Part shown: piece by piece, positions 1 through 64,000 of the stretch | Layout: every line of letters starts with the position of its first letter | Numbering within the stretch: the first letter of the stretch is position 1 | Origin: Phocaeicola dorei | GTDB taxonomy: Bacteria; Bacteroidota; Bacteroidia; Bacteroidales; Bacteroidaceae | DNA: 64,000 nt | Direction of reading: 5' to 3' | Assembly: GCF_013009555.1 (NCBI RefSeq) | Contig: NZ_CP046176.1 | Span: forward strand, 2,387,501 to 2,451,500 | The notes under the pieces: model-generated | Database searches by the model: none | Told to the model about the DNA's origin: nothing | Seen by the model: only the letters and a program-made list of their open reading frames with translations | Translations under genes and position numbers: made by a program

Positions 1-2624
1 TTGAATCCAATCACGGCTTTAGCGGCAGGCGATCCAAAACTCTTCTTATCGTCAGCGTTAATCTCATTGTCACCGTTCAGGTCAGCTATGATGTAGTCTC
101 CGATCTGAGTGCCGGCCATATAGGGGTATTTTTGGAAATCGGCATCCGACTTATAGACACCGATTACTTCATAGCCATACAATTCACCGATAGAATTACC
201 GATTTTAGTGATATTGTTTCCTGAGATGATCTGAGTTTGTCCAGGTGCCAGTGCCAGCACTTTATCTTTGTTGACTGATAAACTGAGGTTTGAGTTCCAA
301 TCTACGGCACCCAGGCGGATATCTTTAGCTGTTGCAAGCCTTACTTCGAATCCTGTGTTACGTACTTCACCAATATTCTGCAAGGATGTTGTGTAACCAC
401 TCTGTTGAGGAACGGGCACATTCAGCAGAAGATCTTGTGTGTTGGCAATATAAAAATCAGCACTCAGGTCGAGATACTTCATCAATGTAACATCGAAACC
501 AATATTCCAAGTGGAAGTCATTTCCCAAGAAAGATCCGGATTAGGTGAGTCACCAATGATTGAGCCGGATGCGATAGAACCATCTGTTACATAGTCTGCG
601 CTTCCCATTAGAGCCAAGGCACCGTAGTTGGGAATTTGGTTATTACCCGATTTACCCCAGCTCAAACGCATTTTTGCATATTCCACTGTTTGATTGTTGC
701 TCAAAAAGTCTTCACCTGAGATAAGCCATGCTGCAGATACTGCAGGGAAAAATCCCCATTTGCTGTTTGCACCGAATCGTGATGAACCATCCCATCGAAC
801 AGAGGTGTTCAACATATACTTATTGCGGAAGTTGTAGTTGATACGCCCAAAGTAGGATGTCATGGCCCAATTGTATTGTGAGGGAGTCACTTTAAAACTG
901 CTACCACCGGCAATGTTCTCGATAGAGTCATCAGTAAAGCCTGAAGCCACTACTTTCAAACCTTCATATTCTTCTTTTTGATAAGATTGTCCTAACAGTA
1001 CCTGAAAGTTATGAGCATTGTTGAGAAAGGATTGGTTGTACGACAGAGTATTCTCGATGATGTAGTTGAGAGATTCTGTAGTATTCCTCGATGCTTCAGT
1101 GGGTTTGGGAGCAGGTACGCGATAAGCACCGATGGAAGAAGGGTTAAAGTAGTTGTAATGAGCAGACTCATAGTCGGTACCCAGATTGATTTTATATTTC
1201 AACTGGTCCAGCAGTTTAACCTCTGTGTAGAAGTTACCAAATAGGCGAGCGCGCTTTTGATTATTGGTAATCATGGTAGCCCAGGCCAGCGGGTTTTCGC
1301 AGAGTGCACCATCTGCTTCTTTGTTGGCGTTAATCTGAGTTGAAATAGCGTAGCTGCCATCTTCATTGTAGGGAGAGAAGAAAGGATAGCTGATAGATGC
1401 CAAACCAATCAATGAACCGCCCCAAGTGCCACTTGAACTGAATGAATTCGTGCGAGTGTATGAAGGAGACATTGACAGGCCCATTGTTATATAATTGGAG
1501 GGATTGAAGCGCAGATTGACATTGGCTGAGAATTTGTCCATATCCGAACCAAGAAGAATACCCTCTTGTTTAAGGTAGCCACCAGAGAATGAATATGATG
1601 CTTTCTCCGAACCTCCAGCTACAGCAATATTATAGTCTTGAATCGGGGCTGTGCGGAATATCTCATCGTACCAATCAGTATTGGTAAGGCCTTGCTCACC
1701 ATTCAGATAGGGAACGATATAGTCAGGAATCAGCTCACGCTTGGAGGCACCCTTTTGCTTTCTAACAGTGTTATTATCGCTTTCGCTTCTATTTTGGGGG
1801 TCCTTGTTTACATAACCGGTATTTCTTGCTTCTTTTAAGAACTGGGCGTAGTCGTAGGCATCTACCAACTTCACTCTGTCTGAGCGAGTTTGAACACCAT
1901 AGCTGGCAGAAACAGTTACTGACGGTTTGCCGTTTCTGCCTGATTTTGTTGTTATCATGATGATACCGTTAGCACCTCTTGAACCATAGATGGCGGTTGA
2001 AGCGGCATCTTTCAGGATTTCTATAGACTCGATAGAGTTGGGATTGATGCTGTTAATGGTAGAACCCTCTGACAAGGGGAAACCATCAACAACAATTAAA
2101 GGGTTGCTCCCTGCAGTCAATGTACCGATACCCCGCACTCTGATTTGGGGAGCACTACCAGGGGTTCCTGATGATTGGATAACTTGAATACCAGTAGCTT
2201 TACCCGCCAAAGAATTGGCAAAGTTAGCAGAAGGGTAATTCATAATGTCATCTGCTTTTACAGAAGAGATAGAACCAGTGTTGCTCTTCACTGTGGTAGT
2301 ACCATAACCAATCACGATAACCTCATTCAATTGTTCAGAAACTTCGTCCATTTGGATAGAAAGCGTATTGCCCTGAGGCTTTATTTCTTGTGTCTTATAG
2401 CCGATATAGCTAATTACCAACGTTGCGTTATCATTGGTTAACTGGATACTGAATTTTCCATCGATGTCCGTCACCACACCGTTTGTAGTACCTTTTTCTA
2501 ACACAGTAGCACCAATAATGGTCTCATTCTGAGTTCCTGTAATTGTGCCGCTGATTTTCTTATGCTGTGCACATACAATAACGCTGGTTAGTAAGTACAC
2601 AAGCAAGAAACTAATTTTTTTCAT
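1..2624 (-). CDS. SusC/RagA-family TonB-linked outer membrane transporter (5' part)
   Basis: The frame is open from the ATG at 2622-2624 to the window edge, so about 874 N-terminal residues are present and the C-terminus lies outside. It starts with a Sec signal peptide (MKKISFLLVYLLTS...VCAQ). A carboxypeptidase-like beta domain follows (GTITGTQNETIIGATVLEKG), then a TonB-box/plug region (LNEVIVIGYGT, IRVRGIGTL, SIEILKDAASTAIYGSRGANG) and the start of the barrel. Proteins of this family import glycans or peptides across the outer membrane with a SusD-like lipoprotein, which would lie beyond the left edge. The substrate cannot be read from this sequence. The nearest candidate regulator is the hybrid two-component system at 15990-19979, but unrelated DNA separates them. 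Confidence 0.95.
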   Translation of the reverse strand, partial: MKKISFLLVYLLTSVIVCAQHKKISGTITGTQNETIIGATVLEKGTTNGVVTDIDGKFSIQLTNDNATLVISYIGYKTQEIKPQGNTLSIQMDEVSEQLNEVIVIGYGTTTVKSNTGSISSVKADDIMNYPSANFANSLAGKATGIQVIQSSGTPGSAPQIRVRGIGTLTAGSNPLIVVDGFPLSEGSTINSINPNSIESIEILKDAASTAIYGSRGANGIIMITTKSGRNGKPSVTVSASYGVQTRSDRVKLVDAYDYAQFLKEARNTGYVNKDPQNRSESDNNTVRKQKGASKRELIPDYIVPYLNGEQGLTNTDWYDEIFRTAPIQDYNIAVAGGSEKASYSFSGGYLKQEGILLGSDMDKFSANVNLRFNPSNYITMGLSMSPSYTRTNSFSSSGTWGGSLIGLASISYPFFSPYNEDGSYAISTQINANKEADGALCENPLAWATMITNNQKRARLFGNFYTEVKLLDQLKYKINLGTDYESAHYNYFNPSSIGAYRVPAPKPTEASRNTTESLNYIIENTLSYNQSFLNNAHNFQVLLGQSYQKEEYEGLKVVASGFTDDSIENIAGGSSFKVTPSQYNWAMTSYFGRINYNFRNKYMLNTSVRWDGSSRFGANSKWGFFPAVSAAWLISGEDFLSNNQTVEYAKMRLSWGKSGNNQIPNYGALALMGSADYVTDGSIASGSIIGDSPNPDLSWEMTSTWNIGFDVTLMKYLDLSADFYIANTQDLLLNVPVPQQSGYTTSLQNIGEVRNTGFEVRLATAKDIRLGAVDWNSNLSLSVNKDKVLALAPGQTQIISGNNITKIGNSIGELYGYEVIGVYKSDADFQKYPYMAGTQIGDYIIADLNGDNEINADDKKSFGSPAAKAVIGF

Positions 2625-2664
2625 TTTGTTTTTTTTAATTTTAATTTATTTGCTTAAGCGTGTG

Positions 2665-2672
2665 CAAATATC
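2665..2672 (-). promoter_or_regulatory. Possible -7 element of the susC-like gene
   Basis: Read on the minus strand this is GATATTTG, 7 of 8 matches to the Bacteroides -7 consensus TAnnTTTG, about 40 nt upstream of the start codon. A weak TTTC lies about 19 nt further upstream in the -33 position. The rest of 2673-2899 holds no gene that I can support. Confidence 0.35.
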
Positions 2673-2899
2673 ATGAATTGCCATTGCGAAATAGTTAAGA
2701 TGATGTTATAAATAGGTTACAGAGAAATATTGAGAGTTTGTATTCTTTCTGATTTTTCCATTCAGATTTTCAATGAGGTTTATGGTGTAGATTATTTCTC
2801 TGATTGTATATTCCGGAGCATGTCCGTTCACTTGCGTTGCCGTTTCAGTTACTTTTGTTTTCATCCCTTTGATTCTAACAGTAGGTTGCGGAAATGAGG

Positions 2900-3249
2900 G
2901 TAGAGTATTTCCACATAGACAAACAAAATGAATTGGTTGAGTATTACAATAAGACGATTGTACCTTTGCAGAATGAATTGAATAAGGAAAAAGAGAATTT
3001 TGATAATAGAGTCAATAATTTGGTATAGAGTTGCCGTTTGAACAGAACAATAATGTGGCAGGGGTTGTCTAACAACTTAGGAGGTTTCTGCCAAATCTGT
3101 TGGCAAGATTAAAGTAGATAGCTCCATTTTATTATATACCATTATAATGTGGTACAGATAACAGAAATTATTTCTGCAAACATACGTTTTATCCTATAAT
3201 CAGAGAGAGATTCTCTTTTTAGGAAAGAAAAAAAGATTTCATATCTACA
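2900..3249 (+). repeat. 350-bp direct repeat, copy A (partner 21467-21816)
   Basis: This segment matches 21467-21816 over 350 bp with two mismatches seen, in the same orientation. Its first about 129 bp encode the last 42 residues of an HsdS C-terminus (VEYFHIDKQNELVEYYNKTI..., stop at 3026-3028). The rest is the non-coding sequence downstream of that gene. Both copies end at the same base (...ATATCTACA) and then diverge, here into a truncated hsdS and in copy B into the conjugative module. The outer bases GTAGA and TCTAC are mutually inverted. Confidence 0.9.
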
Positions 3250-3450
3250 GTTATAAACAATATCACCATGTCTAACAACCTTGTATGGCTTTAGATTGAT
3301 ATTGTCAGTAATCGCCTTTGTCGGTTGGAATTCACCATCGCTATTCACTCCTTCGATAAGATCAACACCATATTTTAATGAAGAGTTGTTTTCTCGCCTT
3401 TGAGATATATAATCCCTGAGCCGAACCCATTTTACACAGTTACTTTCCAT
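3142..3450 (-). pseudogene. hsdS: Type I restriction specificity subunit HsdS, truncated
   Basis: The chosen start is the ATG at 3450, which directly follows the stop of the DUF1016 gene (TGATATG). The first about 67 residues (MESNCVKWVRLRDYISQRRE..., VRHGDIVYN) look like the start of an HsdS target-recognition domain. At 3249/3250 the frame runs into the 350-bp repeat and ends in 35 unrelated residues. Full HsdS proteins are roughly 400 residues with two recognition domains, so this product cannot specify a bipartite DNA site. The gene was broken by a recombination event whose edge is the repeat boundary. Confidence 0.8.
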
Positions 3451-3451
3451 A

Positions 3452-4498
3452 TCACTCCTCCTCTTTTTCGTGCTGTTCCATAAAGAAGCGTTTCTGCTGC
3501 TCAATCTCCCGGCGCAGTTCTTCCTCGGTAGGCATGTATGTCATATACTTGGCGGCAAAAATCTGATCGCTGTCATGCAATACAGAATATTTTGCTATGG
3601 TGTTGTCCGTATCCGTGCAGAGTAACACACCGATGGTCGGATTGTCATCATCTCCTTTGACCAAATCATCGTACATACGGATGTACATATCCAATTGTCC
3701 GATGTCCTGATGAGTCAGCTTATGGGTTTTTAGTTCAAAGATGACAAACCGCTTCATCTTGTAGTTATAAAATACAAGGTCGATGTAAAAATCAGCCGTA
3801 TCGGTCACAATATGCTGTTGCCTTTCCACAAAAGCGAATCCACGTCCGAGTTCCATAATGAACTTTTCGAGATTGTCGATTAATGCCTGTTCCAGTTCCG
3901 ATTCGGAATAGCTGGTGTCCCGACGGAAACCCATAAATTCGGCCACCATTGGATTCTTTATATATTCCAACGGATCTGTTTGACCGGCATAAGGTACTGG
4001 CAGAGTTGAACTCTCTCTTTGAGCCGCAAGCCGTCGTTCATAATATTGGGTGGAGATATTCCTGTCAAGATCATCTACGCTCCACATATCTTCAGCCGCT
4101 GTCTTAAGATACCATTCCCTTGCTTGCGTATTGCTGACGGAAAGAAGCCTGCGGACATGTGACCAGGTAAGATTTTGCACACGCGTGTGCAAAATTTCTA
4201 CATCCTTGAATTCCAAATAGAACTTTCGGTAATATGCCAAGTTACGCTTACCATAGCCGGTTCCGTATTCAGCAGCAAGTCTGACAGCAAGAGCCGGAAT
4301 AAGCTTTTGTCCGTATGCCGCCCTGCTTGCCCCCTGCTGTTCTTCTTCCACGATACGCCGTCCAATGTTCCAATAAGTCATAATGGCTATTTGACCAGTT
4401 GCGGCATAAGCTTGTTTCCGTCCTTGTTCTATGATGGTTCTGATGTCGGAAACGAAATTATCAGTTATTATGTCAGTCTGTTGCTTATTCTTTTCCAT
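3452..4498 (-). CDS. DUF1016/YhcG-family PD-(D/E)XK nuclease-like protein
   Basis: The start is taken as MEKNKQQ at 4498, inside the last codons of hsdM (14-nt overlap); an ATG at 4519 is also possible. The product has about 348 residues. The N-terminal half matches the DUF1016 winged-helix type (YWNIGRRIVEEEQQG, YGKRNLAYYRKFYLEF, LTWSHVRRLLSV). The C-terminal half carries a PD-(D/E)XK-like core with the pattern D-x(15)-ELK (DLVFYNYKMKRFVIFELK). Such genes often sit inside type I restriction loci. Here the protein lies between HsdM and HsdS and is the only visible nuclease of the locus. Confidence 0.85.
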   Translation of the reverse strand: MEKNKQQTDIITDNFVSDIRTIIEQGRKQAYAATGQIAIMTYWNIGRRIVEEEQQGASRAAYGQKLIPALAVRLAAEYGTGYGKRNLAYYRKFYLEFKDVEILHTRVQNLTWSHVRRLLSVSNTQAREWYLKTAAEDMWSVDDLDRNISTQYYERRLAAQRESSTLPVPYAGQTDPLEYIKNPMVAEFMGFRRDTSYSESELEQALIDNLEKFIMELGRGFAFVERQQHIVTDTADFYIDLVFYNYKMKRFVIFELKTHKLTHQDIGQLDMYIRMYDDLVKGDDDNPTIGVLLCTDTDNTIAKYSVLHDSDQIFAAKYMTYMPTEEELRREIEQQKRFFMEQHEKEEE

Positions 4499-6074
4499 AT
4501 CCCAAAATTTTGAAGGCATTCACGAGTTCGGCTTCATTAGCATCCCATCTTTTCTTAAGCTCGTCAAACTTATGGCTCATTTCGGTGAGGGCCGATTTAT
4601 AATCAATTTCCGTATCGCGGTCGATAAACTCGATATATCTGGAGGGTACAAGCGAATATCCTTTCTGTTGGATTTCGTCACGATGAGCGGCATAGTATAA
4701 CTCAGGCTCGGCATACTCGGCGAAATTTTCAGTCTGCCAATTGAAATAGATTTGGCAAACCCGGCTGATTTCTGTTTCTGTCAGGCGAACATATTTCTTT
4801 TCGTATATGTTGCTATTCCATGTGCGCAGGTCAATAAACAGAATCTCACCCGTTCGGTTACGCAGTTGTCTGCCATGCCAGGGGCCACCTTTCTTGTTGT
4901 TGTTTAGAATCCATAACGTAACGGATATATCGGTTGAATAGAACATGTTGCGCGGCAGAACGATGATAGCCTCGATTTTGTCGTTTTCAATCAACCGTTT
5001 ACGTATTTCGAGCGTGTCGCTGTCGTCCAATGCCCCATTGGCTAGCAGGAATCCTGCAATTCCGTGATTGACATCCAGTTTGTTCAGGATATGGAGAATC
5101 CATGCGTAGTTGGCATTGCTGGCCGGCGGAACGCCATAACCTTTCCAGCGGGGGGCCGTCTCAAATTCTCCATACTCGGCATATTTCTTCAAATTGAATG
5201 GCGGATTTGCCATGATGTAGTCGAATTTGAGGTCTTTATGCTGGTCGTCGGAGAAGGTAGATACCGCTTTGTCTCCCAAATGGTAGGATATACCGCGAAT
5301 AGCCAGATTCATCTTTGCCAGACGATAGGTCGCCGGTTCGGATTCCTGCCCATACACGTTGACCGCTTTGGTGTTACCGCCATGTGCTTCAATGAACTTG
5401 GTTGCCTGCACGAACATACCGCCTGACCCACAGCAAGGGTCATAGACCGTACCGTCGAACGGCTCAATAAGTGAGGCGATAAGTTCTACGATAGAATGCG
5501 GCGTGTAGAACTCACCTTCCTCCTTGTCGGCATTGATCGAGAAAGCCTGCAAGAAATATTCATATACACGTCCTATAAGATCGTGATCAGTGAACTTCTT
5601 GGGATCTATCTTGTTAATCTCGTCCACCACGCTTTTCAAAACCCCCAGTTCAAGGGCCGTTTTCGTGAAAATCTGCTGCGGCAGGGCATTTTTGAGTTTA
5701 GGCTCATTGTCGTCCAACGTCTTTATGGCTGTATCGAAAGCGATGGCCATACCGGTAGGAGCCGTAAGAATAAGCTTGTCCCAGAACGTCTCATCTGTCA
5801 GGAAGAACACGCCGTCCTGCATATACTGATTGGGACGGGACAGCTGCATTTCAACAAAAGCCTCGTCGTGAATGCCTTGAACCTCCACAATCTCGTGCCT
5901 GATTTTATCCTTTTGCTGCTTGAACCGTTCCCCTATGAATTTCAAGAACACAAGAGTCAGCAATAAATCGCGCTTGTCGGTCATGGCAGCACGTCCTCTC
6001 AAACTGTTGCGGCAGTTGAAAAGTATGGTTTCTAAGGTCTCCTCCTTTGTTATTTTTGTTTGTTTCTTGGCCAT
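4485..6074 (-). CDS. hsdM: Type I restriction-modification DNA methyltransferase subunit
   Basis: The 529-residue length is normal for HsdM. It has the N-terminal HsdM helical domain (TLETILFNCRNSLRGR), the SAM-binding motif DPCCGSGGMF (near residue 215) and the catalytic NPPF motif of N6-adenine methylases (DYIMANPPFN, near residue 286). It would methylate adenine in a sequence chosen by HsdS. It starts 5 nt after the DUF2971 stop and overlaps the DUF1016 gene, so the four genes are probably co-transcribed. Because the local hsdS is broken, this methylase may be inactive unless another HsdS is supplied. Confidence 0.95.
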   Translation of the reverse strand: MAKKQTKITKEETLETILFNCRNSLRGRAAMTDKRDLLLTLVFLKFIGERFKQQKDKIRHEIVEVQGIHDEAFVEMQLSRPNQYMQDGVFFLTDETFWDKLILTAPTGMAIAFDTAIKTLDDNEPKLKNALPQQIFTKTALELGVLKSVVDEINKIDPKKFTDHDLIGRVYEYFLQAFSINADKEEGEFYTPHSIVELIASLIEPFDGTVYDPCCGSGGMFVQATKFIEAHGGNTKAVNVYGQESEPATYRLAKMNLAIRGISYHLGDKAVSTFSDDQHKDLKFDYIMANPPFNLKKYAEYGEFETAPRWKGYGVPPASNANYAWILHILNKLDVNHGIAGFLLANGALDDSDTLEIRKRLIENDKIEAIIVLPRNMFYSTDISVTLWILNNNKKGGPWHGRQLRNRTGEILFIDLRTWNSNIYEKKYVRLTETEISRVCQIYFNWQTENFAEYAEPELYYAAHRDEIQQKGYSLVPSRYIEFIDRDTEIDYKSALTEMSHKFDELKKRWDANEAELVNAFKILGYGKE

Positions 6075-6079
6075 CGTAT

Positions 6080-6856
6080 TTACTCTATTAGTTTGGTGTT
6101 TAACCTAAAAGCATTTGCATCAATCTCCATTTGGAAAATCTTAATGTCGGGATTCAGCTTTCGGGCAACACGGATTATTTTTGATTTTTCTTCGACATCC
6201 ATATTGATTCCCAGATAAACGGATTCGAAACACTCTCCTCCAATTTCGGGGAATGCTCTTACTTCTTTCCAATCAATTGGACCTTTATCGTCATTTTGCC
6301 CTGGCAATAATGCCATATATGCGGGAGAAGGATTTAAAATAAACAATCTGACCTCTTGTTCATGTTCCCATGCCTTTGCTTTTGTAGATATTTGATAATG
6401 GAAAAAGTCTTTTGCATCCCTGAAATAATCGGGCTTCTCTACAATATCTTTATATTGTACCTCCACTTCCGAGCAGCCGATCATGACATTGCCATATATA
6501 CGAGAAAGATACTTTCTAACTTTCTCCATATCCAGACCGATGCAAATACCTTTATGCTTGCTGTAATAGCTCCACATCAAAATTGAATCATATATCTTAG
6601 AAAGACTACATATCCATGCCTCTTCTCTGGTTCTACGAAATGGATCTCTTCTCAATTCTTCAATTATTTCCGGAGTCCATCCTCCACATGCTTCTTTCGG
6701 AACATCGGAAAAATCAATTAACGAGGGATGGCAATCAAACGGGTCATTTAATTGCGTAGCGTTAGTGAATTGAAGATTGCCATAATGCAGCATCATCAAC
6801 CCACCGTTAAAATCCAAGTACTTATATAGTTTTGCTTCTCCCATAAATTTATTCAT
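6080..6856 (-). CDS. DUF2971-family protein
   Basis: The 258 residues have the typical DUF2971 opening (LYKYLDFNGGLMMLHYGNLQFTN...LNDPFDCHP) and core (ILMWSYYSKHKGICIGLD, WEHEQEVRLF). The family is widespread in mobile and defence-type loci and its biochemical activity is not established. Its start overlaps the stop of the upstream HTH gene by 4 nt and its stop is 5 nt from hsdM, so it is translationally linked to the restriction operon. A second in-frame ATG at 6844 could be the true start. Confidence 0.85.
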   Translation of the reverse strand: MNKFMGEAKLYKYLDFNGGLMMLHYGNLQFTNATQLNDPFDCHPSLIDFSDVPKEACGGWTPEIIEELRRDPFRRTREEAWICSLSKIYDSILMWSYYSKHKGICIGLDMEKVRKYLSRIYGNVMIGCSEVEVQYKDIVEKPDYFRDAKDFFHYQISTKAKAWEHEQEVRLFILNPSPAYMALLPGQNDDKGPIDWKEVRAFPEIGGECFESVYLGINMDVEEKSKIIRVARKLNPDIKIFQMEIDANAFRLNTKLIE

Positions 6857-7056
6857 TCAGTTCTCAGCAAGTCATCCACAGACACATCCAGAACTTTTGC
6901 TATTTGGATCAGCATCTCAACATTGGGCTGCGTTGTATTTGTAACCCATTTAGAAATTATGGCAGGATCCTTATCCAATTGTTCCGAGAGCCATTTATTG
7001 CTCTTGTTTTTCTCTGCGAGAACGACTTTGATTCGATTCAGTAATTTGCGCTCCAT
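6853..7056 (-). CDS. Small Cro/CI-type HTH regulator
   Basis: The 67-residue protein is essentially one XRE-type helix-turn-helix (VLAEKNKSNKWLSEQLDKDPAIISKWVTN...PNVEMLIQIAKVLDVSVDDLL). It is the first gene of the operon and is translationally coupled to the DUF2971 gene, so it probably autoregulates the restriction cluster in the manner of controller proteins. This role is inferred from position. Confidence 0.85.
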   Translation of the reverse strand: MERKLLNRIKVVLAEKNKSNKWLSEQLDKDPAIISKWVTNTTQPNVEMLIQIAKVLDVSVDDLLRTE

Positions 7057-7082
7057 ATTATTATATATCCATTACATGGTTA

Positions 7083-7090
7083 CAAAGATA
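7083..7090 (-). promoter_or_regulatory. -7 element of the restriction operon
   Basis: On the minus strand this reads TATCTTTG, a perfect TAnnTTTG, 26 nt upstream of the start of the HTH gene. No convincing TTTG was seen at -33, as may be expected of a regulated promoter. The rest of the gap 7091-7405 shows no gene I can support. Confidence 0.55.
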
Positions 7091-7405
7091 AGTATATTTA
7101 GAGAATATAATTGACCAAGAAGGTTAAATGTTGCAATTCGCCACAAAAAAGTGAGCAAAACGTCAATTACGACTACGTATACTTCTTTTATCGACATTTT
7201 TATGTGTCAACTTCTATTTTTCGTATCATTGACTCTAATGACGATACTTGTCGATTACTTTTTATGGGAACTTTATGGTATCAAATCACAAATAATAGAA
7301 CGTATTTGATTTGATAATTAAAAAAATATAGAATATCATTCGGTTCAAGTGTGTTTCTGCTTTCCGGGAAAATGATTATTTTTAGTTACCAAGCTTCAAA
7401 TAATT

Positions 7406-8014
7406 ATGTATTCGACGGATTTAGAAGAAACACAGTGGTAAGTTATCAAGAAAATCTTGAACCTACAAGAAAGGAAACGAAAATATGATTTGCGTGAAAT
7501 ATGGAATGTTATTTTCTATATAGTGAAAACAGATTGTCAGTGGCGTATACTCCCTTCTAGTTTTGCTCCTTAGGAGTTGGTTCACTACTACTATCGCAAA
7601 TGGTCTTCTTTAGGCGAATTTGATTTGTTATTGAATAACTTATGAGAAAAAGTACGTGTAAAAATGGGACAAAAAGCAGAAGCAAGCCTGGGTATTATGG
7701 ACAGTCAAAGTGTACTTTGGGGTGATAACCGTTCTCTTAACGGCATTGACGGCAACAAGAAAGTAAAAGGAGTCAAAAGTCATGTAGTGGTAGATAAAAA
7801 TGGTTTTCTAGTTGCTGTCATGGTGACGATTGCTTGTGTGCATGATAGCAAGGCGGCTTATCTGCTGGTAAGATGTCTTAGGGAACTCTGTTGTAATATC
7901 AAAGTAGTCTTGGCAGATGCCGGATATCGTGGAGAAGTAACTGACAAGATTAAAAGGGCTTTTGGATATATTCTTCAAGCGTCTTCAGGCATGGAGCCAT
8001 ATGGCCAAACGTAA
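7406..8014 (+). pseudogene. IS5-type transposase, decayed
   Basis: One reading frame runs from the ATG at 7406 without frameshift but is broken by TAA, TAG and TGA codons. The parts read like a DDE transposase of the IS5/ISL2 kind (LREIWNVIFYIVKTDCQWRI, YYYRKWSSLGEFD, GIMDSQSV, VKGVKSHVVVDKNGF, VVLADAGYRGE). The C-terminal third is lost after about residue 195. A 13-bp imperfect inverted repeat (CTTCAGGCATGGA / TCCATGCCTGAAAG) lies at the 3' edge, around 7987-8062. The element is an old, dead insertion. Confidence 0.75.
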
Positions 8015-8094
8015 CATAAAATTGTAGAAACGTGGGAATCCATTTAATCCATGCCTGAAAGAATAAAAAAATAGACTAGGATATCCTGCCTTTT

Positions 8095-8610
8095 TTAGAA
8101 ACGATACCCATATCCCAGCATAATTGATGCATTGTCATCTTTGGCAAACATAAACTTCGCTTCAGCATTCAGATAACTGCGTTCGGAAATAGGCAATGTG
8201 ATACCTCCTCCCAAGTTGAAGGCGAATTTGGTAGAGTTACTCCGGTCTATTTCCACTTCTTGTCCGTTTGTTTCCACACTCTTTTTTCCATAGAAATTGT
8301 TTTGCATACCGATGCCTGCAAGAGGATAGACAGAAAATCCCTGTCCGTCTTCTTTAAAGTTGAATACATAATGGAAATTCACATTTACATCCAGACCGGT
8401 AATTTTGTCTTTAGGAAAGTAGAAAGTTACATCCGGAGCAATCCGAAGATTATTTGCTATCGCATAGCGTCCCTGTACTCCCAGACCGAATCTTTCATAA
8501 TTGGTCTGATAACCGACATTTCCCATTAAGGAGCCTTCTCCTTTTACTGTTTGGGCATTCATGCCCACTGATGCCAGTGTAATCATGGCCAGTAAAATTA
8601 AATTTTTCAT
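8095..8610 (-). CDS. Outer-membrane beta-barrel protein (porin-like)
   Basis: The 171 residues start with a clear signal peptide (MKNLILLAMITLASVGMNAQ). Alternating beta strands typical of small Bacteroidetes barrels follow (GLGVQGRYAIANNLRIAPDVTFYFP, FAFNLGGGITLPISERSYLNAEAKFMF), ending in the aromatic YGYRF expected of outer-membrane proteins. The function is unknown beyond surface location. Its upstream region carries two homopolymer runs. Confidence 0.85.
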   Translation of the reverse strand: MKNLILLAMITLASVGMNAQTVKGEGSLMGNVGYQTNYERFGLGVQGRYAIANNLRIAPDVTFYFPKDKITGLDVNVNFHYVFNFKEDGQGFSVYPLAGIGMQNNFYGKKSVETNGQEVEIDRSNSTKFAFNLGGGITLPISERSYLNAEAKFMFAKDDNASIMLGYGYRF

Positions 8611-8636
8611 AATTAAAGCATTTAGTTAATAAAATG

Positions 8637-8664
8637 TTTTTTTTTAAAGAAGGGTCCCCCCCCC
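8637..8664 (-). repeat. T9 and C9 homopolymer runs in the leader of the barrel gene
   Basis: Nine T (8637-8645) and nine C (8656-8664) on the plus strand lie 27-54 bp upstream of the start of the barrel gene. Runs this long are prone to slippage and could change promoter spacing or the mRNA leader. No functional evidence is visible in the sequence. Confidence 0.6.
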
Positions 8665-9153
8665 TTGAAGCAAACAACAAATGTTTGGCTACATTTGTTT
8701 GCTATATATAGTTACATACGTATGGAATGTTTGTACTAATATGAGTGCTCTTTTTTTATTTTTTCATAAAGTAGAAAATGATGTTAATTCCGTTTTTATA
8801 TCCTGAACTATTTTTTTAATGCTTTGTTTCTCAGTATATGACATGGGTTAGAGTTGGTTGTATGCCGAATTGCCAGTTTATGAAAAATGGGGTATATGGG
8901 GTTCGGATTGTTGTAACTGATTAAAACCGCATTGTTTTGAGATAGTAAAATATCAGGATTGTTTCATTATTAGAATTTATAGCCATGAAAAGTTTAAGTT
9001 TTGATTTGCGGGCCAGACTGGTAGTCAGTCCTGTCATCAGGGCAATAGCTTGTTTATTTTCAAACTCCCCCGGACGGATAAAGTGATGATATATCAATTT
9101 CTATATTTACATGTAAATTCTAAACCGAGTGTATAACTTAAAAAAATCAGCCT
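8665..9153. other. Intergenic region between divergent genes
   Basis: No gene is supported here. It holds an imperfect inverted repeat at 8670-8702 (GCAAACAACAAATGT / ACATTTGTTTGC) that includes a plus-strand TACATTTG (8690-8697). It also holds a perfect 14-bp palindrome ATTTACATGTAAAT at 9105-9118, 36 bp before the GlsB-like gene, which could be an operator for the stress cluster. Confidence 0.45.
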
Positions 9154-9411
9154 ATGTATTTTCTATGGTACATTATTATCGGAATTCTTGCCGGATTCGT
9201 TGCTGGCAAATTTATGCGGGGCGGCGGCTTTGGCCTGTTTACTAATCTGCTGGTAGGTGTTGTCGGCGGTGTTTTGGGTGGATGGGTGTTCGGTCTGCTG
9301 GGAATCGCAACGACAGGTCTGTTGGGCAGTCTGATAACTTCAATTGTAGGAGCTGTCGTTTTGTTGTGGATTGTTTCATTGTTTAATAACAAAAAGAGAA
9401 TTGACCTTTAA
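9154..9411 (+). CDS. GlsB/YeaQ/YmgE-family stress membrane protein
   Basis: The 85-residue, very hydrophobic protein has three predicted membrane segments and the glycine-rich pattern of transglycosylase-associated/GlsB proteins (IIIGILAGFVAGKFMRGGGFG, LLVGVVGGVLGGWVFGLLG). Relatives are induced by general or envelope stress. It is the first gene of a run of short genes up to 11836 on the same strand. Confidence 0.85.
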   Translation: MYFLWYIIIGILAGFVAGKFMRGGGFGLFTNLLVGVVGGVLGGWVFGLLGIATTGLLGSLITSIVGAVVLLWIVSLFNNKKRIDL

Positions 9412-9441
9412 TTATTTTAACCATTTAAAAACAACTTGATT

Positions 9442-9738
9442 ATGGAAAATAGAAATTCTAGTTTATGGATCGGTCTGGGAGTAGGTTCGGTCATCGGTGC
9501 TTTGGCTTACCGTTTTTCACGTACTTCAAAAGCCAAGAAACTGAAGGAAAAAGTATGTGACACCTTTCATAAGATAACCGGCCAGGCGGAAGACATGTTG
9601 GATGAAGCCAAAGAAAAAGCGGTGGATGCTGGAAAGACCGTAGCGGATAAGATGGCCGACAAGGCATTCGGCCTTGCTGAGAAAACAGACGATTTTAAGA
9701 ACAAAATGCATGCAATGGCTTCCGAAGCTAAGAAATAA
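9442..9738 (+). CDS. YtxH-like protein
   Basis: The start is taken as MENRNSS at 9442 rather than the upstream TTG. The 98 or so residues begin with a short glycine-rich membrane segment (WIGLGVGSVIGALAYRFS). A charged helical tail follows (KLKEKVCDTFHKITGQAEDMLDEAKEKA...). This is the layout of YtxH/general-stress proteins. It lies 30 nt downstream of the GlsB-like gene. Confidence 0.75.
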   Translation: MENRNSSLWIGLGVGSVIGALAYRFSRTSKAKKLKEKVCDTFHKITGQAEDMLDEAKEKAVDAGKTVADKMADKAFGLAEKTDDFKNKMHAMASEAKK

Positions 9739-9774
9739 ATCGGAACAGATAACTTGCTAATAACTCATACGCTT

Positions 9775-10071
9775 ATGAAATGGAAGGAACATTTGAAACG
9801 TCAATTGCCGTCCAATGGCAGATGGGAAAATTATGAACAACTGTACCGGATGTGCCTGTTGGCATACGCTGAAGGCTGTAACGAGGAGAAAAAGAAAGCT
9901 CTCGAGGCATACAGGCTTCGTTGTGGCAGATTGTTTGGAAACAGGTGCATGCCGTCTGCCGGCAGCAGGGCGGATCAAAAAAAGATATGTGATGCAGACT
10001 GTTCCTACATAAGGAAGTATGAATTTGAGTTGTATAAACTGGGCGGGTGTATGGAAGACTCACCTGAATAA
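9775..10071 (+). CDS. Hypothetical protein, cysteine-containing
   Basis: The protein has 98 residues from the ATG at 9775 (MKWKEHLKRQLPSNGRWENYEQLYRMCLL). It is basic, with scattered cysteines, and shows no signal peptide or membrane segment. I do not recognise the family. It sits 36 nt after the YtxH-like gene and 32 nt before the catalase gene, so it is probably part of the same stress operon. Confidence 0.6.
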   Translation: MKWKEHLKRQLPSNGRWENYEQLYRMCLLAYAEGCNEEKKKALEAYRLRCGRLFGNRCMPSAGSRADQKKICDADCSYIRKYEFELYKLGGCMEDSPE

Positions 10072-10103
10072 ACCTGAATTATTGACTTTAAATTGAAAAG
10101 ATT

Positions 10104-11036
10104 ATGTTTTATCATGTAAAAGATTTGCAGTTCAACGCCCGGGTTTCACAACCCGATCCGCGTTTTGCACGTGTGATGCTTGAAGCATTCGGCGGTGCGA
10201 ATGGAGAATTGAAATCCGCCTTGCAATATTTTGTGCAGGCTTTCAGTTGTCACAATCCATTCCCTGATAAATATGATATGTTGATGGATATTGCCACAGA
10301 AGAGTTCGGACATCTGGAGATTGTAGGGGCCACGATTCAGATGCTTTTGGGACCGGTGAATGGAGAAATGAAGAATGCGCTTGAAGATACGCCGCTCCGC
10401 ACGATGATGAGCGGTAAGTCTGCTAAAGAGGACCTGATCCATCAGGCATTCACCAATCCACAATTTTTGGTAGGAGCCCCCGGCAGTCCGGCTTTGACAG
10501 ACAGTAACGGAAATCCTTGGTGTGCCACCTATGTGTCTGCTACGGCAGAATTGACGGTGGATCTTCGTTCCAACATGGCAGGAGAGGCACGCGCCAAAAT
10601 AGGCTATGAAAATCTTCTCCAGTTGACGGACGATCCTTTGGTAAAGGAAACGCTTGGTTTTCTCATGACTCGTGAAGTGACACATTACCAGCAGTTTGAG
10701 GCTGCTTTGGAAACAATTCAGCCCAATTTCCCGCCTGGAGTATTTCAAACATCTCCCAAATACAGCAATTTATATTTTGATCTGTCGAAAGGCGATGACG
10801 CTCGTGGACCTTGGAATGAAGGGGAGAGCACGCAGCTAAAGGAACAGTGGCAATATATAGAACAACCACTTGAAGAAGTGAGAAGCACGGATGGATTGCT
10901 GGATCGAAAACCGGAAGGTACCGACCGGTCGGAAAAAGAGATTGCCAGAAAAGAAGCACAATTGTCCAAGGAGCGTAGCGGGCAGGTGCTGGCGTCTACT
11001 CCCAAGAAGGAGATGTCTTGGTGCAAGTATCAGTGA
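10104..11036 (+). CDS. Manganese catalase
   Basis: The 310 residues match the non-haem dimanganese catalases (MFYHVKDLQFNARVSQPDPRFARVMLEAFGGANGELKSA starts as in KatN-type enzymes; long form shortened here to key residues). Likely metal ligands are Glu35 (GANGELKSA), Glu67 and His70 (ATEEFGHLE), and a second pair further on (GEARAKIGYENL, TREVTHYQQFE). It converts hydrogen peroxide to water and oxygen in the cytoplasm. The last 60 residues are charged and variable. Its place among envelope-stress genes fits a role in surviving oxidative stress. Confidence 0.95.
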   Translation: MFYHVKDLQFNARVSQPDPRFARVMLEAFGGANGELKSALQYFVQAFSCHNPFPDKYDMLMDIATEEFGHLEIVGATIQMLLGPVNGEMKNALEDTPLRTMMSGKSAKEDLIHQAFTNPQFLVGAPGSPALTDSNGNPWCATYVSATAELTVDLRSNMAGEARAKIGYENLLQLTDDPLVKETLGFLMTREVTHYQQFEAALETIQPNFPPGVFQTSPKYSNLYFDLSKGDDARGPWNEGESTQLKEQWQYIEQPLEEVRSTDGLLDRKPEGTDRSEKEIARKEAQLSKERSGQVLASTPKKEMSWCKYQ

Positions 11037-11094
11037 TTTGAAAAGAACATCGGTTTAAATCCGTTGTAATTATTAACCATAAACCATTTTAATT

Positions 11095-11205
11095 ATGACC
11101 AAGAAAACAGAAAAGAAACAGGAAGAGGCAAAGAGCACAAAAAAGAGTGCCCATGCCCAAGAATGTAAGTCTTCTGCCTCATGCAAGAAAGCAGAGAAGA
11201 AGTAA
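11095..11205 (+). CDS. Short lysine-rich peptide
   Basis: The 36-codon frame starts MTKKTEKKQEEAKSTKKS and ends CKKAEKK. It is nearly half lysine and glutamate, lies 58 nt after the catalase gene, and is followed directly by a terminator. Similar small lysine-rich frames follow stress genes in Bacteroides, but the function is unknown. Confidence 0.5.
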   Translation: MTKKTEKKQEEAKSTKKSAHAQECKSSASCKKAEKK

Positions 11206-11231
11206 GAACTTAGAACCTTGAAATTTGTATG

Positions 11232-11266
11232 GACTGTCCGGGAATCCGGTTTCCGGACAGTCTTTT
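11232..11266 (+). terminator. Rho-independent terminator after the catalase operon
   Basis: GACTGTCCGG and CCGGACAGTC form a 10-bp perfect stem around a short loop and are followed by TTTT. It would end transcription from the 9154-11205 gene run. Confidence 0.85.
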
Positions 11267-11287
11267 AATCATTAAAACAGTATGAAT

Positions 11288-11578
11288 ATGAAAAAAATAT
11301 TATTAATAGTTTTTGTATTGACGTTTGTGGTGTCCTTCACGTCCTGTCGTGACAAAAGAGAACAGGACCGGGCAAAGTACCAGGTGGAAAAAGTGAAAAA
11401 AGACATCAATGATGCCGCAGACAAAATTTCCGATAAGGCAGAAGACAGCGCTGATGCAGTAAAGGATGCATGGAAAGATACAAAGAAAGATGTCAAGCAA
11501 GGGGCTGAGAAGGCTCAAAAGGAAATAAAGAAAGGATATAATGAAATTAAAAAGGAAGCAAGTAAAAAACTTGGCTGA
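11288..11578 (+). CDS. Amphipathic-helix lipoprotein
   Basis: The start is ATG 11288 or 11282. A lipoprotein signal (MKKILLIVFVLTFVVSFTSC) puts the lipidated cysteine near residue 20. The rest is a charged helix with an 11-residue-like periodicity (DINDAADKISDKAEDSADAVKDAWKDTKKDVKQGAEKAQKEIKKG), similar to LEA or apolipophorin-type stress proteins. It is probably anchored in the membrane facing the periplasm. Confidence 0.75.
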   Translation: MKKILLIVFVLTFVVSFTSCRDKREQDRAKYQVEKVKKDINDAADKISDKAEDSADAVKDAWKDTKKDVKQGAEKAQKEIKKGYNEIKKEASKKLG

Positions 11579-11629
11579 TTTTTGTAATTTATTATTTTGC
11601 CAGTAGTAAACCTTACATGTGAATAAATT

Positions 11630-11836
11630 ATGGTTGGATTCGTAATATGGATTGTTGGACTGGTGCTGACTATCAGGGCCGCTTTGGAAATATGGCGCAT
11701 TCATGCACCGGCAGAGAGGAAACTGATAGCCATCGTATTGGTGGTTTTCACCAGTTGGGTAGGATTGCTGTTTTATTATTTTTATGGTAAGCCCCGTATG
11801 GCACAGTGGTTGGGAACAGGTATCGAAAGGTATTGA
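11630..11836 (+). CDS. Small PLDc_N-type membrane protein
   Basis: The 68 residues contain two membrane helices (MVGFVIWIVGLVLTIRAAL and LIAIVLVVFTSWVGLLFYYFYG) separated by a polar stretch. This is the arrangement of the phospholipase D N-terminal transmembrane domain family. It has no catalytic part and its function is unknown. It is the last gene of the plus-strand stress cluster. Confidence 0.7.
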   Translation: MVGFVIWIVGLVLTIRAALEIWRIHAPAERKLIAIVLVVFTSWVGLLFYYFYGKPRMAQWLGTGIERY

Positions 11837-11883
11837 TGGTTGCATAACTGTTTATATTAATTGTACAGTGATATCCCGATACA

Positions 11884-11924
11884 AAGAAACGCACCGGTCA
11901 TTGACAGTGATCGGTGCATTTCTT
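11884..11924. terminator. Bidirectional terminator between converging genes
   Basis: AAGAAACGCACCGGTC and GATCGGTGCATTTCTT form a strong imperfect stem with A and T tracts on either side. It sits between the stop of the PLDc_N gene and the stop of the oxidoreductase, which face each other. Confidence 0.75.
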
Positions 11925-11928
11925 GCCT

Positions 11929-13152
11929 TTACCAATATTTTTCGATTCTTTCGTAGCCGAAAATACCGCTGCGTTCATCTTTCATACCTTGTAGCTGACG
12001 GCAGATTATTTGTGCTCCGATCATGCTGAAAGTAATTCCGTTTCCCCCATATCCCAAATCGAAAAACATTCGTTCCTTGTCAGGCCAGTTGCCGATGAAG
12101 GGTAGTCCGTCCTTGGTGGTACTAAATGTGCCACACCATACCATTTCCGTTTCGAAAGGGAGGTCGGGGAATAGTTTTCTGACCTTCCTTTCCAAGATAC
12201 GGGTTTTCTTTCTGAGTAATGAATCCCGGCGCTGCGGGTCACTGAACTTTTCGTCCTCACCACCTACGATGATCCGGTTTTTATCGGTTGTGCGGATGTA
12301 TAGATACGGATCGGCTGTTTCCCAAATCAGGCAATGTGTCGGCCACAGGTGTTCGGAAGCTACCGGATGCGATACGAGTGCATAGGTAGAGGTCAGATCC
12401 ATGATTTTCTGAGGAAGGAATTGTCCGGCCTCAAATCCCGTGGCTATGATTACATATCCGCATTTAATTTTATGTCCTCTGTCTGTTGTCATGATACAGC
12501 CGTCAGATGTTTCTATACACTCTTTTATTGAGGTATGGGTAAAAACTTTCAGTCCGCTTTCCTTTATATGGTAAGCTAACAGTCCGGTTGCCGCCCTATA
12601 AGCATCCATTTGTGCGGATGCCTCATTTATCAGGGCATTGCCGGGTGTCTTTACCTTATATTCCTCTCTAATTTTCTTCTTCTCGAGCAGATTGACCGGC
12701 AACTTATGTTTTTGCCGTATTTCATGTTCTTGTTCCAAAAGTTTGTTATCCGCCGCACTACTGGCATAAAAGAGGCTGGGCAGTTGTTCGAAACCGGCAT
12801 TGACTCCCGTTTCTTCCAGTACTCTTTTTATATCAGAAATGGATTGCAGGCAGGCATGGTAAGCCGTCGCAGCATTTTCCTCGCCGATGATTTTTGCCAT
12901 CCGACAAAGAGGAACGTCAATTTCATATTGCAGCAGTGCGGTGCTTGCTGCGGAACTTCCGGTTGCAATGCTGCGTTTGTCAACTATGCAGCATTTTATT
13001 CCGGCATGGCACAATTCGTGTGCCATCAAGGCTCCCGTTATGCCGGAACCTACAATGACGACATCTGTCGACAGATCCTTTTCCAAAGGATGGAAATAGT
13101 CCCATAGGGAATTTCTGATGATCCAATAGGGTAATCCTGAGTGTAAGTCCAT
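11929..13152 (-). CDS. FAD-dependent oxidoreductase (DAO family)
   Basis: The 407 residues have an N-terminal dinucleotide-binding fold (VVIVGSGITGALMAHEL, GxGxxG at about residues 35-40), the ATGSSAAST segment typical of glycine/D-amino acid oxidase-like enzymes, and a C-terminal FAD-contact region (FDLGYGGNGITFSMIGAQI). Such enzymes oxidise amines or amino acids; the substrate here cannot be read. No Rieske domain follows, unlike some relatives. It stands alone on the minus strand, about 100 bp upstream of the OmpA gene's stop. Confidence 0.85.
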   Translation of the reverse strand: MDLHSGLPYWIIRNSLWDYFHPLEKDLSTDVVIVGSGITGALMAHELCHAGIKCCIVDKRSIATGSSAASTALLQYEIDVPLCRMAKIIGEENAATAYHACLQSISDIKRVLEETGVNAGFEQLPSLFYASSAADNKLLEQEHEIRQKHKLPVNLLEKKKIREEYKVKTPGNALINEASAQMDAYRAATGLLAYHIKESGLKVFTHTSIKECIETSDGCIMTTDRGHKIKCGYVIIATGFEAGQFLPQKIMDLTSTYALVSHPVASEHLWPTHCLIWETADPYLYIRTTDKNRIIVGGEDEKFSDPQRRDSLLRKKTRILERKVRKLFPDLPFETEMVWCGTFSTTKDGLPFIGNWPDKERMFFDLGYGGNGITFSMIGAQIICRQLQGMKDERSGIFGYERIEKYW

Positions 13153-13260
13153 AATATTTTGTTATTATCCCCTCACTTCCTGCTGAAAAACGGGAAAATG
13201 AGGGGGATGAAAATAGAAAAGTTATCTTATTAGAATTTATTTTCCACTCGTATTTGAAGG

Positions 13261-14403
13261 TTATTTACCTTCTTCGATGGTACAAATGCTGACGCGGTTC
13301 CAGTCCGGCTCCGAGAACATGTCACCGATTCCCTGTCCTTCAGCAGTGATGCGGGTATCACTGATCTTGTATCTTTTTACAAGGATGGTCTTTACGGACT
13401 CAGCACGTGCGTTTGCCAGTTTCTTATTGAAAGCGAGGTTGCCTTCGGGAGAAGCATATCCTTTGATGATAACCCTGGCTTCAGGATGCTTTTTCATGTA
13501 AGTGGCCACACGCTCCACATTGGGGAGTTGGGAGGCATCAACTACCGATTTCCCTTGTCTGAAGGTAATGATTGACTCAGGAATGCGGTTGGTCTTCACC
13601 ACAGTTTCTATGTTGGCAGCCTGAGTTCTGCAGTCAGCCAATTCTCTTTGCAGATTATTTGCCTGCTGCATGGCATTGTTCAGCTGCATGTCCTTGTCGT
13701 TCAATTGTGACCGCAGGTTGTTCACCGCGTCATTCAGTTCTCCGATTTCTACCGGGTCATACGGTTTCATGGTTGTGAAATGGTGCGTACCGTTGCTACA
13801 CATGAAATGATAGGTTAATCCGGCAGTCAGTTCAAAAGCCGCATTATTGGCGTTGAAACGACTTTTTTTTCGATTAAAATCTCCCTGCATATCGTATACA
13901 ACTGCCGGTTTGATGCCGAACGTCCATGCTTTCTCTTCACCCAGGTTAAAATTCAGATTCAGGCCCAGGCGTGTTGACCAGGAGTTTGTATCGCCGGGGC
14001 CGTTCTGATAGTAATGCAGCCATCCGATACCTGTCAAGGCTTCGATTTCAAAGATGCGCGGTTCGCCTGTATAGCTTCCGAAAAGGTTCATCAGATTGAC
14101 TTTGCCGAACACGCTCACTTCGGAAGCGTCAAATGCGGTCTTGCTGGCCGTGGTATTTACATACCCCATGCCTTGAATGCCCAAACCGAAAATGGGAGTA
14201 AGTTGTTTTCCGATCCCGACTCCGAAAGCCGGACGGACATTTTTGAAGAACGCACTGTGGGTAAGAGGAGTCACGGCACCGGTTTTCAGTTCAATAGACC
14301 AGTTGTCACCCGGACGTGTGCCTTCAAGAGCGGTACGATCATTTTGTGCATGCATGGTAAAGATACCCATGCTTAATGCTAAAGCAAAGACAGATCTTTT
14401 CAT
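13261..14403 (-). CDS. OmpA-family outer-membrane protein
   Basis: The start is MKRSVFALALSMGIF at 14403, which gives a proper signal peptide; the upstream ATG at 14442 would not. The 380 residues comprise an N-terminal beta-barrel (about 30-210), a coiled linker (LRSQLNDKDMQLNNAMQQANNLQREL) and a C-terminal OmpA peptidoglycan-binding domain (VIIKGYASPEGNLAFNKKLANARAESV). It probably ties the outer membrane to the cell wall. Confidence 0.9.
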   Translation of the reverse strand: MKRSVFALALSMGIFTMHAQNDRTALEGTRPGDNWSIELKTGAVTPLTHSAFFKNVRPAFGVGIGKQLTPIFGLGIQGMGYVNTTASKTAFDASEVSVFGKVNLMNLFGSYTGEPRIFEIEALTGIGWLHYYQNGPGDTNSWSTRLGLNLNFNLGEEKAWTFGIKPAVVYDMQGDFNRKKSRFNANNAAFELTAGLTYHFMCSNGTHHFTTMKPYDPVEIGELNDAVNNLRSQLNDKDMQLNNAMQQANNLQRELADCRTQAANIETVVKTNRIPESIITFRQGKSVVDASQLPNVERVATYMKKHPEARVIIKGYASPEGNLAFNKKLANARAESVKTILVKRYKISDTRITAEGQGIGDMFSEPDWNRVSICTIEEGK

Positions 14404-14805
14404 AATTAAAAATAAATTAATGGTAATACAATAAAATGTCACACACGGTATATTATCAGTTGTATAGTTATGATTGTATACAAGATAATAAATTGCTTTG
14501 TCATTGTACTTTGTTAGAAAACAGTTTGTAAAAAAGGATAGTTCGAAAAATCGGAGGAAATTTAATATCTGTTTAGAAGCATCAAAAGCGTAAAAACTCC
14601 ATGTTAGCTATAAAATGAGATTTTGTATATTAAGGTATATGGCTCTTTAATTTATATATAAGTCTTTCAAATATAACTTTATATATTCATGCGCTTTTTA
14701 ACACAAATATTTATTGTAATGACAAATATAAATCAAACAAATTTTCTTTTATCGTTGTTTTTTTATGAGGAATCAATTATAGTATTAATTAAAAACCTGA
14801 CAATT

Positions 14806-15840
14806 ATGAAAAAATTAAGTTTTGCAGAGCTGAAGGGCAGAGTGTCCTGGGGTAGTGTGTTGGGAGGTGTCATGACCGTATTGGCGATATCCGTACTGCT
14901 GTCCATATTAAACTCAAGTATCGGATTATTTATGCTTAATCCGTTATCCGAACATCCCGCTTCGGGCATAGGTACTGCGGTAGGGATTGGTTCTGCAGTC
15001 ATTCTGGTTGCCGGCATGACTGCCGGTGGCTTTGTAGCTGGAAAGCTTGCTGGTATGGATGGGATAATACACGGATTTCTAGTTTGGGCTACCACGTTGA
15101 TTGTTGCTGTAATACTAGGTATTTTTTTGGCGGTAGGCACAGCGAAAATGACAGCGAATGCACTGGGAGCCGTTTCATCCGTCACAGGTAGTGTCTTATC
15201 CGGAGCGGGCGATGCTGTTGGAAGTGGAGTTTCCGCATTATCTGAGGAGGCAAAGGAATTATTTGGCAAGATTGATTTCAACACAGTCCTGAAAGAAGGG
15301 GACATGCCGCAAAATATTCGTACCGCACTTGCCAAAAGTGATGTGAAAGAATTGCATCCGGACTATCTGAAAAAACAATTGGAGGAGGTAAAAGAGGATC
15401 TGAGCAAGTCCATAAAGACAATTGTTGCTTCTCCTCAAGAAGCGGATGAAACAGTGAATGACTTTTTGAAACGTTTGAAACAACGTACGGAAAAACTTAA
15501 CCAGAATATAGATCGGAATGATCTGGCCAAAGCGATAGCCAACAATACCAATCTGTCTAAGCCGGAAGCAGATAAAATGGTTGAGCAGTATATGAATCTG
15601 ATAGACAATACACGTTTGGAAGCCGCAAAACAGATAGACAATTTGGAAGCTAGTCTACAAAAGGCGGCACAGGAATGGAAGGAGATCAAACATAAGGCTT
15701 TGGTAGCTGCCGATAAGGCAACGGATGCAGCTGCGCGGTCTGCCCTGATTTCATTCTTCGCTATATTGTTTGGTGCTGTATTGTGCTGTGCTGCCGGTGC
15801 TTATGGCAGTAGAAAAACACAGGAAAGGGTAGATATCTGA
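14806..15840 (+). CDS. Membrane protein with periplasmic helical domain
   Basis: The start is the ATG at 14806 (MKKLSFAELKGRVSWGSVLGG). The roughly 344 residues have three N-terminal membrane helices rich in Gly/Ala, a long charged helical stretch (about 150-300), and one more helix near the C-terminus (LISFFAILFGAVLCCAAGAYG). It resembles general-stress membrane proteins of Bacteroidetes (TIGR04086/YrzE-like N-terminus), without a defined function. It is divergent from the OmpA gene and likely belongs to the same stress island. Confidence 0.75.
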   Translation: MKKLSFAELKGRVSWGSVLGGVMTVLAISVLLSILNSSIGLFMLNPLSEHPASGIGTAVGIGSAVILVAGMTAGGFVAGKLAGMDGIIHGFLVWATTLIVAVILGIFLAVGTAKMTANALGAVSSVTGSVLSGAGDAVGSGVSALSEEAKELFGKIDFNTVLKEGDMPQNIRTALAKSDVKELHPDYLKKQLEEVKEDLSKSIKTIVASPQEADETVNDFLKRLKQRTEKLNQNIDRNDLAKAIANNTNLSKPEADKMVEQYMNLIDNTRLEAAKQIDNLEASLQKAAQEWKEIKHKALVAADKATDAAARSALISFFAILFGAVLCCAAGAYGSRKTQERVDI

Positions 15841-15989
15841 TAATTGGAATGAATTAGACAAAATACCCCCGTAACCCTATTGGAATTGGCCCTATGTGTC
15901 TTGCGCATCATTTCCGCCGGGAAGATTAGACCTGAGGAAGAATAGCATATTTGAGACACAGGGGCTTCATACCAGTGGCTTGTCAACCG

Positions 15990-18900
15990 TCAATTTTCTG
16001 ACTTTTTATTAAATTTGCTCGGGCTTACATTATAATATTTCTTAAACACTTCACGGAAGTATTTTGCATCCGAGAACCCAACCATGTCAGCAATTTCCGT
16101 TACCGTATGTTCGCCCTGTTTCAGCAACTGTGCGGCATGTTGCAGACGTATCATCCGGATATAATCGGCCGGAGCATAACCGGTCAGTGCCTTCAATTTG
16201 TTAAAAAAACTGGTACGGCTCATGTGATGCCGGCTGCTGAGCAAGTCTACATTGAAGTCCGGACTTCCCATGTTATCCTCTATGCATTCCTTGACGGAAG
16301 CTATGAATTTCCAATCCAGCGTACCGGTGCAATTAACTGGAAGATTTTGTTCTTTATCTTCAATACAATTATAAAACTGGCGGAGCAAAGCACGATTTGT
16401 AAGTATGTTTTTGACCGTTGCCTTGAGTATCCCCACACTGAAAGGTTTGGTAATATAAGCGTCCGCTCCGATTGCCAGTCCTTCAAGCATATTTTTCTCA
16501 TCTCCCAATGCAGTCAACAAAATGACCGGAATATGGGATGTTTCAAGATCGCCTTTTATGGTCGAACAGAGTTTGTCCCCGCCCAGTTCGGGCATCATTA
16601 TGTCGGATATGACAAGAACCGGGTTGAATTCCCGTATTATGGCAAGCGCCTCTTTTCCATTCGGACAGGACTGGGTATAATAATCCGTTTTGAACATGTC
16701 AATAAGATAATTGCGCAAGTCATCATTGTCCTCTACTATCAGGACACGTTGTAAAGACCTCTCTTGAGATATTTCCACGGATGGTAACCCTGACGCGCCA
16801 CCAGGCATGATAGCCTCAGGACATTCATAAGGTGTCCTGGGAGAGATAAACTTTACTTTGTGCAGATGGCTGTTCCCTTTCGGAAAAACAACCAGCACAC
16901 ATGTTCCTTGATGTTCTGTGCTTTGAATCTGAATTCTGCCTTTATGCAGCCTGACCAGTTTGTATACTAACATTAGACCGATTCCGCTACCTGTCACTTT
17001 CAGGTTGATGACATTACTACCCCGAAAACAATTCCTGAACAATTTTTTCTGTTCACATGAGGGAATGCCGATTCCGGTATCTTTCACTTCGATGCTCCAA
17101 GAGTTTCCTTCCTCGCGGGCATAAATGCGGATACTTCCGCCTTCAGGTGTATACTTCAATGCATTTGACAGGACATTCTTCAGTATGGATCCCATCTTGT
17201 CACTGTCAAACCACACATTCAGATAGTCAAAGTTACTTTCGTAAATAAAATCAACATGTTTCAGCTCGGCATATTTGCGGAAAGTGGCACAAATATTATC
17301 CATATAGGAATTCAGCTCATATTCAGATATATAAAGGGTGGAGGAGTAGACGTCCACCCGTTCGAAATTTATCAGGTTGGTCGTTAGCTGAAGTAATGCA
17401 TTCACATTCTTAAGGGCCGTGTTCATATGCGGCAATGCCTGTTCATTCACCATACGGTTTTCTATGGCTTCCTCCAGCGGAGCCTTTATTAATGTGAGCG
17501 GAGTACGTATATCATGGGCCGTATTAATGAAAAAACGGGTCTTTTCATCCGAAACCTTCTTCTGTTTGTGCAGTGTAATGATACGGAATATGACAGCCAT
17601 AACCAGCACCAACAGAATTGCATAGCCGGCCATAGCCCATACACTGGCCCATGCCGGAGGCGTTATGACAATCTGAATGTTCCGTGTCTCATAGGTCTTG
17701 TACTTCTCCTCATTGGATATGGCACGAATCTGCAATGTGTAACTGCCCGGAGGCAGGTTTCTTACAACAATCCGGTTGTCCAGGCTCGGGCGACTCCATT
17801 CTTTATGAAAACCGTCAATCTTCCATGAATAAAGGATGTTGGAAGGATAGTCATAATTAATGGAAACTACATCAAGGGAAAAAGAGTTTTGTCTGTAGGT
17901 CAGTTCCAGCCGGTCAGTTTCGTCAATGTCCTTTTCCAGCGGAGAACCCTCGTCGCCCGGATAAACGGGATGATAGGCTATCATGAAATCGCGCAGTAAC
18001 AGACGTGAGTAATGCGGCTCCGGTATCTGTATGTCTATCGGGAATCTGACAGCCCCGTTATTCCCACCAAAAACAAGTGTGTTTTTACTGTAGGTTGTGG
18101 CAGAGCCGACATTAAAATTAACACTCATCAACCCTTGTTCCCGTGTCCAGTTGCGGAAGGTATGTTTTGAGGGAGAATAAATGGTTATTCCGTTTTCCGT
18201 GCCCATGAGGAGACTCCCGTCCTGACGCGGAAGAATTGTATAGATATTGTCGGAAATCAACGCACAGTTGTCTGTACGGTACTGGTGGATGAACTTCTTT
18301 TTGCCGATGTCATATACAAGCAATCCGGCTCCGCGAGTACCGATATACAGGACGTTGCCGTCTCTCTGGTACAAAGAGCATATATAGGGGGACTCAACAG
18401 GCAGGTTAACATACTGATAGTCTCCCGATTTCTTGTCAAGCCGGTAGAGCCCCATTCTTGTGCCGATCCACATCTGTCGGACATTTTTTTCCAGAATGGT
18501 AGTGATGGAGCTTACTCCCGGATACAGACGCACACTTCCTGTTTCAAGATTGATACGCTTCAAATGATAATATCCGCCGGACCAGACATCACCGTCCGAA
18601 TCTTTCTTGATGTCAAATATATATTGGTCGGGACGCACTCCCGCAATAGTGGCAGGGGCAATATGACCAATCTTAAATCCTTTCCTTTTTTCTATCTTGC
18701 AAATGCCTGACATAAAACCGCCGGCCCATATCACACCGGGAGAAACCTCACACAGCGTCAAAAAGATATGGTTCTCATTGTCCGGTACCGATTCAAAGGA
18801 ACTGAGGAATGATTGCCATTCTTTGGTATCGGTCTGATAAAGGCTGATACCATTGCTGGTTGCAAACCAAAGGTCACCGTCACTGTCCTCCAGTACATCA

Positions 18901-19979
18901 TGGACCTGATCGTTCACCAGTGAAAGGCTGTTGCCGATGGAGTGTCTTATCAAATCATAACTTCCATAACGGTTGTTTCGGATGGTGATGCCGGTAGGAT
19001 AATTGGCAAGCCAGATGCGTTCCTCCTCGTCCACATAAATATCATTGATATTGTTTCCGTTCATTCCATTATAACTATTATAATCAGCTGTTATATAGGG
19101 CTCGCTCATACATGTGTTCACATCCAGTTTATATACACCTCTGCCACCCGTAGCTACCAGAAGTTCATGATCGTTCAGGGCGACAATCCGGTTTATCTCT
19201 ACATTATTGGGTAATTGGCAAGGGATGATTTTTCCTGTCTTTCCCACGTCATATACAAGTATTCCCTCCTTATAGTTTCCCACAAACAGTTGTTTTGAAA
19301 CAGCATGGTAATAGAGTTCATGTACTGATGTGCGGATACTTTCCACAGCTTTGTCAGACATTCTGTTTAGCCTCCCCTTTTCTACCTCAGCATAGAACAG
19401 GCCGTTTACTGTACCGATAAAGAAATGGTTGTCATCCGTCTGTTCTATGGCGGCTATTTCACTATTGATCGGTGTCGGCATATGTAGAGTATTTCCGGTA
19501 CGGATGTCATACCATGCGATGCTGTCTTTATAGCATAACCAAATACGGTCATTCTTGTCCAGATAACCGTAATTCAGAAATGCCTGTGACTTGTTTCTGA
19601 CCAGCTCCGGATGTACATAAGCCAGTTCGAATTTATCATGTTGTGAATCATACTGGAAAACACGGCCTTTCTGACCGATTACCCACAGCACGTCCTTGCT
19701 GTCCATATAAAGCCAGTTCAAGGCAATCCGTGAGTCCAGCTTCATGCTGTCATCTGAGAAATTGTAATGCTTGATGCGCTTTCCGTCATAACGGTCTATC
19801 CCTTCCTGGGTTAGAAACCACATATACCCCCTTCGGTCTTTTTGGATATGATATATTTTCTGATTGCTCAGACCGTCTTCCAGTCCTATGTATTTATAAA
19901 TTTGGCACCTGCCTACAGAACTGCCGAGGAGAAGGACAGTAAAAAGAAAAATTCGTTTAATGCTCAAATAAGCTTTCAT
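15990..19979 (-). CDS. Hybrid two-component system sensor/regulator (HTCS)
   Basis: The 1,329-residue protein has the complete HTCS order: signal peptide, two periplasmic beta-propellers built of Reg_prop repeats (YKYIGLEDGLSNQKIYHI, DSDGDLWFATSNGISLY), a Y_Y_Y domain (YSWKIDGFHKEWS), and a membrane helix near 786-806. Then come a histidine kinase (NTAHDIRTPL, His near 822; SNALKYTPEGGS), a receiver domain (SDIMMPELGG, Asp near 1126) and an AraC-type DNA-binding domain (about 1225-1325, GFSDAKYFREVFKKYYNVSP). Such one-protein systems sense glycan breakdown products and switch on neighbouring utilization genes. No such genes lie next to it here, so its regulon is unclear. Confidence 0.95.
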   Translation of the reverse strand: MKAYLSIKRIFLFTVLLLGSSVGRCQIYKYIGLEDGLSNQKIYHIQKDRRGYMWFLTQEGIDRYDGKRIKHYNFSDDSMKLDSRIALNWLYMDSKDVLWVIGQKGRVFQYDSQHDKFELAYVHPELVRNKSQAFLNYGYLDKNDRIWLCYKDSIAWYDIRTGNTLHMPTPINSEIAAIEQTDDNHFFIGTVNGLFYAEVEKGRLNRMSDKAVESIRTSVHELYYHAVSKQLFVGNYKEGILVYDVGKTGKIIPCQLPNNVEINRIVALNDHELLVATGGRGVYKLDVNTCMSEPYITADYNSYNGMNGNNINDIYVDEEERIWLANYPTGITIRNNRYGSYDLIRHSIGNSLSLVNDQVHDVLEDSDGDLWFATSNGISLYQTDTKEWQSFLSSFESVPDNENHIFLTLCEVSPGVIWAGGFMSGICKIEKRKGFKIGHIAPATIAGVRPDQYIFDIKKDSDGDVWSGGYYHLKRINLETGSVRLYPGVSSITTILEKNVRQMWIGTRMGLYRLDKKSGDYQYVNLPVESPYICSLYQRDGNVLYIGTRGAGLLVYDIGKKKFIHQYRTDNCALISDNIYTILPRQDGSLLMGTENGITIYSPSKHTFRNWTREQGLMSVNFNVGSATTYSKNTLVFGGNNGAVRFPIDIQIPEPHYSRLLLRDFMIAYHPVYPGDEGSPLEKDIDETDRLELTYRQNSFSLDVVSINYDYPSNILYSWKIDGFHKEWSRPSLDNRIVVRNLPPGSYTLQIRAISNEEKYKTYETRNIQIVITPPAWASVWAMAGYAILLVLVMAVIFRIITLHKQKKVSDEKTRFFINTAHDIRTPLTLIKAPLEEAIENRMVNEQALPHMNTALKNVNALLQLTTNLINFERVDVYSSTLYISEYELNSYMDNICATFRKYAELKHVDFIYESNFDYLNVWFDSDKMGSILKNVLSNALKYTPEGGSIRIYAREEGNSWSIEVKDTGIGIPSCEQKKLFRNCFRGSNVINLKVTGSGIGLMLVYKLVRLHKGRIQIQSTEHQGTCVLVVFPKGNSHLHKVKFISPRTPYECPEAIMPGGASGLPSVEISQERSLQRVLIVEDNDDLRNYLIDMFKTDYYTQSCPNGKEALAIIREFNPVLVISDIMMPELGGDKLCSTIKGDLETSHIPVILLTALGDEKNMLEGLAIGADAYITKPFSVGILKATVKNILTNRALLRQFYNCIEDKEQNLPVNCTGTLDWKFIASVKECIEDNMGSPDFNVDLLSSRHHMSRTSFFNKLKALTGYAPADYIRMIRLQHAAQLLKQGEHTVTEIADMVGFSDAKYFREVFKKYYNVSPSKFNKKSEN

Positions 19980-20511
19980 ATTATTTTACATATTCAAAAA
20001 CGTTTGCAAATTTATAAAATATTAGTTAAACCCCAACCTGGTAATCCACTTTATTTTATCAAAGACCGTTTCATCCATTTGACAATCATGGACTTCAGGC
20101 TGGTATTTGCCGGATGTGTCACGATTTGTAGGAAGAATAGCGCTTAAGCAACTAACAGCAGAATGTAAAAATAGACGCGGTTACCAAGTTATTACTTCAA
20201 TTTTTGTCTTTTTTTCAAACCTCCTATGTCTAAGGAGATTATAAAAGTTTTCTAGAATAAAAAAGATTGATAATTCCACTGCTCGCACAACAGAAACATA
20301 TGCGAATATAAATGAAGTGACAATTTACAATTCCATATCCAAGACAAAATTCAGGGAACAGGAAAAGGTTGAACGAAGGATAACCAGAAGTTTTACAGAA
20401 GGAAACAAAGAGAGCACTGCCGGAAATCTCTGTTCCTGACAATGTTAGAAATATTTGTAACAATTATAAGTCACCAATAATTCCGGTATAACCGATTATC
20501 TGAACCGCTGT
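19980..20511. other. Intergenic debris
   Basis: There is no supported gene. The stretch is AT-rich, with short broken frames such as one near 20265-20430 that reads like a decayed coding remnant (ARTTETYANINEVTIYNS). It ends at the pseudogene starting near 20470. Confidence 0.4.
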
Positions 20512-20901
20512 ATGGCGCATATTGTTGTTGAGATTGTATCATATAGTGATAAACGTCTGATTGTTCGTATAGAGCAAAAAGACATGGTGGGCAACATCCT
20601 TCTTACCAAAAAGGAGCTGATGGAAGGTGCCCGTGAAATGTTCAAAGGTGAGATTCCTGATGACTGAAAACTGACTATTTCCGCTGTCAATTTTGACAGA
20701 AAGGACATTGATAATTTAACCATTAAAAGTATCAAGTCCAAAATGGAACGCTTGGGGTTGCGTAGCAAGCACCTGAGCAATTACACAGGTATTGACAAGT
20801 GAACGCTGTCCTTCTTGTTTGCCGGCGATAAGGAATTGACTAAATGGCACAAGGTTGCGTTCTACTATTTCTTTAAATTCTATGAGGTAGCCCGGTTCTA
20901 A
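20512..20901 (+). pseudogene. Small mobile-element protein with two in-frame TGA codons
   Basis: A single 130-codon frame (MAHIVVEIVSYSDKRLIVRIE...) runs to a TAA with no frameshift but is cut by two TGA codons, at 20665-20667 and 20800-20802. The protein looks intact otherwise (MERLGLRSKHLSNYTGIDK-TLSFLFAGDKELTKWHKVAFYYFFKFYE). The frame is open upstream to 20470, so an earlier start is possible. It resembles short helix-turn-helix-like proteins of Bacteroides mobile DNA, but I cannot name the family. TGA could be decayed TGG; a normal TGG codon is also present in the gene. Confidence 0.6.
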
Positions 20902-21241
20902 TATCGAAAAACTTCATAGAACTAAACAAAAGATAAGTAAGTTCCATTCCTTGAAAGATGAACATTTTTTCCTGTCCGACTTAATCTCTATCCAATATGA
21001 ATGTGTCAAAACTAAAATGACCTCTCCGAAAAGTTACAGATTGTGACTACAAGACCTAAAAGAGCCGTATCAAACTCTGTTGTGAGAATGATACGACTCT
21101 TCTTTTTGCCTTTAAGGATGGTCAAGTTTTAGTCCAAAAGCTCATCTGAATTAAGAGAAAGTATCTATAAATAATTGTTAATCAATAATTTCAAAACAAT
21201 AAGTCAAAAATATGCTTGTAACCTTTAAGAGCACACTCTAA
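20902..21241. other. Intergenic debris with terminator-like hairpin
   Basis: No gene is supported. A near-perfect inverted repeat AGAGCCGTATCA / TGATACGACTCT, followed by TTCTTTTT, at 21061-21107 looks like a terminator on the plus strand. It may belong to a lost gene of the same island. Confidence 0.5.
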
Positions 21242-21595
21242 AGGGGAAGAGTTAATATCTTGTTAGGGAGAAGCCATTATGTAAATGGAAAGTTTATAGC
21301 AAGCAATTTGTGTATTATACTTACACCGAAAAATAATCCCAAATATCCCATAAATGTTCAATTTTACAACATATATTTAAACGCTATAAGAAAACGGATT
21401 GTTAACGAACTTGCAGATGGTACGTCTAAACTTACTATTTCTGCGGATGATTTAATGAATTATTATGTAGAGTATTTCCACATAGACAAACAAAATGAGT
21501 TGGTTGAATATTACAATAAGACGATTGTACCTTTGCAGAATGAATTGAATAAGGAAAAAGAGAATTTTGATAATAGAGTCAATAATTTGGTATAG
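21242..21595 (+). pseudogene. hsdS: HsdS C-terminal fragment
   Basis: The frame is open from just after a TAA at 21239 and encodes the end of a recognition domain and the C-terminal helix of a type I specificity subunit (GKFIASNLCIILTPK, FYNIYLNAIRKRIV, DGTSKLTISADDLMNYYVEYF, QNELVEYYNKTIVPLQNELNKE). About three quarters of a normal HsdS is missing upstream. The strand is opposite to the N-terminal hsdS fragment at 3250-3450, so the two may be separated pieces of a rearranged hsdS locus. The last 129 bp are shared with repeat copy A. Confidence 0.75.
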
Positions 21596-21816
21596 AGTTG
21601 CCGTTTGAACAGAACAATAATGTGGCAGGGGTTGTCTAACAACTTAGGAGGTTTCTGCCAAATCTGTTGGCAAGATTAAAGTAGATAGCTCCATTTTATT
21701 ATATACCATTATAATGTGGTACAGATAACAGAAATTATTTCTGCAAACATACGTTTTATCCTATAATCAGAGAGAGATTCTCTTTTTAGGAAAGAAAAAA
21801 AGATTTCATATCTACA
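21467..21816 (+). repeat. 350-bp direct repeat, copy B (partner 2900-3249)
   Basis: This copy includes the end of the HsdS fragment and its downstream sequence, matching copy A except for two bases seen. It ends at ATATCTACA, where the conjugative module begins. The 18.2 kb between the copies could be lost by homologous recombination. Confidence 0.9.
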
Positions 21817-21849
21817 AAATGAGGCTGTCGGTTCGCAGCCTCATTTCAG
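21817..21849 (-). terminator. Terminator at the left end of the conjugative module
   Basis: AAATGAGGCTG and CAGCCTCATTT form an 11-bp perfect stem with an 8-nt loop (21818-21847). It lies 20 bp beyond the stop of the first repeat protein and probably ends the minus-strand ArdC operon. Confidence 0.75.
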
Positions 21850-21869
21850 AAAAGAGGAGTTCCGGCCTC

Positions 21870-22646
21870 TTATACCTTCTCCTGTTTTCCCGCCTCTCTC
21901 TTTTTCTCCATATCCTTTTCAACCAGGGTTGTGATCACCCTGGATGGGGAGGAATTATGGATGTACATGAACAGTCCCGGATTTTCTTTCAGGGCGACAA
22001 TCACCGCCTTCTCGCAGGGTTCCTCTATATATCTGACCGTCTCACAATCTTGTGACACCGCACTTATCTGTAGTTTTTCAGATGGTCTGGATATATACAT
22101 GATATTGTCCGCACATGCGCTGACCGCCGCATACCTGACCTTTTCCGTCGGGGATCCGATATAAATGAAAAGCTCCGGATCGGCCGTGACAGCCCTTATC
22201 TGAACCTTCTCGGTGGGATGTTCAATGAATATGATGGAGCCGCAGTCACTCTCCACAGCCTGCATCTGGAGGTTTCCGGACGGGTTATCCATATAGATGA
22301 TCTGTCCGCTGTCACTCTTCAGCACCTCGGACTTTACCTTTTCCGTCGGTTTGTTGATATACAGGAACACTCCTGTATCCTTCCTGACCGCTTCCAGCTG
22401 TACCTTCTCGGATGGCGCATCAAGAAGCATGATCAGGGAGGCATCCTTTCTGACCACCTCCAGCTGTACCTTTTCAGACGGCGCGCCGATGAATTGTATC
22501 ATCTCCGGATTCTGTCTGACAACATACAGCTGGGCTGCCTCGGACGGATGTTCCATGCCCATTATCTCCATCGGATCTTTACTCACCCTCCGCAAATCTG
22601 CTCCGGACAGATTGTCAATCAATCTTTTCAATATATTTTTTCTCAT
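21870..22646 (-). CDS. 22-residue-repeat protein
   Basis: The 258 residues are almost entirely nine to ten tandem repeats of 22 residues with consensus P-(S/T)-E-K-(V)-Q-L-x-(A/V)-V-x-x-D-x-x-x-(I/F)-x-(Y)-I (PSEKVQLEVVRKDASLIMLL, PTEKVQIRAVTADPELFIYI). Each unit would form a pair of short helices, so the protein is probably an alpha-solenoid like leucine-rich-variant or HEAT-type repeats. There is no signal peptide, so it should act in the cytoplasm. It follows a longer gene with the same repeats and is the last gene of the ArdC operon. The function is unknown; binding of protein or DNA is plausible. Confidence 0.75.
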   Translation of the reverse strand: MRKNILKRLIDNLSGADLRRVSKDPMEIMGMEHPSEAAQLYVVRQNPEMIQFIGAPSEKVQLEVVRKDASLIMLLDAPSEKVQLEAVRKDTGVFLYINKPTEKVKSEVLKSDSGQIIYMDNPSGNLQMQAVESDCGSIIFIEHPTEKVQIRAVTADPELFIYIGSPTEKVRYAAVSACADNIMYISRPSEKLQISAVSQDCETVRYIEEPCEKAVIVALKENPGLFMYIHNSSPSRVITTLVEKDMEKKREAGKQEKV

Positions 22647-22683
22647 CTTTATACTTCTCTTTTCTTCTGTCTTTGAATCATAA

Positions 22684-24069
22684 TCATATTTCCTGAGCGG
22701 CAGCCGAATGAATCTGTTTGGCGATCTGGAAGGCCTTCAGACCGTAGCCCGCCGGTCCCTTGACAATAGCGAACACCGAGTTTCCCGATGCTCCGGGCAA
22801 AGCGGTCTTGTTACCTTTCAACATCTCGCTCATGGCCTTTCCGGATACCCTGCCTATGTCAACCCCGTGGGCCCTCATGTCTTTCAGGATATCCGTCGCG
22901 TCAAAACTCTCCCCGTTGGTACGGAGCACCGCACTTCCGTTCCTTATTGTCAGTTCACGGCGGCCGCCCTTGAACCTCATTTCTCCGGAGGATGGTTGCG
23001 CTTCCGTTGCTTCCGTTTTCTCCACGACAACAGTCTTTTCCGGAACAGCGGAAGTTTCCAGGACCGCCTCTTTCCTGAACGCGCCGACTGCCGCGGAAAT
23101 TTTTCTTGTACGGTAGGCTTCCGCCTTTTCCGTCGCTTCGTATCTGGCATCGTAGGTGTCCATATGCCCGGCATCCCGCATAAGCTCTCCATATCTCTCC
23201 TCTATTTCCCCGAGCCTGGTAAAAAGATTCTTTACCGCTTCTGAAATGTCTTCCTTGAAATGGATGCCTGCGGTTCCTCCGGGCATGACGGAACCGAGAC
23301 ATGACAGGCATGCCTGCCGGGACGGGTTCTTTATCCTCAGGATGTTTGCCGGACTGTCATGCACCGCCATCAGCTGGACTTTCTCCGTGGGATTCCTGAT
23401 ATGGCCTATCAGGGAGGAATTTCTGCCAACGGCCAGCATCTGTGCCTTTTCCGTGGGGGTTCTCACGAGTCTTATCAGGGAGGCGTCCCCGTTAAGGACG
23501 GACAGCTGTACTTTTTCCGCCGGTTCGCTGATAAACCTTATCAGTTCCGGATCCTGTCCGACCGCATACAGCTGGGCCTTCCAGTCGGGTACGCTTATCT
23601 CCCGGATGAGATGCGGGTCCTTCCTGACAACGGAGAGCTGCGTGTTTGCGGAAGGGCTGCCGATGGCGGTGATCAGCCCGGAATCCGCCATCACAGCCAG
23701 CAGCTGCGCCCTCTCGCATGGATTTTCCAGAAGGGTGATCATTTCCGGATTCCGTCTGACGACCAGCAGCTGCATCTTTTCCGTGGGTTCATGGATATAG
23801 CGTATCATTTCCGGATTTTCGGCTATGGCGGCCAGACAGACCTTTTCTGTCGGCTCACGGAGCTGGAGCAGACAGTCCGCCTTTTGTCTGACAGCGGCCA
23901 GCTGTACCTCTTCCGTAGGATTGTCCAGAACCGAAACCAGATCCGGATTCTGCCGGACGGCGGCCAGCTGCATCTTCTCTGACGGATTCTCGACCGCGGT
24001 GATCAATTGCGGGTTTTTTCCCAGTTCTCTGAGCTGGGCACGTCTTATAAAAAAATCTGTTATTCTCAT
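22684..24069 (-). CDS. 22-residue-repeat protein with ArdC-associated C-terminal domain
   Basis: Residues 1-260 hold about eleven 22-residue repeats (PSEKMQLAAVRQNPDLVSVL, PTEKVQLMAVHDSPANILRI). A linker and a C-terminal domain of about 95 residues follow (FKGGRRELTIRNGSAVLRTNG, ATDILKDMRAHGVDI). The same domain ends the ArdC-like protein encoded just upstream (FKGGRREIEITSEGAVIRTNG, ATGILKGLEKAGIDV). The shared tail suggests that the two proteins bind the same partner or each other. The gene lies 40 nt downstream of the ArdC-like gene. Confidence 0.7.
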   Translation of the reverse strand: MRITDFFIRRAQLRELGKNPQLITAVENPSEKMQLAAVRQNPDLVSVLDNPTEEVQLAAVRQKADCLLQLREPTEKVCLAAIAENPEMIRYIHEPTEKMQLLVVRRNPEMITLLENPCERAQLLAVMADSGLITAIGSPSANTQLSVVRKDPHLIREISVPDWKAQLYAVGQDPELIRFISEPAEKVQLSVLNGDASLIRLVRTPTEKAQMLAVGRNSSLIGHIRNPTEKVQLMAVHDSPANILRIKNPSRQACLSCLGSVMPGGTAGIHFKEDISEAVKNLFTRLGEIEERYGELMRDAGHMDTYDARYEATEKAEAYRTRKISAAVGAFRKEAVLETSAVPEKTVVVEKTEATEAQPSSGEMRFKGGRRELTIRNGSAVLRTNGESFDATDILKDMRAHGVDIGRVSGKAMSEMLKGNKTALPGASGNSVFAIVKGPAGYGLKAFQIAKQIHSAAAQEI

Positions 24070-24109
24070 ATATGTATGCCCGTCATGCCGGTGGCTCAGC
24101 GTTTGGTTA

Positions 24110-25729
24110 TCATAATTCTCTTTGAACTGATGAGGAAATTTTTCCGCTGATGTCCGCTATGCGCACACCGTAGCCGGAGGGCTGTTTCCGGATAGAGAAC
24201 AGCATTTTCTGTTTTGCAGGGTTCAGGACGGTTCCCCGGCCCCGTAACATGCTTTCCCATTGGCTGCCGGATATGTTCCTGACATCTATTCCGGCTTTTT
24301 CCAGCCCCTTCAATATGCCGGTCGCGTCATATTGGTTCCCGTTGGTACGTATGACCGCGCCTTCGGATGTGATCTCTATCTCACGACGGCCGCCCTTGAA
24401 AAGAAGAGGGGGCGTCATGCTCTTGTCCGGCGCGGCTGCTTTCTCATAATGGTTGATTGCGACTTTGCTGCCTGCCTTGATTATACTACGGAGATGCGTA
24501 TCCAGATCGACGTGACGGAACGAGGCTGTCATGACCGGCGTGCCGTCTTTTTCCGACACCGCTTTCCTTGCGCATACGCCAAGTACCTCATGGAGTCTTT
24601 CCGCATCCTGATTATATGCCTTGTATTCATCCCCCACACGGATGAGGGCCATTGCATCCGGATATTGTTCTTTCGAGCGGTCATACATATCGAGAATGCC
24701 GGAAGAGACCGTTTCATTGTTTCCTTCTTCTTTTATGGGAAGTGGGGATATGTCCTCTTCCCTGGCGGATGTGTCTGCCAGGGTGTGCTGTTTTTCCACA
24801 CTTTCCTCTATCATGGCGGATGCCTTGCCGGCCTCCCGTAACACACTCATGACATAGCCGGGGTCCTCCTTCAAATTTGACAGCCAGCTTTTCAGATACT
24901 GTGCGTTCTCCTTTCTCGGAGTTACGGCTATTCCCAGATCCCTGCCTGTGACGGCAGCTGTGAATTCGGCGATGATTTCCTCCCGGGCATATCCGCACGT
25001 TCCGAACGGGTGATGCAGGCCGCGGTCCAGTCGTGAGGAATGCCCGGTGGAGTGGGCCATTTCGTGAAGGGCGGTCATCTGGAATGATTCCATGTCCTTG
25101 AATTGTCCCGGAGTCGGAAGAACGATCCTGTCTTTGGACGGGCTGTAATATGCCCTGTCCTGCACCTTCAGTTCTATGGGACAGAGCCATTTCTGTTCCT
25201 TTATCATTTTATCCAGCCAGGGGTTCCTATTTCCTTTTACGTTGTCCGCTACGGCAGGACCGGAGAATCTGACCCTCATGCCCTCATACCGCTCCGGATA
25301 TTTTTCCTTGAAATCCGTCTGGTCTATGTTGAATACATAGAAATGTTTCATGAAGGGAGTCACCTTATATTCCTGCTTCTGAAGTTCCGGGAGGCTTTTG
25401 TAATCATCGAAGCTGATTTTTTCTCCCGTCGTCTTATGCTTCACGGTGATATCGTAAAAAGTCACGGGAAGGGCGTGCGATCCTTTTATGACCATCAGGT
25501 TCTCATCCTTCAGCTGACGGAAGGTCATGAATACCGGGAGGGTGTATCCCATCCTGTCCATCTCCATGTAGAGCATAAGACGGTTCATGCTGTTGTACGG
25601 ACGTCCTGATATGTTCTGTGGCAGGCCGGTACGGGGGGTGAACCAGGGCTTCTGCCATTCACCGGCGGACATCTGCCTGATCTTGTCAATCATCAGTTCC
25701 GCATATCTTTCCAGTACCTTCCCGTTCAT
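24110..25729 (-). CDS. ArdC-like antirestriction protein
   Basis: The 539 residues start with the ArdC N-terminal single-stranded-DNA-binding domain (KPWFTPRTGLPQNISGRPYNSMNRLML). A zinc-metallopeptidase-like domain with HEMAHSTGH follows near residue 220, then a second linker, and the C-terminal domain shared with the downstream repeat protein. ArdC proteins travel with conjugative elements and protect incoming DNA from host restriction. The C-terminal extension is unusual for the basic family layout. Its start overlaps the preceding small gene by 4 nt (ATGA). Confidence 0.85.
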   Translation of the reverse strand: MNGKVLERYAELMIDKIRQMSAGEWQKPWFTPRTGLPQNISGRPYNSMNRLMLYMEMDRMGYTLPVFMTFRQLKDENLMVIKGSHALPVTFYDITVKHKTTGEKISFDDYKSLPELQKQEYKVTPFMKHFYVFNIDQTDFKEKYPERYEGMRVRFSGPAVADNVKGNRNPWLDKMIKEQKWLCPIELKVQDRAYYSPSKDRIVLPTPGQFKDMESFQMTALHEMAHSTGHSSRLDRGLHHPFGTCGYAREEIIAEFTAAVTGRDLGIAVTPRKENAQYLKSWLSNLKEDPGYVMSVLREAGKASAMIEESVEKQHTLADTSAREEDISPLPIKEEGNNETVSSGILDMYDRSKEQYPDAMALIRVGDEYKAYNQDAERLHEVLGVCARKAVSEKDGTPVMTASFRHVDLDTHLRSIIKAGSKVAINHYEKAAAPDKSMTPPLLFKGGRREIEITSEGAVIRTNGNQYDATGILKGLEKAGIDVRNISGSQWESMLRGRGTVLNPAKQKMLFSIRKQPSGYGVRIADISGKISSSVQREL

Positions 25730-25923
25730 GGCAGCAGTTCCTGATAAAGCCTTTCCTCGTATTCCTTCAAAAAACGCACCGCATCCGCTGCTGTGGGACA
25801 GGTGATACCATTGCCCCGGGCATAGTCCGAAAACGGTTCCTTCAATTCCGGGTTGAGCATGACATAACCAAGCATGTCCAATTCCCCGTTTTCCACCTTG
25901 TGTATCAATTCCATTTCTTCCAT
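25726..25923 (-). CDS. Small protein, first gene of the ArdC operon
   Basis: The chosen start is the ATG at 25923 (MEEMELIHKVENGELDMLGYVMLNP), which sits about 26 nt below a -7 box and gives 65 residues. It is acidic with no membrane segment. It overlaps the ArdC start by 4 nt, so translation is coupled. I do not recognise the family; similar small proteins accompany ArdC in Bacteroides elements. Confidence 0.65.
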   Translation of the reverse strand: MEEMELIHKVENGELDMLGYVMLNPELKEPFSDYARGNGITCPTAADAVRFLKEYEERLYQELLP

Positions 25924-25948
25924 TGTGTATTTTTTATAATTGATGGGA

Positions 25949-25986
25949 CAAATGTAAAAGCGGACCAGCACAACCTTTTTGTGCTG
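25949..25986 (-). promoter_or_regulatory. Promoter with 21-bp operator palindrome, copy 1
   Basis: On the minus strand the -7 box TACATTTG (25949-25956) is preceded, 9 bp upstream, by the hairpin-type palindrome CAGCACAA-AAAGG-TTGTGCTG (25966-25986). The identical 21-bp sequence, with the same 9-bp spacing to an identical -7 box, occurs at 33670-33707 before another gene. It covers the -33 region, so a shared regulator of both operons is likely. Confidence 0.65.
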
Positions 25987-26028
25987 TATCTATATTTCTA
26001 CAAAAAAAGAGAGCTTTCCTTTTCTTTC

Positions 26029-26060
26029 TTTGGCAGTTTAATGTATTATTCGTATATTTG
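26029..26060 (+). promoter_or_regulatory. Consensus Bacteroides promoter
   Basis: TTTG (26029-26032) and TATATTTG (26053-26060) are separated by 20 bp, an exact match to the -33/-7 consensus. It would drive the small genes and possibly parA to the right, with a leader of about 220 nt. Confidence 0.75.
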
Positions 26061-26288
26061 CAGTGCCAAATACCATTCAATGTGTTTCATTGTCGCTGGG
26101 CAGCGATTAATTGCTCACAAATAGTCGGGCTTTTTTTATGCCTATATATAACCATTTTCATGAGTTTATGAAAATGATAAAGATACTAAGCTACGGCTGT
26201 CTTTCCCGATTTACAATTCTGCTCTGGCAGTGACTGTGATGGTGTTTGGCGACACGGGAAATGGCAGCCGTTCTTTTTTCTGCCTAAA
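26061..26288 (+). promoter_or_regulatory. Structured leader region
   Basis: The leader contains a perfect 9-bp hairpin CATTTTCAT-GAGTTT-ATGAAAATG (26153-26176) and a GGCAG...CTGCC pair near its end. The 14-bp sequence TGCCAAATACCATT occurs twice, at 26064-26077 just after the promoter and at 26290-26303 over the first start codon. The repeat at both ends of the leader suggests regulation or an old duplication. Confidence 0.45.
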
Positions 26289-26579
26289 ATGCCAAATACC
26301 ATTACAGTTATGAAACAAACAGTTTCTATTTTTGCTCCCGACATAAATATCGCAAGCAAATCTTCAGCTATTCAATTATGGCTGAATCGTAAAAACCAAT
26401 TCTTTTCTTCTGTACTTGAAGAGGGCGTATCCAACCGCCAGGTCCTGCTGCTTGGTCATGCCTCTTTTGTTTTCTCTGCATTAATATGCGCATCTTTCGT
26501 ATCACAGGTTCCTGCTCTGATTTGTCTGTCCTGGTTCATGGTGGCATTGCGGCTTTGTGTGAAAGGAGGCCTGGGATGA
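26289..26579 (+). CDS. Small membrane protein
   Basis: The frame has 96 residues from ATG 26289, or 89 from ATG 26310. It has one or two hydrophobic stretches in the C-terminal half (VLLLGHASFVFSALICASFV, ALICLSWFMVALRLCV). It is the first gene after the leader and overlaps the next start by 4 nt (ATGA). The function is unknown. Confidence 0.5.
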   Translation: MPNTITVMKQTVSIFAPDINIASKSSAIQLWLNRKNQFFSSVLEEGVSNRQVLLLGHASFVFSALICASFVSQVPALICLSWFMVALRLCVKGGLG

Positions 26580-26761
26580 AGTTCATTATAGAGCCTTCCG
26601 CGGCTCCCGGTATGATCCGTCTTCCTTTGAAAAAAGAAATGAAAGTTCCTTCGTTATGGGAGATCATGGTATCAAAATATTTTAGTGTTAAAATATATAA
26701 ATATCAAAGCATTAAAACATCAAAATATTGGAAAAGAGAATTATTTTCCTTAACTTCGTAA
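26576..26761 (+). CDS. Short hypothetical protein upstream of parA
   Basis: The frame has 61 residues (MKFIIEPSAAPGMIRLPLKKEMKVPS...) and starts on the stop of the preceding gene. Its second half lies in the AT-rich repeats that carry the parA promoter, so only the first half may matter or the frame may be spurious. Confidence 0.35.
   Translation: MKFIIEPSAAPGMIRLPLKKEMKVPSLWEIMVSKYFSVKIYKYQSIKTSKYWKRELFSLTS
26671..26758 (+). promoter_or_regulatory. AT-rich repeats and promoter before parA
   Basis: ATCAAAATATT occurs at 26671-26681 and 26719-26729, with related TTAAAATAT and TTAAAACAT units between. They look like binding sites for a partition-type or autoregulatory protein. TTG (26728-26730) and TAACTTCG (26751-26758), 20 bp apart, form a near-consensus promoter for the ParA gene. 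Confidence 0.45.
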
Positions 26762-26782
26762 CACACTAAAAAACAAATAGAT

Positions 26783-27562
26783 ATGGTGAAAATTATAGCA
26801 GTCCATAATCAGAAGGGTGGAGTTGGCAAGACTACTACCACTACCAATGTGGGGTTCGAACTGGCACGAAAAGGATACAAGGTCCTTCTTGCTGATTTGG
26901 ATCCGCAAGCCACTCTGACCGCGGCTTTGGGGGTGACAGATCCGGAAGAAACGGTTTTCTCGGCTTTGCAGGGTGCGGTGGATGGCAAGGAAACGCGGCT
27001 TCCATGGATACGGTTGCAGGAGAATATATCCCTGTGCCCGTCATGCAGGAAAATGGCGGATGCGGAGTATCTTCTGCAGAACGAATACGGGAGGGAAAAT
27101 TTCCTTAAAGAACTGGCTGCCAGAACGGATGGAGGGTACGATTTTGTGCTTCTTGACTGCCCGCCGGCTGTCGGACTGATCACGGTCAACGCGCTTGTGG
27201 CCGCCACCGATCTGATTATACCGGTGCAGCCGGAAGTGGCTTCTTTATATGGTCTGGTTTCCATCCTGGATACGGTTGCTGTAATACAGAGGAAGATCAA
27301 CAGGGGACTGAACCTGCTCGGCATGCTGGTGACACAGTATGACAGAAGGACTACATTGCATGCGGAGATATTGGAAGCGATGCGGAAACAGTACGGGGAA
27401 ACGGTCTTTTCCACGGTCATCAGCCGTTCCATCAGGGTGGCAGAGTCCATGAGCAGAAAGACGGATGTCGTATCTTACAGCAGGAACAGCAGTGGAGCGG
27501 CGGACTACCGGTCCCTTACCCGGGAGATCCTGTCCAGATTGAATATGGTTGACAACAAATAA
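26783..27562 (+). CDS. ParA-family ATPase (TraA-like)
   Basis: The 259 residues have the deviant Walker A motif KGGVGKTTT at the N-terminus (HNQKGGVGKTTTTTNVG), LLADLDPQAT, and a Walker B-like LLDCPPAVG. It is most like Soj/ParA ATPases. CTnDOT-type elements encode such a protein as TraA at the head of the tra region. It would help element maintenance or position the transfer machinery. A small DNA-binding-type gene follows 15 nt later. Confidence 0.9.
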   Translation: MVKIIAVHNQKGGVGKTTTTTNVGFELARKGYKVLLADLDPQATLTAALGVTDPEETVFSALQGAVDGKETRLPWIRLQENISLCPSCRKMADAEYLLQNEYGRENFLKELAARTDGGYDFVLLDCPPAVGLITVNALVAATDLIIPVQPEVASLYGLVSILDTVAVIQRKINRGLNLLGMLVTQYDRRTTLHAEILEAMRKQYGETVFSTVISRSIRVAESMSRKTDVVSYSRNSSGAADYRSLTREILSRLNMVDNK

Positions 27563-27577
27563 AAGTAAATAAAGAAT

Positions 27578-27811
27578 ATGGGAAAATTTATTGGAATTGA
27601 CGAGATTCTGCAGGGCGGAACACCAAACCGTCCCACACACTCCACTCCGGAGGAGGGGAAGAAAGGGGAAGCACTGGCCAGAACCTCACTGGAGTATCCG
27701 TTGGAACTGCACCGCAAGGTGAAGAAATACGCTGTTGACGCTGGAATGAAGGAGAAGCAGGTCATAGCACAGGCTATACGGGAATTCTTCGAGAGAGTGG
27801 AGAAAGAATAA
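27578..27811 (+). CDS. Small ParB/RHH-like partner of ParA
   Basis: The 77-residue protein has an unstructured N-terminus and a C-terminal segment with ribbon-helix-helix character (ARTSLEYPLELHRKVKKYAVDAGMKEKQVIAQAIREFFERV). Its position right after a ParA gene and this fold suggest the DNA-binding partner of the ATPase. The assignment rests on context. Confidence 0.7.
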   Translation: MGKFIGIDEILQGGTPNRPTHSTPEEGKKGEALARTSLEYPLELHRKVKKYAVDAGMKEKQVIAQAIREFFERVEKE

Positions 27812-27831
27812 AGAACATAAAATTGAAGAAA

Positions 27832-29628
27832 ATGAAGACATTCGGATATTTGTTGATGGCGGTCATGGCGTGCATGACATGTTCCTGCCGGGATGAGGAA
27901 CCACTGCCGGACCCGGTTCCTCCCGTAATGGAGCCGGAAAATCCCGGAAACCCGGAAGAGCCGGATACGGGAAAGGTGTACATCGGCATCGCCCCTATCA
28001 TCGAGAACATGCAGGAACAGAGGGCCGTGGTGGAGAACTGGAAGGAGGGGCATTGCCTGGGAGTGACAGCTGCAGGGGATGTGAACATACCCTTCACTTT
28101 TGACGGCAGGCGGTGGAAAGCCGGAAAACAGGTGGAGGTGACGGCTGAGCAGAAAGTGTCCGCCTATTATCCTTATAATGTACAATATACGGACATGACC
28201 GCCATACCTGTGGACATCACGACACAGGAGGATTATATGTATGGAGAAGGAGGGGTAAGCGTTGAGAAGCCGAGCGCGGTCCTTGTGATGAAGCATGCTC
28301 TCTCCCTGGTCAGGATCCTGATAAAAAAGAATGATTATACAGGTGACGGGAGGGTGGATGCGGTCACTTTTGGAGGTGTAAGGCTGTCTGCGTCCATGGA
28401 TGTCACGTCCGGAAAGCTCCTTCCGACAGGACAGCCCGGAGAATATAAGGCCGGAGGGAACTACACACTGGACGATGCCTCTCCGGTATATGTGGAGGCA
28501 ATCCTGATGCCTGTGGGTACGGCTGAGGGTATCACTGTCAATGTACATGTGGACGGGAGGGATTTTACCTATGCCCTGCCGCCTACCCATGTGTGGAATC
28601 CCGGCATGATCTATACTTACACTCTGAATATGAAATCCGGTTATAACTGTGAGGTGGACGTGGACCATGTGCCGATGGATGAGGAGTATTGGAGCACTTT
28701 CGGAAAGACCGACCGGATTGTCATGAGGGATTGCGGGACGGACAGGATTTATATATGGCCGAATTATACGTTCTATGGCTATGACACCTATACCGGTGAG
28801 GGTAAGGTCTGGGGATTCTTTTTGCGGTATAGAAACCGTGGAGGTGGGGAAGACTTCGCCGGACAGGCACGGTTCGTGCTGATGGATGGGGACAGGATTG
28901 TGGAACAGTACCAGCCGTTTGATATCAAATGCGGAAACGGTGCATGGGACGGATACTGCAAGTATTGTTATGTGCAGGCCGTGCCGGGGACATACCGGCT
29001 GGCAGTGCTGTTCAAAAAGAACGGGGAGTCAGCCTGGTTCAAGCCTTACGGATACGATCAGAATTCCAATGATGGGGAATGGATGTATGAGGTGAGACCG
29101 GCCACTGATATGCCGGCACTTCGGATGATAACATTAGAGAATCAGAAATGCAATACGTTTCTGGCATATCCTGTTCCTGATAATGACTGGTTCAATATAG
29201 TCTATACGCTTTCAAACAAAAGCAGGAAAGCCATGAAAGGGACTGTAAAGGTTGTATGGGAGAGGGAGTTCAAACTGGAATCCAACTCCTACAGACCGAG
29301 TGATAAAAAGGAGAACAAGATTGATGACTATGAATGGCGCGATGAACTGGGAAGCTGCACTGTTGACATAGCGGCAGGAGTACGTTTTTGGAAAGGGATA
29401 GTATCCTGCAAGTTCCCGATTCAGCGAGCAAATCCAAGAGATCCTGTTAGCGGTGTTGGTTATTGCACTCCGATAGCCCATTTGTATTATCGGGAAGAAG
29501 GAAGCTGTGAGTGGAAGCTTTTGCGGTGTGACACAGAATACCTGTTCAACCGGAACTATCCGGGTTCCGAGTCTGCAAAAATGGATGAAGCGTTTAATTA
29601 CTTAGGCATTATACCCCAAAGTTGGTAA
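27832..29628 (+). CDS. Fimbrillin-family lipoprotein
   Basis: The start is the ATG at 27832 (MKTFGYLLMAVMACMTCSC). The signal ends in a lipobox with cysteine near residue 19. The first half has fimbrillin hallmarks (VSAYYPYNVQYTDMTAIPVDITTQEDYMYG, KHALSLVRILIKK). The second half (about 290-598) is beta-rich and unfamiliar. The total of 598 residues is long for a fimbrial subunit and may mark a tip adhesin. It follows the ParA pair at 20 nt and is read in the same direction. Confidence 0.8.
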   Translation: MKTFGYLLMAVMACMTCSCRDEEPLPDPVPPVMEPENPGNPEEPDTGKVYIGIAPIIENMQEQRAVVENWKEGHCLGVTAAGDVNIPFTFDGRRWKAGKQVEVTAEQKVSAYYPYNVQYTDMTAIPVDITTQEDYMYGEGGVSVEKPSAVLVMKHALSLVRILIKKNDYTGDGRVDAVTFGGVRLSASMDVTSGKLLPTGQPGEYKAGGNYTLDDASPVYVEAILMPVGTAEGITVNVHVDGRDFTYALPPTHVWNPGMIYTYTLNMKSGYNCEVDVDHVPMDEEYWSTFGKTDRIVMRDCGTDRIYIWPNYTFYGYDTYTGEGKVWGFFLRYRNRGGGEDFAGQARFVLMDGDRIVEQYQPFDIKCGNGAWDGYCKYCYVQAVPGTYRLAVLFKKNGESAWFKPYGYDQNSNDGEWMYEVRPATDMPALRMITLENQKCNTFLAYPVPDNDWFNIVYTLSNKSRKAMKGTVKVVWEREFKLESNSYRPSDKKENKIDDYEWRDELGSCTVDIAAGVRFWKGIVSCKFPIQRANPRDPVSGVGYCTPIAHLYYREEGSCEWKLLRCDTEYLFNRNYPGSESAKMDEAFNYLGIIPQSW

Positions 29629-30151
29629 AAGACGATAACAGGCCCCATTCTTCCTAAAGAAAAAAGATAAGACATGATAGTCAATGTACCGATTTACAGG
29701 AGAACCGTATAGAAAGATTTCAAGATCTTCTTTACGCTCCTTGTAATAAATTTGGCTGTTAGTATTGATGTTTGGAATAGTGCGGTTTATGATAATGACA
29801 GCCGGTATGTGCAATGTGAACAAGCTGGAATGCCTTTTTCTGAAGGATTCCGGCTTGTTTATTACATGGCTGAAAAAACAAGACAAATAAGAGGGATGTG
29901 TCCATAGTGTTCCTGGAACACCCGGTATTTGGGTAGAACTCCGGTAGAAAATGTTTTCTCCACCCTTTTGAAGGAGAAAAAGTATGGGCAGACGGTCTTG
30001 CAATCGCTCCGTTCCGGTGTTTTATCTTGAGTTTTGTTATGTTTTTTCTATTTTCTACCATTGTTCTACCAGTAGGGCGGGGAAAGTAATGATATCACAC
30101 TTTTATCAAGGAATTACATATAGAATGCAGGGGTATATTGGTCAGATTTAG
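29629..30151. other. Intergenic region without supported gene
   Basis: The stretch holds only short frames without recognisable motifs. It ends at the Fic promoter. Confidence 0.4.
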
Positions 30152-30159
30152 TATCTTTG
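30152..30159 (+). promoter_or_regulatory. -7 element of the Fic gene
   Basis: TATCTTTG matches TAnnTTTG exactly and lies 17 nt before the Fic start codon. A clear -33 TTTG is not visible. Confidence 0.5.
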
Positions 30160-30176
30160 CAAAAAATGGTACTGAT

Positions 30177-31022
30177 ATGGAGGACAAGTTGATTTCCCGA
30201 TATGATATTTTAGTGAACCGGTACAAGGAACTTGTATCTGAGAAGCTGAGCAGGAAAGATTTTATAGAATACAATGAAATTCTATTCTCGGCGCATAGCT
30301 GTGCTATAGAGGGGAACAGTTTTTCAGTGGACGAGACCCGCACCTTGAAAGAAAAAGGGCTGGGCATGATCCCCAAAGGCAAGACCTTGCTGGAGGCATT
30401 TGAAATCCTGGATCATTTCCAGGCTTATGAATATCTTCTGAAGAATTTGGACAGGCCGCTGACCGAGGAACTCCTGAAGGAAACCCACCGGCTGCTGACG
30501 GAACATACCCTCTCTTACAAGACCCAATACGATGAAATACCGTCCAACCCGGGAGAATATACAACAGTGGACATGTGTGCCGGTGATACGATATTTGGGG
30601 ACCATGAGCAGCTGATAAAGCAGGTCCCCCGCCTGTTACAAAGCACCCAGCAGGTCCTGGACTCCGGGAAGATCCATCCGATGATCATCGCGGCAAGATT
30701 TCATGGATTTTATGAATATCTGCATCCCTTCCGGGACGGAAACGGTCGTCTGGGACGTCTGATGTCCAATTTTATATTGCTCAAAAAAGAACAGCCGCTG
30801 CTGATAATCCCCGGTTCGCAGAGAGAGGAATATATCACCGCCTTAAAATATATCAAAAAAGAGCGTACAGATGAATTTCTGATAGATTTTTTCTTCCGGA
30901 CATCCATAAAACGGATGGAACAGGAAATAGAGGAAAAAAAGAATCTCACGGAGAATTTTATCAGGGGGATGGAATTTGTTAGAAATGTAAAATCATCCAA
31001 TGATGACATTTCAGAAATCTAA
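30177..31022 (+). CDS. Fic-family protein with N-terminal inhibitory motif
   Basis: The start is the ATG at 30177 (MEDKLISRYDILVNRY). The 281 residues contain the complete Fic active site HPFRDGNGRLGR, which transfers AMP or another nucleotide part to a target hydroxyl. The N-terminal segment SCAIEGN fits the (S/T)xxxE(G/N) inhibitory motif of class II Fic proteins, so it is expected to self-inhibit. The target is unknown. It stands alone on the plus strand, next to the putative invertible segment. Confidence 0.9.
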   Translation: MEDKLISRYDILVNRYKELVSEKLSRKDFIEYNEILFSAHSCAIEGNSFSVDETRTLKEKGLGMIPKGKTLLEAFEILDHFQAYEYLLKNLDRPLTEELLKETHRLLTEHTLSYKTQYDEIPSNPGEYTTVDMCAGDTIFGDHEQLIKQVPRLLQSTQQVLDSGKIHPMIIAARFHGFYEYLHPFRDGNGRLGRLMSNFILLKKEQPLLIIPGSQREEYITALKYIKKERTDEFLIDFFFRTSIKRMEQEIEEKKNLTENFIRGMEFVRNVKSSNDDISEI

Positions 31023-31441
31023 TATTACATTCTGACAGTCCGAACAGTACTTTGCAGGCGAACTTTAAACAATCTGTTACGATTATAAATGTCTCTTTCA
31101 AAGATGAAGTTTTAATGGGACAATTAACCAGATCTGTTTCTGTTACCTCAGGTCATTCAGCGACTTACACTGTTTATGGTGTTGAAATCACAGAACGGGA
31201 AGATGATAGAGGAAATTACGACTCTTGGGAGGAAAATTATACCTTTGCAGTCACATCGGGATCTCCGGCATCACGATTGGATAGTTATGACAGATATAAC
31301 GGTGAGGTGTCTGAGAGCATGACCAGCAAAGAAAAATCATTCACTTTGGTTGTGGATGGTGTCACTGTTTGCTCCAATGAACCTATTTCAAATGTTGGCA
31401 AAGTTGATAAGGTAATTGGAAACTATAGGTATATTTTTTGA
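31019..31441 (+). pseudogene. Silent C-terminal cassette of a surface protein
   Basis: The open frame has no sensible start codon; an internal TTG at 31052 is the only early candidate. It opens with SDSPNSTLQANFKQSV, and the expressed surface gene on the opposite strand has SSNSTLQANFSKAG at its repeat boundary. The DNA CGAACAGTACTTTGCAGGCG(AACTTT) is identical over 26 bp in both and read in the same codon phase. The remaining 125 codons encode an alternative beta-rich C-terminus (VTSGHSATYTVYGVEITERE, SFTLVVDGVTVCSNEP). Inversion between the two 26-bp sites would attach it to the surface protein. Confidence 0.6.
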
Positions 31442-31573
31442 TTTAATTTCGCATTACAGATGAGGTTATGTCAGTGTTTTGACACCTCATCTTTCTCTGC
31501 CAAACTATTGGATACTTAAAATAGATTTTCACAATGTACTGGCAGTTATGAACGGCAACATAAAAATTAAAAA

Positions 31574-31606
31574 GAGCAACTGTTCATCTCGGACAGTTGC
31601 TCCTGT
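31574..31606 (+). terminator. Terminator after the silent cassette
   Basis: GAGCAACTGT and ACAGTTGCTC form a 10-bp perfect stem with a 9-nt loop. It would terminate whichever C-terminal cassette lies in this orientation. Confidence 0.7.
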
Positions 31607-31744
31607 AAAAACGGTTCAATATTAGTAAAAAACGACAATCTTTATGAATGAAATTATTTATAAAGACCCTGTATCTTTTGATAAGAACTGTTCTCTTCTT
31701 ATGAGGGCAAATTCAGTTCTTTATCAAGAAAGACGCAAAATATA

Positions 31745-32050
31745 TTATTTCAGTATTTCACCTTTCTCATTGAAGAACACCGTACTTTCAGCTCCCTCCT
31801 TGTCTGTCAGAACAACCTGATAGGTCTTGCTGCCATCCTCTGCCGCTTCCACCGCCGCTTCCTTGACGGTTGATTCCGCAAAATTTTTGGCGATTGCTTC
31901 CGTTACCGCTGCCGGAAGGTCTTTCACTTCAATAGGGGTGAAGTCATTTACTGCCATGACTGTTTCAACACCTGAAGTCAAATTTTCGGCAAATGCCACT
32001 GTTGTTCCTAATCCCATTACCAATGCTACTGCAACAAAAAATTTTTTCAT
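31745..32050 (-). CDS. Small secreted PepSY-like protein
   Basis: The 101 residues have a signal peptide (MKKFFVAVALVMGLGTTVAFA). One domain follows (VKDLPAAVTEAIAKNFAESTVKEAA, YQVVLTDKEGAESTVFFNEKGEILK), resembling the putative beta-lactamase-inhibitor-like PepSY family. It would be periplasmic or exported. It lies inside the putative invertible segment. Confidence 0.75.
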   Translation of the reverse strand: MKKFFVAVALVMGLGTTVAFAENLTSGVETVMAVNDFTPIEVKDLPAAVTEAIAKNFAESTVKEAAVEAAEDGSKTYQVVLTDKEGAESTVFFNEKGEILK

Positions 32051-32328
32051 AATCTTATATTTTTAATGGTTATTGTTTTACGATAATGATAAGGCAATTC
32101 CCATGCCAAAAGAATATTTATTCTGATTATCAGTTAATTGTTATTTTTTTATTATGTAAAAAATGGAAATAATCCTCATATAGTGTGGTCTGATGTAGAA
32201 TGTTTCCACACTTATAAAAATAGGCAGGAATTCTGCCTATTTTGTGCGTAAAACCAAAATCTGTTGCACATTAACTTCTGTTACAAGTTCTTTTTTATTT
32301 TGTATGACAAGATAAAGGCTATTATAAC

Positions 32329-32366
32329 AAGAGGCTGTCAAGTCATTTTTTTAAGACAGCCCTTGT
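32329..32366 (-). terminator. Terminator of the variable surface gene
   Basis: GGGCTGTC and GACAGCCTC (minus strand) form a stem around an A/T-rich loop. It lies right after the stop of the lipoprotein gene at 32370. Confidence 0.6.
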
Positions 32367-32369
32367 ATT

Positions 32370-33641
32370 TTATCTGATAGTGGACATGAATACAATGTTA
32401 ATAGTTATATCCTTTGTCGCTGTAAATGAATATGAACCGGCTGATGTCTGGGAGTATTCCCCAAGATCGTCCAAAGCCTGCCATCCGGTAGTAAAGAAAC
32501 CTCTCAGATAGTTATATCTCCAGCGGTCACCTTCTCCCGGCACGGCATAATCCGCACCATCCGCATATATTGTTACCCGGTCTCCATATGAGAACTCACG
32601 GGTTTGCTGACCGGAACTCAGACCGGTAGCAGAAAAGCCAATTCTGAAATCACCGTGCGTATACAAGGAGAAAGAATTGTTACTCCACATGCCAGTCTGT
32701 ATAGTCACCTTTATAGGATTGTCCGCTTTGAAATCGTATACGAATCTGCTTCCATCAGGATAACGGCTGTAATCATTGTACGTAAATAAATATTGACCAT
32801 ATTGTCCGGAGGGTATCCCGTTGCCATTCACATACCATTCATCCTCTCCATATTTCCAACCGGATTCCGGCTCTGGAGATATCAGGTAACCACCTCGTTC
32901 CAAGTTTTCATCATCCGGTGAAAGATTCAATACTATTTCTGAAGCAGATGGCAGCAATGTGGTTTCACCACGTTCATCAAAGACATCCAGTTTGCCTCTT
33001 CCTGTCCGGATGGAGAAATAGAACGTTTTACCGGCTTTTGAAAAGTTCGCCTGCAAAGTACTGTTCGAACTTTGCAACTGCACAGTGGTACTGGCTGAGG
33101 AGGCATTCATAATTTTTGCATCTCCTTTAGTCACAGTCCATCCGGAAAATGTGTATCCGGATTTTGCAACAGCGGTGATGGGGATATTGGTTTTTACTTT
33201 GTATGTTCCCCCTCCGGTAACAGTTCCTCCGGAGGTCGGATTGGCAGTCAGGGTCAAAGTACGTTTCTTTTCCTTGAACTTGCACTTGAATTTATGATCC
33301 TTGCCATTCAGAAAAACTTGATATGATACAGAACTTCCACTGCCTGTATAATTGTACTTTTGGGGTTCATCTGACGGTCCCCCGTAGAAATAGTCTATCT
33401 CATATCCGTCAGAGGCTTCAGCACCTACCGTGGGTCTTTCTTTACCATCATAAAGTCCCTCTCCATAAGCGGTACCACCGATAAACGATACGGTACGTGA
33501 GTCCGCATCCTCTTCTCCGTCAACCTCGATAGTCACCGCGGTCTTTCCGGTTGTGAGCTCTTTTTCAATTTCTTCACTGCATGAGCAGCCTAAGAAGATG
33601 GTTGCCAGCAGCACAATGTAATGTAAATGATTTGTTTTCAT
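32370..33641 (-). CDS. Surface lipoprotein with InlB/Listeria-Bacteroides-type repeat
   Basis: The start is the ATG at 33641, with a lipoprotein signal (MKTNHLHYIVLLATIFLGCSC). The N-terminal half has small beta domains (TAVTIEVDGEEDADSRTVSF) and one Listeria-Bacteroides-type repeat (LTANPTSGGTVTGGGTYKVK, GYTFSGWTVTKGD, STLQANF). The C-terminal half, about residues 200-423, is a different beta-rich region (YFSIRTGRGKLDVF, DDLGEYSQTSAGSYSFTATKD). The switch between halves is exactly where the 26-bp inverted repeat lies, so the C-terminus may be exchangeable. The promoter carries the 21-bp operator shared with the ArdC operon. Confidence 0.8.
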   Translation of the reverse strand: MKTNHLHYIVLLATIFLGCSCSEEIEKELTTGKTAVTIEVDGEEDADSRTVSFIGGTAYGEGLYDGKERPTVGAEASDGYEIDYFYGGPSDEPQKYNYTGSGSSVSYQVFLNGKDHKFKCKFKEKKRTLTLTANPTSGGTVTGGGTYKVKTNIPITAVAKSGYTFSGWTVTKGDAKIMNASSASTTVQLQSSNSTLQANFSKAGKTFYFSIRTGRGKLDVFDERGETTLLPSASEIVLNLSPDDENLERGGYLISPEPESGWKYGEDEWYVNGNGIPSGQYGQYLFTYNDYSRYPDGSRFVYDFKADNPIKVTIQTGMWSNNSFSLYTHGDFRIGFSATGLSSGQQTREFSYGDRVTIYADGADYAVPGEGDRWRYNYLRGFFTTGWQALDDLGEYSQTSAGSYSFTATKDITINIVFMSTIR

Positions 33642-33669
33642 AAATTGTATTTTGATAGTTTTTAATATG

Positions 33670-33707
33670 CAAATGTAAGTGGGAAGCAGCACAACCTTTT
33701 TGTGCTG
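33670..33707 (-). promoter_or_regulatory. Promoter with 21-bp operator palindrome, copy 2
   Basis: The -7 box TACATTTG (33670-33677, minus strand) is preceded, 9 bp upstream, by the same palindrome CAGCACAA-AAAGG-TTGTGCTG (33687-33707) as before the ArdC operon. The palindrome has no T tract and in copy 1 no gene ends near it, so it is more likely an operator than a terminator. Confidence 0.65.
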
Positions 33708-33714
33708 CCCTTCA

Positions 33715-33945
33715 CTAAATTTTAATTTTCAGTTGGATATCAAAAGATTTCTTGAAATAATATGTATTTCGTTCATTGTCATATTCAATCTCTGCACCCA
33801 TGGCCCGGAGCTCTAAGAAGTAATTAATGATTGTATTGCGATGTACGCCCATTTCCTTCGCTATTTTTGCGGCACTTCCTGTATGTTCTTTTTTCAGCAG
33901 ACGGGTCAGTGTCTGTAATCTTTCCATGTAGTCCAGTATTCTCAT
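33715..33945 (-). CDS. Small HTH DNA-binding protein
   Basis: The 76 residues contain a winged-helix-type HTH (LQTLTRLLKKEHTGSAAKIAKEMGVHRNTIINYFLELRAMGAEIEY in pieces: TGSAAKIAKEMGVHRNTII). It overlaps the M23 gene by 4 nt, ending the tra operon, and its stop lies 8 bp from operator copy 2. It is a natural candidate for the regulator of the shared palindrome, though this is inference. Confidence 0.8.
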   Translation of the reverse strand: MRILDYMERLQTLTRLLKKEHTGSAAKIAKEMGVHRNTIINYFLELRAMGAEIEYDNERNTYYFKKSFDIQLKIKI

Positions 33946-34493
33946 AATCCTCTTCTTTTTCTGATGTATGGCCTGACCGGCCTTCCGTACTTTCTCACCT
34001 CATAATGCAGATGGTTTCCCGTGCTTTTTCCGCTTGATCCGATGAATCCGATCACTTTGCCACTCCTGACCTCTTCACCTTCCGGAACATAACAGGCGGA
34101 CAAGTGCCCGTACAGGGTCACAAAACCATAGGCATGGCGTATCATCACACAGTATCCATATCCTCCCTTTCTTCCTGAGTATATGACTTTTCCATCAGCT
34201 GCGGCATGCACGGTCGATGCAAGTTCCGCCGCAATATCCACTCCTGAATGGAACCTGCGCTGTCCGGTAACCGGGTCGCTCCTCCATCCGTAGGCGGAAC
34301 TGATACGGTGGAACCGGTGTACAGGGGGATGTACCGGTATCCTGTATTCCAGATGATGCCTCTCCACGATGTCCATGATCTCCCCGATGCGCTCAAGACT
34401 GGAACACCGGGAGAGTGCGTCCTCCAATATGGCCCTTTCCTTATCAGGTACCGGACAGAAGAGGCATAGGAACAGAACTAGTTTCGTTATCAT
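33942..34493 (-). CDS. M23-family peptidoglycan peptidase
   Basis: The 183 residues have a signal-like N-terminus (MITKLVLFLCLFCPVP) and a LytM/M23 domain with the zinc ligands HSGVD and HLHYE (RRFHSGVDIAAEL, STGNHLHYEV). It probably opens the cell wall for the transfer apparatus. CTnDOT-type elements use a lysozyme in this role, as in the right-hand element at 61381. It lies 10 nt downstream of traN. Confidence 0.9.
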   Translation of the reverse strand: MITKLVLFLCLFCPVPDKERAILEDALSRCSSLERIGEIMDIVERHHLEYRIPVHPPVHRFHRISSAYGWRSDPVTGQRRFHSGVDIAAELASTVHAAADGKVIYSGRKGGYGYCVMIRHAYGFVTLYGHLSACYVPEGEEVRSGKVIGFIGSSGKSTGNHLHYEVRKYGRPVRPYIRKRRGL

Positions 34494-34503
34494 GTGGTAT
34501 TCT

Positions 34504-35628
34504 TTATGGTTTTCCTACAATCTCCGGGAACAGTATCTCCGCATTGATCAGCTGTTTGTTCTTCAATTTGTAATAGAAATGTCTTCCCCCGTTTCTCTCC
34601 TGTATCTCTATGATGAGCACCTTCTTGTCCGGTATGGTGAATTTCGGAAGGGCGACCGTAAAGTCACATGAGGAAAGCGCAGCCACCTCCTCCGGACGGT
34701 TGAAAGAGAAGAGGGGCTGCTGCTCCAGCTGCTGGACGGCGGTCTTTTTCCGTTTTTTCGCATCCTGTATATAAAAACGGATGAAGTCTATGGTATAGCC
34801 GATCTGGGAACGGTTGTGCAGCCCGAAGCGGAACAGCAGGATATCATTGTCCACAAAGATATTGGTCACGCAGAATCTCATGCCGGCCACCTCGTCCCTG
34901 ATATTGGTCAGCAGCTTCGGCCTCCGTGATATCTCTTTTTCAAGCAGTGCTTTCTGCCGGGTATTCCGCTCTCTTCCCTCCAGTATGGCCACCTGCTTCT
35001 TTTTGGTGTCCTGTTTGTCCACAATGAAGGAAAATCTCTCACATCCGGGCGCATACCGCAGGTCAAACGTATAGAACCTGCCGCTTTCGGTGATGGCTGT
35101 AAGGTTGGTCTGCAGGGCAAACGGCGACACGGCCCTGAGTGCGACAATATTGTTCACATTCTCCGCTTTCTCCACCTGTACGGTGGTGTTTCCGAAATCG
35201 ACATACACGATTTTTTCCGGATAGATCACATGGGTCAGTTTCTCGTCAGAAACCGGAAGAACCGCCGTTTCCGGCATGGTACCGCCCTCCTTGTAGACAG
35301 CCTGCGCTCCCTCGTCGAAGGATATGCAATAGGTGTAATACCTGCTGTCCTCCGTAACAACCGACAGGTTGGTCTCTCCTTTGAAATCCCTTACCGTTGA
35401 TTTCAGCCGGATGACGGACGGACATACCTGTATGACTTCCCCTATGATGTTCTCATCCCCCATGTTCAGGTATTTCACGGGAGTGGGGAATATCATATGG
35501 AGCGTCTTCTCATAACCGATCTTCAGGTTTCTGCACTCCAGCTCGTCAATACGGGGCTGCTGGGCTCTTCCTGATAAAAAAGCAAACAGGAGAAGTATCC
35601 CTGTGATGTAAATTCTGTTTTGTCTCAT
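34504..35628 (-). CDS. traN: Conjugative transposon protein TraN with duplicated N-terminal domain
   Basis: The 374 residues start with a signal peptide (MRQNRIYITGILLLFAFLSGRAQ). TraN has a VirB9-like N-terminal module of the form THxIFP...YVDLG...NVIRVKSV...ETNMSVITESGxFYTF. Here the module occurs twice in tandem: LHMIFPTPVKYLNMGDENII...ETNLSVVTEDSRYYTY, then THVIYPEKIVYVDFGNTTVQ...QTNLTAITESGRFYTF. The C-terminal TraN domain follows (LPKFTIPDKKVLIIEIQERNGGRH). The other TraN at 58386 has one copy. It would be an outer-membrane-linked part of the transfer channel. Confidence 0.9.
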   Translation of the reverse strand: MRQNRIYITGILLLFAFLSGRAQQPRIDELECRNLKIGYEKTLHMIFPTPVKYLNMGDENIIGEVIQVCPSVIRLKSTVRDFKGETNLSVVTEDSRYYTYCISFDEGAQAVYKEGGTMPETAVLPVSDEKLTHVIYPEKIVYVDFGNTTVQVEKAENVNNIVALRAVSPFALQTNLTAITESGRFYTFDLRYAPGCERFSFIVDKQDTKKKQVAILEGRERNTRQKALLEKEISRRPKLLTNIRDEVAGMRFCVTNIFVDNDILLFRFGLHNRSQIGYTIDFIRFYIQDAKKRKKTAVQQLEQQPLFSFNRPEEVAALSSCDFTVALPKFTIPDKKVLIIEIQERNGGRHFYYKLKNKQLINAEILFPEIVGKP

Positions 35629-35639
35629 ATCTTGATAAA

Positions 35640-35912
35640 TTATATTTTAATAGTTTGATGTTTATCTTTGCATCCGGCTTTAGAATTTGATTCGTGATGA
35701 ATTTCCTGTCCGGCATTCTTAACGTTTGCTATTTGATTGTCTGTCCCTTTGACATTTGTCCGGTTCATCTTCCGATTGCCCTCTTCCTGTTTCCTTGAAT
35801 ATTCACGGTAACTTTTCCAAAACCCCAAAATGTGGAAAACAATGGTAAGGGTGAGAAGAAAGCAGAAAAGCAAGATGGTCACAGAGCCGTCTTTCGATAG
35901 GAATTCTTCCAT
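35640..35912 (-). CDS. Small single-span membrane protein (TraL position)
   Basis: The 90-residue protein has one membrane helix (VTILLFCFLLTLTIVFHILGFW) and a charged tail. Small membrane proteins such as TraL occupy nearby positions in related elements, but the order here (between traN and the 35985 gene) does not match exactly, so no symbol is given. Confidence 0.6.
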   Translation of the reverse strand: MEEFLSKDGSVTILLFCFLLTLTIVFHILGFWKSYREYSRKQEEGNRKMNRTNVKGTDNQIANVKNAGQEIHHESNSKAGCKDKHQTIKI

Positions 35913-35984
35913 TTCGTACAGTTCTTTTAATTATCATTCGTTATTGTCACTTCCCGGGTCCGTTTATAATAGTTTACAGGCACT

Positions 35985-36560
35985 TCACTTTTTGAGCGTC
36001 GGATGTTCTTGTAGGCACGGCTTTAAACGTCCGGAGCAGCTGCCGGTCTTCAACAGTGCCGGATCGACCAGGTCGAAAATCCAGTGTGACTGGGGTATGA
36101 GCAGTTCAACCCTTACGGGTGCATCATCCGGCTTCAATCCGGGAAGTCCCGGCAGACCGTTCATGTCCGGAATAAGGCAGCGGCCGTCAGCCGGTTCATG
36201 AAGATACAGTCCGGTCCGTCCGTCTTTCAGGACGAGCCATGCCGGAAAGCATGCCTCCGGTTCATATTCCGACTGTTCCACTTCCGTGTCGTCTGTTCCC
36301 GGATAACGGACACGCATCCTGATCCGTATCGAAATCCCGTATTCAGGAAGGGAAAGAAACCTGTCAGCATCATCCGGTGTGAGGATTTCATGCAGTACGG
36401 ATACATCAGGGGACAACAACCTTCCACGGGAGTGTGTCCTACTGTCCGGATACTGTTCACTGTTCATATGCAAGGAGGCCTTTCCGTCCGGCATGAATAC
36501 ACACCATACAAATACTCCCTCCTCCATGAGGTCACCTGTTATTGTCCTGCTGTCTTTCAT
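35985..36560 (-). CDS. Hypothetical protein in the tra operon
   Basis: The 191 residues are acidic and proline-rich, without signal peptide or membrane helix (VFVWCVFMPDGKASLHMNSE, FPAWLVLKDGRTGLYLHEP, VRVELLIPQSHWIFDL). I do not recognise the family. It lies between traM and a small membrane protein, so a role in transfer or its control is likely. Confidence 0.65.
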   Translation of the reverse strand: MKDSRTITGDLMEEGVFVWCVFMPDGKASLHMNSEQYPDSRTHSRGRLLSPDVSVLHEILTPDDADRFLSLPEYGISIRIRMRVRYPGTDDTEVEQSEYEPEACFPAWLVLKDGRTGLYLHEPADGRCLIPDMNGLPGLPGLKPDDAPVRVELLIPQSHWIFDLVDPALLKTGSCSGRLKPCLQEHPTLKK

Positions 36561-36595
36561 ATCTTTATTTTAATGTTTCAATATGCCGTTTCCGG

Positions 36596-37552
36596 TCAGC
36601 TTTCCCCCGGTTCTTTTTTCTCCATCAGAAACACGGCATAGTTGGTTTTGATGGTGACCTTCACTTTCTTGATATTCTTGCTTGCGGCCTGCTTGGTGGC
36701 GTTCACCACACCGTTCACGCCTCCGGCAATAAGCTGGCTGCCCATGTCCAGGCCTCCGGTTATCTGCGGATTTGTCCCGTCCACCGCCCCGGCCGTGGCA
36801 TCCTTGTTGATTTCCGCCTTTGCGTTCCCCGGTACATAGATACCTTCCATTGCGTCAGAAGAATATACTTCTTTTTTAAACGGAAGGATATTGCCGCCCA
36901 CATTGACTGTCCTGATCTCCACAATGACCCTTTCGCCGTCTATCTTCCTCACTTCCCCGTACACCGGCGAGTCCTTCCTCACCCGACGGCCGTCATCGGT
37001 GAGACAGTCCTCACCCAGACGCATCTTCAGCGTGGATCCGGCCATCACGACCTGGTCGGAATGCACGTACGCGCGGATGGCGTTCCGCCTGCTGCTCTTG
37101 TGCAAGGCGACCGTGTTGAATCTTGTCCTTGCCTCAGGGGCTTCCTTTGTCTCTTCCTTCTTCTCCACCTTCTTTTTCTCCTGTTTCCTTTTTTTCTTCT
37201 TCCGCAGTTCACGGGTGATACTGTCCAGGTTCTCTTGTGTGGGAAGGATATAGGAGGCGGTATCCGCCTTCCGCCCGTATTCCTCTTCCGGCGGCATCTC
37301 ACTGTTGATGATGAGTTGACGCATACGCTCTATGTCCACCGGATTGTCCCCGCCCTGTCCCTCCGCCTGCTTGCGCAGGGGGGTACGCTCGAGCTGGGCC
37401 TTCACATCCGTAATGGTCACATCCTTGTTGTCCGTGCTAAGACGGACGGTGTTCTGATTCTCTTCCTTTCCTTTCATCGCGGAGATTGTCCAGATGACAA
37501 GAAGGACAAGTAACCCGAACACGCTGACAATGATTACTTGAGTCTTCTTCAT
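36596..37552 (-). CDS. traM: Conjugative transposon protein TraM
   Basis: The 318 residues have one N-terminal membrane helix (VIIVSVFGLLVLLVIWTISAM), a charged low-complexity stretch (KKKKRKQEKKKVEKKEETKE) and a C-terminal TraM domain (RAYVHSDQVVMAGSTLKMRL, GEVRKIDGERVIVEIRTVNVGGNI). It is VirB10-like in layout and probably links inner and outer membrane parts. The right-hand element carries only the C-terminal half of a different TraM at 57936. Confidence 0.85.
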   Translation of the reverse strand: MKKTQVIIVSVFGLLVLLVIWTISAMKGKEENQNTVRLSTDNKDVTITDVKAQLERTPLRKQAEGQGGDNPVDIERMRQLIINSEMPPEEEYGRKADTASYILPTQENLDSITRELRKKKKRKQEKKKVEKKEETKEAPEARTRFNTVALHKSSRRNAIRAYVHSDQVVMAGSTLKMRLGEDCLTDDGRRVRKDSPVYGEVRKIDGERVIVEIRTVNVGGNILPFKKEVYSSDAMEGIYVPGNAKAEINKDATAGAVDGTNPQITGGLDMGSQLIAGGVNGVVNATKQAASKNIKKVKVTIKTNYAVFLMEKKEPGES

Positions 37553-37567
37553 GTTCTTCTGTTTTAT

Positions 37568-38224
37568 TCAATTTCTTTCTTTGTTTCCATCCGAGGTGTC
37601 CAACAGCTCGTATTCCTGTGTATAGTTCCGGAAGAAGAAGCCTGTCACATTCTCCGGATAGGACGGGGTGGTGCGTATGGCGTCGCCCCGGCTGTATATC
37701 CTTATACGTTTGACCCCGCCGGCATCATGGATGGACAGGATGGAGGTGAACAGCACGTTGTAACCGTCATCACGTATCCCGACCCTGTGCAGCTTCTCAA
37801 ACACGCACTTGTAGATGACACCCCTGTCCGCCGCGTCGGCATAGGCGCGGTCGTTCAGGTATTTGTTCCAGATGGCGTTCAGCTCGGATTTCTCCACCAG
37901 AAACACGGCCTGCGCCTGGTTTCCGGAGATGCTCATCCTGTCGAAAGAGTTTACATAATAGGCCACCGCGTTGCAGTGGGCCTTCAACAGGGTCTCGTAT
38001 AACTTGTCCGTTTCCATGGACTTCAATTGCAGGAACTCTCCGCCGGTATTCACGACAAGGATCCTGTCCGTCACTCCGCGGACGGTCATGTTCATGAAGA
38101 ACAGCACCAGGGCGACGATGGCCGCACACAACAGGCTGACCGCCTTGACATAGACGGAGGACCGCTTCTTGGCCTCTCCCAGTGAGGCGAAGTCCCTCAC
38201 CATATTCTTTATATCCATTTTCAT
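37568..38224 (-). CDS. traK: Conjugative transposon protein TraK
   Basis: The 218 residues have one membrane helix near residue 30-50 (AVSLLCAAIVALVLFFMNMTV) and a periplasmic domain (KLYETLLKAHCNAVAYYVNSFDRMSI, RIYSRGDAIRTTPSYPENVTGFFF). This matches TraK, a VirB8-like component. It starts 14 nt after traJ. Confidence 0.9.
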   Translation of the reverse strand: MKMDIKNMVRDFASLGEAKKRSSVYVKAVSLLCAAIVALVLFFMNMTVRGVTDRILVVNTGGEFLQLKSMETDKLYETLLKAHCNAVAYYVNSFDRMSISGNQAQAVFLVEKSELNAIWNKYLNDRAYADAADRGVIYKCVFEKLHRVGIRDDGYNVLFTSILSIHDAGGVKRIRIYSRGDAIRTTPSYPENVTGFFFRNYTQEYELLDTSDGNKERN

Positions 38225-38238
38225 ATTCTTCCGTTGTT

Positions 38239-39036
38239 TTAAAAAAGGTTATGGATCCTGCCTCTCACAATCGCCAGCAGGGACAGTTTCAACGCAAGGG
38301 AAAACAACACCTGCAGGACGACATTCCACGAGGTGTTCATGACATACTCGCTGACGATGGCGTCCGAAAACTTGCTGGCAAGGATGAAGGCCGGTACCAT
38401 CAGATAACAGACCAGCAGGTTCTTGCACCACGTATGGAAATACGTCCGGGTACTCTCGTTGTAGAAACAGGCTATCGCCACAGGGGATATAAGTTCCAGC
38501 AGGAGCAGGAACATGTATCTGCCGACTATGAACAGGGTCTGCGCGTACATGTAGAAAGGGGCGGCTATGACGCCGGCCACATACGCCAGCAGATAATCGA
38601 ACGAACTGCCGACCGGATTGAGCAACACGCCGGCAACGTCCATTACCGACATGTCGCTGAACTGTTTCTCGAACTGTGCGATTATCGGCTTCTGGAACAG
38701 GTCGGCCACATCATAGACCTTTCCGCCGAATCCGGCCTGCAGATCGTCCATCAGTTTGCCGAACACCGTTTCCAGGGCTTCCAGCAGCACGGGGAACAGT
38801 GCGACGGCGGCTATACAGAATACATACTGCCACACCAGGTTCATGTAATCCTTCATGGTGGGCGTGCCGTCCTCGTTGGACTGCACCTCCCGGTATACCG
38901 TATACAGACGGTGGATGAGCGTGACAGCCATGAATCCCGTCACTACCGCATAGAAGGCTTCCACGGCGATGTTCCCCCGGATACTTTCATAAGCATTGTG
39001 GATATGCTCGACCGATATTTCTGTTATTGATGCCAT
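38239..39036 (-). CDS. traJ: Conjugative transposon protein TraJ
   Basis: The 265 residues are mostly membrane-spanning (VWQYVFCIAAVALFPVLLEAL, YLLAYVAGVIAAPFYMYAQTLFIV, YMFLLLLELISPVAIACFYN), as in VirB6-like TraJ. It would form the inner-membrane core of the channel. It starts 4 nt after the last traI-like gene. Confidence 0.9.
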   Translation of the reverse strand: MASITEISVEHIHNAYESIRGNIAVEAFYAVVTGFMAVTLIHRLYTVYREVQSNEDGTPTMKDYMNLVWQYVFCIAAVALFPVLLEALETVFGKLMDDLQAGFGGKVYDVADLFQKPIIAQFEKQFSDMSVMDVAGVLLNPVGSSFDYLLAYVAGVIAAPFYMYAQTLFIVGRYMFLLLLELISPVAIACFYNESTRTYFHTWCKNLLVCYLMVPAFILASKFSDAIVSEYVMNTSWNVVLQVLFSLALKLSLLAIVRGRIHNLF

Positions 39037-39040
39037 ATTC

Positions 39041-39586
39041 CTATTCCGTTACAAGTCCCAAATTCCGTCTGATGGTACGCGTATGTGACATGATCTGTCT
39101 GATGGTGCCCAGTGAAGCCTCCTGGCGACGGACTTCCTGAAGACATCCGTCGAGCTGCTCCATCCGTTCGCTGTCGTTCATTTTCAGGTCACTGCTGAGT
39201 ATATCCCCGGTCAGGGAGATAATGGCGGCGTTGTTCGCCACCACGTCCTGCACGGCCGAAGTGATGCCCGGCAGCCCCTTCATGTCCATCTTCTCCGCCT
39301 CTTCCAGCGTCCTGAGGCAGTTGCTGTTCAACCGGTTCTGCCGGTCTATCAGGTCCGTGAACATCCGTGCGCGTCTGACGGTGGCGGACACCTTCTGGAC
39401 ATAGTCCAGGGCGGTCTGGAGCCTGTTCACCTGTTCCACCGTCTGCTTCACCGTACTGGCCGTATTGGCGGCATTGATGATTCCCTGTGCCGTATTGCCG
39501 GGGTCGGTGACCACCCACTGGGCTCCCGCCGTCACGCAATGCAGCGACATTCCTGTAAAAAAGAAAAAAATTGAAAGCAATCTCAT
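39041..39586 (-). CDS. TraI-like protein (DUF4141), copy 2
   Basis: The 181 residues have a signal peptide (MRLLSIFFFFTGMSLHCVTAGA) and a helical domain (VNRLQTALDYVQKVSATVRR, NAAIISLTGDILSSDLKMND, IRRNLGLVTE). It is a paralogue of the gene just upstream, at 39611. The central 210 bp (39222-39431) are identical to 39792-40001, whereas the two ends differ. DUF4141 proteins are VirB5/TraI-like periplasmic parts of the transfer machine. Confidence 0.85.
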   Translation of the reverse strand: MRLLSIFFFFTGMSLHCVTAGAQWVVTDPGNTAQGIINAANTASTVKQTVEQVNRLQTALDYVQKVSATVRRARMFTDLIDRQNRLNSNCLRTLEEAEKMDMKGLPGITSAVQDVVANNAAIISLTGDILSSDLKMNDSERMEQLDGCLQEVRRQEASLGTIRQIMSHTRTIRRNLGLVTE

Positions 39587-40001
39587 GATATTCCTCCTTT
39601 GTTCTGATTCCTATTTTGTTACAAGTCCCAAATTCCGTCTGATTGTCCGTGTACGGGAGATGGTCTGACGGATGGCGGACAGTCCCGCCTCCTGCTCCCT
39701 CAGCTTTTCCAGACACTTCCTCAGATGCTTTATCCGTCCGCTGTCGTTCATTTTCAGGTCACTGCCGAGTATGTCCATGGTCAGGGAGATGATGGCGGCG
39801 TTGTTCGCCACCACGTCCTGCACGGCCGAAGTGATGCCCGGCAGCCCCTTCATGTCCATCTTCTCCGCCTCTTCCAGCGTCCTGAGGCAGTTGCTGTTCA
39901 ACCGGTTCTGCCGGTCTATCAGGTCCGTGAACATCCGTGCGCGTCTGACGGTGGCGGACACCTTCTGGACATAGTCCAGGGCGGTCTGGAGCCTGTTCAC
40001 C
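39222..40001. repeat. Identical 210-bp stretches in the tandem traI-like genes
   Basis: 39222-39431 and 39792-40001 are identical base for base, offset 570 bp, while the sequence on either side differs. The sharp edges and identical third codon positions suggest recent gene conversion. Confidence 0.85.
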
Positions 40002-40183
40002 GATTCCGTCACCTGTTTCACCGTTGCTGCGGTATTTCCCGCGGTCAGTGTGCTCTGGGCGGTGTTGAGAGGGTCGGTAATCGCCGCCTGTGCGGCAGCC
40101 TTCAAGGTCATTCCGCCGCACAGGAGCAGAAGCAGAAGCGGCCTGTATCCCTTTAATCCTTTTTCCATACGGTCTCCTTTCAT
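39611..40183 (-). CDS. traI: TraI-like protein (DUF4141), copy 1
   Basis: The 190 residues have a signal peptide (KGYRPLLLLLLCGGMTLKAAA) and the same helical domain as the next gene. The start overlaps the traG stop by 4 nt. The two copies may be parts of one hetero-oligomer or may reflect a tandem duplication kept similar by gene conversion. An alternative start (MEKGL) lies 12 nt downstream. Confidence 0.85.
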   Translation of the reverse strand: MKGDRMEKGLKGYRPLLLLLLCGGMTLKAAAQAAITDPLNTAQSTLTAGNTAATVKQVTESVNRLQTALDYVQKVSATVRRARMFTDLIDRQNRLNSNCLRTLEEAEKMDMKGLPGITSAVQDVVANNAAIISLTMDILGSDLKMNDSGRIKHLRKCLEKLREQEAGLSAIRQTISRTRTIRRNLGLVTK

Positions 40184-42624
40184 TTCCTGTCCTTTGACGG
40201 GTGTCTCTCCATGTATCTGCCTATCGCTTCCTCCATCGGCATGGTCCTGGAATAGCCGTCAATCTCAGCCCATGTCTCCCCGTCGGTCTGGAAGGCGAGG
40301 AACTTCTCCCGGCTCAGTTCGTTGCGCACCACCACCGCATACCTCCCCTGGCCGCCGGTGAAGCGGATGAAGCACTCGGAATGCGGACGCTCCCCGGAAA
40401 AGTCGTTGCGGATGGACCGCATCATGTTGCACTGGGCGGGGTCGCCCCCCATCTCGAACCTTTTCTCCACGGCCCTGTATACCACATCCGTTGTGGGAAG
40501 GATGTACAGCAGCTGGGTATTGGTGATCATGCCTTTGGTAAATTCGTCATCGGGAAGCTGGTCGGGACTCTGGACGATGGTCATCACCGCACCGTTCTCC
40601 TTGCGTATCTTCTGGTAGCAGAAGGCGACTGCGGAATGTATGCTGATATCCTCGCCTCTGGACTTCATCTGCGCCGTTTCGGCATACTCGTCAAAAATGA
40701 TCATTCCCCTTCTGGTCCGGTCGGAAAGGATCTTGTCATGAATCACGTCGAAGATCAGGGCCATGACCAGGTCGGAGAGGAACTTGTCCTGTTTGATCTG
40801 CGTCAGCTCGAACACGACCAGCCGCCTGTTCCCGAAATCGGGCACTCCTTCGGTCCTGCATACATTGGCATACCGTTCACCGGGAAGGAACTCGCTGCAT
40901 ATGAGGCGGAAGGAGGACAGGTCAAAATAATTGGGGTCTACGTCCTTCCGCCGGCAAATATCCTCATAATGCTCCGTCACGTGGCGGTAGAAAGAGGGAA
41001 AGGAATGGGGTGGCAGGCAGGTGGCGTAATAATCCTGGATGAATTTTGTGAGGGCTACGGACTGCTCCTCCTCGTCCTTCCCGAACATGCGGCGCCAGAA
41101 ACGCTGCACGATACCCGATAGCACCTCTATCTTGTTGTTGTCAAGGGAACAGCCCTCCAGATCGAAGGGATTCAGACCCAGCGGTGTCTCCCCGTCATAG
41201 TCCACATGCAGCGAGATTTCAGGATAAAGCTTGCAGAGCTGTCCGAAAGAGTACCCGAACTCCACCACCACCACGATATAGCCCTGCTCGATGAGCTGCT
41301 GCACGATATTCAGTGTCAGCACGGACTTGCCGCCGCCGGTGGATGCCACCACGATGCCGTTGCGGGCCGGTATGCGTTTTTTCTTCGCGTCCCAGATATC
41401 CTTTTTCAAAGGTATCTGATAAATACGGTCATTGAAATACACCCCTTCCTCATCCGGGGTGAATGTCGTGTAGTTGATGAACAGACAGAGCGCGAGGGAA
41501 AGCGGGGTCAGGAACAGGAAGCCGCTGTCAAGCCCTTTCTCCTGTCCGGGAACCGAAGCCAGGTATATGTTGGCCAGATGCTCGTAGGACGGTATATAGA
41601 ATTTGAAGTCCGAGACGGTCAGGTATTCCCGCAGTTTCTTCTCGGCCCGGTCCAGCAGTTCCGGGCTGTCATCCCATATCATGACGGAAAAATTGGCACG
41701 GCAGAGGAGCTGCCTCTCCTCCATGATCTCCTTCTGCATGTTCTCGAGCTCGTCCGCCTTCGGCTCCAGCATGGCCCTGTCCCATCCCTTGTTGGTGCGG
41801 TAGACCGCCACACGGCGGGAGAACTCTTCATAAAGTTTCTCCGAGCCCTCGAAATAGAGGATCTGGTTGACCGCATGGTTGCAGTGCAGGTGCACGCCCA
41901 GGCCTTCCAGTTCCGCCATGTACAGGCTGCATCCGGACACGGGCAGTGTGGTGTCCTCCACATCGCTTCTGACGGTGCGGTCAGGCAGATAGTCACCGTC
42001 ACAGACGGTATAGCAACGCGCTTTCTCCCGGTCGACGGTGATCTCTCCGGAGAAATGGATGTCACGGTCGCAGTCAGCCCGGGGGAAGAAGTTGATGTAC
42101 CGGATGACATACTCCCTCAGGCTGGCGGCGGCCATCCTTTCCAGACGGGTGTCCCTGATACTGTTTATCACACCAATGGCGGAGTTCACCCCCTCCAGAA
42201 ATTCGGTGAGTTTCTCCCGGTCGGACACATGCAGCCTCTCCCGGTAGGAGAACGGGTTGGCATTGTACGAGGCTGCCAGGGAGGACAGGCCGGACAGGGT
42301 GAATATCAGAAGACAGTCATGTTCCAGATACTCACGGCCGGAGAAATGCCTCTGTTCCGCCTTGTCGATGAAGCTGTCCCCTTCCAGCTCATGAACGTAC
42401 TCCCTTTTAAGGAACACGTCCTGCTTGTGCACGAAGCTGCCGGAGGGCAGGTGTTTGAACGCCTGGTAGAGACGCGCGTTGCGCTCCTCCAGGTCGGTAC
42501 GGTGCAGGCTGTAACATTCCGGATTGTACATGCGGAACGCTACAGACACGCAGCCGTTTCTGGTAAGGATGACACCGTATTCGTCATTGATGACATCCAG
42601 TATGGAATATCCTTCGTTTGCCAT
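40180..42624 (-). CDS. traG: Conjugation ATPase TraG (VirB4 family)
   Basis: The 814-residue length is normal for TraG. It has Walker A (ASTGGGKSVLTLNI, near residue 430) and Walker B (MIIFDEYAE, near residue 645) and the VirB4-type motifs (GLNPFDLEGC, AVMTIVQSPDQL, YILPTTD). It powers assembly of the transfer channel in the inner membrane and cytoplasm. A short plus-strand gene lies between it and traF, so the tra operon here is interrupted. Confidence 0.95.
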   Translation of the reverse strand: MANEGYSILDVINDEYGVILTRNGCVSVAFRMYNPECYSLHRTDLEERNARLYQAFKHLPSGSFVHKQDVFLKREYVHELEGDSFIDKAEQRHFSGREYLEHDCLLIFTLSGLSSLAASYNANPFSYRERLHVSDREKLTEFLEGVNSAIGVINSIRDTRLERMAAASLREYVIRYINFFPRADCDRDIHFSGEITVDREKARCYTVCDGDYLPDRTVRSDVEDTTLPVSGCSLYMAELEGLGVHLHCNHAVNQILYFEGSEKLYEEFSRRVAVYRTNKGWDRAMLEPKADELENMQKEIMEERQLLCRANFSVMIWDDSPELLDRAEKKLREYLTVSDFKFYIPSYEHLANIYLASVPGQEKGLDSGFLFLTPLSLALCLFINYTTFTPDEEGVYFNDRIYQIPLKKDIWDAKKKRIPARNGIVVASTGGGKSVLTLNIVQQLIEQGYIVVVVEFGYSFGQLCKLYPEISLHVDYDGETPLGLNPFDLEGCSLDNNKIEVLSGIVQRFWRRMFGKDEEEQSVALTKFIQDYYATCLPPHSFPSFYRHVTEHYEDICRRKDVDPNYFDLSSFRLICSEFLPGERYANVCRTEGVPDFGNRRLVVFELTQIKQDKFLSDLVMALIFDVIHDKILSDRTRRGMIIFDEYAETAQMKSRGEDISIHSAVAFCYQKIRKENGAVMTIVQSPDQLPDDEFTKGMITNTQLLYILPTTDVVYRAVEKRFEMGGDPAQCNMMRSIRNDFSGERPHSECFIRFTGGQGRYAVVVRNELSREKFLAFQTDGETWAEIDGYSRTMPMEEAIGRYMERHPSKDRK

Positions 42625-42668
42625 TTTCTTATTGTTTGTTTATTTTTTATCCATTCGGTTGTTATTTG

Positions 42669-42676
42669 TATCTTTG
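42669..42676 (+). promoter_or_regulatory. -7 element of the plus-strand membrane gene
   Basis: TATCTTTG matches the -7 consensus and lies 47 nt before the start at 42724. A good -33 is not seen at 19-21 bp. Confidence 0.45.
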
Positions 42677-42723
42677 CACAGGAATCAAACACTATTATTG
42701 TCTAACTTGATCTGTCTTATGAT

Positions 42724-43194
42724 ATGTTAAATGAATTGGGAGATATCTACCAAAAAATGGAAAGGGGCATACGGTATACTATTGTTTCCCTTGCCGCCTG
42801 CACTATTATTGTGTATCCGTTTTTGTTTATGTATATATCATCTTTCAGTAGCTATACTTTTGTCGTACAACTGATGTTGGCTACGGGAACTGCCGGAGCA
42901 TATCTCAGTTTAACCACTCTTGTTTCCTGTCCGGTACAACCACCTCCATATGCTGTATTCGTTCCGATTCCTGTTCTCGCTTTTGGGGAGTTGATTTACC
43001 TTTATCTGATCGAAAGTAAAGGAATACAGATTTCTTTGGCCTGTTATTGGACAAGGTTTCTTGTGCTATATTCAAGTGTTGCCTACTTTAGTATTCTTCT
43101 CCTGTTTGCAAAGATTTGTTTGGGTAAGATTACATTGGGGGGCAAACACTGTTGGCAGCTCCTTAAAAAAAAAGTTGAATCATGCAGACGATGA
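42724..43194 (+). CDS. Multi-span membrane protein inserted in the tra block
   Basis: The 156 residues have four predicted membrane helices (YTIVSLAACTIIVYPFLFMYI, VQLMLATGTAGAYLSL, YAVFVPIPVLAFGELIYLYL, FLVLYSSVAYFSILLLFA). It is the only plus-strand gene within the long minus-strand tra block. Its AT-rich composition contrasts with the neighbours, so it is probably a late insertion, perhaps an exclusion or immunity protein. The family is unknown. Confidence 0.65.
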   Translation: MLNELGDIYQKMERGIRYTIVSLAACTIIVYPFLFMYISSFSSYTFVVQLMLATGTAGAYLSLTTLVSCPVQPPPYAVFVPIPVLAFGELIYLYLIESKGIQISLACYWTRFLVLYSSVAYFSILLLFAKICLGKITLGGKHCWQLLKKKVESCRR

Positions 43195-43395
43195 GTCGTT
43201 CCTTTCTTTAGAGGGATCATTGATTTTTTTTTCGGTATCATTGCCACTCTTGCCATACTTTTTTAAGAACTCCATGTTCCCATGTATGGCAATTCTTATC
43301 AAAACATGCAGTGTCAGCATCCCCATGATAATGATGCATATATAATCAATTGGCATTCCGATTGTTTGTTCCAGCCAGTTTCTAACACTTTCCAT
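43180..43395 (-). CDS. Small single-span membrane protein
   Basis: The 71 residues have one membrane helix (IDYICIIIMGMLTLHVLIRI) and a charged tail. Its 3' end overlaps the opposing plus-strand gene by 15 bp. It lies 4 nt after traF and is of unknown role. Confidence 0.55.
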   Translation of the reverse strand: MESVRNWLEQTIGMPIDYICIIIMGMLTLHVLIRIAIHGNMEFLKKYGKSGNDTEKKINDPSKERNDSSSA

Positions 43396-43399
43396 ACTG

Positions 43400-43720
43400 T
43401 CAATAGTTTATCTGTTTTTTCATTAAAGCATTTCTCACATCACGGTTTGTAACCGTCTTCTCCCAATGCGGCGGCCTGTACTTCTTCCTTGAGGCATTCT
43501 TATAGAACTTCCTTGCCAACAACAGACCACATCCGACAAGCAATACGAATATGAAAAGCATTTCACCGCCTGTCGTACCGTCCTCCAGCCAGCTCTTGAC
43601 GTTCAGCAGGAGCACGGCCACGGCGAATCCGCCGTAACCGAGCAACAGATAGAAGTCGCGTACCAGCAGCCCGTGTATCTTGCACGGGTTCTCGATCCCT
43701 TTGCGCACCTTGTACTCCAT
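43400..43720 (-). CDS. traF: Conjugative transposon protein TraF (DUF4133)
   Basis: The start is the ATG at 43720 (MEYKVRKGIENPCKIHGL), giving 106 residues. There are two membrane helices (FYLLLGYGGFAVAVLLLN, MLFIFVLLVGCGLLLARKF), as in VirB3-like TraF. It begins 5 nt after the traE stop. Confidence 0.9.
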   Translation of the reverse strand: MEYKVRKGIENPCKIHGLLVRDFYLLLGYGGFAVAVLLLNVKSWLEDGTTGGEMLFIFVLLVGCGLLLARKFYKNASRKKYRPPHWEKTVTNRDVRNALMKKQINY

Positions 43721-43725
43721 GGCGG

Positions 43726-44034
43726 TCAGATTGAGAAGCTGACACCGGCTATCTTGCCCACGCAGAAGCTGATGACGGTCACCGCGATAAGGACATAGCC
43801 GACCATGTAGGCGACGTTCATCCATCCCTGTTTCTTGTTGCCCTCGCTGTTCTCGTCATTGATGAGTCTCCAGTTCTTTCCTATGCCTACGGCAAGCGCC
43901 ATGACCATCACACCGAGGAAAACCGGCAGTGCGATGTCGTTCAGGACGGTGTTGATGTCACTTTTGATGGATTGTGCCCCTGCCGGAAGAACCGCCGCCA
44001 GCAGGACGGATAAAGTATAAATTTTCTTTTTCAT
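43726..44034 (-). CDS. traE: Conjugative transposon protein TraE (DUF4134)
   Basis: The 102 residues have a signal peptide (MKKKIYTLSVLLAAVLPAGAQ) and two hydrophobic segments (VFLGVMVMALAVGIG, VAYMVGYVLIAVTVISFCVG), the layout of VirB2-like pilin candidates. It overlaps the upstream fimbrillin gene by 4 nt (ATGA), so fimbrial and transfer genes form one translational unit here. Confidence 0.9.
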   Translation of the reverse strand: MKKKIYTLSVLLAAVLPAGAQSIKSDINTVLNDIALPVFLGVMVMALAVGIGKNWRLINDENSEGNKKQGWMNVAYMVGYVLIAVTVISFCVGKIAGVSFSI

Positions 44035-44834
44035 TGCCTTTCTTGTTCTTTTTCAGTTATTGTTCCTTCATAATTGCCTCCGGGCTGCCAGCCGGTGATG
44101 GTGATGTCCTCTATCTCCACCCCGTTTCCGGCGGTTTTCAAAGTGTAGACATATTCCTTTCCGGATCGGAATGCCGCCGCCGGCATGACGAAGTCGTATG
44201 GATGTCCGCCGGCCACCAGCGCCACGTGCATGGCCGGACTGTCACCGGGATAGAGCAGCAGGCTTCCTGTCCCGGAGGATATTGTGCCTTTTTCCGGTTT
44301 TATCTCCAGTGAGCCCGTCAGAAGACTGTACGAAGCGGAGTAGCTGTAATCCGCCACTCTGACCGCGGTGACGGCGGCGGGCATTCTGAAAGTCACCTTC
44401 GAAAGAAGATGATACAGGGTGATGGAGGCGGAGGGTGCGTTCCCGGACACCATGGTCCTTTCCGAATACAGATAGTCTGTCTGGCTCCTTGCGTCCAGGC
44501 CCATCTTTCCGCCGCTGAAGGACGGGTTGTAAGGATAATACGCATATATGCCTTTATCCCCGTCCGACAGGGAAATCTCCGCGAATGTCCATTTCCCGGA
44601 CCGGTTGAGGACTCGGATGTTGTCCGGATACAGGTTTCCCGCCGTATCCGTTACAAACATGCCGAACTCGCTGACGGACATTTCCTGCCCGTCATCACCA
44701 CGTGCCGTGCAGGAGCTGATGGACATGACGGCGTCCTGCTCCGGACTGTCGTTAGGGCCGGAGCAGCCGCTGAGGGCTGCAACCGGCATTACAAACGTCA
44801 GACAAATAATGAGATGATTGAATGGTTTATCCAT
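44031..44834 (-). CDS. Fimbrillin-family protein fused to the tra operon
   Basis: The 267 residues start with a lipoprotein-type signal (MDKPFNHLIICLTFVMPVAALSGC). The fimbrillin motif is IYAYYPYNPSFSGG...QTDYLYSE, with TLYHLLSKVTFRM and a C-terminal ITITGWQPGGNYEGTI. It would be exported and form part of a fimbria. Its stop overlaps the traE start by 4 nt. Confidence 0.8.
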   Translation of the reverse strand: MDKPFNHLIICLTFVMPVAALSGCSGPNDSPEQDAVMSISSCTARGDDGQEMSVSEFGMFVTDTAGNLYPDNIRVLNRSGKWTFAEISLSDGDKGIYAYYPYNPSFSGGKMGLDARSQTDYLYSERTMVSGNAPSASITLYHLLSKVTFRMPAAVTAVRVADYSYSASYSLLTGSLEIKPEKGTISSGTGSLLLYPGDSPAMHVALVAGGHPYDFVMPAAAFRSGKEYVYTLKTAGNGVEIEDITITGWQPGGNYEGTITEKEQERQ

Positions 44835-44845
44835 ATTTATAGTTT

Positions 44846-47800
44846 TTAGTTTATGTCCACCGATACCTTTCTGTCCTGGTATACAGTGATTGACAGTTTC
44901 CTTCCGCTTTCGTTCTGGGTCAGCGTAATCGTGCCGCTACGGTCGGAAGTTGTCGGGTTTTCACTGACGGTTGCCGAGTTTGTGCCGGCACTGATCCAGG
45001 ACACGTTGGCGGAAGCCGACCAGCCGATATTGCTGCGGGAGGTTTCGCTGCCGTTGGTGTATGTGATCTTCTGTGAGGTGACACTGTAGGTGACGGTTCC
45101 CCCGGTGGAGACGACGTCATCACCGCTGACGGCTCTGAGCGTGAATATGTACCCGTAGGTGATTACATCGGCGGGCTTTCCATCCTGATGGATTGTCACA
45201 TGGCCTGATTTTCCTCCGTAACTTGCCGTATAGGTACAATTGCGGGATGAAGTGCTGCCATTGGCCGCCACTGTGACAGTCGTGCCGCTCCGGCTGAAGC
45301 CCGACGCGCTTCCTGACCATGAGGCGGATGAGCTCACATCCACACTCCGGTATTCTGTGGTGGTGCCTGTTGTTATGCCGTTCCACTTCGTGTATTTCGG
45401 ACGGCTTTGTGATGCTGTCGCACTCAGGCGGCTTGTGCCTCCGGATGAGCCGATACCGGACGGGCTGGCGGACACTGACAATGAGCCCGTGGTCCAGTTG
45501 CCGTACTCCGTTGTCTGACTGCCGGCGGACTGTCTGACCGTACAGGCGGCCGACCTGCCGTTTGAAGTGGCCGTGACTGTGCAGGACCTTTCAGACGCTG
45601 TTGTGTTGTTGCCTGCTGTCAGTGTTGTTCCGGACAGGCTGAATCCGCTGCCGGCTGCCGACAATGACGGTGTGGCCCTGTCTGTTTCCGTACCGCCGGA
45701 ACCGCTGACACCGTTCCACGTCCATGTGCGGGTACGGGTTGCCGCCGCGCTGATGGAGGATGTGCCTCCGCTTGCGGCTATCGTGGCCGGATTGGCTGAC
45801 ACTGTCACGTTCCAGGCACTCCATGACGCATATTGCCTGTTTCCTGCAGACTGGGTGATCGTACAGCTGGCTGATTTACCGGCATGGGTTGCCGTATATG
45901 TTATACTTCGCGTGCTTGTTGAGGTGTTGTTGCCGGCGCTGACTGTTTTTCCGGACAGGCTGAATCCGGCTGCACTGCCCGAGATGACAGGTGTGGCGGT
46001 TTCCGTACCGGTCTTTACCCCATTGGTATATACGTCACGCGCAGCCGAGCAGGTCAGCGTTGACGTTCCTCCGGCGGCCGCGATAGTGGTCGGACTGGCG
46101 GATATGTTTACTTTCCAATCTCCGTAACCGGTTGTTCCGGCCGGCTGCTTGACTGTACAGGTCGCTGATTTACCGGCATGGGTTGCCGTGACTGTACAGG
46201 ATCTTTCAGATGTTGTTGTGTTGTTGCCTGCTGTCAGTGTTGTTCCGGACAGGCTGAATCCGCTGCCGGCTGCCGACAATGACGGTGTGGCCCTGTCTGT
46301 TTCCGTACCTCCTGAACCGCCGACACCGTTCCACGTCCACGCACGGGTACGGGCTGCATCGGCCGTGATGACGGATGTACCTCCCGTGTTTGCAACCGTT
46401 TCCGGATTGGCCGATACGGTTACACTCCAGTCGCTCCAGGATGCGTATTGTTTTGCACCGGCATCCTGTGTTATGGTCAGGCTGTTATCCGATGTTATGC
46501 CGTTGTAACTGCCTTTTACGGTAATACTTCTGGCATTTGTCGTAGTATTGTTGACAGCCAGGACCTGATTCCCGGACAGGCTGAATCCCGTCCCGGTTCC
46601 ACTGAGGGAAACCGTTACATTTTCTTTTTTATCAGGATCCCGGTGGTCGTTATAATAAGTGCTGAGAACGGCTGTGACAGCCTTGTTTCCTCCGGCAGCG
46701 GGTATGTTTCCCGCAGTTGTGCTGATTTGCAAGGTCTGCCGCGTGGTAGCGGAGGACTGTTGTACCGGCAGGATGTAAGTCCTTCCGGATTCTGCCTGGG
46801 TAAACAGGACCTTGCCGTTTCGGGGAGCGGTATTCAGGTTTTCCGCCACCTTTATTGTTTTGCCCGCCTTGTCCGGGGTTATCCAGACGTCTGTCGTTGA
46901 AACCGTGTAATCCAATGGACTCTCAGTGCCGGGCAATGGCTTCCCGTTTATTGAATAATATTTGTTTGAAACCGTTTCGTAGTTATAGATGCCGCCGGAA
47001 TAGCCGCTGCCGATGGTTTCCGGACTGACGGTAAAGGTATACTGCAGCTCTTTGCCCATGAACGGAATTACGGTAGTATGCCCCGCAAGGAATTCTTTCT
47101 TTGCCGTAAGGGTGTAGTCCTTTTTTGTGCCGTCGGCAAATAAAAGGGTAAGGAATGTACCGTCGGCATCCCGGTCCTGCGCCGGAATGACCGCAGTGAA
47201 TGTGCCGCCGTCATTATACATCCGTATATCCGAGGTGGCTCCAAGGGTATTGGCGGTGCCGGTTCCCAGGTTGATATTGGCTGTAGCCTTGGCCCTTTGG
47301 ATGGTCACGCCGGAAAGTGCCTCTCCCGCTTCCGGCGTATAAGTGACCTGCAGCCGGGACAGCCGGTGGGAGAAGGCGAGCGTTATGACCTTATCGGTTG
47401 TTCCGCTCCTGTTGGCCGCATACATGAAGTCGGAAAGCGTGATGCCTTCCCGCTGGTCCCCCTGTATGCTGAAATCATAATCCAACGGATTGCCCATGTC
47501 TTCCCTGTAGGGGTAATAGGCATAATAATCCGTTTCATAGCCGGCGGCTATTTCGTTGGCGTCCCCGTCCGCCACGAACTGCGAGCCGTTCCAGACGAAC
47601 CGCTTGTTGTCCGCATAGTTTCCGGACGTTTTCAAGGTTGCAGGCGCTGATGACATGCGTACTGCCGCATAGACGCCGATGGCATCCCCGGTCTCAAACG
47701 TTGTCTCGGTTGCCCGTGCTCCCCCTGCGTCAATTTCAAAGGACACGGTATCACGGCTGTGGATTGCGGTGCCTTCCTCATTCTCACAGCCCTGCAGGGA

Positions 47801-47860
47801 CAGGAGGGTTGTTACGGCCAGCCAGGGGAAAAGGCTGTTTAAAATATTCTTCATTTTCAT
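44846..47860 (-). CDS. Large fimbrillin with tandem BACON/Ig-like repeats
   Basis: The 1,004 residues have a signal ending near cysteine 26 (SLQGCENEEG) and a fimbrillin domain in the first 300 residues (AYYPYREDMGNPLDYDFSIQGDQREGIT). Then come about six beta-sandwich repeats of roughly 100 residues (WSVTVSANPETVANTGGTSVI, PSLSAAGSGFSLSGTTLTAG, CTVTATHAGKSATCTV). Some repeats are nearly identical at the DNA level. It is probably a stalk or tip adhesin. It lies between two fimbrillin genes. Confidence 0.85.
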   Translation of the reverse strand: MKMKNILNSLFPWLAVTTLLSLQGCENEEGTAIHSRDTVSFEIDAGGARATETTFETGDAIGVYAAVRMSSAPATLKTSGNYADNKRFVWNGSQFVADGDANEIAAGYETDYYAYYPYREDMGNPLDYDFSIQGDQREGITLSDFMYAANRSGTTDKVITLAFSHRLSRLQVTYTPEAGEALSGVTIQRAKATANINLGTGTANTLGATSDIRMYNDGGTFTAVIPAQDRDADGTFLTLLFADGTKKDYTLTAKKEFLAGHTTVIPFMGKELQYTFTVSPETIGSGYSGGIYNYETVSNKYYSINGKPLPGTESPLDYTVSTTDVWITPDKAGKTIKVAENLNTAPRNGKVLFTQAESGRTYILPVQQSSATTRQTLQISTTAGNIPAAGGNKAVTAVLSTYYNDHRDPDKKENVTVSLSGTGTGFSLSGNQVLAVNNTTTNARSITVKGSYNGITSDNSLTITQDAGAKQYASWSDWSVTVSANPETVANTGGTSVITADAARTRAWTWNGVGGSGGTETDRATPSLSAAGSGFSLSGTTLTAGNNTTTSERSCTVTATHAGKSATCTVKQPAGTTGYGDWKVNISASPTTIAAAGGTSTLTCSAARDVYTNGVKTGTETATPVISGSAAGFSLSGKTVSAGNNTSTSTRSITYTATHAGKSASCTITQSAGNRQYASWSAWNVTVSANPATIAASGGTSSISAAATRTRTWTWNGVSGSGGTETDRATPSLSAAGSGFSLSGTTLTAGNNTTASERSCTVTATSNGRSAACTVRQSAGSQTTEYGNWTTGSLSVSASPSGIGSSGGTSRLSATASQSRPKYTKWNGITTGTTTEYRSVDVSSSASWSGSASGFSRSGTTVTVAANGSTSSRNCTYTASYGGKSGHVTIHQDGKPADVITYGYIFTLRAVSGDDVVSTGGTVTYSVTSQKITYTNGSETSRSNIGWSASANVSWISAGTNSATVSENPTTSDRSGTITLTQNESGRKLSITVYQDRKVSVDIN
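45599..46309. repeat. Identical 96-bp repeats within the large fimbrillin gene
   Basis: 45599-45694 and 46214-46309 are identical over 96 bp, offset 615 bp (205 codons, in frame), with strong similarity beyond. Recombination would remove or add two domains without a frameshift. Confidence 0.8.
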
Positions 47861-47941
47861 CGTTTTGTCTGATTATGGGGGATTGGCAGCCCCGATATGG
47901 TTTGTAACAGGGCGGGAAGAAAGGCTTCCCGCCCCTTAAAG

Positions 47942-48856
47942 TCAGATTACAGGTACAAGCTGGATTTCACCTTTCACATCGTCTGTCCAGGGTTCGATGG
48001 TCACACCGCTGCCATCGGCACCGCCGATGACCAGACCGTTATTCCCCAGTACGATGTCGTAGATATTACGGTAAGAGCGTTCCCATTTCGTTCCGGCCGG
48101 GAAGGTGAATCGCAGCTGCTTTCCGTCAATGGTGAACACGGCCTGCATATCCTTGCCCGCTGTCGCATCAACCGGAACGACAATGGATGAAAAGGATACG
48201 GCCTTGTCTGTCAGAGTGGCGCCGGCGCTGAATTCCACATTGCCTGCCGTCGTTTTTGTCAGGGAACCTGTTGAAATATCCATAGTGGCACGGGTATACA
48301 ACGGAGTGGCGGAACCGACATTCTTCAGTGTGATTCCGGTAAGGATGCCTTCCTGTCTGTATCCTTCCGTTTTCTTCATGCGGAATACGACCTGTGAAAG
48401 GGCATGTTTCATCGTGATGTTCACATTACGGTTCAGGATGCTCGCCTTGGTGTCGCCCTGTCCGTACAGATGGTCCGTCTGGGTGGTGATGTCCACCGGA
48501 AGGGCGGAGGGGGTGGTCAGCGTGGCATCATACGGATAATAAGCGAACACCGTCGCCTCGTTCTCATCCAGCAGGATCTCTTCCGAAGTCCATCCGGCAG
48601 CTGAATAGGTGAAAGGGGTGTTGGTATAGACGGCATTCTGGTTGTACGGAGTGCCCAAAGTACCGTTGCAGACATAAAGACCCAGCTTGTCACCGGCTTC
48701 CCAGGCGGTCTTTTCCGCGCGGGAAACAGCGGGAGCACCGATGTTGGCGTTGATTTTCAAGGAGGCACGGACATCCTTGACGGTTCCTTCTTCATTCTCG
48801 GAACAGCTGCATGCCAATACGGCAAGACACGCTGCGAACAAAAACATTTTCTTCAT
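47942..48856 (-). CDS. Fimbrillin-family lipoprotein
   Basis: The 304 residues start MKKMFLFAACLAVLACSC, with a lipobox. Fimbrillin hallmarks are VFAYYPYDATLTTPSALPVD...QTDHLYGQGD, KHALSQVVFRMKK and a C-terminal VTIEPWTDDVKGEI. It is probably the main shaft subunit of the fimbria by size and place. Confidence 0.85.
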   Translation of the reverse strand: MKKMFLFAACLAVLACSCSENEEGTVKDVRASLKINANIGAPAVSRAEKTAWEAGDKLGLYVCNGTLGTPYNQNAVYTNTPFTYSAAGWTSEEILLDENEATVFAYYPYDATLTTPSALPVDITTQTDHLYGQGDTKASILNRNVNITMKHALSQVVFRMKKTEGYRQEGILTGITLKNVGSATPLYTRATMDISTGSLTKTTAGNVEFSAGATLTDKAVSFSSIVVPVDATAGKDMQAVFTIDGKQLRFTFPAGTKWERSYRNIYDIVLGNNGLVIGGADGSGVTIEPWTDDVKGEIQLVPVI

Positions 48857-48892
48857 TTTGTAAAATTTTAAATTGATGATAAAAAAACAGTA

Positions 48893-49771
48893 TTAATAAG
48901 TAATTATTCCCTGGCCCCATTCCACATTCTGCCAGTCCTCGATGGAAGCGGATGCGGTATGTAGGGACGGGGATACGCGGACGGTGATGTCCACACTGAT
49001 ACCGTCAGCGGTGAAGTCCTTGAACACATCACTCAGGTCAAGATCCGCATCCACGGGCATGTCCCCGTCCAGATGAAGACGGATGACATTGCTCACCCCG
49101 CTATTGATGCCGAACACCAGCACTTCCTTCCGGAAGAAATTCTCCTTTTCAGGGGAGACGGTGAAAGGCAGGGTGGCGAAACCGCTTCCCTTTTCCCTTG
49201 TACGTACATACCGGCTTGTGGTCACGCCGTCAAGTTCGGCGGTGATTCCGGTATATTCCAGGATTCCCGTATTCGTCACCGTGATGTTGAAGACAATCCG
49301 CTGCACCATCAGTTTGCTCTCGCAGGTGACGTGCAGGGTGTCGTCAGTCATGACCGTACCGGTCACGGAAGAGGAATACGCGTATCCCTGCTCCGCCGTG
49401 ATCTTTCCCTGTTCCGTCGGAACACGCAAGCGGACGGTGGCGGCGGAGCCCGCATCCTCCAGGATGTTGACATCCTTGTTGCAGGCGAGAAACTCGTAAC
49501 TCCCGATATGCAAGGTCCCATACGCATCACCGCTTCCATTAAAAGGAATGGAAAGATTGTCATATTCCGCCACGCCGTTACCGGTCAGCGGAAAAACCAT
49601 CAGGTTCATCTCCGCCTGTTCCGGTGTGCCCATATCGGAAGGGTGATGGAACCCGTTACGGGCGTGCAGGTATCCTTTGTAGATACAATCCTCGGTGAAC
49701 AGGCCGTCACAAGAGGAAAGTGACAGCAGGGACAGGAATATGCCGGGCAGAATTCTTACTATTTTATTCAT
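48893..49771 (-). CDS. DUF5119-type fimbrial lipoprotein
   Basis: The 292 residues have a lipoprotein signal (MNKIVRILPGIFLSLLSLSSC) and regions typical of DUF5119 proteins (MNLMVFPLTGNGVAEYDNL, VQRIVFNITVTNTGILEYTGI, SASIEDWQNVEWG). Such proteins sit between DUF3868 and fimbrillin genes in Bacteroides fimbrial operons and may anchor the fimbria. It overlaps the upstream gene by 8 nt. Confidence 0.8.
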   Translation of the reverse strand: MNKIVRILPGIFLSLLSLSSCDGLFTEDCIYKGYLHARNGFHHPSDMGTPEQAEMNLMVFPLTGNGVAEYDNLSIPFNGSGDAYGTLHIGSYEFLACNKDVNILEDAGSAATVRLRVPTEQGKITAEQGYAYSSSVTGTVMTDDTLHVTCESKLMVQRIVFNITVTNTGILEYTGITAELDGVTTSRYVRTREKGSGFATLPFTVSPEKENFFRKEVLVFGINSGVSNVIRLHLDGDMPVDADLDLSDVFKDFTADGISVDITVRVSPSLHTASASIEDWQNVEWGQGIITY

Positions 49772-51836
49772 ATTGCGACAGGTTTAAATTATACGTTGTT
49801 ATCAGCCGGTTGATTTCCGGATCAAGACGACCGCGATAGGCTTTGGAACCGTCCAGTTCCAGTGAGCGCATGAAGGAGGACACGGCTTTGCCGTCGTCTT
49901 TCAGACGGCTGTACAGGATGGACAGCAGGTAGCACACATTGGAACTTTCCGGCAGGGATTCCAATATTCCGGCAGCCCGTGCATCATAGCCCAGTGACAT
50001 CAGGCAGATGGCCGTGTTGTAGTCGTTATAGTCCGACAGTATCACCAGCGCGTCCTTGTACTGCCTGTCCTCCATCAGGTCAAGACCGTGCATGTAGGCC
50101 GAGTCAAGGACGGTGGTGTATTTGAATTCCTCTATCATATCCCGGCGGTGCAGGTAGAATGCGAAGTTCACCGCACGTGCCAGAGGATAATAGTTCTCCC
50201 TGATATGCTTGTAGGCATCCGGAAAACGTTTCCGGATCCCGGCCTCCCTTGCGTCCGGATCCTTTACGGAGGACATGATATCCAGAACGGCTGACCTGTC
50301 ATCCATTTCCGTATCCTGTTGTACCTTGCGGACAAGAAGCTGCCAGTCCTCGCCAATCCACCGGGGACGGATCAGGGTGTCGATGCCGGTCCTGTCATCC
50401 GTCCTTCCGGACAGGTACTCCTTCAAGGCAACGGCACGCTGCCTGGACAGGATACGGTTCGCGGCCGCGCTGCCTTCCGGGGATGCGGTGGCGGTCATGT
50501 CAATACTGTCCATCACCAACTCACCGGTATAGGTCAGCTTGTTGATCGCTTCCAGGACTTTGTCTATTTCGGAACGGTTGTTCCCGTATTCCTCGTCAAA
50601 CAGGTATCTGCCTGCCGGATAATTGATATAGGCGGTCGTATTGGCCGTGGCCTTGCGGTATATCTTCTCCTTCCTGTACCGGGGCGCATGGTCCAGGAAC
50701 TGCACCATACTGCTTATATAATAGGTAATGGTATCCGAGGACGGTAAATTGGCGGAACTGCCATTGACGGCAAGTATCCTTCCGTCTACTGTCAGGTCAA
50801 TACGTTTCGTGTTATCGGTAACATCCATCTCCTGCCGGTAATAATAGCTGAAGGTATTGTTCCTGTTCCTGATGACCGTATCCAGACGGGCGGCCTGGTA
50901 AGGGAAACGAACCAGCTCCTCATATTTGCGTGACACCGCGTCACGTTTGCGTTCGTTCTCCGCAATGCGCTTGTAATCGAAGTATCTCTCCGCTATACGC
51001 GCCGAATCTTCCGGCGTCACCCTGCGTACCTTCAGAGGGGTGCCTTCCGAGAACATGCGGTAGCGGGACGGAATCAGCGTGGTGTCCAGGTCACGGCGGA
51101 GCCAGTAGGCGGGAAGTACGGACAGGATGGTGTTGTGGCCGGCGATGGCCATGCGGTTCCGTTCCATCTTCGCGTTGAAGTGCTGGTAACGGCGGTTCCA
51201 TCTCTCAGTCCAGTCAATCCATTCCTCGCGGGCGATATAGTCATGCTTCCATGCCTGGTAGAACTCCTCCTCCAGCTCGGCCATGGCACGGCGGTAGCCT
51301 TTCATGTCGAACATCTCTTTCAGATAGGCGGAATCCGGGATGATGCTGTTTATGAAGGCCTGGTACTGCGCGTATCCTTTTTTCTGCCGCTTGACGAAGT
51401 CGGCGCCGGACAGGAAGATCCTCTCCAGTTCTATGCGTCTGCCACGCTTGTAGGCCACAGGGGTCAGCTGTACCTGCCATTTGTCATCTATCAGCCTGCC
51501 CGGAACGGTCACGACAAAATCCAGATTCACTTTCCCGGCACGCTCGGGGATGTTCCTGTTACGCGCGACAATGGTCACCTCGTCCAGCTGCAACACGGTC
51601 ATCTCTTCACCCGTAACGCTGTCACGTTCGGCCATGGTGACAATATGTTCCACTCCCGAACTGTCCTTCCAGGTGATTTTTTCGGGAACGGAATAGCATG
51701 TCGTGTCCGGTGCAGGCCGCTTGCCGGCCTGTGAGAGACCGACCTTGCTGATGCTCCTTTCCATCTTGTGGGACAGGGAACAGGATAAGGACAGCAGTGG
51801 AAGTAAAAGGATTACAGGTATGTTTCTTTTTTTCAT
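49764..51836 (-). CDS. DUF3868/OmpA-like fimbrial assembly protein
   Basis: The start is MKKRNIPVILLLPLLSLSC at 51836, a lipoprotein-type signal; an ATG at 51848 is less likely. The roughly 690 residues have an N-terminal DUF3868 domain, a middle helical part, and an OmpA-like region (DMTATASPEGSAAANRILSRQRAVALKEYL). TPR-like helices follow (AVSSFMRSLELDGSKAY). It may hold the fimbria to the outer membrane and cell wall. Confidence 0.8.
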   Translation of the reverse strand: MKKRNIPVILLLPLLSLSCSLSHKMERSISKVGLSQAGKRPAPDTTCYSVPEKITWKDSSGVEHIVTMAERDSVTGEEMTVLQLDEVTIVARNRNIPERAGKVNLDFVVTVPGRLIDDKWQVQLTPVAYKRGRRIELERIFLSGADFVKRQKKGYAQYQAFINSIIPDSAYLKEMFDMKGYRRAMAELEEEFYQAWKHDYIAREEWIDWTERWNRRYQHFNAKMERNRMAIAGHNTILSVLPAYWLRRDLDTTLIPSRYRMFSEGTPLKVRRVTPEDSARIAERYFDYKRIAENERKRDAVSRKYEELVRFPYQAARLDTVIRNRNNTFSYYYRQEMDVTDNTKRIDLTVDGRILAVNGSSANLPSSDTITYYISSMVQFLDHAPRYRKEKIYRKATANTTAYINYPAGRYLFDEEYGNNRSEIDKVLEAINKLTYTGELVMDSIDMTATASPEGSAAANRILSRQRAVALKEYLSGRTDDRTGIDTLIRPRWIGEDWQLLVRKVQQDTEMDDRSAVLDIMSSVKDPDAREAGIRKRFPDAYKHIRENYYPLARAVNFAFYLHRRDMIEEFKYTTVLDSAYMHGLDLMEDRQYKDALVILSDYNDYNTAICLMSLGYDARAAGILESLPESSNVCYLLSILYSRLKDDGKAVSSFMRSLELDGSKAYRGRLDPEINRLITTYNLNLSQYE

Positions 51837-51848
51837 AGGACCGTACAT

Positions 51849-52388
51849 TTAGAAAAGATATATCATGTTCAACGCCACACGTGAAGGTATCAGATACCAT
51901 CCGTGTTTTCTGCCCAGGAAGGCGCCGCATTCCCGGCAACGGTATTCGTTGTACCTCGCCCAGACCGCGGCGCCGCCGAGTTCCCATTCTATGTTCCATG
52001 TTTTTGACAGGGGGTAGGCCTTGCCGATGGAGAGGCCGATGCCGTAGCCTTCTCCCTCATAGCGTTTCTTGTTCCATATCCTGCCGATCGAATAGCCGCT
52101 TGCCAGGGTGTTCATCCCGACAAAAAAATTGGAGTAGGACTCCACGAACCAGTAGCGCACGCCCGGCATGACAGTCAGGTTGCGGAACTGGCGGTTATCC
52201 TTAAAGACGAAGGGATTGTACTGGACCGGTAGATGAAGCGACCATCGGCGGTTCAGCGTCATGGACCCCTCCAGGTTGATGTTGCCCGTTGCCAGCCCTA
52301 TCAGGTTGGTACGTGCGGAATAGAACTGGGCCGGGGATGCCAGGCAGACGCCCAACAATATCCCCAGAAAAAAGAATTTCTTTCTCAT
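51849..52388 (-). CDS. DUF3575 outer-membrane protein of the fimbrial operon
   Basis: The start is the ATG at 52388 (MRKKFFFLGILLGVCLASPA), overlapping the DUF3127 stop by 4 nt. The 179 residues form a small beta-barrel (TNLIGLATGNINLEGSMTL, VMPGVRYWFVES, GIGLSIGKAYPLSKTWNIEWELG) as in DUF3575. This family is the usual first gene of Bacteroidales type V-like fimbrial operons. I first considered TraO but the pattern fits DUF3575 better. Confidence 0.85.
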   Translation of the reverse strand: MRKKFFFLGILLGVCLASPAQFYSARTNLIGLATGNINLEGSMTLNRRWSLHLPVQYNPFVFKDNRQFRNLTVMPGVRYWFVESYSNFFVGMNTLASGYSIGRIWNKKRYEGEGYGIGLSIGKAYPLSKTWNIEWELGGAAVWARYNEYRCRECGAFLGRKHGWYLIPSRVALNMIYLF

Positions 52389-52690
52389 CTGTTTTCTCCT
52401 TCCTGATTGGACGGCCGGGAATTCAGCACGGTGATGTCCCATGCCGTCAGCGTGTTGAAGTAACGGCCGTCCCATTCACGGGCGGAAATGTCAAATTTGA
52501 CACTGACCTCCATACCCTCCTCCATGGGAAAACGGTCCATGTTGTCATTCATCACTTGCAGGCAGATCCTCTTCGGATACTGGTCTTGCGTTTCTATCAC
52601 AAACTCACGGGACTTCCACGGAGTGCCCGATGTCTTTCCGACTCCTTCCTTGACCGGAAAGAGGGTAAGTACTTTTCCTTTTATCTCCAT
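52385..52690 (-). CDS. DUF3127 protein (OB-fold type)
   Basis: The 101 residues match DUF3127 (MEIKGKVLTLFPVKEGVGKTSG, WKSREFVIETQDQYPKRICLQV, DISAREWDGRYFNTLTAW), small proteins thought to bind single-stranded DNA. It may protect the transferred strand. It overlaps the DUF3575 start, so replication-type and fimbrial genes are coupled here. Confidence 0.9.
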   Translation of the reverse strand: MEIKGKVLTLFPVKEGVGKTSGTPWKSREFVIETQDQYPKRICLQVMNDNMDRFPMEEGMEVSVKFDISAREWDGRYFNTLTAWDITVLNSRPSNQEGENR

Positions 52691-52852
52691 ATTTTTTTCG
52701 TTTATGTGTTTTTAATCAAGTGAACGGGGATGAACCGCAACCATCCTTTTCACGATCTGCTAAAACCATTCGGCATCCGGATCGACCTCCACGGAAAGCC
52801 GGTCCATGATCCATGTGATCAGTCTGTTGACAAAGCCCATGTTCTTATCCTT

Positions 52853-53572
52853 TTAAAAAAGAGTATTATCCTTCAATTGCCTGCTCAGACTTATATGGCG
52901 GCCGTCATCAACTCCGGTCATATAAGCCTTGTGGTTCGTCTTATGCCTGTTCGCCACAGGCTTTCTTCTGACAAGCCTGAACCTGCCCATATAGTCGCCT
53001 ATCAGTTTTTGGTGACAGATCATGAGGCCGGTTTCCTGCGGCGTCTGCCCGGACTTCTCCAGCTGCATGCGTAAACCGGGTATGCAGCCTTCCAGATAAG
53101 ACCGGATATAGTCCTTCTTACCTTTGGCGGTTCTCCAGTAACCGCGTCTGCCTTGCGCATACCCGGAATACTTCTCTTCGGACAGACGTCTGAAGGTTTT
53201 ACGCAGGTAGTCAAAGAGCGCAATGACAGTTGCCGCATTTTCCTCTGTCCCGATTACCACCATATGGGTTGTGCCCGCGTAGAGCAGCATCTTGCAGTAA
53301 TTGTATTCACATAAGACCCTCATCAGGTCCCGTTTCCAGATATTGCCGGCCGCATCCTTGTAGCTGATTCTGTCAGATTCGCAGGCTGTCAGCCGGTTTT
53401 GTGGATTCTCACCGGCAAGATCAAGCAGGGAGAGGTTGTATTCCATAAGCAGGCGGTGTACCGCCGCTGCCGCCGCATGGGCTTCACCTTCAGATCCGAT
53501 CTGTGTGGCGGATTCTTTGAGCCGGATAAGCTTGCGGATTCTTTCCGTTATCTTTTCTGATACTTCTTTCAT
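52853..53572 (-). CDS. DUF2786-containing protein
   Basis: The chosen start is MKEVSEKITERIRKLIRLKE at 53572, with an alternative ATG at 53596. The roughly 239 residues open with DUF2786 (SEGEAHAAAAAVHRLLMEYNLSLLDL), followed by a DUF7168-like domain (WKRDLMRVLCEYNYCKMLLY). It is often seen in phages and conjugative elements; the function is not known. The region 52691-52852 holds no gene. Confidence 0.8.
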   Translation of the reverse strand: MKEVSEKITERIRKLIRLKESATQIGSEGEAHAAAAAVHRLLMEYNLSLLDLAGENPQNRLTACESDRISYKDAAGNIWKRDLMRVLCEYNYCKMLLYAGTTHMVVIGTEENAATVIALFDYLRKTFRRLSEEKYSGYAQGRRGYWRTAKGKKDYIRSYLEGCIPGLRMQLEKSGQTPQETGLMICHQKLIGDYMGRFRLVRRKPVANRHKTNHKAYMTGVDDGRHISLSRQLKDNTLF

Positions 53573-53585
53573 ATTGTTTGCTGTA

Positions 53586-54494
53586 TTACATCTCATTTCC
53601 TGCAGTCATTGCTTTTTTTTTACAGGCTTGCAGGAACTCGTTGAAATCGTTATGCCGGGGATACAGCCGGACGGACTCATTGACCAGTACCGTATCCTTC
53701 CCAAGATTCCCCTCCAGTTTCTCCAGGGCGTCCATGCCTGCCTTGTCGTTGTCCAGAAAGGCATGTACCAGCCGGTGCCGGGAAAGGAACTCTCCGGACC
53801 TGCCGGCCATGGCCGTGGAGTTCAGGATGCAGAAATTCATTGGCGGCAGTCCGGGATGTTCCCTGGCATACTGGAGATAGCTGAGAAAATCCATGAATCC
53901 CTCGAAAACGGCACAACGGTCGCCTCCATTGTCAAGACAGGTGACGGCTTTTACTCCGGCACATCCCTTGAATATCGGATTCCTGAGCTCCATGCCTCCC
54001 TTGTCATTGGGGAAAGCTACGGCGAAACAGCGCCTGTCCTTCCTTCCGCTGAAATGGTAGTATGCTTCCTTGCAATATGCCTTTGCAATGTCCGCATCAA
54101 TTCCACGCCGGCCCATGTATTCCAGAAGCATCCTGTTGGTCAGGGGATTGATATTGTCGACAGTCAGTCTGGGGCTGGTGCCGGCATCCCCGGCGGAAGT
54201 CGGAACAGGGAGGGGGTCGGACGGGGCGGACAGGTCGCTTTTTTCAATCCGCCGCATGGCGGAGTGAAAATCGCACCGTTCCAGACGCATGACCAGGTCA
54301 GCCACACCTCCCGAGCTGTCCTCACCGAAATCCTTCCATTTGTTCGTGTGCAGGTTCACCATGAAACTGGGAGTCTCCTCATTTCTGAAAGGGGAGCTGT
54401 ACATGAGATAGCCGTGGTAGGACCTGACCGGTTCATGACCGTATTTTTCCAGTATCTCCCGCAAGGGGATCGCATTGGCTTCCTGTGATTTCAT
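53586..54494 (-). CDS. traP: TraP-like primase (CHC2/Toprim)
   Basis: The 302 residues have a DnaG-type N-terminus (YGHEPVRSYHGYLMYSSPFRNEETPSF, WKDFGEDSSGGVADLVM) lacking the zinc-binding Cys/His set. A Toprim domain follows (AVFEGFMDFLSYLQY, VHAFLDNDKAGMDAL). It could prime the complementary strand after transfer. A second TraP with the same layout, encoded by the right-hand element, lies at 59955. Confidence 0.9.
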   Translation of the reverse strand: MKSQEANAIPLREILEKYGHEPVRSYHGYLMYSSPFRNEETPSFMVNLHTNKWKDFGEDSSGGVADLVMRLERCDFHSAMRRIEKSDLSAPSDPLPVPTSAGDAGTSPRLTVDNINPLTNRMLLEYMGRRGIDADIAKAYCKEAYYHFSGRKDRRCFAVAFPNDKGGMELRNPIFKGCAGVKAVTCLDNGGDRCAVFEGFMDFLSYLQYAREHPGLPPMNFCILNSTAMAGRSGEFLSRHRLVHAFLDNDKAGMDALEKLEGNLGKDTVLVNESVRLYPRHNDFNEFLQACKKKAMTAGNEM

Positions 54495-54587
54495 AATCTT
54501 TCGTTTTTTTTAAGTTCCTGCCGCACCGGCTTCACAGCGGGACGGCAGGATGGAATGTTCTTTCACATACTAACTAATGTCAAAATA

Positions 54588-55679
54588 TCATGCGGTCCGG
54601 ACGGACGTCAGCCTGCTCCTGAGAAAACATAGCGGGCTCCTGATGCGCCCGTTGCTGCGCTCGATTTCCTTCAAGGCGGCTTCCAGCACACGGGGGGAGT
54701 CCGCGGACAGATGCAGGATCTCATGCTGCTGTGCCGGAGAAATGCCTAGACGCTCAAGGGCGGCACGGAAACCGTCCTGCCTCTTTTCTCCTGAACATTC
54801 AGCGTTGTACTTGCGGATATAGTTCTCTATCAGCGGAGTGAGGCAGCCGCCCACACTGTAACGGTAGTCACCGTTACGGATGCTGTCCTTGACGGCGGCT
54901 ATGGCGTACTCCAGGGGCATGGCCGGATAACGGGCTTTCAGAATGCACGCCCAGCGGATCTGGTCATCCTTCAGGTTCAGGTATTCCAGATCGGATTTTA
55001 AAGTCCGGATGGAATTGTCCTCCTCATCCGTCTTTTCCTGAACGGATGTAAAGGAGCTTGAGGATGATATGTTTTCTTTTCTTTCCTTTATATTGTAAGC
55101 TTCCGGAATATTCACGGATTCTTCCGGAATAAATCCGGTTTTTTCCGGAAGAATCCCCTCTTTCAAAGGAACGGGCGCTTCTGAAGGTTCCGTGAAGGGA
55201 ACAGAGGTGACTGCCACAGATCCACAGATCGGAACGGACGCCGCTTCCACAGGAAGCTGTGCCCGGGAAACCGGGAAGGAGGATTTTTCTTCGGAAAGAA
55301 GATTTATTTCTTCCGGAATGACTGTCTTGCGCTTGGCCGCGTGACACATGGACACATATCGGATCTGGATGGAGTGCCCTGTCAGAATGCCGTACTGTTT
55401 CCAGATTCCGGCATTGAACAGCCCCGTTTCCGTACAATAGTTGATGATCCGGAGAACCTCCTCTTCCCTCATGTTCCAGTATTCCGCACAATCGAACAGC
55501 TCGTCCTGTGTGAAACGGATATAACAGCCTTCCACACGGTAGATCTCATTCAGGACATACTGGTATATCGCATAACCGGCACAGCTGTGTTCCTTTCTCA
55601 GCTTGCGGATCTTGATGTCACGGAACCGGTCCGTTTCGGCCCTGTAGTACTCAAAGCCTTTTCTGGCAATTCTTCCCAT
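54588..55679 (-). CDS. DUF4373 (Lin1244/Lin1753-like) protein
   Basis: The 363 residues start with a DUF4373 domain (DIKIRKLRKEHSCAGYAIYQYVLNEIYRVEGCY, AEYWNMREEEVLRIINYCTETGLFN), a winged-helix-like region seen in replication and phage proteins. A low-complexity linker and a C-terminal helical part follow (IRWACILKARYPAMPLEYAI). It may be a replication or element-maintenance protein. A short gene with the same domain lies at 57032. Confidence 0.8.
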   Translation of the reverse strand: MGRIARKGFEYYRAETDRFRDIKIRKLRKEHSCAGYAIYQYVLNEIYRVEGCYIRFTQDELFDCAEYWNMREEEVLRIINYCTETGLFNAGIWKQYGILTGHSIQIRYVSMCHAAKRKTVIPEEINLLSEEKSSFPVSRAQLPVEAASVPICGSVAVTSVPFTEPSEAPVPLKEGILPEKTGFIPEESVNIPEAYNIKERKENISSSSSFTSVQEKTDEEDNSIRTLKSDLEYLNLKDDQIRWACILKARYPAMPLEYAIAAVKDSIRNGDYRYSVGGCLTPLIENYIRKYNAECSGEKRQDGFRAALERLGISPAQQHEILHLSADSPRVLEAALKEIERSNGRIRSPLCFLRSRLTSVRTA

Positions 55680-55709
55680 AATTATACGTTTTAAGAATTT
55701 TTTTCAGTG

Positions 55710-55784
55710 TGAAACAAACAGGATTCGAACCTGTATCACCAGCCTGCATACAATGCGGTGACTTGCCTGTTAGTCCATTGTTCC
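55710..55784 (-). tRNA. tRNA-like element with an irregular anticodon arm
   Basis: Read on the minus strand, this 75-nt sequence has a 7-bp acceptor stem (GGAACAA / TTGTTTC), positions 8-9 TG, a D arm (GACT-AACAGGCA-AGTC), a T arm (ACAGG-TTCGAAT-CCTGT) and a discriminator A. CCA is not encoded. The anticodon arm is poor: the best 7-nt loop ATTGTAT would give anticodon TGT (Thr) but only three of five stem pairs form, and the arm plus variable loop has two extra bases. It lies 1 nt after a stop codon of the next gene and 30 nt before DUF4373. It may be a degenerate or decoy tRNA. Confidence 0.55.
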
Positions 55785-55785
55785 G

Positions 55786-56022
55786 TTACGATTCTGATAA
55801 ATATCTCATTAAACTATCCTTATCTCTAAAAAGTCTTTTTCCCCATTGTGGATAATTGTTTCTGGGCACACTTAGCCCATCTGACAGCTTATAAACCATA
55901 AGAAAACTATCATCAGTATAGGATATTTCGATAATTATTTTGCTTATACTTGTATGGATAATGTTATCCCCGCTCAGATAGCATACGCTATCTCCTACGT
56001 TAAATTCAGTATCTATATTCAT
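55786..56022 (-). CDS. Small hypothetical protein upstream of the tRNA-like element
   Basis: The 78 residues (MNIDTEFNVGDSVCYLSGDNII) have beta-rich character (SISKIIIEISYTDDSFLMVYKLSDG), like small SH3/Tudor-type barrels. The family is not recognised. It is one of a row of short, AT-rich minus-strand genes between 55786 and 57403. Confidence 0.6.
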   Translation of the reverse strand: MNIDTEFNVGDSVCYLSGDNIIHTSISKIIIEISYTDDSFLMVYKLSDGLSVPRNNYPQWGKRLFRDKDSLMRYLSES

Positions 56023-56041
56023 ACCTATATCGTTTTAAATA

Positions 56042-56263
56042 TTAATCTTTTTCGATGAAAGTGTTAGTAGTAGTTAACACTCCGGCTGAATCCCGATTTT
56101 TACCATCACGCACAAAAAAACTATCGCTTAACAGCCTTTCATAATCGATTTTATTCATAAGAATAACACTCGCATTGCCATCTATATACAGTTTGCATTG
56201 CATGAATTGAGTTCCTTTTACTTCCTCGATTACGTCTATTTGCATTGTTCTTTTTTTACTCAT
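56042..56263 (-). CDS. Small hypothetical protein
   Basis: The 73 residues (MSKKRTMQIDVIEEVKGTQFMQCKLYID) are predicted soluble, with a mixed fold. It lies 19 nt upstream of the next small gene. The function is unknown. Confidence 0.55.
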   Translation of the reverse strand: MSKKRTMQIDVIEEVKGTQFMQCKLYIDGNASVILMNKIDYERLLSDSFFVRDGKNRDSAGVLTTTNTFIEKD

Positions 56264-56336
56264 ATCTGTTCCTGTTATTAGTTATTGAGCAAAACTTCTT
56301 TTTTACTCTGTTTATAGTCATACCCAGTTATTTCTG

Positions 56337-56771
56337 TTAAAAATCAAAAATGGCTTTTTGCATCTCTTCATCATTTTTAGGCTCATGAGTATATCTCTCA
56401 TGGCAATAACAGTAGTTGCTTCCGTAAGCACATGTACAAAACATCTTATTCAGCTCCTCTCCAACTTCCCATCTGGCATTATCGTTAGGTATTCTTCCCT
56501 CCTGTAACCATTGCCACTGGGTTTTCATTTTCTCTCGGTATGCAGCATTTTTTATTCTTTTCTCTTTCCGTTTCTTGGCTACATCCCGGTACTCCTTCCT
56601 TTTGGCAAAAAGGATGGCTTTGGCAGTGTCCTTATCTTCATGGACCTCACTGTCTTTGAAATAGACAGCTTTGGCAGAGTAAAAGCTGTTAGTCCATTGT
56701 TTTGTACCTTTGGCCCCCTCATTGGGGATAAAACCCTTTTTAGCCCATTGCAGGGCCGTTAATATTTCCAT
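56337..56771 (-). CDS. Hypothetical protein with two QW-x-GxIPN motifs
   Basis: The 144-residue protein carries the pattern QW-x(3)-G-x-IPN twice: ALQWAKKGFIPNEGA near the N-terminus and QWLQEGRIPNDNA near residue 90. Each is followed by an acidic or aromatic stretch, which suggests an internal duplication. A cysteine-rich segment (CTCAYGSNYCYCHE) ends the protein. The family is not recognised. Confidence 0.6.
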   Translation of the reverse strand: MEILTALQWAKKGFIPNEGAKGTKQWTNSFYSAKAVYFKDSEVHEDKDTAKAILFAKRKEYRDVAKKRKEKRIKNAAYREKMKTQWQWLQEGRIPNDNARWEVGEELNKMFCTCAYGSNYCYCHERYTHEPKNDEEMQKAIFDF

Positions 56772-56793
56772 ATTGCTCCCTTTCTATTATATA

Positions 56794-57012
56794 TTATTTA
56801 AGTTCGAAGATTCTGTTGATGGTGTCAGCTAATTTATCATTGATGATTTTCGAGTTCCAACTGTCAAATTCAAGAATAATACCAACTTGTCTGGAACCGC
56901 CGGAGTCTGTATAAGACCTGCCCATTGTGATATTTACAGGCAGGTTCTCCTCTTTGGCTACCTCTATAAAAGCGTTTGCCAGTTTTTTTAACATTTCACA
57001 TCTTATCAACAT
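56794..57012 (-). CDS. Small hypothetical protein
   Basis: The 72 residues (MLIRCEMLKKLANAFIEVAKEEN) consist of an N-terminal helix and beta strands (VNITMGRSYTDSGGSRQVGIILEFDSW). It is soluble and the family is not recognised. It lies between the QW-motif gene and the small DUF4373 gene. Confidence 0.55.
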   Translation of the reverse strand: MLIRCEMLKKLANAFIEVAKEENLPVNITMGRSYTDSGGSRQVGIILEFDSWNSKIINDKLADTINRIFELK

Positions 57013-57031
57013 AGTATTTTCGGATTAGTGA

Positions 57032-57403
57032 TTATGAATTGACAGCCATGAAGAAACCGGCATTATTATACTGTTGCCTGATTTCTGCGGATGTAAGAAT
57101 ATGATACTTGGTATACAACTCAGCATTGAACAAGTCAACCTGAATACAATACTCCACGATTTTCTCCACTTCTTCCGGAGAGAGTGCCCAATAGTCCGCT
57201 ACTCTGCAAAGCATATTCTTACACCAATACAATGAATGATTTCCTGTACGGAATATCTCATTTTCTATATAATCATAAACCGCATATCCATTACATCCAT
57301 ATACAGTTTTCAGATCACTAACTTTGGTTTCATGCAACTGTGATGTCCTTTTATAACAAGGCAGGAATGGAATAATCTTATTGTCTGAAATAACGGATTT
57401 CAT
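57032..57403 (-). CDS. Short DUF4373-domain protein
   Basis: The 123-residue protein is a stand-alone DUF4373 domain (ETKVSDLKTVYGCNGYAVYDYIENEIFRTGNHS, VADYWALSPEEVEKIVEYCIQVDLFN), clearly related to the N-terminus of the protein at 54588. It lacks the linker and C-terminal part. The pair may arise from duplication and act together or compete. Confidence 0.75.
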   Translation of the reverse strand: MKSVISDNKIIPFLPCYKRTSQLHETKVSDLKTVYGCNGYAVYDYIENEIFRTGNHSLYWCKNMLCRVADYWALSPEEVEKIVEYCIQVDLFNAELYTKYHILTSAEIRQQYNNAGFFMAVNS

Positions 57404-57487
57404 AATGTCTTTTATTTAAATTTCGGTAATAAGGATGCAGTTCAGATTCTTATTGAATTCTGAACAAAAGATTGTTGCTGCAAAAAA

Positions 57488-57862
57488 TTATACTCTTGCA
57501 GGTATATCGTATCTTTTACGTATTTTTTTTACGTAATTGAAAACAGTCTTTTCACAGACTTTTGGAAAAGAGGGATTATTCTCCTTTAGATATTCATGAA
57601 TCTGGGTGGAAGAATAATAAGGACAGGTTATCAGCAAATGCTTAACTGACTCCTCATAAGGATCGAGACGGCAGGAATAAGAAGGGCGCGGACGATTGCC
57701 ATGTTGAAGAAGCTCATCAACATTTAATCGGGAAAGCCGCATGACTCTGCCGGGAGGAAGTTGCAGCTTCTTTGCTATTTGAGAACGGCTCAAGCCAAGA
57801 AGTCGAAGTTCGGCAATGTTATGCCAGTCGTGGTAGTCTTCTGTAATCTTTTTTGCATCCAT
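57488..57862 (-). CDS. HTH protein, IS21-transposase-like N-terminus
   Basis: The 124 residues contain two helix-turn-helix parts (ELRLLGLSRSQIAKKLQLPPGRVMRL, SSTQIHEYLKENNPSFPKVCEKTVFNYVKKIRKRY), as in the N-terminus of IstA-type transposases, but the catalytic domain is absent. It may be a truncated transposase or a repurposed regulator. It is the outermost gene of the left module and sits beside the junction with the right-hand element. Confidence 0.65.
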   Translation of the reverse strand: MDAKKITEDYHDWHNIAELRLLGLSRSQIAKKLQLPPGRVMRLSRLNVDELLQHGNRPRPSYSCRLDPYEESVKHLLITCPYYSSTQIHEYLKENNPSFPKVCEKTVFNYVKKIRKRYDIPARV

Positions 57863-57879
57863 TTTCTACATAAATATAG

Positions 57880-57931
57880 TTTTCGTAAAGTGAAATATTT
57901 AATGTTACGAAAAAGTGATGCGGCAAAGTTA
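57880..57931 (-). promoter_or_regulatory. Inverted repeat and -7 element at the module junction
   Basis: TTTTCGTAA (57880-57888) and TTACGAAAA (57905-57913) form a perfect 9-bp inverted repeat 16 bp apart. On the minus strand TAACTTTG (57924-57931) matches the -7 consensus and would drive the HTH gene, with the repeat downstream in its leader as a possible operator. The right edge of the left module lies directly next to it, near 57935. Confidence 0.5.
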
Positions 57932-57935
57932 CGAG

Positions 57936-58358
57936 TTACAGCTGAGACTCCTGGAACCGATGCGTGTCGGCAGGTACATCCTTCCGCGCAACTCCCTTGT
58001 CACGGGAGAGGGACGCATACAGGGCGAAAGGCTCGGAATCGGAATTGTGCAAGTGGAACACGACGGCACTATCATCCCCGTGGAGCTTGCCGTGTATGAC
58101 AACGACGGGCAGGAAGGCGTCTTCATTCCCGGCTCGATGGAGGCGAATGCCGTCAAGGAGGTGGCGGCCAATCTGGGACAGAACCTCGGCACGAGCATAT
58201 CCATCACCAACCAGTCCGCCGGCGACCAGCTGCTGTCCGAACTCGGCAAGGGTGCCATTCAGGGAGTGTCGCAGTACATTTCCCGGAAGATGCGCGAGGA
58301 AAAGGTACACCTCAAGTCCGGCTATACCCTGATGCTTTACCAGAATGACAACCGATAA
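57936..58358 (+). pseudogene. traM: TraM C-terminal fragment of the right-hand element
   Basis: The frame is open from GTG 57915 but TraM similarity begins only near 57936 (LQLRLLEPMRVGRYILPRNSLVTGEGRIQGERLG in pieces: LRLLEPMRVGRYILPRNSL). It ends normally with EKVHLKSGYTLMLYQNDNR. The N-terminal membrane anchor and about the first half of TraM are missing, so the gene was cut at the junction with the left module. The sequence differs from the complete TraM at 36596. Confidence 0.8.
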
Positions 58359-58385
58359 CAATAACCCATTAAAAATTCAAGAAGT

Positions 58386-59366
58386 ATGAAAAAGTTTTTT
58401 GTAATGCTTGCCCTTATGGCGGGCGTAGTGAGTGCTTACGCACAGAATGCAGCCGATTCGACATCGGCAGTCACCAAGGATGCCGCGCTGGAAGCGGACA
58501 TTTATCCCGGGCAGGTGGATGGCGACCTCTATCACGGCCTGACCCGGAAGCTCACCTTTGACAGGATGGTTCCCCCGTATGGACTGGAAGTGACATACGA
58601 CAAGACCACGCACATCATATTCCCATCGGCTGTGCGTTATGTGGATCTTGGTTCGCCTAATCTTGTGGCAGGCAAGGCTGACGGTGCGGAGAATGTCATC
58701 CGTGTAAAATCTGTAGTCAGGAATTTCCGTGATGAGACGAACATGTCGGTCATCACCGAAAGCGGCAGTTTCTACACGTTCAATGTCAAGTATTCGGATG
58801 AGCCGCTGCTGCTGAACATCGAGATGAAGGATTTCATCCATGACGGCAGCAAGGTGAACCGACCGAACAACGCCCTTGATATCTATCTGAAGGAGCTGGG
58901 CAGTGAATCGCCCAAGCTCGTGCAGCTGATAAACCGTAGTATCCACAAGGAGAACAAGCGCCATGTCAAGCACATCGGCAGCAAGGCTTTCGGTATCCAA
59001 TACCTCCTGCGCGGGATTTACACCCATAACGGGCTGCTTTATTTCCACACGCAGATACGCAACCAATCCAATGTGCCTTTCGAGGTGGATTTCGTGACGT
59101 TCAAAATCGTGGACAAAAAAATCATGAAGCGTACAGCCATTCAGGAACAGATAATCTTTCCTCTAAGAGCGCACAATTACGCCACTATGGTGGCCGGAAA
59201 TAAGGATGAGCGTACCGTGTTCACCTTCGACAAGTTCACCATCCCGGCCGACAAGGTGCTGGTCGTCGAACTGAACGAGAAAAGCGGCGGTCGTCACCAG
59301 TCGTTCACCGTGGAGAGCGAGGATATTGTGAGAGCCAGAGTCATCAACGAACTAAAAGTGAAGTAG
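58386..59366 (+). CDS. traN: Conjugative transposon protein TraN (DUF4138)
   Basis: The 326 residues have a signal peptide (MKKFFVMLALMAGVVSAYAQ), a single VirB9-like N-terminal module (THIIFPSAVRYVDLGSPNLV, ETNMSVITESGSFYTF) and the C-terminal TraN domain (FTIPADKVLVVELNEKSGGRH). Its length matches CTnDOT TraN. It starts 27 nt after the traM stop. Confidence 0.95.
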   Translation: MKKFFVMLALMAGVVSAYAQNAADSTSAVTKDAALEADIYPGQVDGDLYHGLTRKLTFDRMVPPYGLEVTYDKTTHIIFPSAVRYVDLGSPNLVAGKADGAENVIRVKSVVRNFRDETNMSVITESGSFYTFNVKYSDEPLLLNIEMKDFIHDGSKVNRPNNALDIYLKELGSESPKLVQLINRSIHKENKRHVKHIGSKAFGIQYLLRGIYTHNGLLYFHTQIRNQSNVPFEVDFVTFKIVDKKIMKRTAIQEQIIFPLRAHNYATMVAGNKDERTVFTFDKFTIPADKVLVVELNEKSGGRHQSFTVESEDIVRARVINELKVK

Positions 59367-59368
59367 CC

Positions 59369-59941
59369 ATGCGTAAAGTCATTTGTATGTTAGTAACGGT
59401 CGTGTCGCTTGCCCTGTTCTCAGGGCAGGCATACGCCCAACGCTGTCTCCCCGGCATGAAGGGCGTGGAGCTGCGGGGCGGATTTGCGGACGGCTCGAAA
59501 TCCCCCTTGAACCACTATGCGGGATTCGCGGTATCGGGATATACAAAGAAAGCCAACCGCTGGATCATCGGCGCGGAATATCTGCTGAAGAATTACGAAT
59601 ACCGGAACATATCCGTCCCGCGTGCGCAGTTCACTGCCGAAGGCGGTTACTACCTGAAATTCCTGTCCGACCCGTCCAAGACACTGTTCCTTTCCATCGG
59701 CGGATCGGCCCTGGCCGGTTACGAGACCGTGAATTGGGGTGACAGGATGCTGTATGACGGTTCCAGGCTGCTTGCCAAGGACGCTTTTGTCTATGGCGGG
59801 GCGATAACATTGGAGCTTGAGACCTATATCACGGACCGTATCGTGCTGCTTGCCAGTATTCGGGAACGTGCCCTGTGGGGTGGCTCGTTATCCGTGCTCA
59901 CCACACAATTCGGTCTGGGTGTAAGGTTTATGATTGATTAA
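59369..59941 (+). CDS. traO: Conjugative transposon protein TraO
   Basis: The 190 residues have a signal peptide (MRKVICMLVTVVSLALFSGQAYA) and a small beta-barrel (KGVELRGGFADGSKSPLNHYAGFAVSGY, RIVLLASIRERALWG, FGLGVRFMID). This is TraO, an outer-membrane part of the CTnDOT channel. It starts 2 nt after the traN stop. Confidence 0.9.
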   Translation: MRKVICMLVTVVSLALFSGQAYAQRCLPGMKGVELRGGFADGSKSPLNHYAGFAVSGYTKKANRWIIGAEYLLKNYEYRNISVPRAQFTAEGGYYLKFLSDPSKTLFLSIGGSALAGYETVNWGDRMLYDGSRLLAKDAFVYGGAITLELETYITDRIVLLASIRERALWGGSLSVLTTQFGLGVRFMID

Positions 59942-59954
59942 AAGATTAAGGCTT

Positions 59955-60827
59955 ATGAACATAGAGGAAACAAGAAGGATTCCCATCACGGATTTTCTGG
60001 CACGGATGGGGCATGAGCCGACATCCCGGAAAGGAAACGAGTGGTGGTATTCCGCCCCTTACCGGGAGGAACGGACGCCGTCGTTTCGGGTGAACATCCT
60101 GAAAAATGTATGGCAGGACTTCGGTATCGGGCGTGGCGGGGACATTTTCAGCCTCGCGGGAGAGTTTACAGGCAGCAGCGATTTCAAGGAGCAGGCCGGA
60201 TTCATTTCGGAGGTGTTTGGAGGTATTGCGCCAGCGACCGTTTTCCGTCCGAAGGAGAAACGCCCCGAAACCGATCCCGACGAGGAGAGTTGCTTTGTAA
60301 AAGTCCGCTTCGGCCCGTTGTATAACAAAGTCCTGCTCAACTACCTGAAAGAGCGCGGCATTTGCAGCGACGTGGCATTGTTCAACTGTGAGGAAGTAAG
60401 ATATACCTTGCACGGCAAGCGGTATTTCGCCATCGGTTTCAAGAACGTCAGCGGCGGGTACGAACTCCGTACCCGCATGTTCAAGGGCAGTATTTCGCCA
60501 AAGGACATCTCGCTGATAGACAACAGCTCGGATACCTGCAATCTTTTCGAGGGTTTCATCGACTATCTCTCGTGGATGATGCTCGGGCTGGGATGCGGTG
60601 ATGACTACCTCGTGCTGAATTCGGTGGCCCTGCTGGAACGCTCGTATGGTGTTCTTGACAGGTACGAACGGGTCAACTGCTACCTGGACCGGGACGAGGC
60701 GGGACGCAGGACGCTGGAAGCTCTCCGCAAACGCTACGGCAACAAGATAGAGGACTGTTCCGCCTTGTACAAGGGATTCAAGGACCTGAACGAATACCTG
60801 CAACACAAGGACGGGATTCTGGAATAA
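59955..60827 (+). CDS. traP: TraP primase (CHC2/Toprim)
   Basis: The start is the ATG at 59955 (MNIEETRRIPITDFLARMGHEP). The 290 residues have the same DnaG-like and Toprim parts as the gene at 53586 (SAPYREERTPSFRVNI, NLFEGFIDYLSWMML, CYLDRDEAGRRTL). The two TraP copies are clearly diverged and come from different elements. Confidence 0.9.
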   Translation: MNIEETRRIPITDFLARMGHEPTSRKGNEWWYSAPYREERTPSFRVNILKNVWQDFGIGRGGDIFSLAGEFTGSSDFKEQAGFISEVFGGIAPATVFRPKEKRPETDPDEESCFVKVRFGPLYNKVLLNYLKERGICSDVALFNCEEVRYTLHGKRYFAIGFKNVSGGYELRTRMFKGSISPKDISLIDNSSDTCNLFEGFIDYLSWMMLGLGCGDDYLVLNSVALLERSYGVLDRYERVNCYLDRDEAGRRTLEALRKRYGNKIEDCSALYKGFKDLNEYLQHKDGILE

Positions 60828-60860
60828 TAGAAACAACAACCATTAAAACGACAATGAATT

Positions 60861-61367
60861 ATGAAGAAGAAAAATAAATTGAACGCATTTGCCTCTATTT
60901 TTTCGGCAATGCTCGTGGCATTGGTGGCAGTGGCCCTGGTGTCCTGTGACAATGAACTGGATGTGCAGCAGGGGTATCCCTTCACGGTGGAGACGATGCC
61001 CGTACCTACCCGTATAGTAAAGGGCGAGACCGTGGAAATACGGTGCGGCCTCAAGCGCGAGGGGAGGTTTTCCGATGCCCGGTACACGATCCGTTACTTC
61101 CAGCCTGACGGTAAGGGTACGCTCCGCATGGATGACGGGATGGTGTTGCTGCCCAATGACCGCTATCCGCTTGACAGGGAGGTATTCCGGCTGTACTACA
61201 CTTCCGAATGCGAGGACCAGCAGAGCATTGACATCTATTTCGAGGACAACAGCGAGCCCGCGCAGCTGTTCCAACTGGCGTTCAGTTTCAATAACGAGAC
61301 GGAAGACGAGGATACAGCCGTGGTTTCCACAGGGAAAGGGGTTCCGGTAACTGTTGTCAGACAATAA
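60861..61367 (+). CDS. traQ: Conjugative transposon protein TraQ (DUF3872)
   Basis: The 168 residues have a lipoprotein-type signal (FSAMLVALVAVALVSC) and the DUF3872 body (DNELDVQQGYPFTVETMPVPTRIVKGE, FRLYYTSECEDQQSIDIYFEDNS). It is a periplasmic or outer-membrane lipoprotein of CTnDOT-type transfer systems. Confidence 0.9.
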   Translation: MKKKNKLNAFASIFSAMLVALVAVALVSCDNELDVQQGYPFTVETMPVPTRIVKGETVEIRCGLKREGRFSDARYTIRYFQPDGKGTLRMDDGMVLLPNDRYPLDREVFRLYYTSECEDQQSIDIYFEDNSEPAQLFQLAFSFNNETEDEDTAVVSTGKGVPVTVVRQ

Positions 61368-61380
61368 CCCCGTGCGGCCT

Positions 61381-61884
61381 ATGAGAATAGAAGCGAAACT
61401 GTTTGTAATCCTGGCCGTGGTCTTTTTCCCGGGAATGGCTTTACAGGCGGAAAATCCGGTGAAGGAAAAAAACGATAAGTTCAATCTGGCTGTTGAGTGC
61501 ATCAAACGCCATGAAGGCTGGCATGGGAACCATCTGCCGTATGTGGGATATGGTCACAAATTATTGCAGGGAGAGACATTCACGCCGGGTATGAGCAAGG
61601 CGCAGGCGGACTCCTTGTTAAGGGCTGATTTGAGGAAACTGTGTAGGATGTGCAGCCGTTTTGGAAAGGATGCCCTGTTGGTCGCCACATTAAGTTACAA
61701 TGTCGGTTATTACCGTCTGGTCGGCTATGGAAAAATACCCAAAAGCAGGCTGATTCAAAAGTTGGAAGCCGGTGACAGGGACATTTATGACGAGTATGTC
61801 TCTTTCAGGTGCTACAAGGGGAAAGTGATACCGAGTATCGAGCGAAAAAGAAAAGCGGAATACATGCTGCTTTTTGAAAAGTGA
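61381..61884 (+). CDS. Transfer-associated lysozyme (GH24-like)
   Basis: The start is the ATG at 61381 (MRIEAKLFVILAVVFFPGMALQ), which gives a signal peptide; a start at 61354 would overlap traQ. The roughly 167 residues look like phage-type lysozyme (ECIKRHEGWHGNHLPYVGYGHKLLQG, ATLSYNVGYYRLVGYG, IPSIERKRKAEYMLL), with the likely catalytic Glu in RHEGWH. It would open peptidoglycan for the transfer machine. It is the last gene of the right-hand tra run. Confidence 0.85.
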   Translation: MRIEAKLFVILAVVFFPGMALQAENPVKEKNDKFNLAVECIKRHEGWHGNHLPYVGYGHKLLQGETFTPGMSKAQADSLLRADLRKLCRMCSRFGKDALLVATLSYNVGYYRLVGYGKIPKSRLIQKLEAGDRDIYDEYVSFRCYKGKVIPSIERKRKAEYMLLFEK

Positions 61885-61889
61885 AGGAA

Positions 61890-62070
61890 GAGGCTGTCTC
61901 AAAATAAAAAACAGAGATAGACTTACTTATAATTTATAAGTTACAATATGAAAATCTCCTGCTTTTAGTCCTATAATTGAAGTAAACAAGGGCTAAAGCA
62001 GGAGATTTTTTATTTCTAAGTTTTAATCTGTAAGATTTTTACTTTTGCAATTCTATTTTGAGACAGCCTC
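61890..62070. mobile_element. MITE with 17-bp terminal inverted repeats
   Basis: The 181-bp element starts GAGGCTGTCTCAAAATA and ends with its exact reverse complement. It encodes no protein. Its centre carries a strong hairpin (AATCTCCTGCTTT.../...AAAGCAGGAGATT, around 61953-62009) with T runs, so it may also act as a terminator between the two converging genes. Similar termini are common to Bacteroides IS elements. No clear target-site duplication was seen. Confidence 0.75.
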
Positions 62071-62080
62071 GTTTGTGTCC

Positions 62081-63145
62081 TTATCTTCCGGTTATCGTTT
62101 CTGCCGTCGGATTCTGCCGGTGCATCCTCCAGTTGGCTGTTGCCGCCTCCTTGCTCGTGTTGGCATAGCAGTATTCACAAAGATGGGGGCAAGTGTTGTA
62201 CTCCCCGATATCCTTGGCGGTCATACAGCCGCAGGCGGCACGCTGGCCCGGGTCTTTCCTGTGGCTGCTGATGAAATACCTGTTGCCGGGTAGCAGAACC
62301 GCACCGTAAGGCAGGTCATCCATGTCAGCAAATCCCGAAGACGGCATTTCTTGGATACTTGTTCCCAACGCCGCCATCAGGTTCTTGTCCCTCCATGCCA
62401 GACGGGTTATCAGGTCGCCGTCTATGCAGCGGTTACGTGATATCCTATATTTCCCGAGGTCCAGATTCTCGCCGCAGGTGGCCAGTTCCAGGTTCCATCC
62501 CTTGTTATGGTTCATCCGGGACAGTTTACCGGCGAACTCCTCCATCGCCACCTTGTCCCATTCCCGGTACGGGATGCCGCTGCCGTCCATATTGGCCTTG
62601 ACCTTCCTGTAAGAGGATATGTCCGCGAAACTGAAAACCAGTTTCTCCGTGAAGCCGTGTATTTCCGTTCCGATACGTCCGACCTTTTCCAACAGGGTAT
62701 CTATGGAGATGCTGTCCGTGAGTACCAGCGGGTCGAACCGCCAGATGACCGCCTCCTTTCCCAATGTTTCGGAAAGGGCCTTGAATGTTTCGATACGTTC
62801 CTCCAACGGCGGCACGCCGGTTTCCAGTCCGTCCTCCCCGTAGTCGTTCAGCGTGAACTGGATATAGCATCCGATGCCTCTCTCTTTCAGGACGGGCAGG
62901 TAGGGAAGCAGCGGTTTCGGGTTCTTCGACCAGAAGACGATGAATCGTGTGTTCCGGTAGGATACATAGCTCTTTTGCCCGTTGAAGGGGTTGTTCCATA
63001 CGGAATATCCGGTTTCGAGCCGGTGGAAGAACCAGTCCGCATAGAATGCGGGGATGTCGGTGCTCCGGCTTGCGGATATGATTTCCGGTGCCGGGACTTC
63101 CATTGTCCGGCCGTCTATATTGATAGTTGTTTTTTTCCAAGCCAT
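62081..63145 (-). CDS. DUF1848 protein with C-terminal cysteine cluster
   Basis: The 354 residues match DUF1848 (EIISASRSTDIPAFYADWFFHRLETGY, FIVFWSKNPKPLLPYLPVL, WRFDPLVLTD). The C-terminus has conserved cysteines (AACGCM, CPHLCEYCYAN), possibly for an iron-sulfur cluster. The activity is unknown. It lies 11 bp from the MITE. Confidence 0.85.
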   Translation of the reverse strand: MAWKKTTINIDGRTMEVPAPEIISASRSTDIPAFYADWFFHRLETGYSVWNNPFNGQKSYVSYRNTRFIVFWSKNPKPLLPYLPVLKERGIGCYIQFTLNDYGEDGLETGVPPLEERIETFKALSETLGKEAVIWRFDPLVLTDSISIDTLLEKVGRIGTEIHGFTEKLVFSFADISSYRKVKANMDGSGIPYREWDKVAMEEFAGKLSRMNHNKGWNLELATCGENLDLGKYRISRNRCIDGDLITRLAWRDKNLMAALGTSIQEMPSSGFADMDDLPYGAVLLPGNRYFISSHRKDPGQRAACGCMTAKDIGEYNTCPHLCEYCYANTSKEAATANWRMHRQNPTAETITGR

Positions 63146-63258
63146 ACTTATGATTTATATTGTGGGGACAGGCGTCCGCCGGGAACGCCTGCCTGAATTA
63201 TTATTATATGATTCATATCTCTGCAAAAATAGCATGAATATTTCATTCCGCCTCCGGT

Positions 63259-64000
63259 TCAACCCACCGGAACGGCTTCCACGGTCTCCACCTCCTTCGG
63301 CAGGTGGGACAGCAGAAGTTCCGCCATCGCCCCGTTCTGCGGGATAAGGGCCGGAAAGTCCGTCTTCCCGGGCTTGTATATCTCTGTCGCTACATTGTAG
63401 AGGTCCCAGGCGGTAATCCGTTCCTTGGTCATGGCCAACTTCAGCACCTCTTCCGCGAACTGCGATATCTGTCCCTGGTTCAGGGGATAGGTTTCCACGG
63501 AGGATGAGAGGTTCCGGTCCGCACTGTCGTGGGAGACACGCAATGCCGTCAGCAGGCCTATGTACATGTATATTTCCTCCAGGGAGACAATCCTGCGTTT
63601 CAACCTCTGTATCCGTTCGATGTCCTCGTTCATGTTCACCTCGAAATTCGCCATCCAGCCGTCCACGGTGTCGAACACCTCTTCCATCGACACCTTCTTC
63701 TTTCCGTAGTTGCATACGCTCCGCTCGGGGGAAAGGATGCATTGGTTATGGCAGATTTTCACGCAGGGACCTATCGCCGCCTGCACCCCGTCCTGATGGT
63801 AGGCGACGACAAGCGTGGTCGTCAGCTCGTCGGTCTCCCAGTCCTTGATACGGATGGTGGTGAAGATGCGGCGGAGTATATGCGCTTCCACCGCCTTCTC
63901 CCCGTGGGTCTGTTCCACCTGCGGGAGTATGCTTACGCCGGGCTGTGTCTTGTTCCTGTTCTGCGCGGCGAAGATTTCCTCCACCTCGTAGTCGAGATTG
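63259..64000 (-). CDS. DUF3871-type conjugative element protein (5' end outside window)
   Basis: The frame is open to the right edge; the only in-window start is a GTG at 63984, so the real start is probably beyond. The visible 247 residues match DUF3871-type proteins of Bacteroides elements (TQPGVSILPQVEQTHGEKAVEAHILRRIF in pieces: GVSILPQVEQTHGEKAVEAH; PCVKICHNQCILSP). The function is unknown. It is followed by a 113-bp gap to DUF1848. Confidence 0.75.
   Translation of the reverse strand, partial: NLDYEVEEIFAAQNRNKTQPGVSILPQVEQTHGEKAVEAHILRRIFTTIRIKDWETDELTTTLVVAYHQDGVQAAIGPCVKICHNQCILSPERSVCNYGKKKVSMEEVFDTVDGWMANFEVNMNEDIERIQRLKRRIVSLEEIYMYIGLLTALRVSHDSADRNLSSSVETYPLNQGQISQFAEEVLKLAMTKERITAWDLYNVATEIYKPGKTDFPALIPQNGAMAELLLSHLPKEVETVEAVPVG

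Follow-up and report, generated by a model that had tools for sequence, protein, structure and literature searches.

Can a surface lipoprotein carried by a conjugative element exchange its C-terminus through inversion of a DNA segment? The question is raised by two 26-bp sequences that face each other at positions 31041-31066 (plus strand) and 33042-33067 (minus strand) of a 64-kb stretch of the Phocaeicola dorei genome (64,000 nucleotides in full, hereafter the window). A first-pass annotation of the window proposed that the 2,027 bp segment bounded by these sites (31041-33067) is invertible and serves as a phase or antigenic variation switch. This interpretation is supported by the sequence comparisons reported here, with the site pair and an inverted junction in P. 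vulgatus ATCC 8482 (locus L008) marking the proposed segment. We consider the locus to be a shufflon-type C-terminal switch of a surface lipoprotein on a Bacteroidales conjugative element, with a probability of roughly 0.85. This figure refers to the kind of locus and excludes present activity.

The two sites are exact reverse complements, as first annotated, and are the sole pair of 26-bp exact inverted repeats in the window. When up to three mismatches were allowed, the window still yielded just two site matches (0.00 expected, based on 100 shuffles). Beyond the 26 identical bases, the pair extends merely to a 43-nt match at 84%. Both copies encode NSTLQANF, and the claim that they do so in the same codon phase was confirmed. 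There are 9216 possible codings of this peptide, so a common protein sequence alone is insufficient to explain identity over 26 bp of DNA. We aligned 13 site copies from three systems and found that conservation begins at a C two bases before AAC (invariant in 13 of 13 copies) and continues through the core, and that the left flank is unconserved. The 8-bp inverted arms reported for the expressed copy are indeed present there, but they are absent elsewhere, and the alignment rules them out as a general feature of the site.

Conservation of the site was also compared with that of the surrounding coding DNA in related lipoproteins. Between those of L031 and L035, 23 of the 24 site bases are the same, compared with 68% agreement across the N-terminal coding DNA; of 194 other 8-codon stretches, not one is as alike as the site. 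For the L052 site, the corresponding counts are 0 of 170 against L031 and 0 of 169 against L035. The window's own site showed no excess conservation in these comparisons: stretches at least as alike numbered 30 of 182 against L031, 30 of 182 against L035 and 29 of 167 against L052.

The expressed lipoprotein (33641-32370, minus strand) is 423 aa long, and its gene contains the minus-strand site copy. The constant N-terminal part (33068-33641, minus strand) includes a signal and lipobox (..IFLGCSC, identified by reading), beta domains and a divergent InlB B-repeat (PF18998), and is common to the natural proteins P0001, P0002 and P0005-P0007. A Pfam scan of the lipoprotein returned five families at E<=0.1, none of them a pilin, and PF18998 alone was over the cut-off. 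The B-repeat terminates at the site. In the predicted structure residues 31-203 are mostly confident, and the confident part also ends at the site; thus, a swap would hit a domain edge. C-terminus A (32370-33041, minus strand) is expressed here and silent in ATCC 8482. The plus-strand site heads a frame whose upstream part is short and lacks a start codon, and which ends at 31441, 124 residues past the site. We refer to this different, silent C-terminus as B (31067-31441, plus strand); it was correctly annotated as start-less and in phase with the site, and it is expressed in P0006 and P0007. A terminator was also claimed after B. A simple scan found none, although a hairpin of the form ATGAGGT...ACCTCAT is present at 31460-31490.

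The segment is bordered by a Fic-domain gene (30138-31022, plus strand), and the silent site begins 18 bp past its stop codon. Within the segment is a gene for a small PepSY-like secreted protein (31745-32050, minus strand), with a Pfam match under the cut-off. Ahead of the lipoprotein ATG by 28 nt is the candidate promoter motif TACATTTG (33670-33677, minus strand), which fits TAnnTTTG, the Bacteroides -7 promoter motif; motifs of this type are frequent, with 52 in the window on both strands. The lipoprotein gene directly follows genes of the transfer region that encode a DUF4138/TraN-type conjugation protein (34504-35628), an M23-type peptidase (33942-34493, assigned by sequence reading and by place, the order being as in pBFO17_1) and, directly upstream of the lipoprotein, an HTH protein (33715-33945), all on the minus strand. 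A TraG-type conjugation ATPase is encoded at 40180-42624 (minus strand). The DUF4138/TraN and TraG proteins, ArdC and a second element copy in the genome bear out the conjugative setting given in the first-pass annotation.

The arrangement expected after inversion was detected in ATCC 8482. Its locus is collinear with the window from 24728 through the end of the silent site, and then continues in reverse from 33071 to 31517. At the resulting Fic-site-A junction, 895/900 bases are identical towards Fic and 898/901 towards A, compared with 93 of 300 bases matching cassette B. A is start-less in this genome. The match ends at 31517 and the locus is truncated, without a lipoprotein N-terminus in the compared stretch, and for this reason ATCC 8482 shows one of the two expected junctions. 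The other, which joins the N-terminus to B, occurs at the protein level only, in P0006 and P0007 (N-termini 94% and 88% identical). Both alternative junctions that the first-pass annotation suggested seeking thus occur, in different sequences. ATCC 8482 carries a second, related lipoprotein with a single site; a partner for this site was searched for and not found.

The P. dorei genome is a single contig of 5.63 Mb. Around 5.09-5.14 Mb it contains the element a second time, again with this site pair. The second-copy lipoprotein is 96% identical to that of the window, C-terminus A included, and identity to the window is 99.1% over the 1,137 bp containing its Fic gene. Homology between the copies stops exactly at the silent site and resumes at window position 31517. 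In detail, the silent cassette is B in the window (132 codons with the site) and another, C, in the second copy (216 codons). The expressed state is A in both copies, the 26-bp sites are still identical in both, and the B and C frames are intact. The end of the break is a second recurrent homology breakpoint (31517-31545, plus strand, TAAAATAGATTTTCAC...), located at the identical base in the window, L005 and ATCC 8482. Given that the copies have A in common, differ in B and C and share the break at 31517, a single flip is insufficient; either the ancestral array must have been larger and lost parts by deletion, or the copies must have undergone homologous exchange.

Natural proteins combine closely similar N-termini with different ends. 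Using the first 200 residues of the lipoprotein as the query we retrieved 34 proteins, all of which were used in the comparisons. P0002 has a 100% identical N-terminus, joined at NSTLQANF to the silent C of the second copy (98.6% identical). The B parts of P0006 and P0007 are 97% and 100% identical to that of the window. An A-type end is found in P0001 and a further distinct end in P0008, whose N-terminus is 79% identical. The clusters of P0001, P0002 and P0006 comprise 1202, 335 and 1068 member sequences, respectively. From P0002 on the one hand and P0006 and P0007 on the other, it follows that both silent cassettes are expressed elsewhere.

A second search used the L035 N-terminus as the query, and the best 120 of 141 proteins were used. 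The site was recognised in 129 of the 150 proteins from both searches (the second limited to the best 120 of 141) and not in the remaining 21. We defined a family set of 126 proteins, leaving out the chimeric P0003, P0004 (which has no recognised site) and P0074, and one protein with a poor N-part match. These comprise 39 N-clusters at 90% and 28 C-families (single linkage, E<1e-3), and the 28 groups show no detectable likeness to one another. N-terminal identity is at least 95% in 168 pairs; C-terminal similarity was undetectable in 109 of these and present to some degree in 59. Mean agreement in the 109 pairs is 19.1 over the last 20 residues at the site, versus 1.8 over the next 20. The converse was also seen: where N-termini are <80% identical, the C-terminus is more alike than the N-terminus by >12 points in 113 of 7554 pairs, 13 of which have 100% identical C-termini and N-termini <60% identical. 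Chimeric proteins are not among the 113 pairs. Thus, based on these sequences, C-terminal ends seem to move between distant elements too.

Larger arrays of the same design were identified. L035 is an IMG/VR contig of 87.6 kb that includes tra genes, and it therefore looks like a conjugative element and not a virus. Its gene order, read from the sequence, is TraN-like, M23-like, HTH-like and lipoprotein. Four site-headed in-frame C-termini follow, in both orientations; one of them is expressed and three are silent. Two tyrosine recombinases are encoded among these cassettes, and a Fic gene lies past the last site. The two recombinases are the only PF00589 matches on L035. The larger (387 aa) reads HTGR where the smaller (326 aa) reads HVAH; the catalytic motif of the family is HxxR, so the 326-aa enzyme is probably inactive. 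Two of the silent L035 cassettes have expressed counterparts, in P0038 (100% identical) and P0036 (86%). The Bacteroides ovatus plasmid NZ_CP041396 also has four C-termini headed by sites. A Fic gene lies inside this array, and the three integrase matches on the plasmid all lie outside it. Cassettes are oppositely oriented in both of these related arrays. Counts of silent, start-less, in-frame cassettes are one each in the window and L005 and three each in L035 and L052.

The Fic gene was considered as an orthologous companion of the arrays and rejected. The genes of L035/L051 and L052 are 67% identical, whereas that of the window matches over just 45 residues at 33%. The B. fragilis plasmid L053 has the same operon order, and no site-like pair was found among its 13 inverted repeats. 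Around the related lipoproteins of L031 and L032 there was no inverted site pair (20 bp, seed 12).

We searched genome collections for the site and the lipoprotein. The 24-mer site, with up to two mismatches, was found in the same two genomes whether the genus set (61 genomes) or the family set (399) was searched; one of the two is the window's own. The exact 24-mer occurred in one stretch in genome_contigs (from which the own genome is possibly excluded) and in none in viral_contigs. A relaxed L035/L052-type pattern with one mismatch matched 2 of 399 family genomes, and the reversed control pattern occurred once each in two genomes. One relaxed-pattern match is the second lipoprotein of ATCC 8482, and the other (in G005) is outside any lipoprotein frame. 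The lipoprotein matched 8 of 399 family genomes (E<=1e-8), five through the repeat region only, and 4 of 393 order genomes (E<=1e-15), three of them through the repeat region only. Among plasmid records, the window protein had one match and the L035 protein 23; 14 of the best 20 listed for the latter are via its C-terminal repeat.

Neither PF00589 nor PF00239 had a match in the window or in the part common to both element copies. A remnant of a tyrosine recombinase C-terminus was detected at 20245-20400 (plus strand), 10.6 kb from the segment, with 62-68% identity to the L035 enzymes over 44-53 residues. Integrase domains match 40 times across the whole genome (38 of these over the cut-off) and resolvase domains 6 times, never in the shared element part. 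The best long homologs of the L035 enzyme in this genome are 32-33% identical, and no homolog at E<=1e-60 was found in 61 genus genomes, in a search without a positive control. We read the window form as a two-cassette shufflon with just a recombinase remnant nearby. Such a locus might be frozen, having descended from an active shufflon that lost its recombinase, so that A is fixed here and the differences between strains are old. The remnant, the lack of integrase and resolvase domains found in the shared part, the A state of both copies and the partnerless single site in ATCC 8482 are in keeping with this idea, which is compatible with a shufflon history. It is harder to reconcile with sites that are still identical and B and C frames that are still intact in the two copies, or with the expression of B in a cluster of 1068 sequences; moreover, the integrases encoded elsewhere in the genome could act in trans. 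We give a frozen locus about one chance in three and lean modestly towards flipping that is still ongoing in this strain, with a recombinase that would be supplied from elsewhere in the cell.

Other explanations dispense with such an enzyme or replace it. Homologous recombination or gene conversion between element copies might exchange C-termini with no dedicated recombinase. In its favour, the two copies in one genome share extended homology to the left and right of the silent cassette, a simple flip would not give differing B and C beside the same A, and the 113 pairs with more similar C-termini also fit. We consider this unlikely, however, given that the ATCC 8482 junction needs an inversion at the site, where identity spans just 26 bp, that the break is located at the site, and that the related arrays have tyrosine recombinases (in one) and oppositely oriented cassettes (in both). 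Homologous exchange could add to inversion rather than replace it. It is very improbable that a serine invertase of the Hin/Gin/Mpi kind works the sites. Hin-type sites are 26 bp long, the length of the identity here, with a two-fold symmetric 12-2-12 arrangement. By inspection, the site lacks this symmetry, as only 3 of 12 half-site positions match; none of the six resolvase-domain matches is in the shared part, and the L035 array has tyrosine enzymes. The precedent for a serine enzyme is Mpi of B. fragilis, which drives many inversions according to PMC5903667. Finally, the first-pass annotation allowed that the 26-bp identity might reflect a motif conserved at the protein level only, and in the family the InlB B-repeat often does end in NSTITANF-like residues. 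Conservation of this sort, or chance, without recombination is scarcely credible in view of the 9216 codings, the 0.00 expected matches and the observed inverted junction and swapped proteins. It is contradicted by the break of DNA homology at the site and by the conservation of the L031/L035 site above every other N-terminal 8-codon stretch, the latter being untrue for the window's own site.

Returning to the shufflon-type switch, we propose that the surface lipoprotein is encoded at the end of the transfer operon and is switched at the C-terminus. The 26-bp NSTLQANF sites would be acted on by a site-specific recombinase, most probably a tyrosine enzyme as in L035. A flip of 31041-33067 would put B in place of A after the fixed start, signal and N-terminal domains, leaving A start-less behind the Fic gene. 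By analogy, the variable half may recognise an outside target (a recipient cell, a neighbour or a host glycan), and our best guess is that, like PilV of R64, it serves to recognise recipients or other surfaces. Fold and sequence comparisons gave no match pointing to a binding target.

Conjugation is among the main routes by which genes move in the gut, and we are aware of no counterpart of the PilV recipient-choice switch in Bacteroidales elements. A fixed half with 28 groups of swappable halves beside transfer genes (where the context is visible) is a candidate for partner choice, phage avoidance or host-surface variation, and an assembly of such a locus may display just one of several states. 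Tentatively, and at slightly less than even odds, we suggest that these loci form their own Bacteroidales class of shufflon, in which InlB-repeat lipoproteins encoded at the end of the tra operon carry swappable tips that redirect mating or surface recognition. Distant elements would exchange cassettes, and some elements would have become recombinase-free passengers switched by the enzymes of other elements in the cell. If true, the tips would act in gut bacteria as PilV tips do for enterobacterial plasmids.

Milman, Yelin and Kishony, and Chanin et al. 2024, reportedly catalogued gene-altering or intragenic inversions across bacteria; judged by their titles, these share with the present locus the broad property of changing coding sequence by inversion. 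Table S1 of PMC10939037 tabulates invertible regions, P. dorei being one of the species covered. The general kind to which the locus belongs is the shufflon; a description of this locus and its form was not among the literature matches listed (titles and abstract openings), and published inverton catalogues may include it. Two other designs were considered and set aside. An invertible promoter does not fit, as the two repeats lie in phase with coding sequence and the start of the lipoprotein gene is outside the segment, and antigenic variation by gene conversion with long homologous tracts does not fit an identity of just 26 bp (43 nt at 84%). The invertible promoters of capsule loci (Mpi, Tsr) are similar in that inverted repeats flank the segment and recombinases may act from a distance, per PMC13114119 and PMC5903667. 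In contrast, the repeats here sit in coding frames and change the protein, not the direction of a promoter. The SusC/SusD (Tsr0667) and type I restriction (region EE) shufflons of B. fragilis are likewise Bacteroidales inversions that alter surface proteins or restriction genes (PMC11852207 and PMC5729914). As outlined there, the SusC/D systems place alternative outer membrane protein genes behind a promoter, whereas here a C-terminal domain is swapped within one gene of a conjugative element.

The closest comparison is with the R64/IncI1/IncI2 shufflon (pilV, Rci). In an IncI2 plasmid, PilV adhesin variants generated by the shufflon alter affinity for recipients (PMC9045228; for R64, PMC11852207). 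Features in common are the conjugative carrier, a constant N-terminus, start-less, site-headed, in-frame C-terminal cassettes and, in L035, a tyrosine recombinase beside the cassettes. The R64 sfx sites are described as asymmetric in PMC11852207, and the sites here resemble them in their one-sided conservation. Rci has an extra C-terminal domain; in the L035 recombinases, the Pfam domains found are PF13102 and PF00589. The systems also differ in that the window form has one silent cassette, with no intact recombinase found in the element, and in that the switched protein is an InlB-repeat lipoprotein instead of the pilin PilV, in hosts of the order Bacteroidales.

Homology between the window, the second copy of the element in the same genome (L005) and the Phocaeicola vulgatus ATCC 8482 locus (L008) ends at an identical base in all three sequences (window 31517, L005 11709 and L008 11504). 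This breakpoint adjoins TAAAATAGATTTTC, a near-palindrome, and the neighbors beyond it differ in each sequence. Position 31517 may be a second exchange point, although no cause of the common breakpoint was found.

The cassette array on the IMG/VR contig L035 holds two tyrosine recombinases (9587-10567 and 12076-13239) that share 82% identity. The shorter one has HVAH in place of HTGR and, judging from this motif, may lack the catalytic arginine. Within the same array, an additional C-terminus-like frame (14389-14826) has no recognized site at its head and is possibly a decayed cassette. Fic-domain genes are located at or in three arrays, those of L035 (16222-16560), the Bacteroides ovatus plasmid NZ_CP041396 (17073-17882 of stretch L052) and the window (30138-31022), the last belonging to a different subfamily.

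Three single-member proteins of the lipoprotein searches (P0003, P0004 and P0074) comprise the lipoprotein fused to TraG-type or fimbrillin pieces, and are either assembly chimeras or products of ectopic recombination. Stretch L032 encodes two lipoprotein-family genes in direct tandem (8985-11188) whose ends differ; the fimbrillin-like genes on either side of the pair resemble each other and are oriented alike. A tandem pair also occurs in the tra region of the window (39041-40183), where genes encoding 181 and 190 amino acids have nearly identical middle parts, likely reflecting recent duplication.

Inside the proposed invertible segment, the PepSY-like gene block (window 31716-32216) has relatives on 27 plasmids, with 60-80% identity among the matches listed (20 of the 27). 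It shares 91% identity with positions 1240-1741 of Bacteroides phage BS-TP2 (PQ571275.1), a stretch that adjoins an integrase gene.
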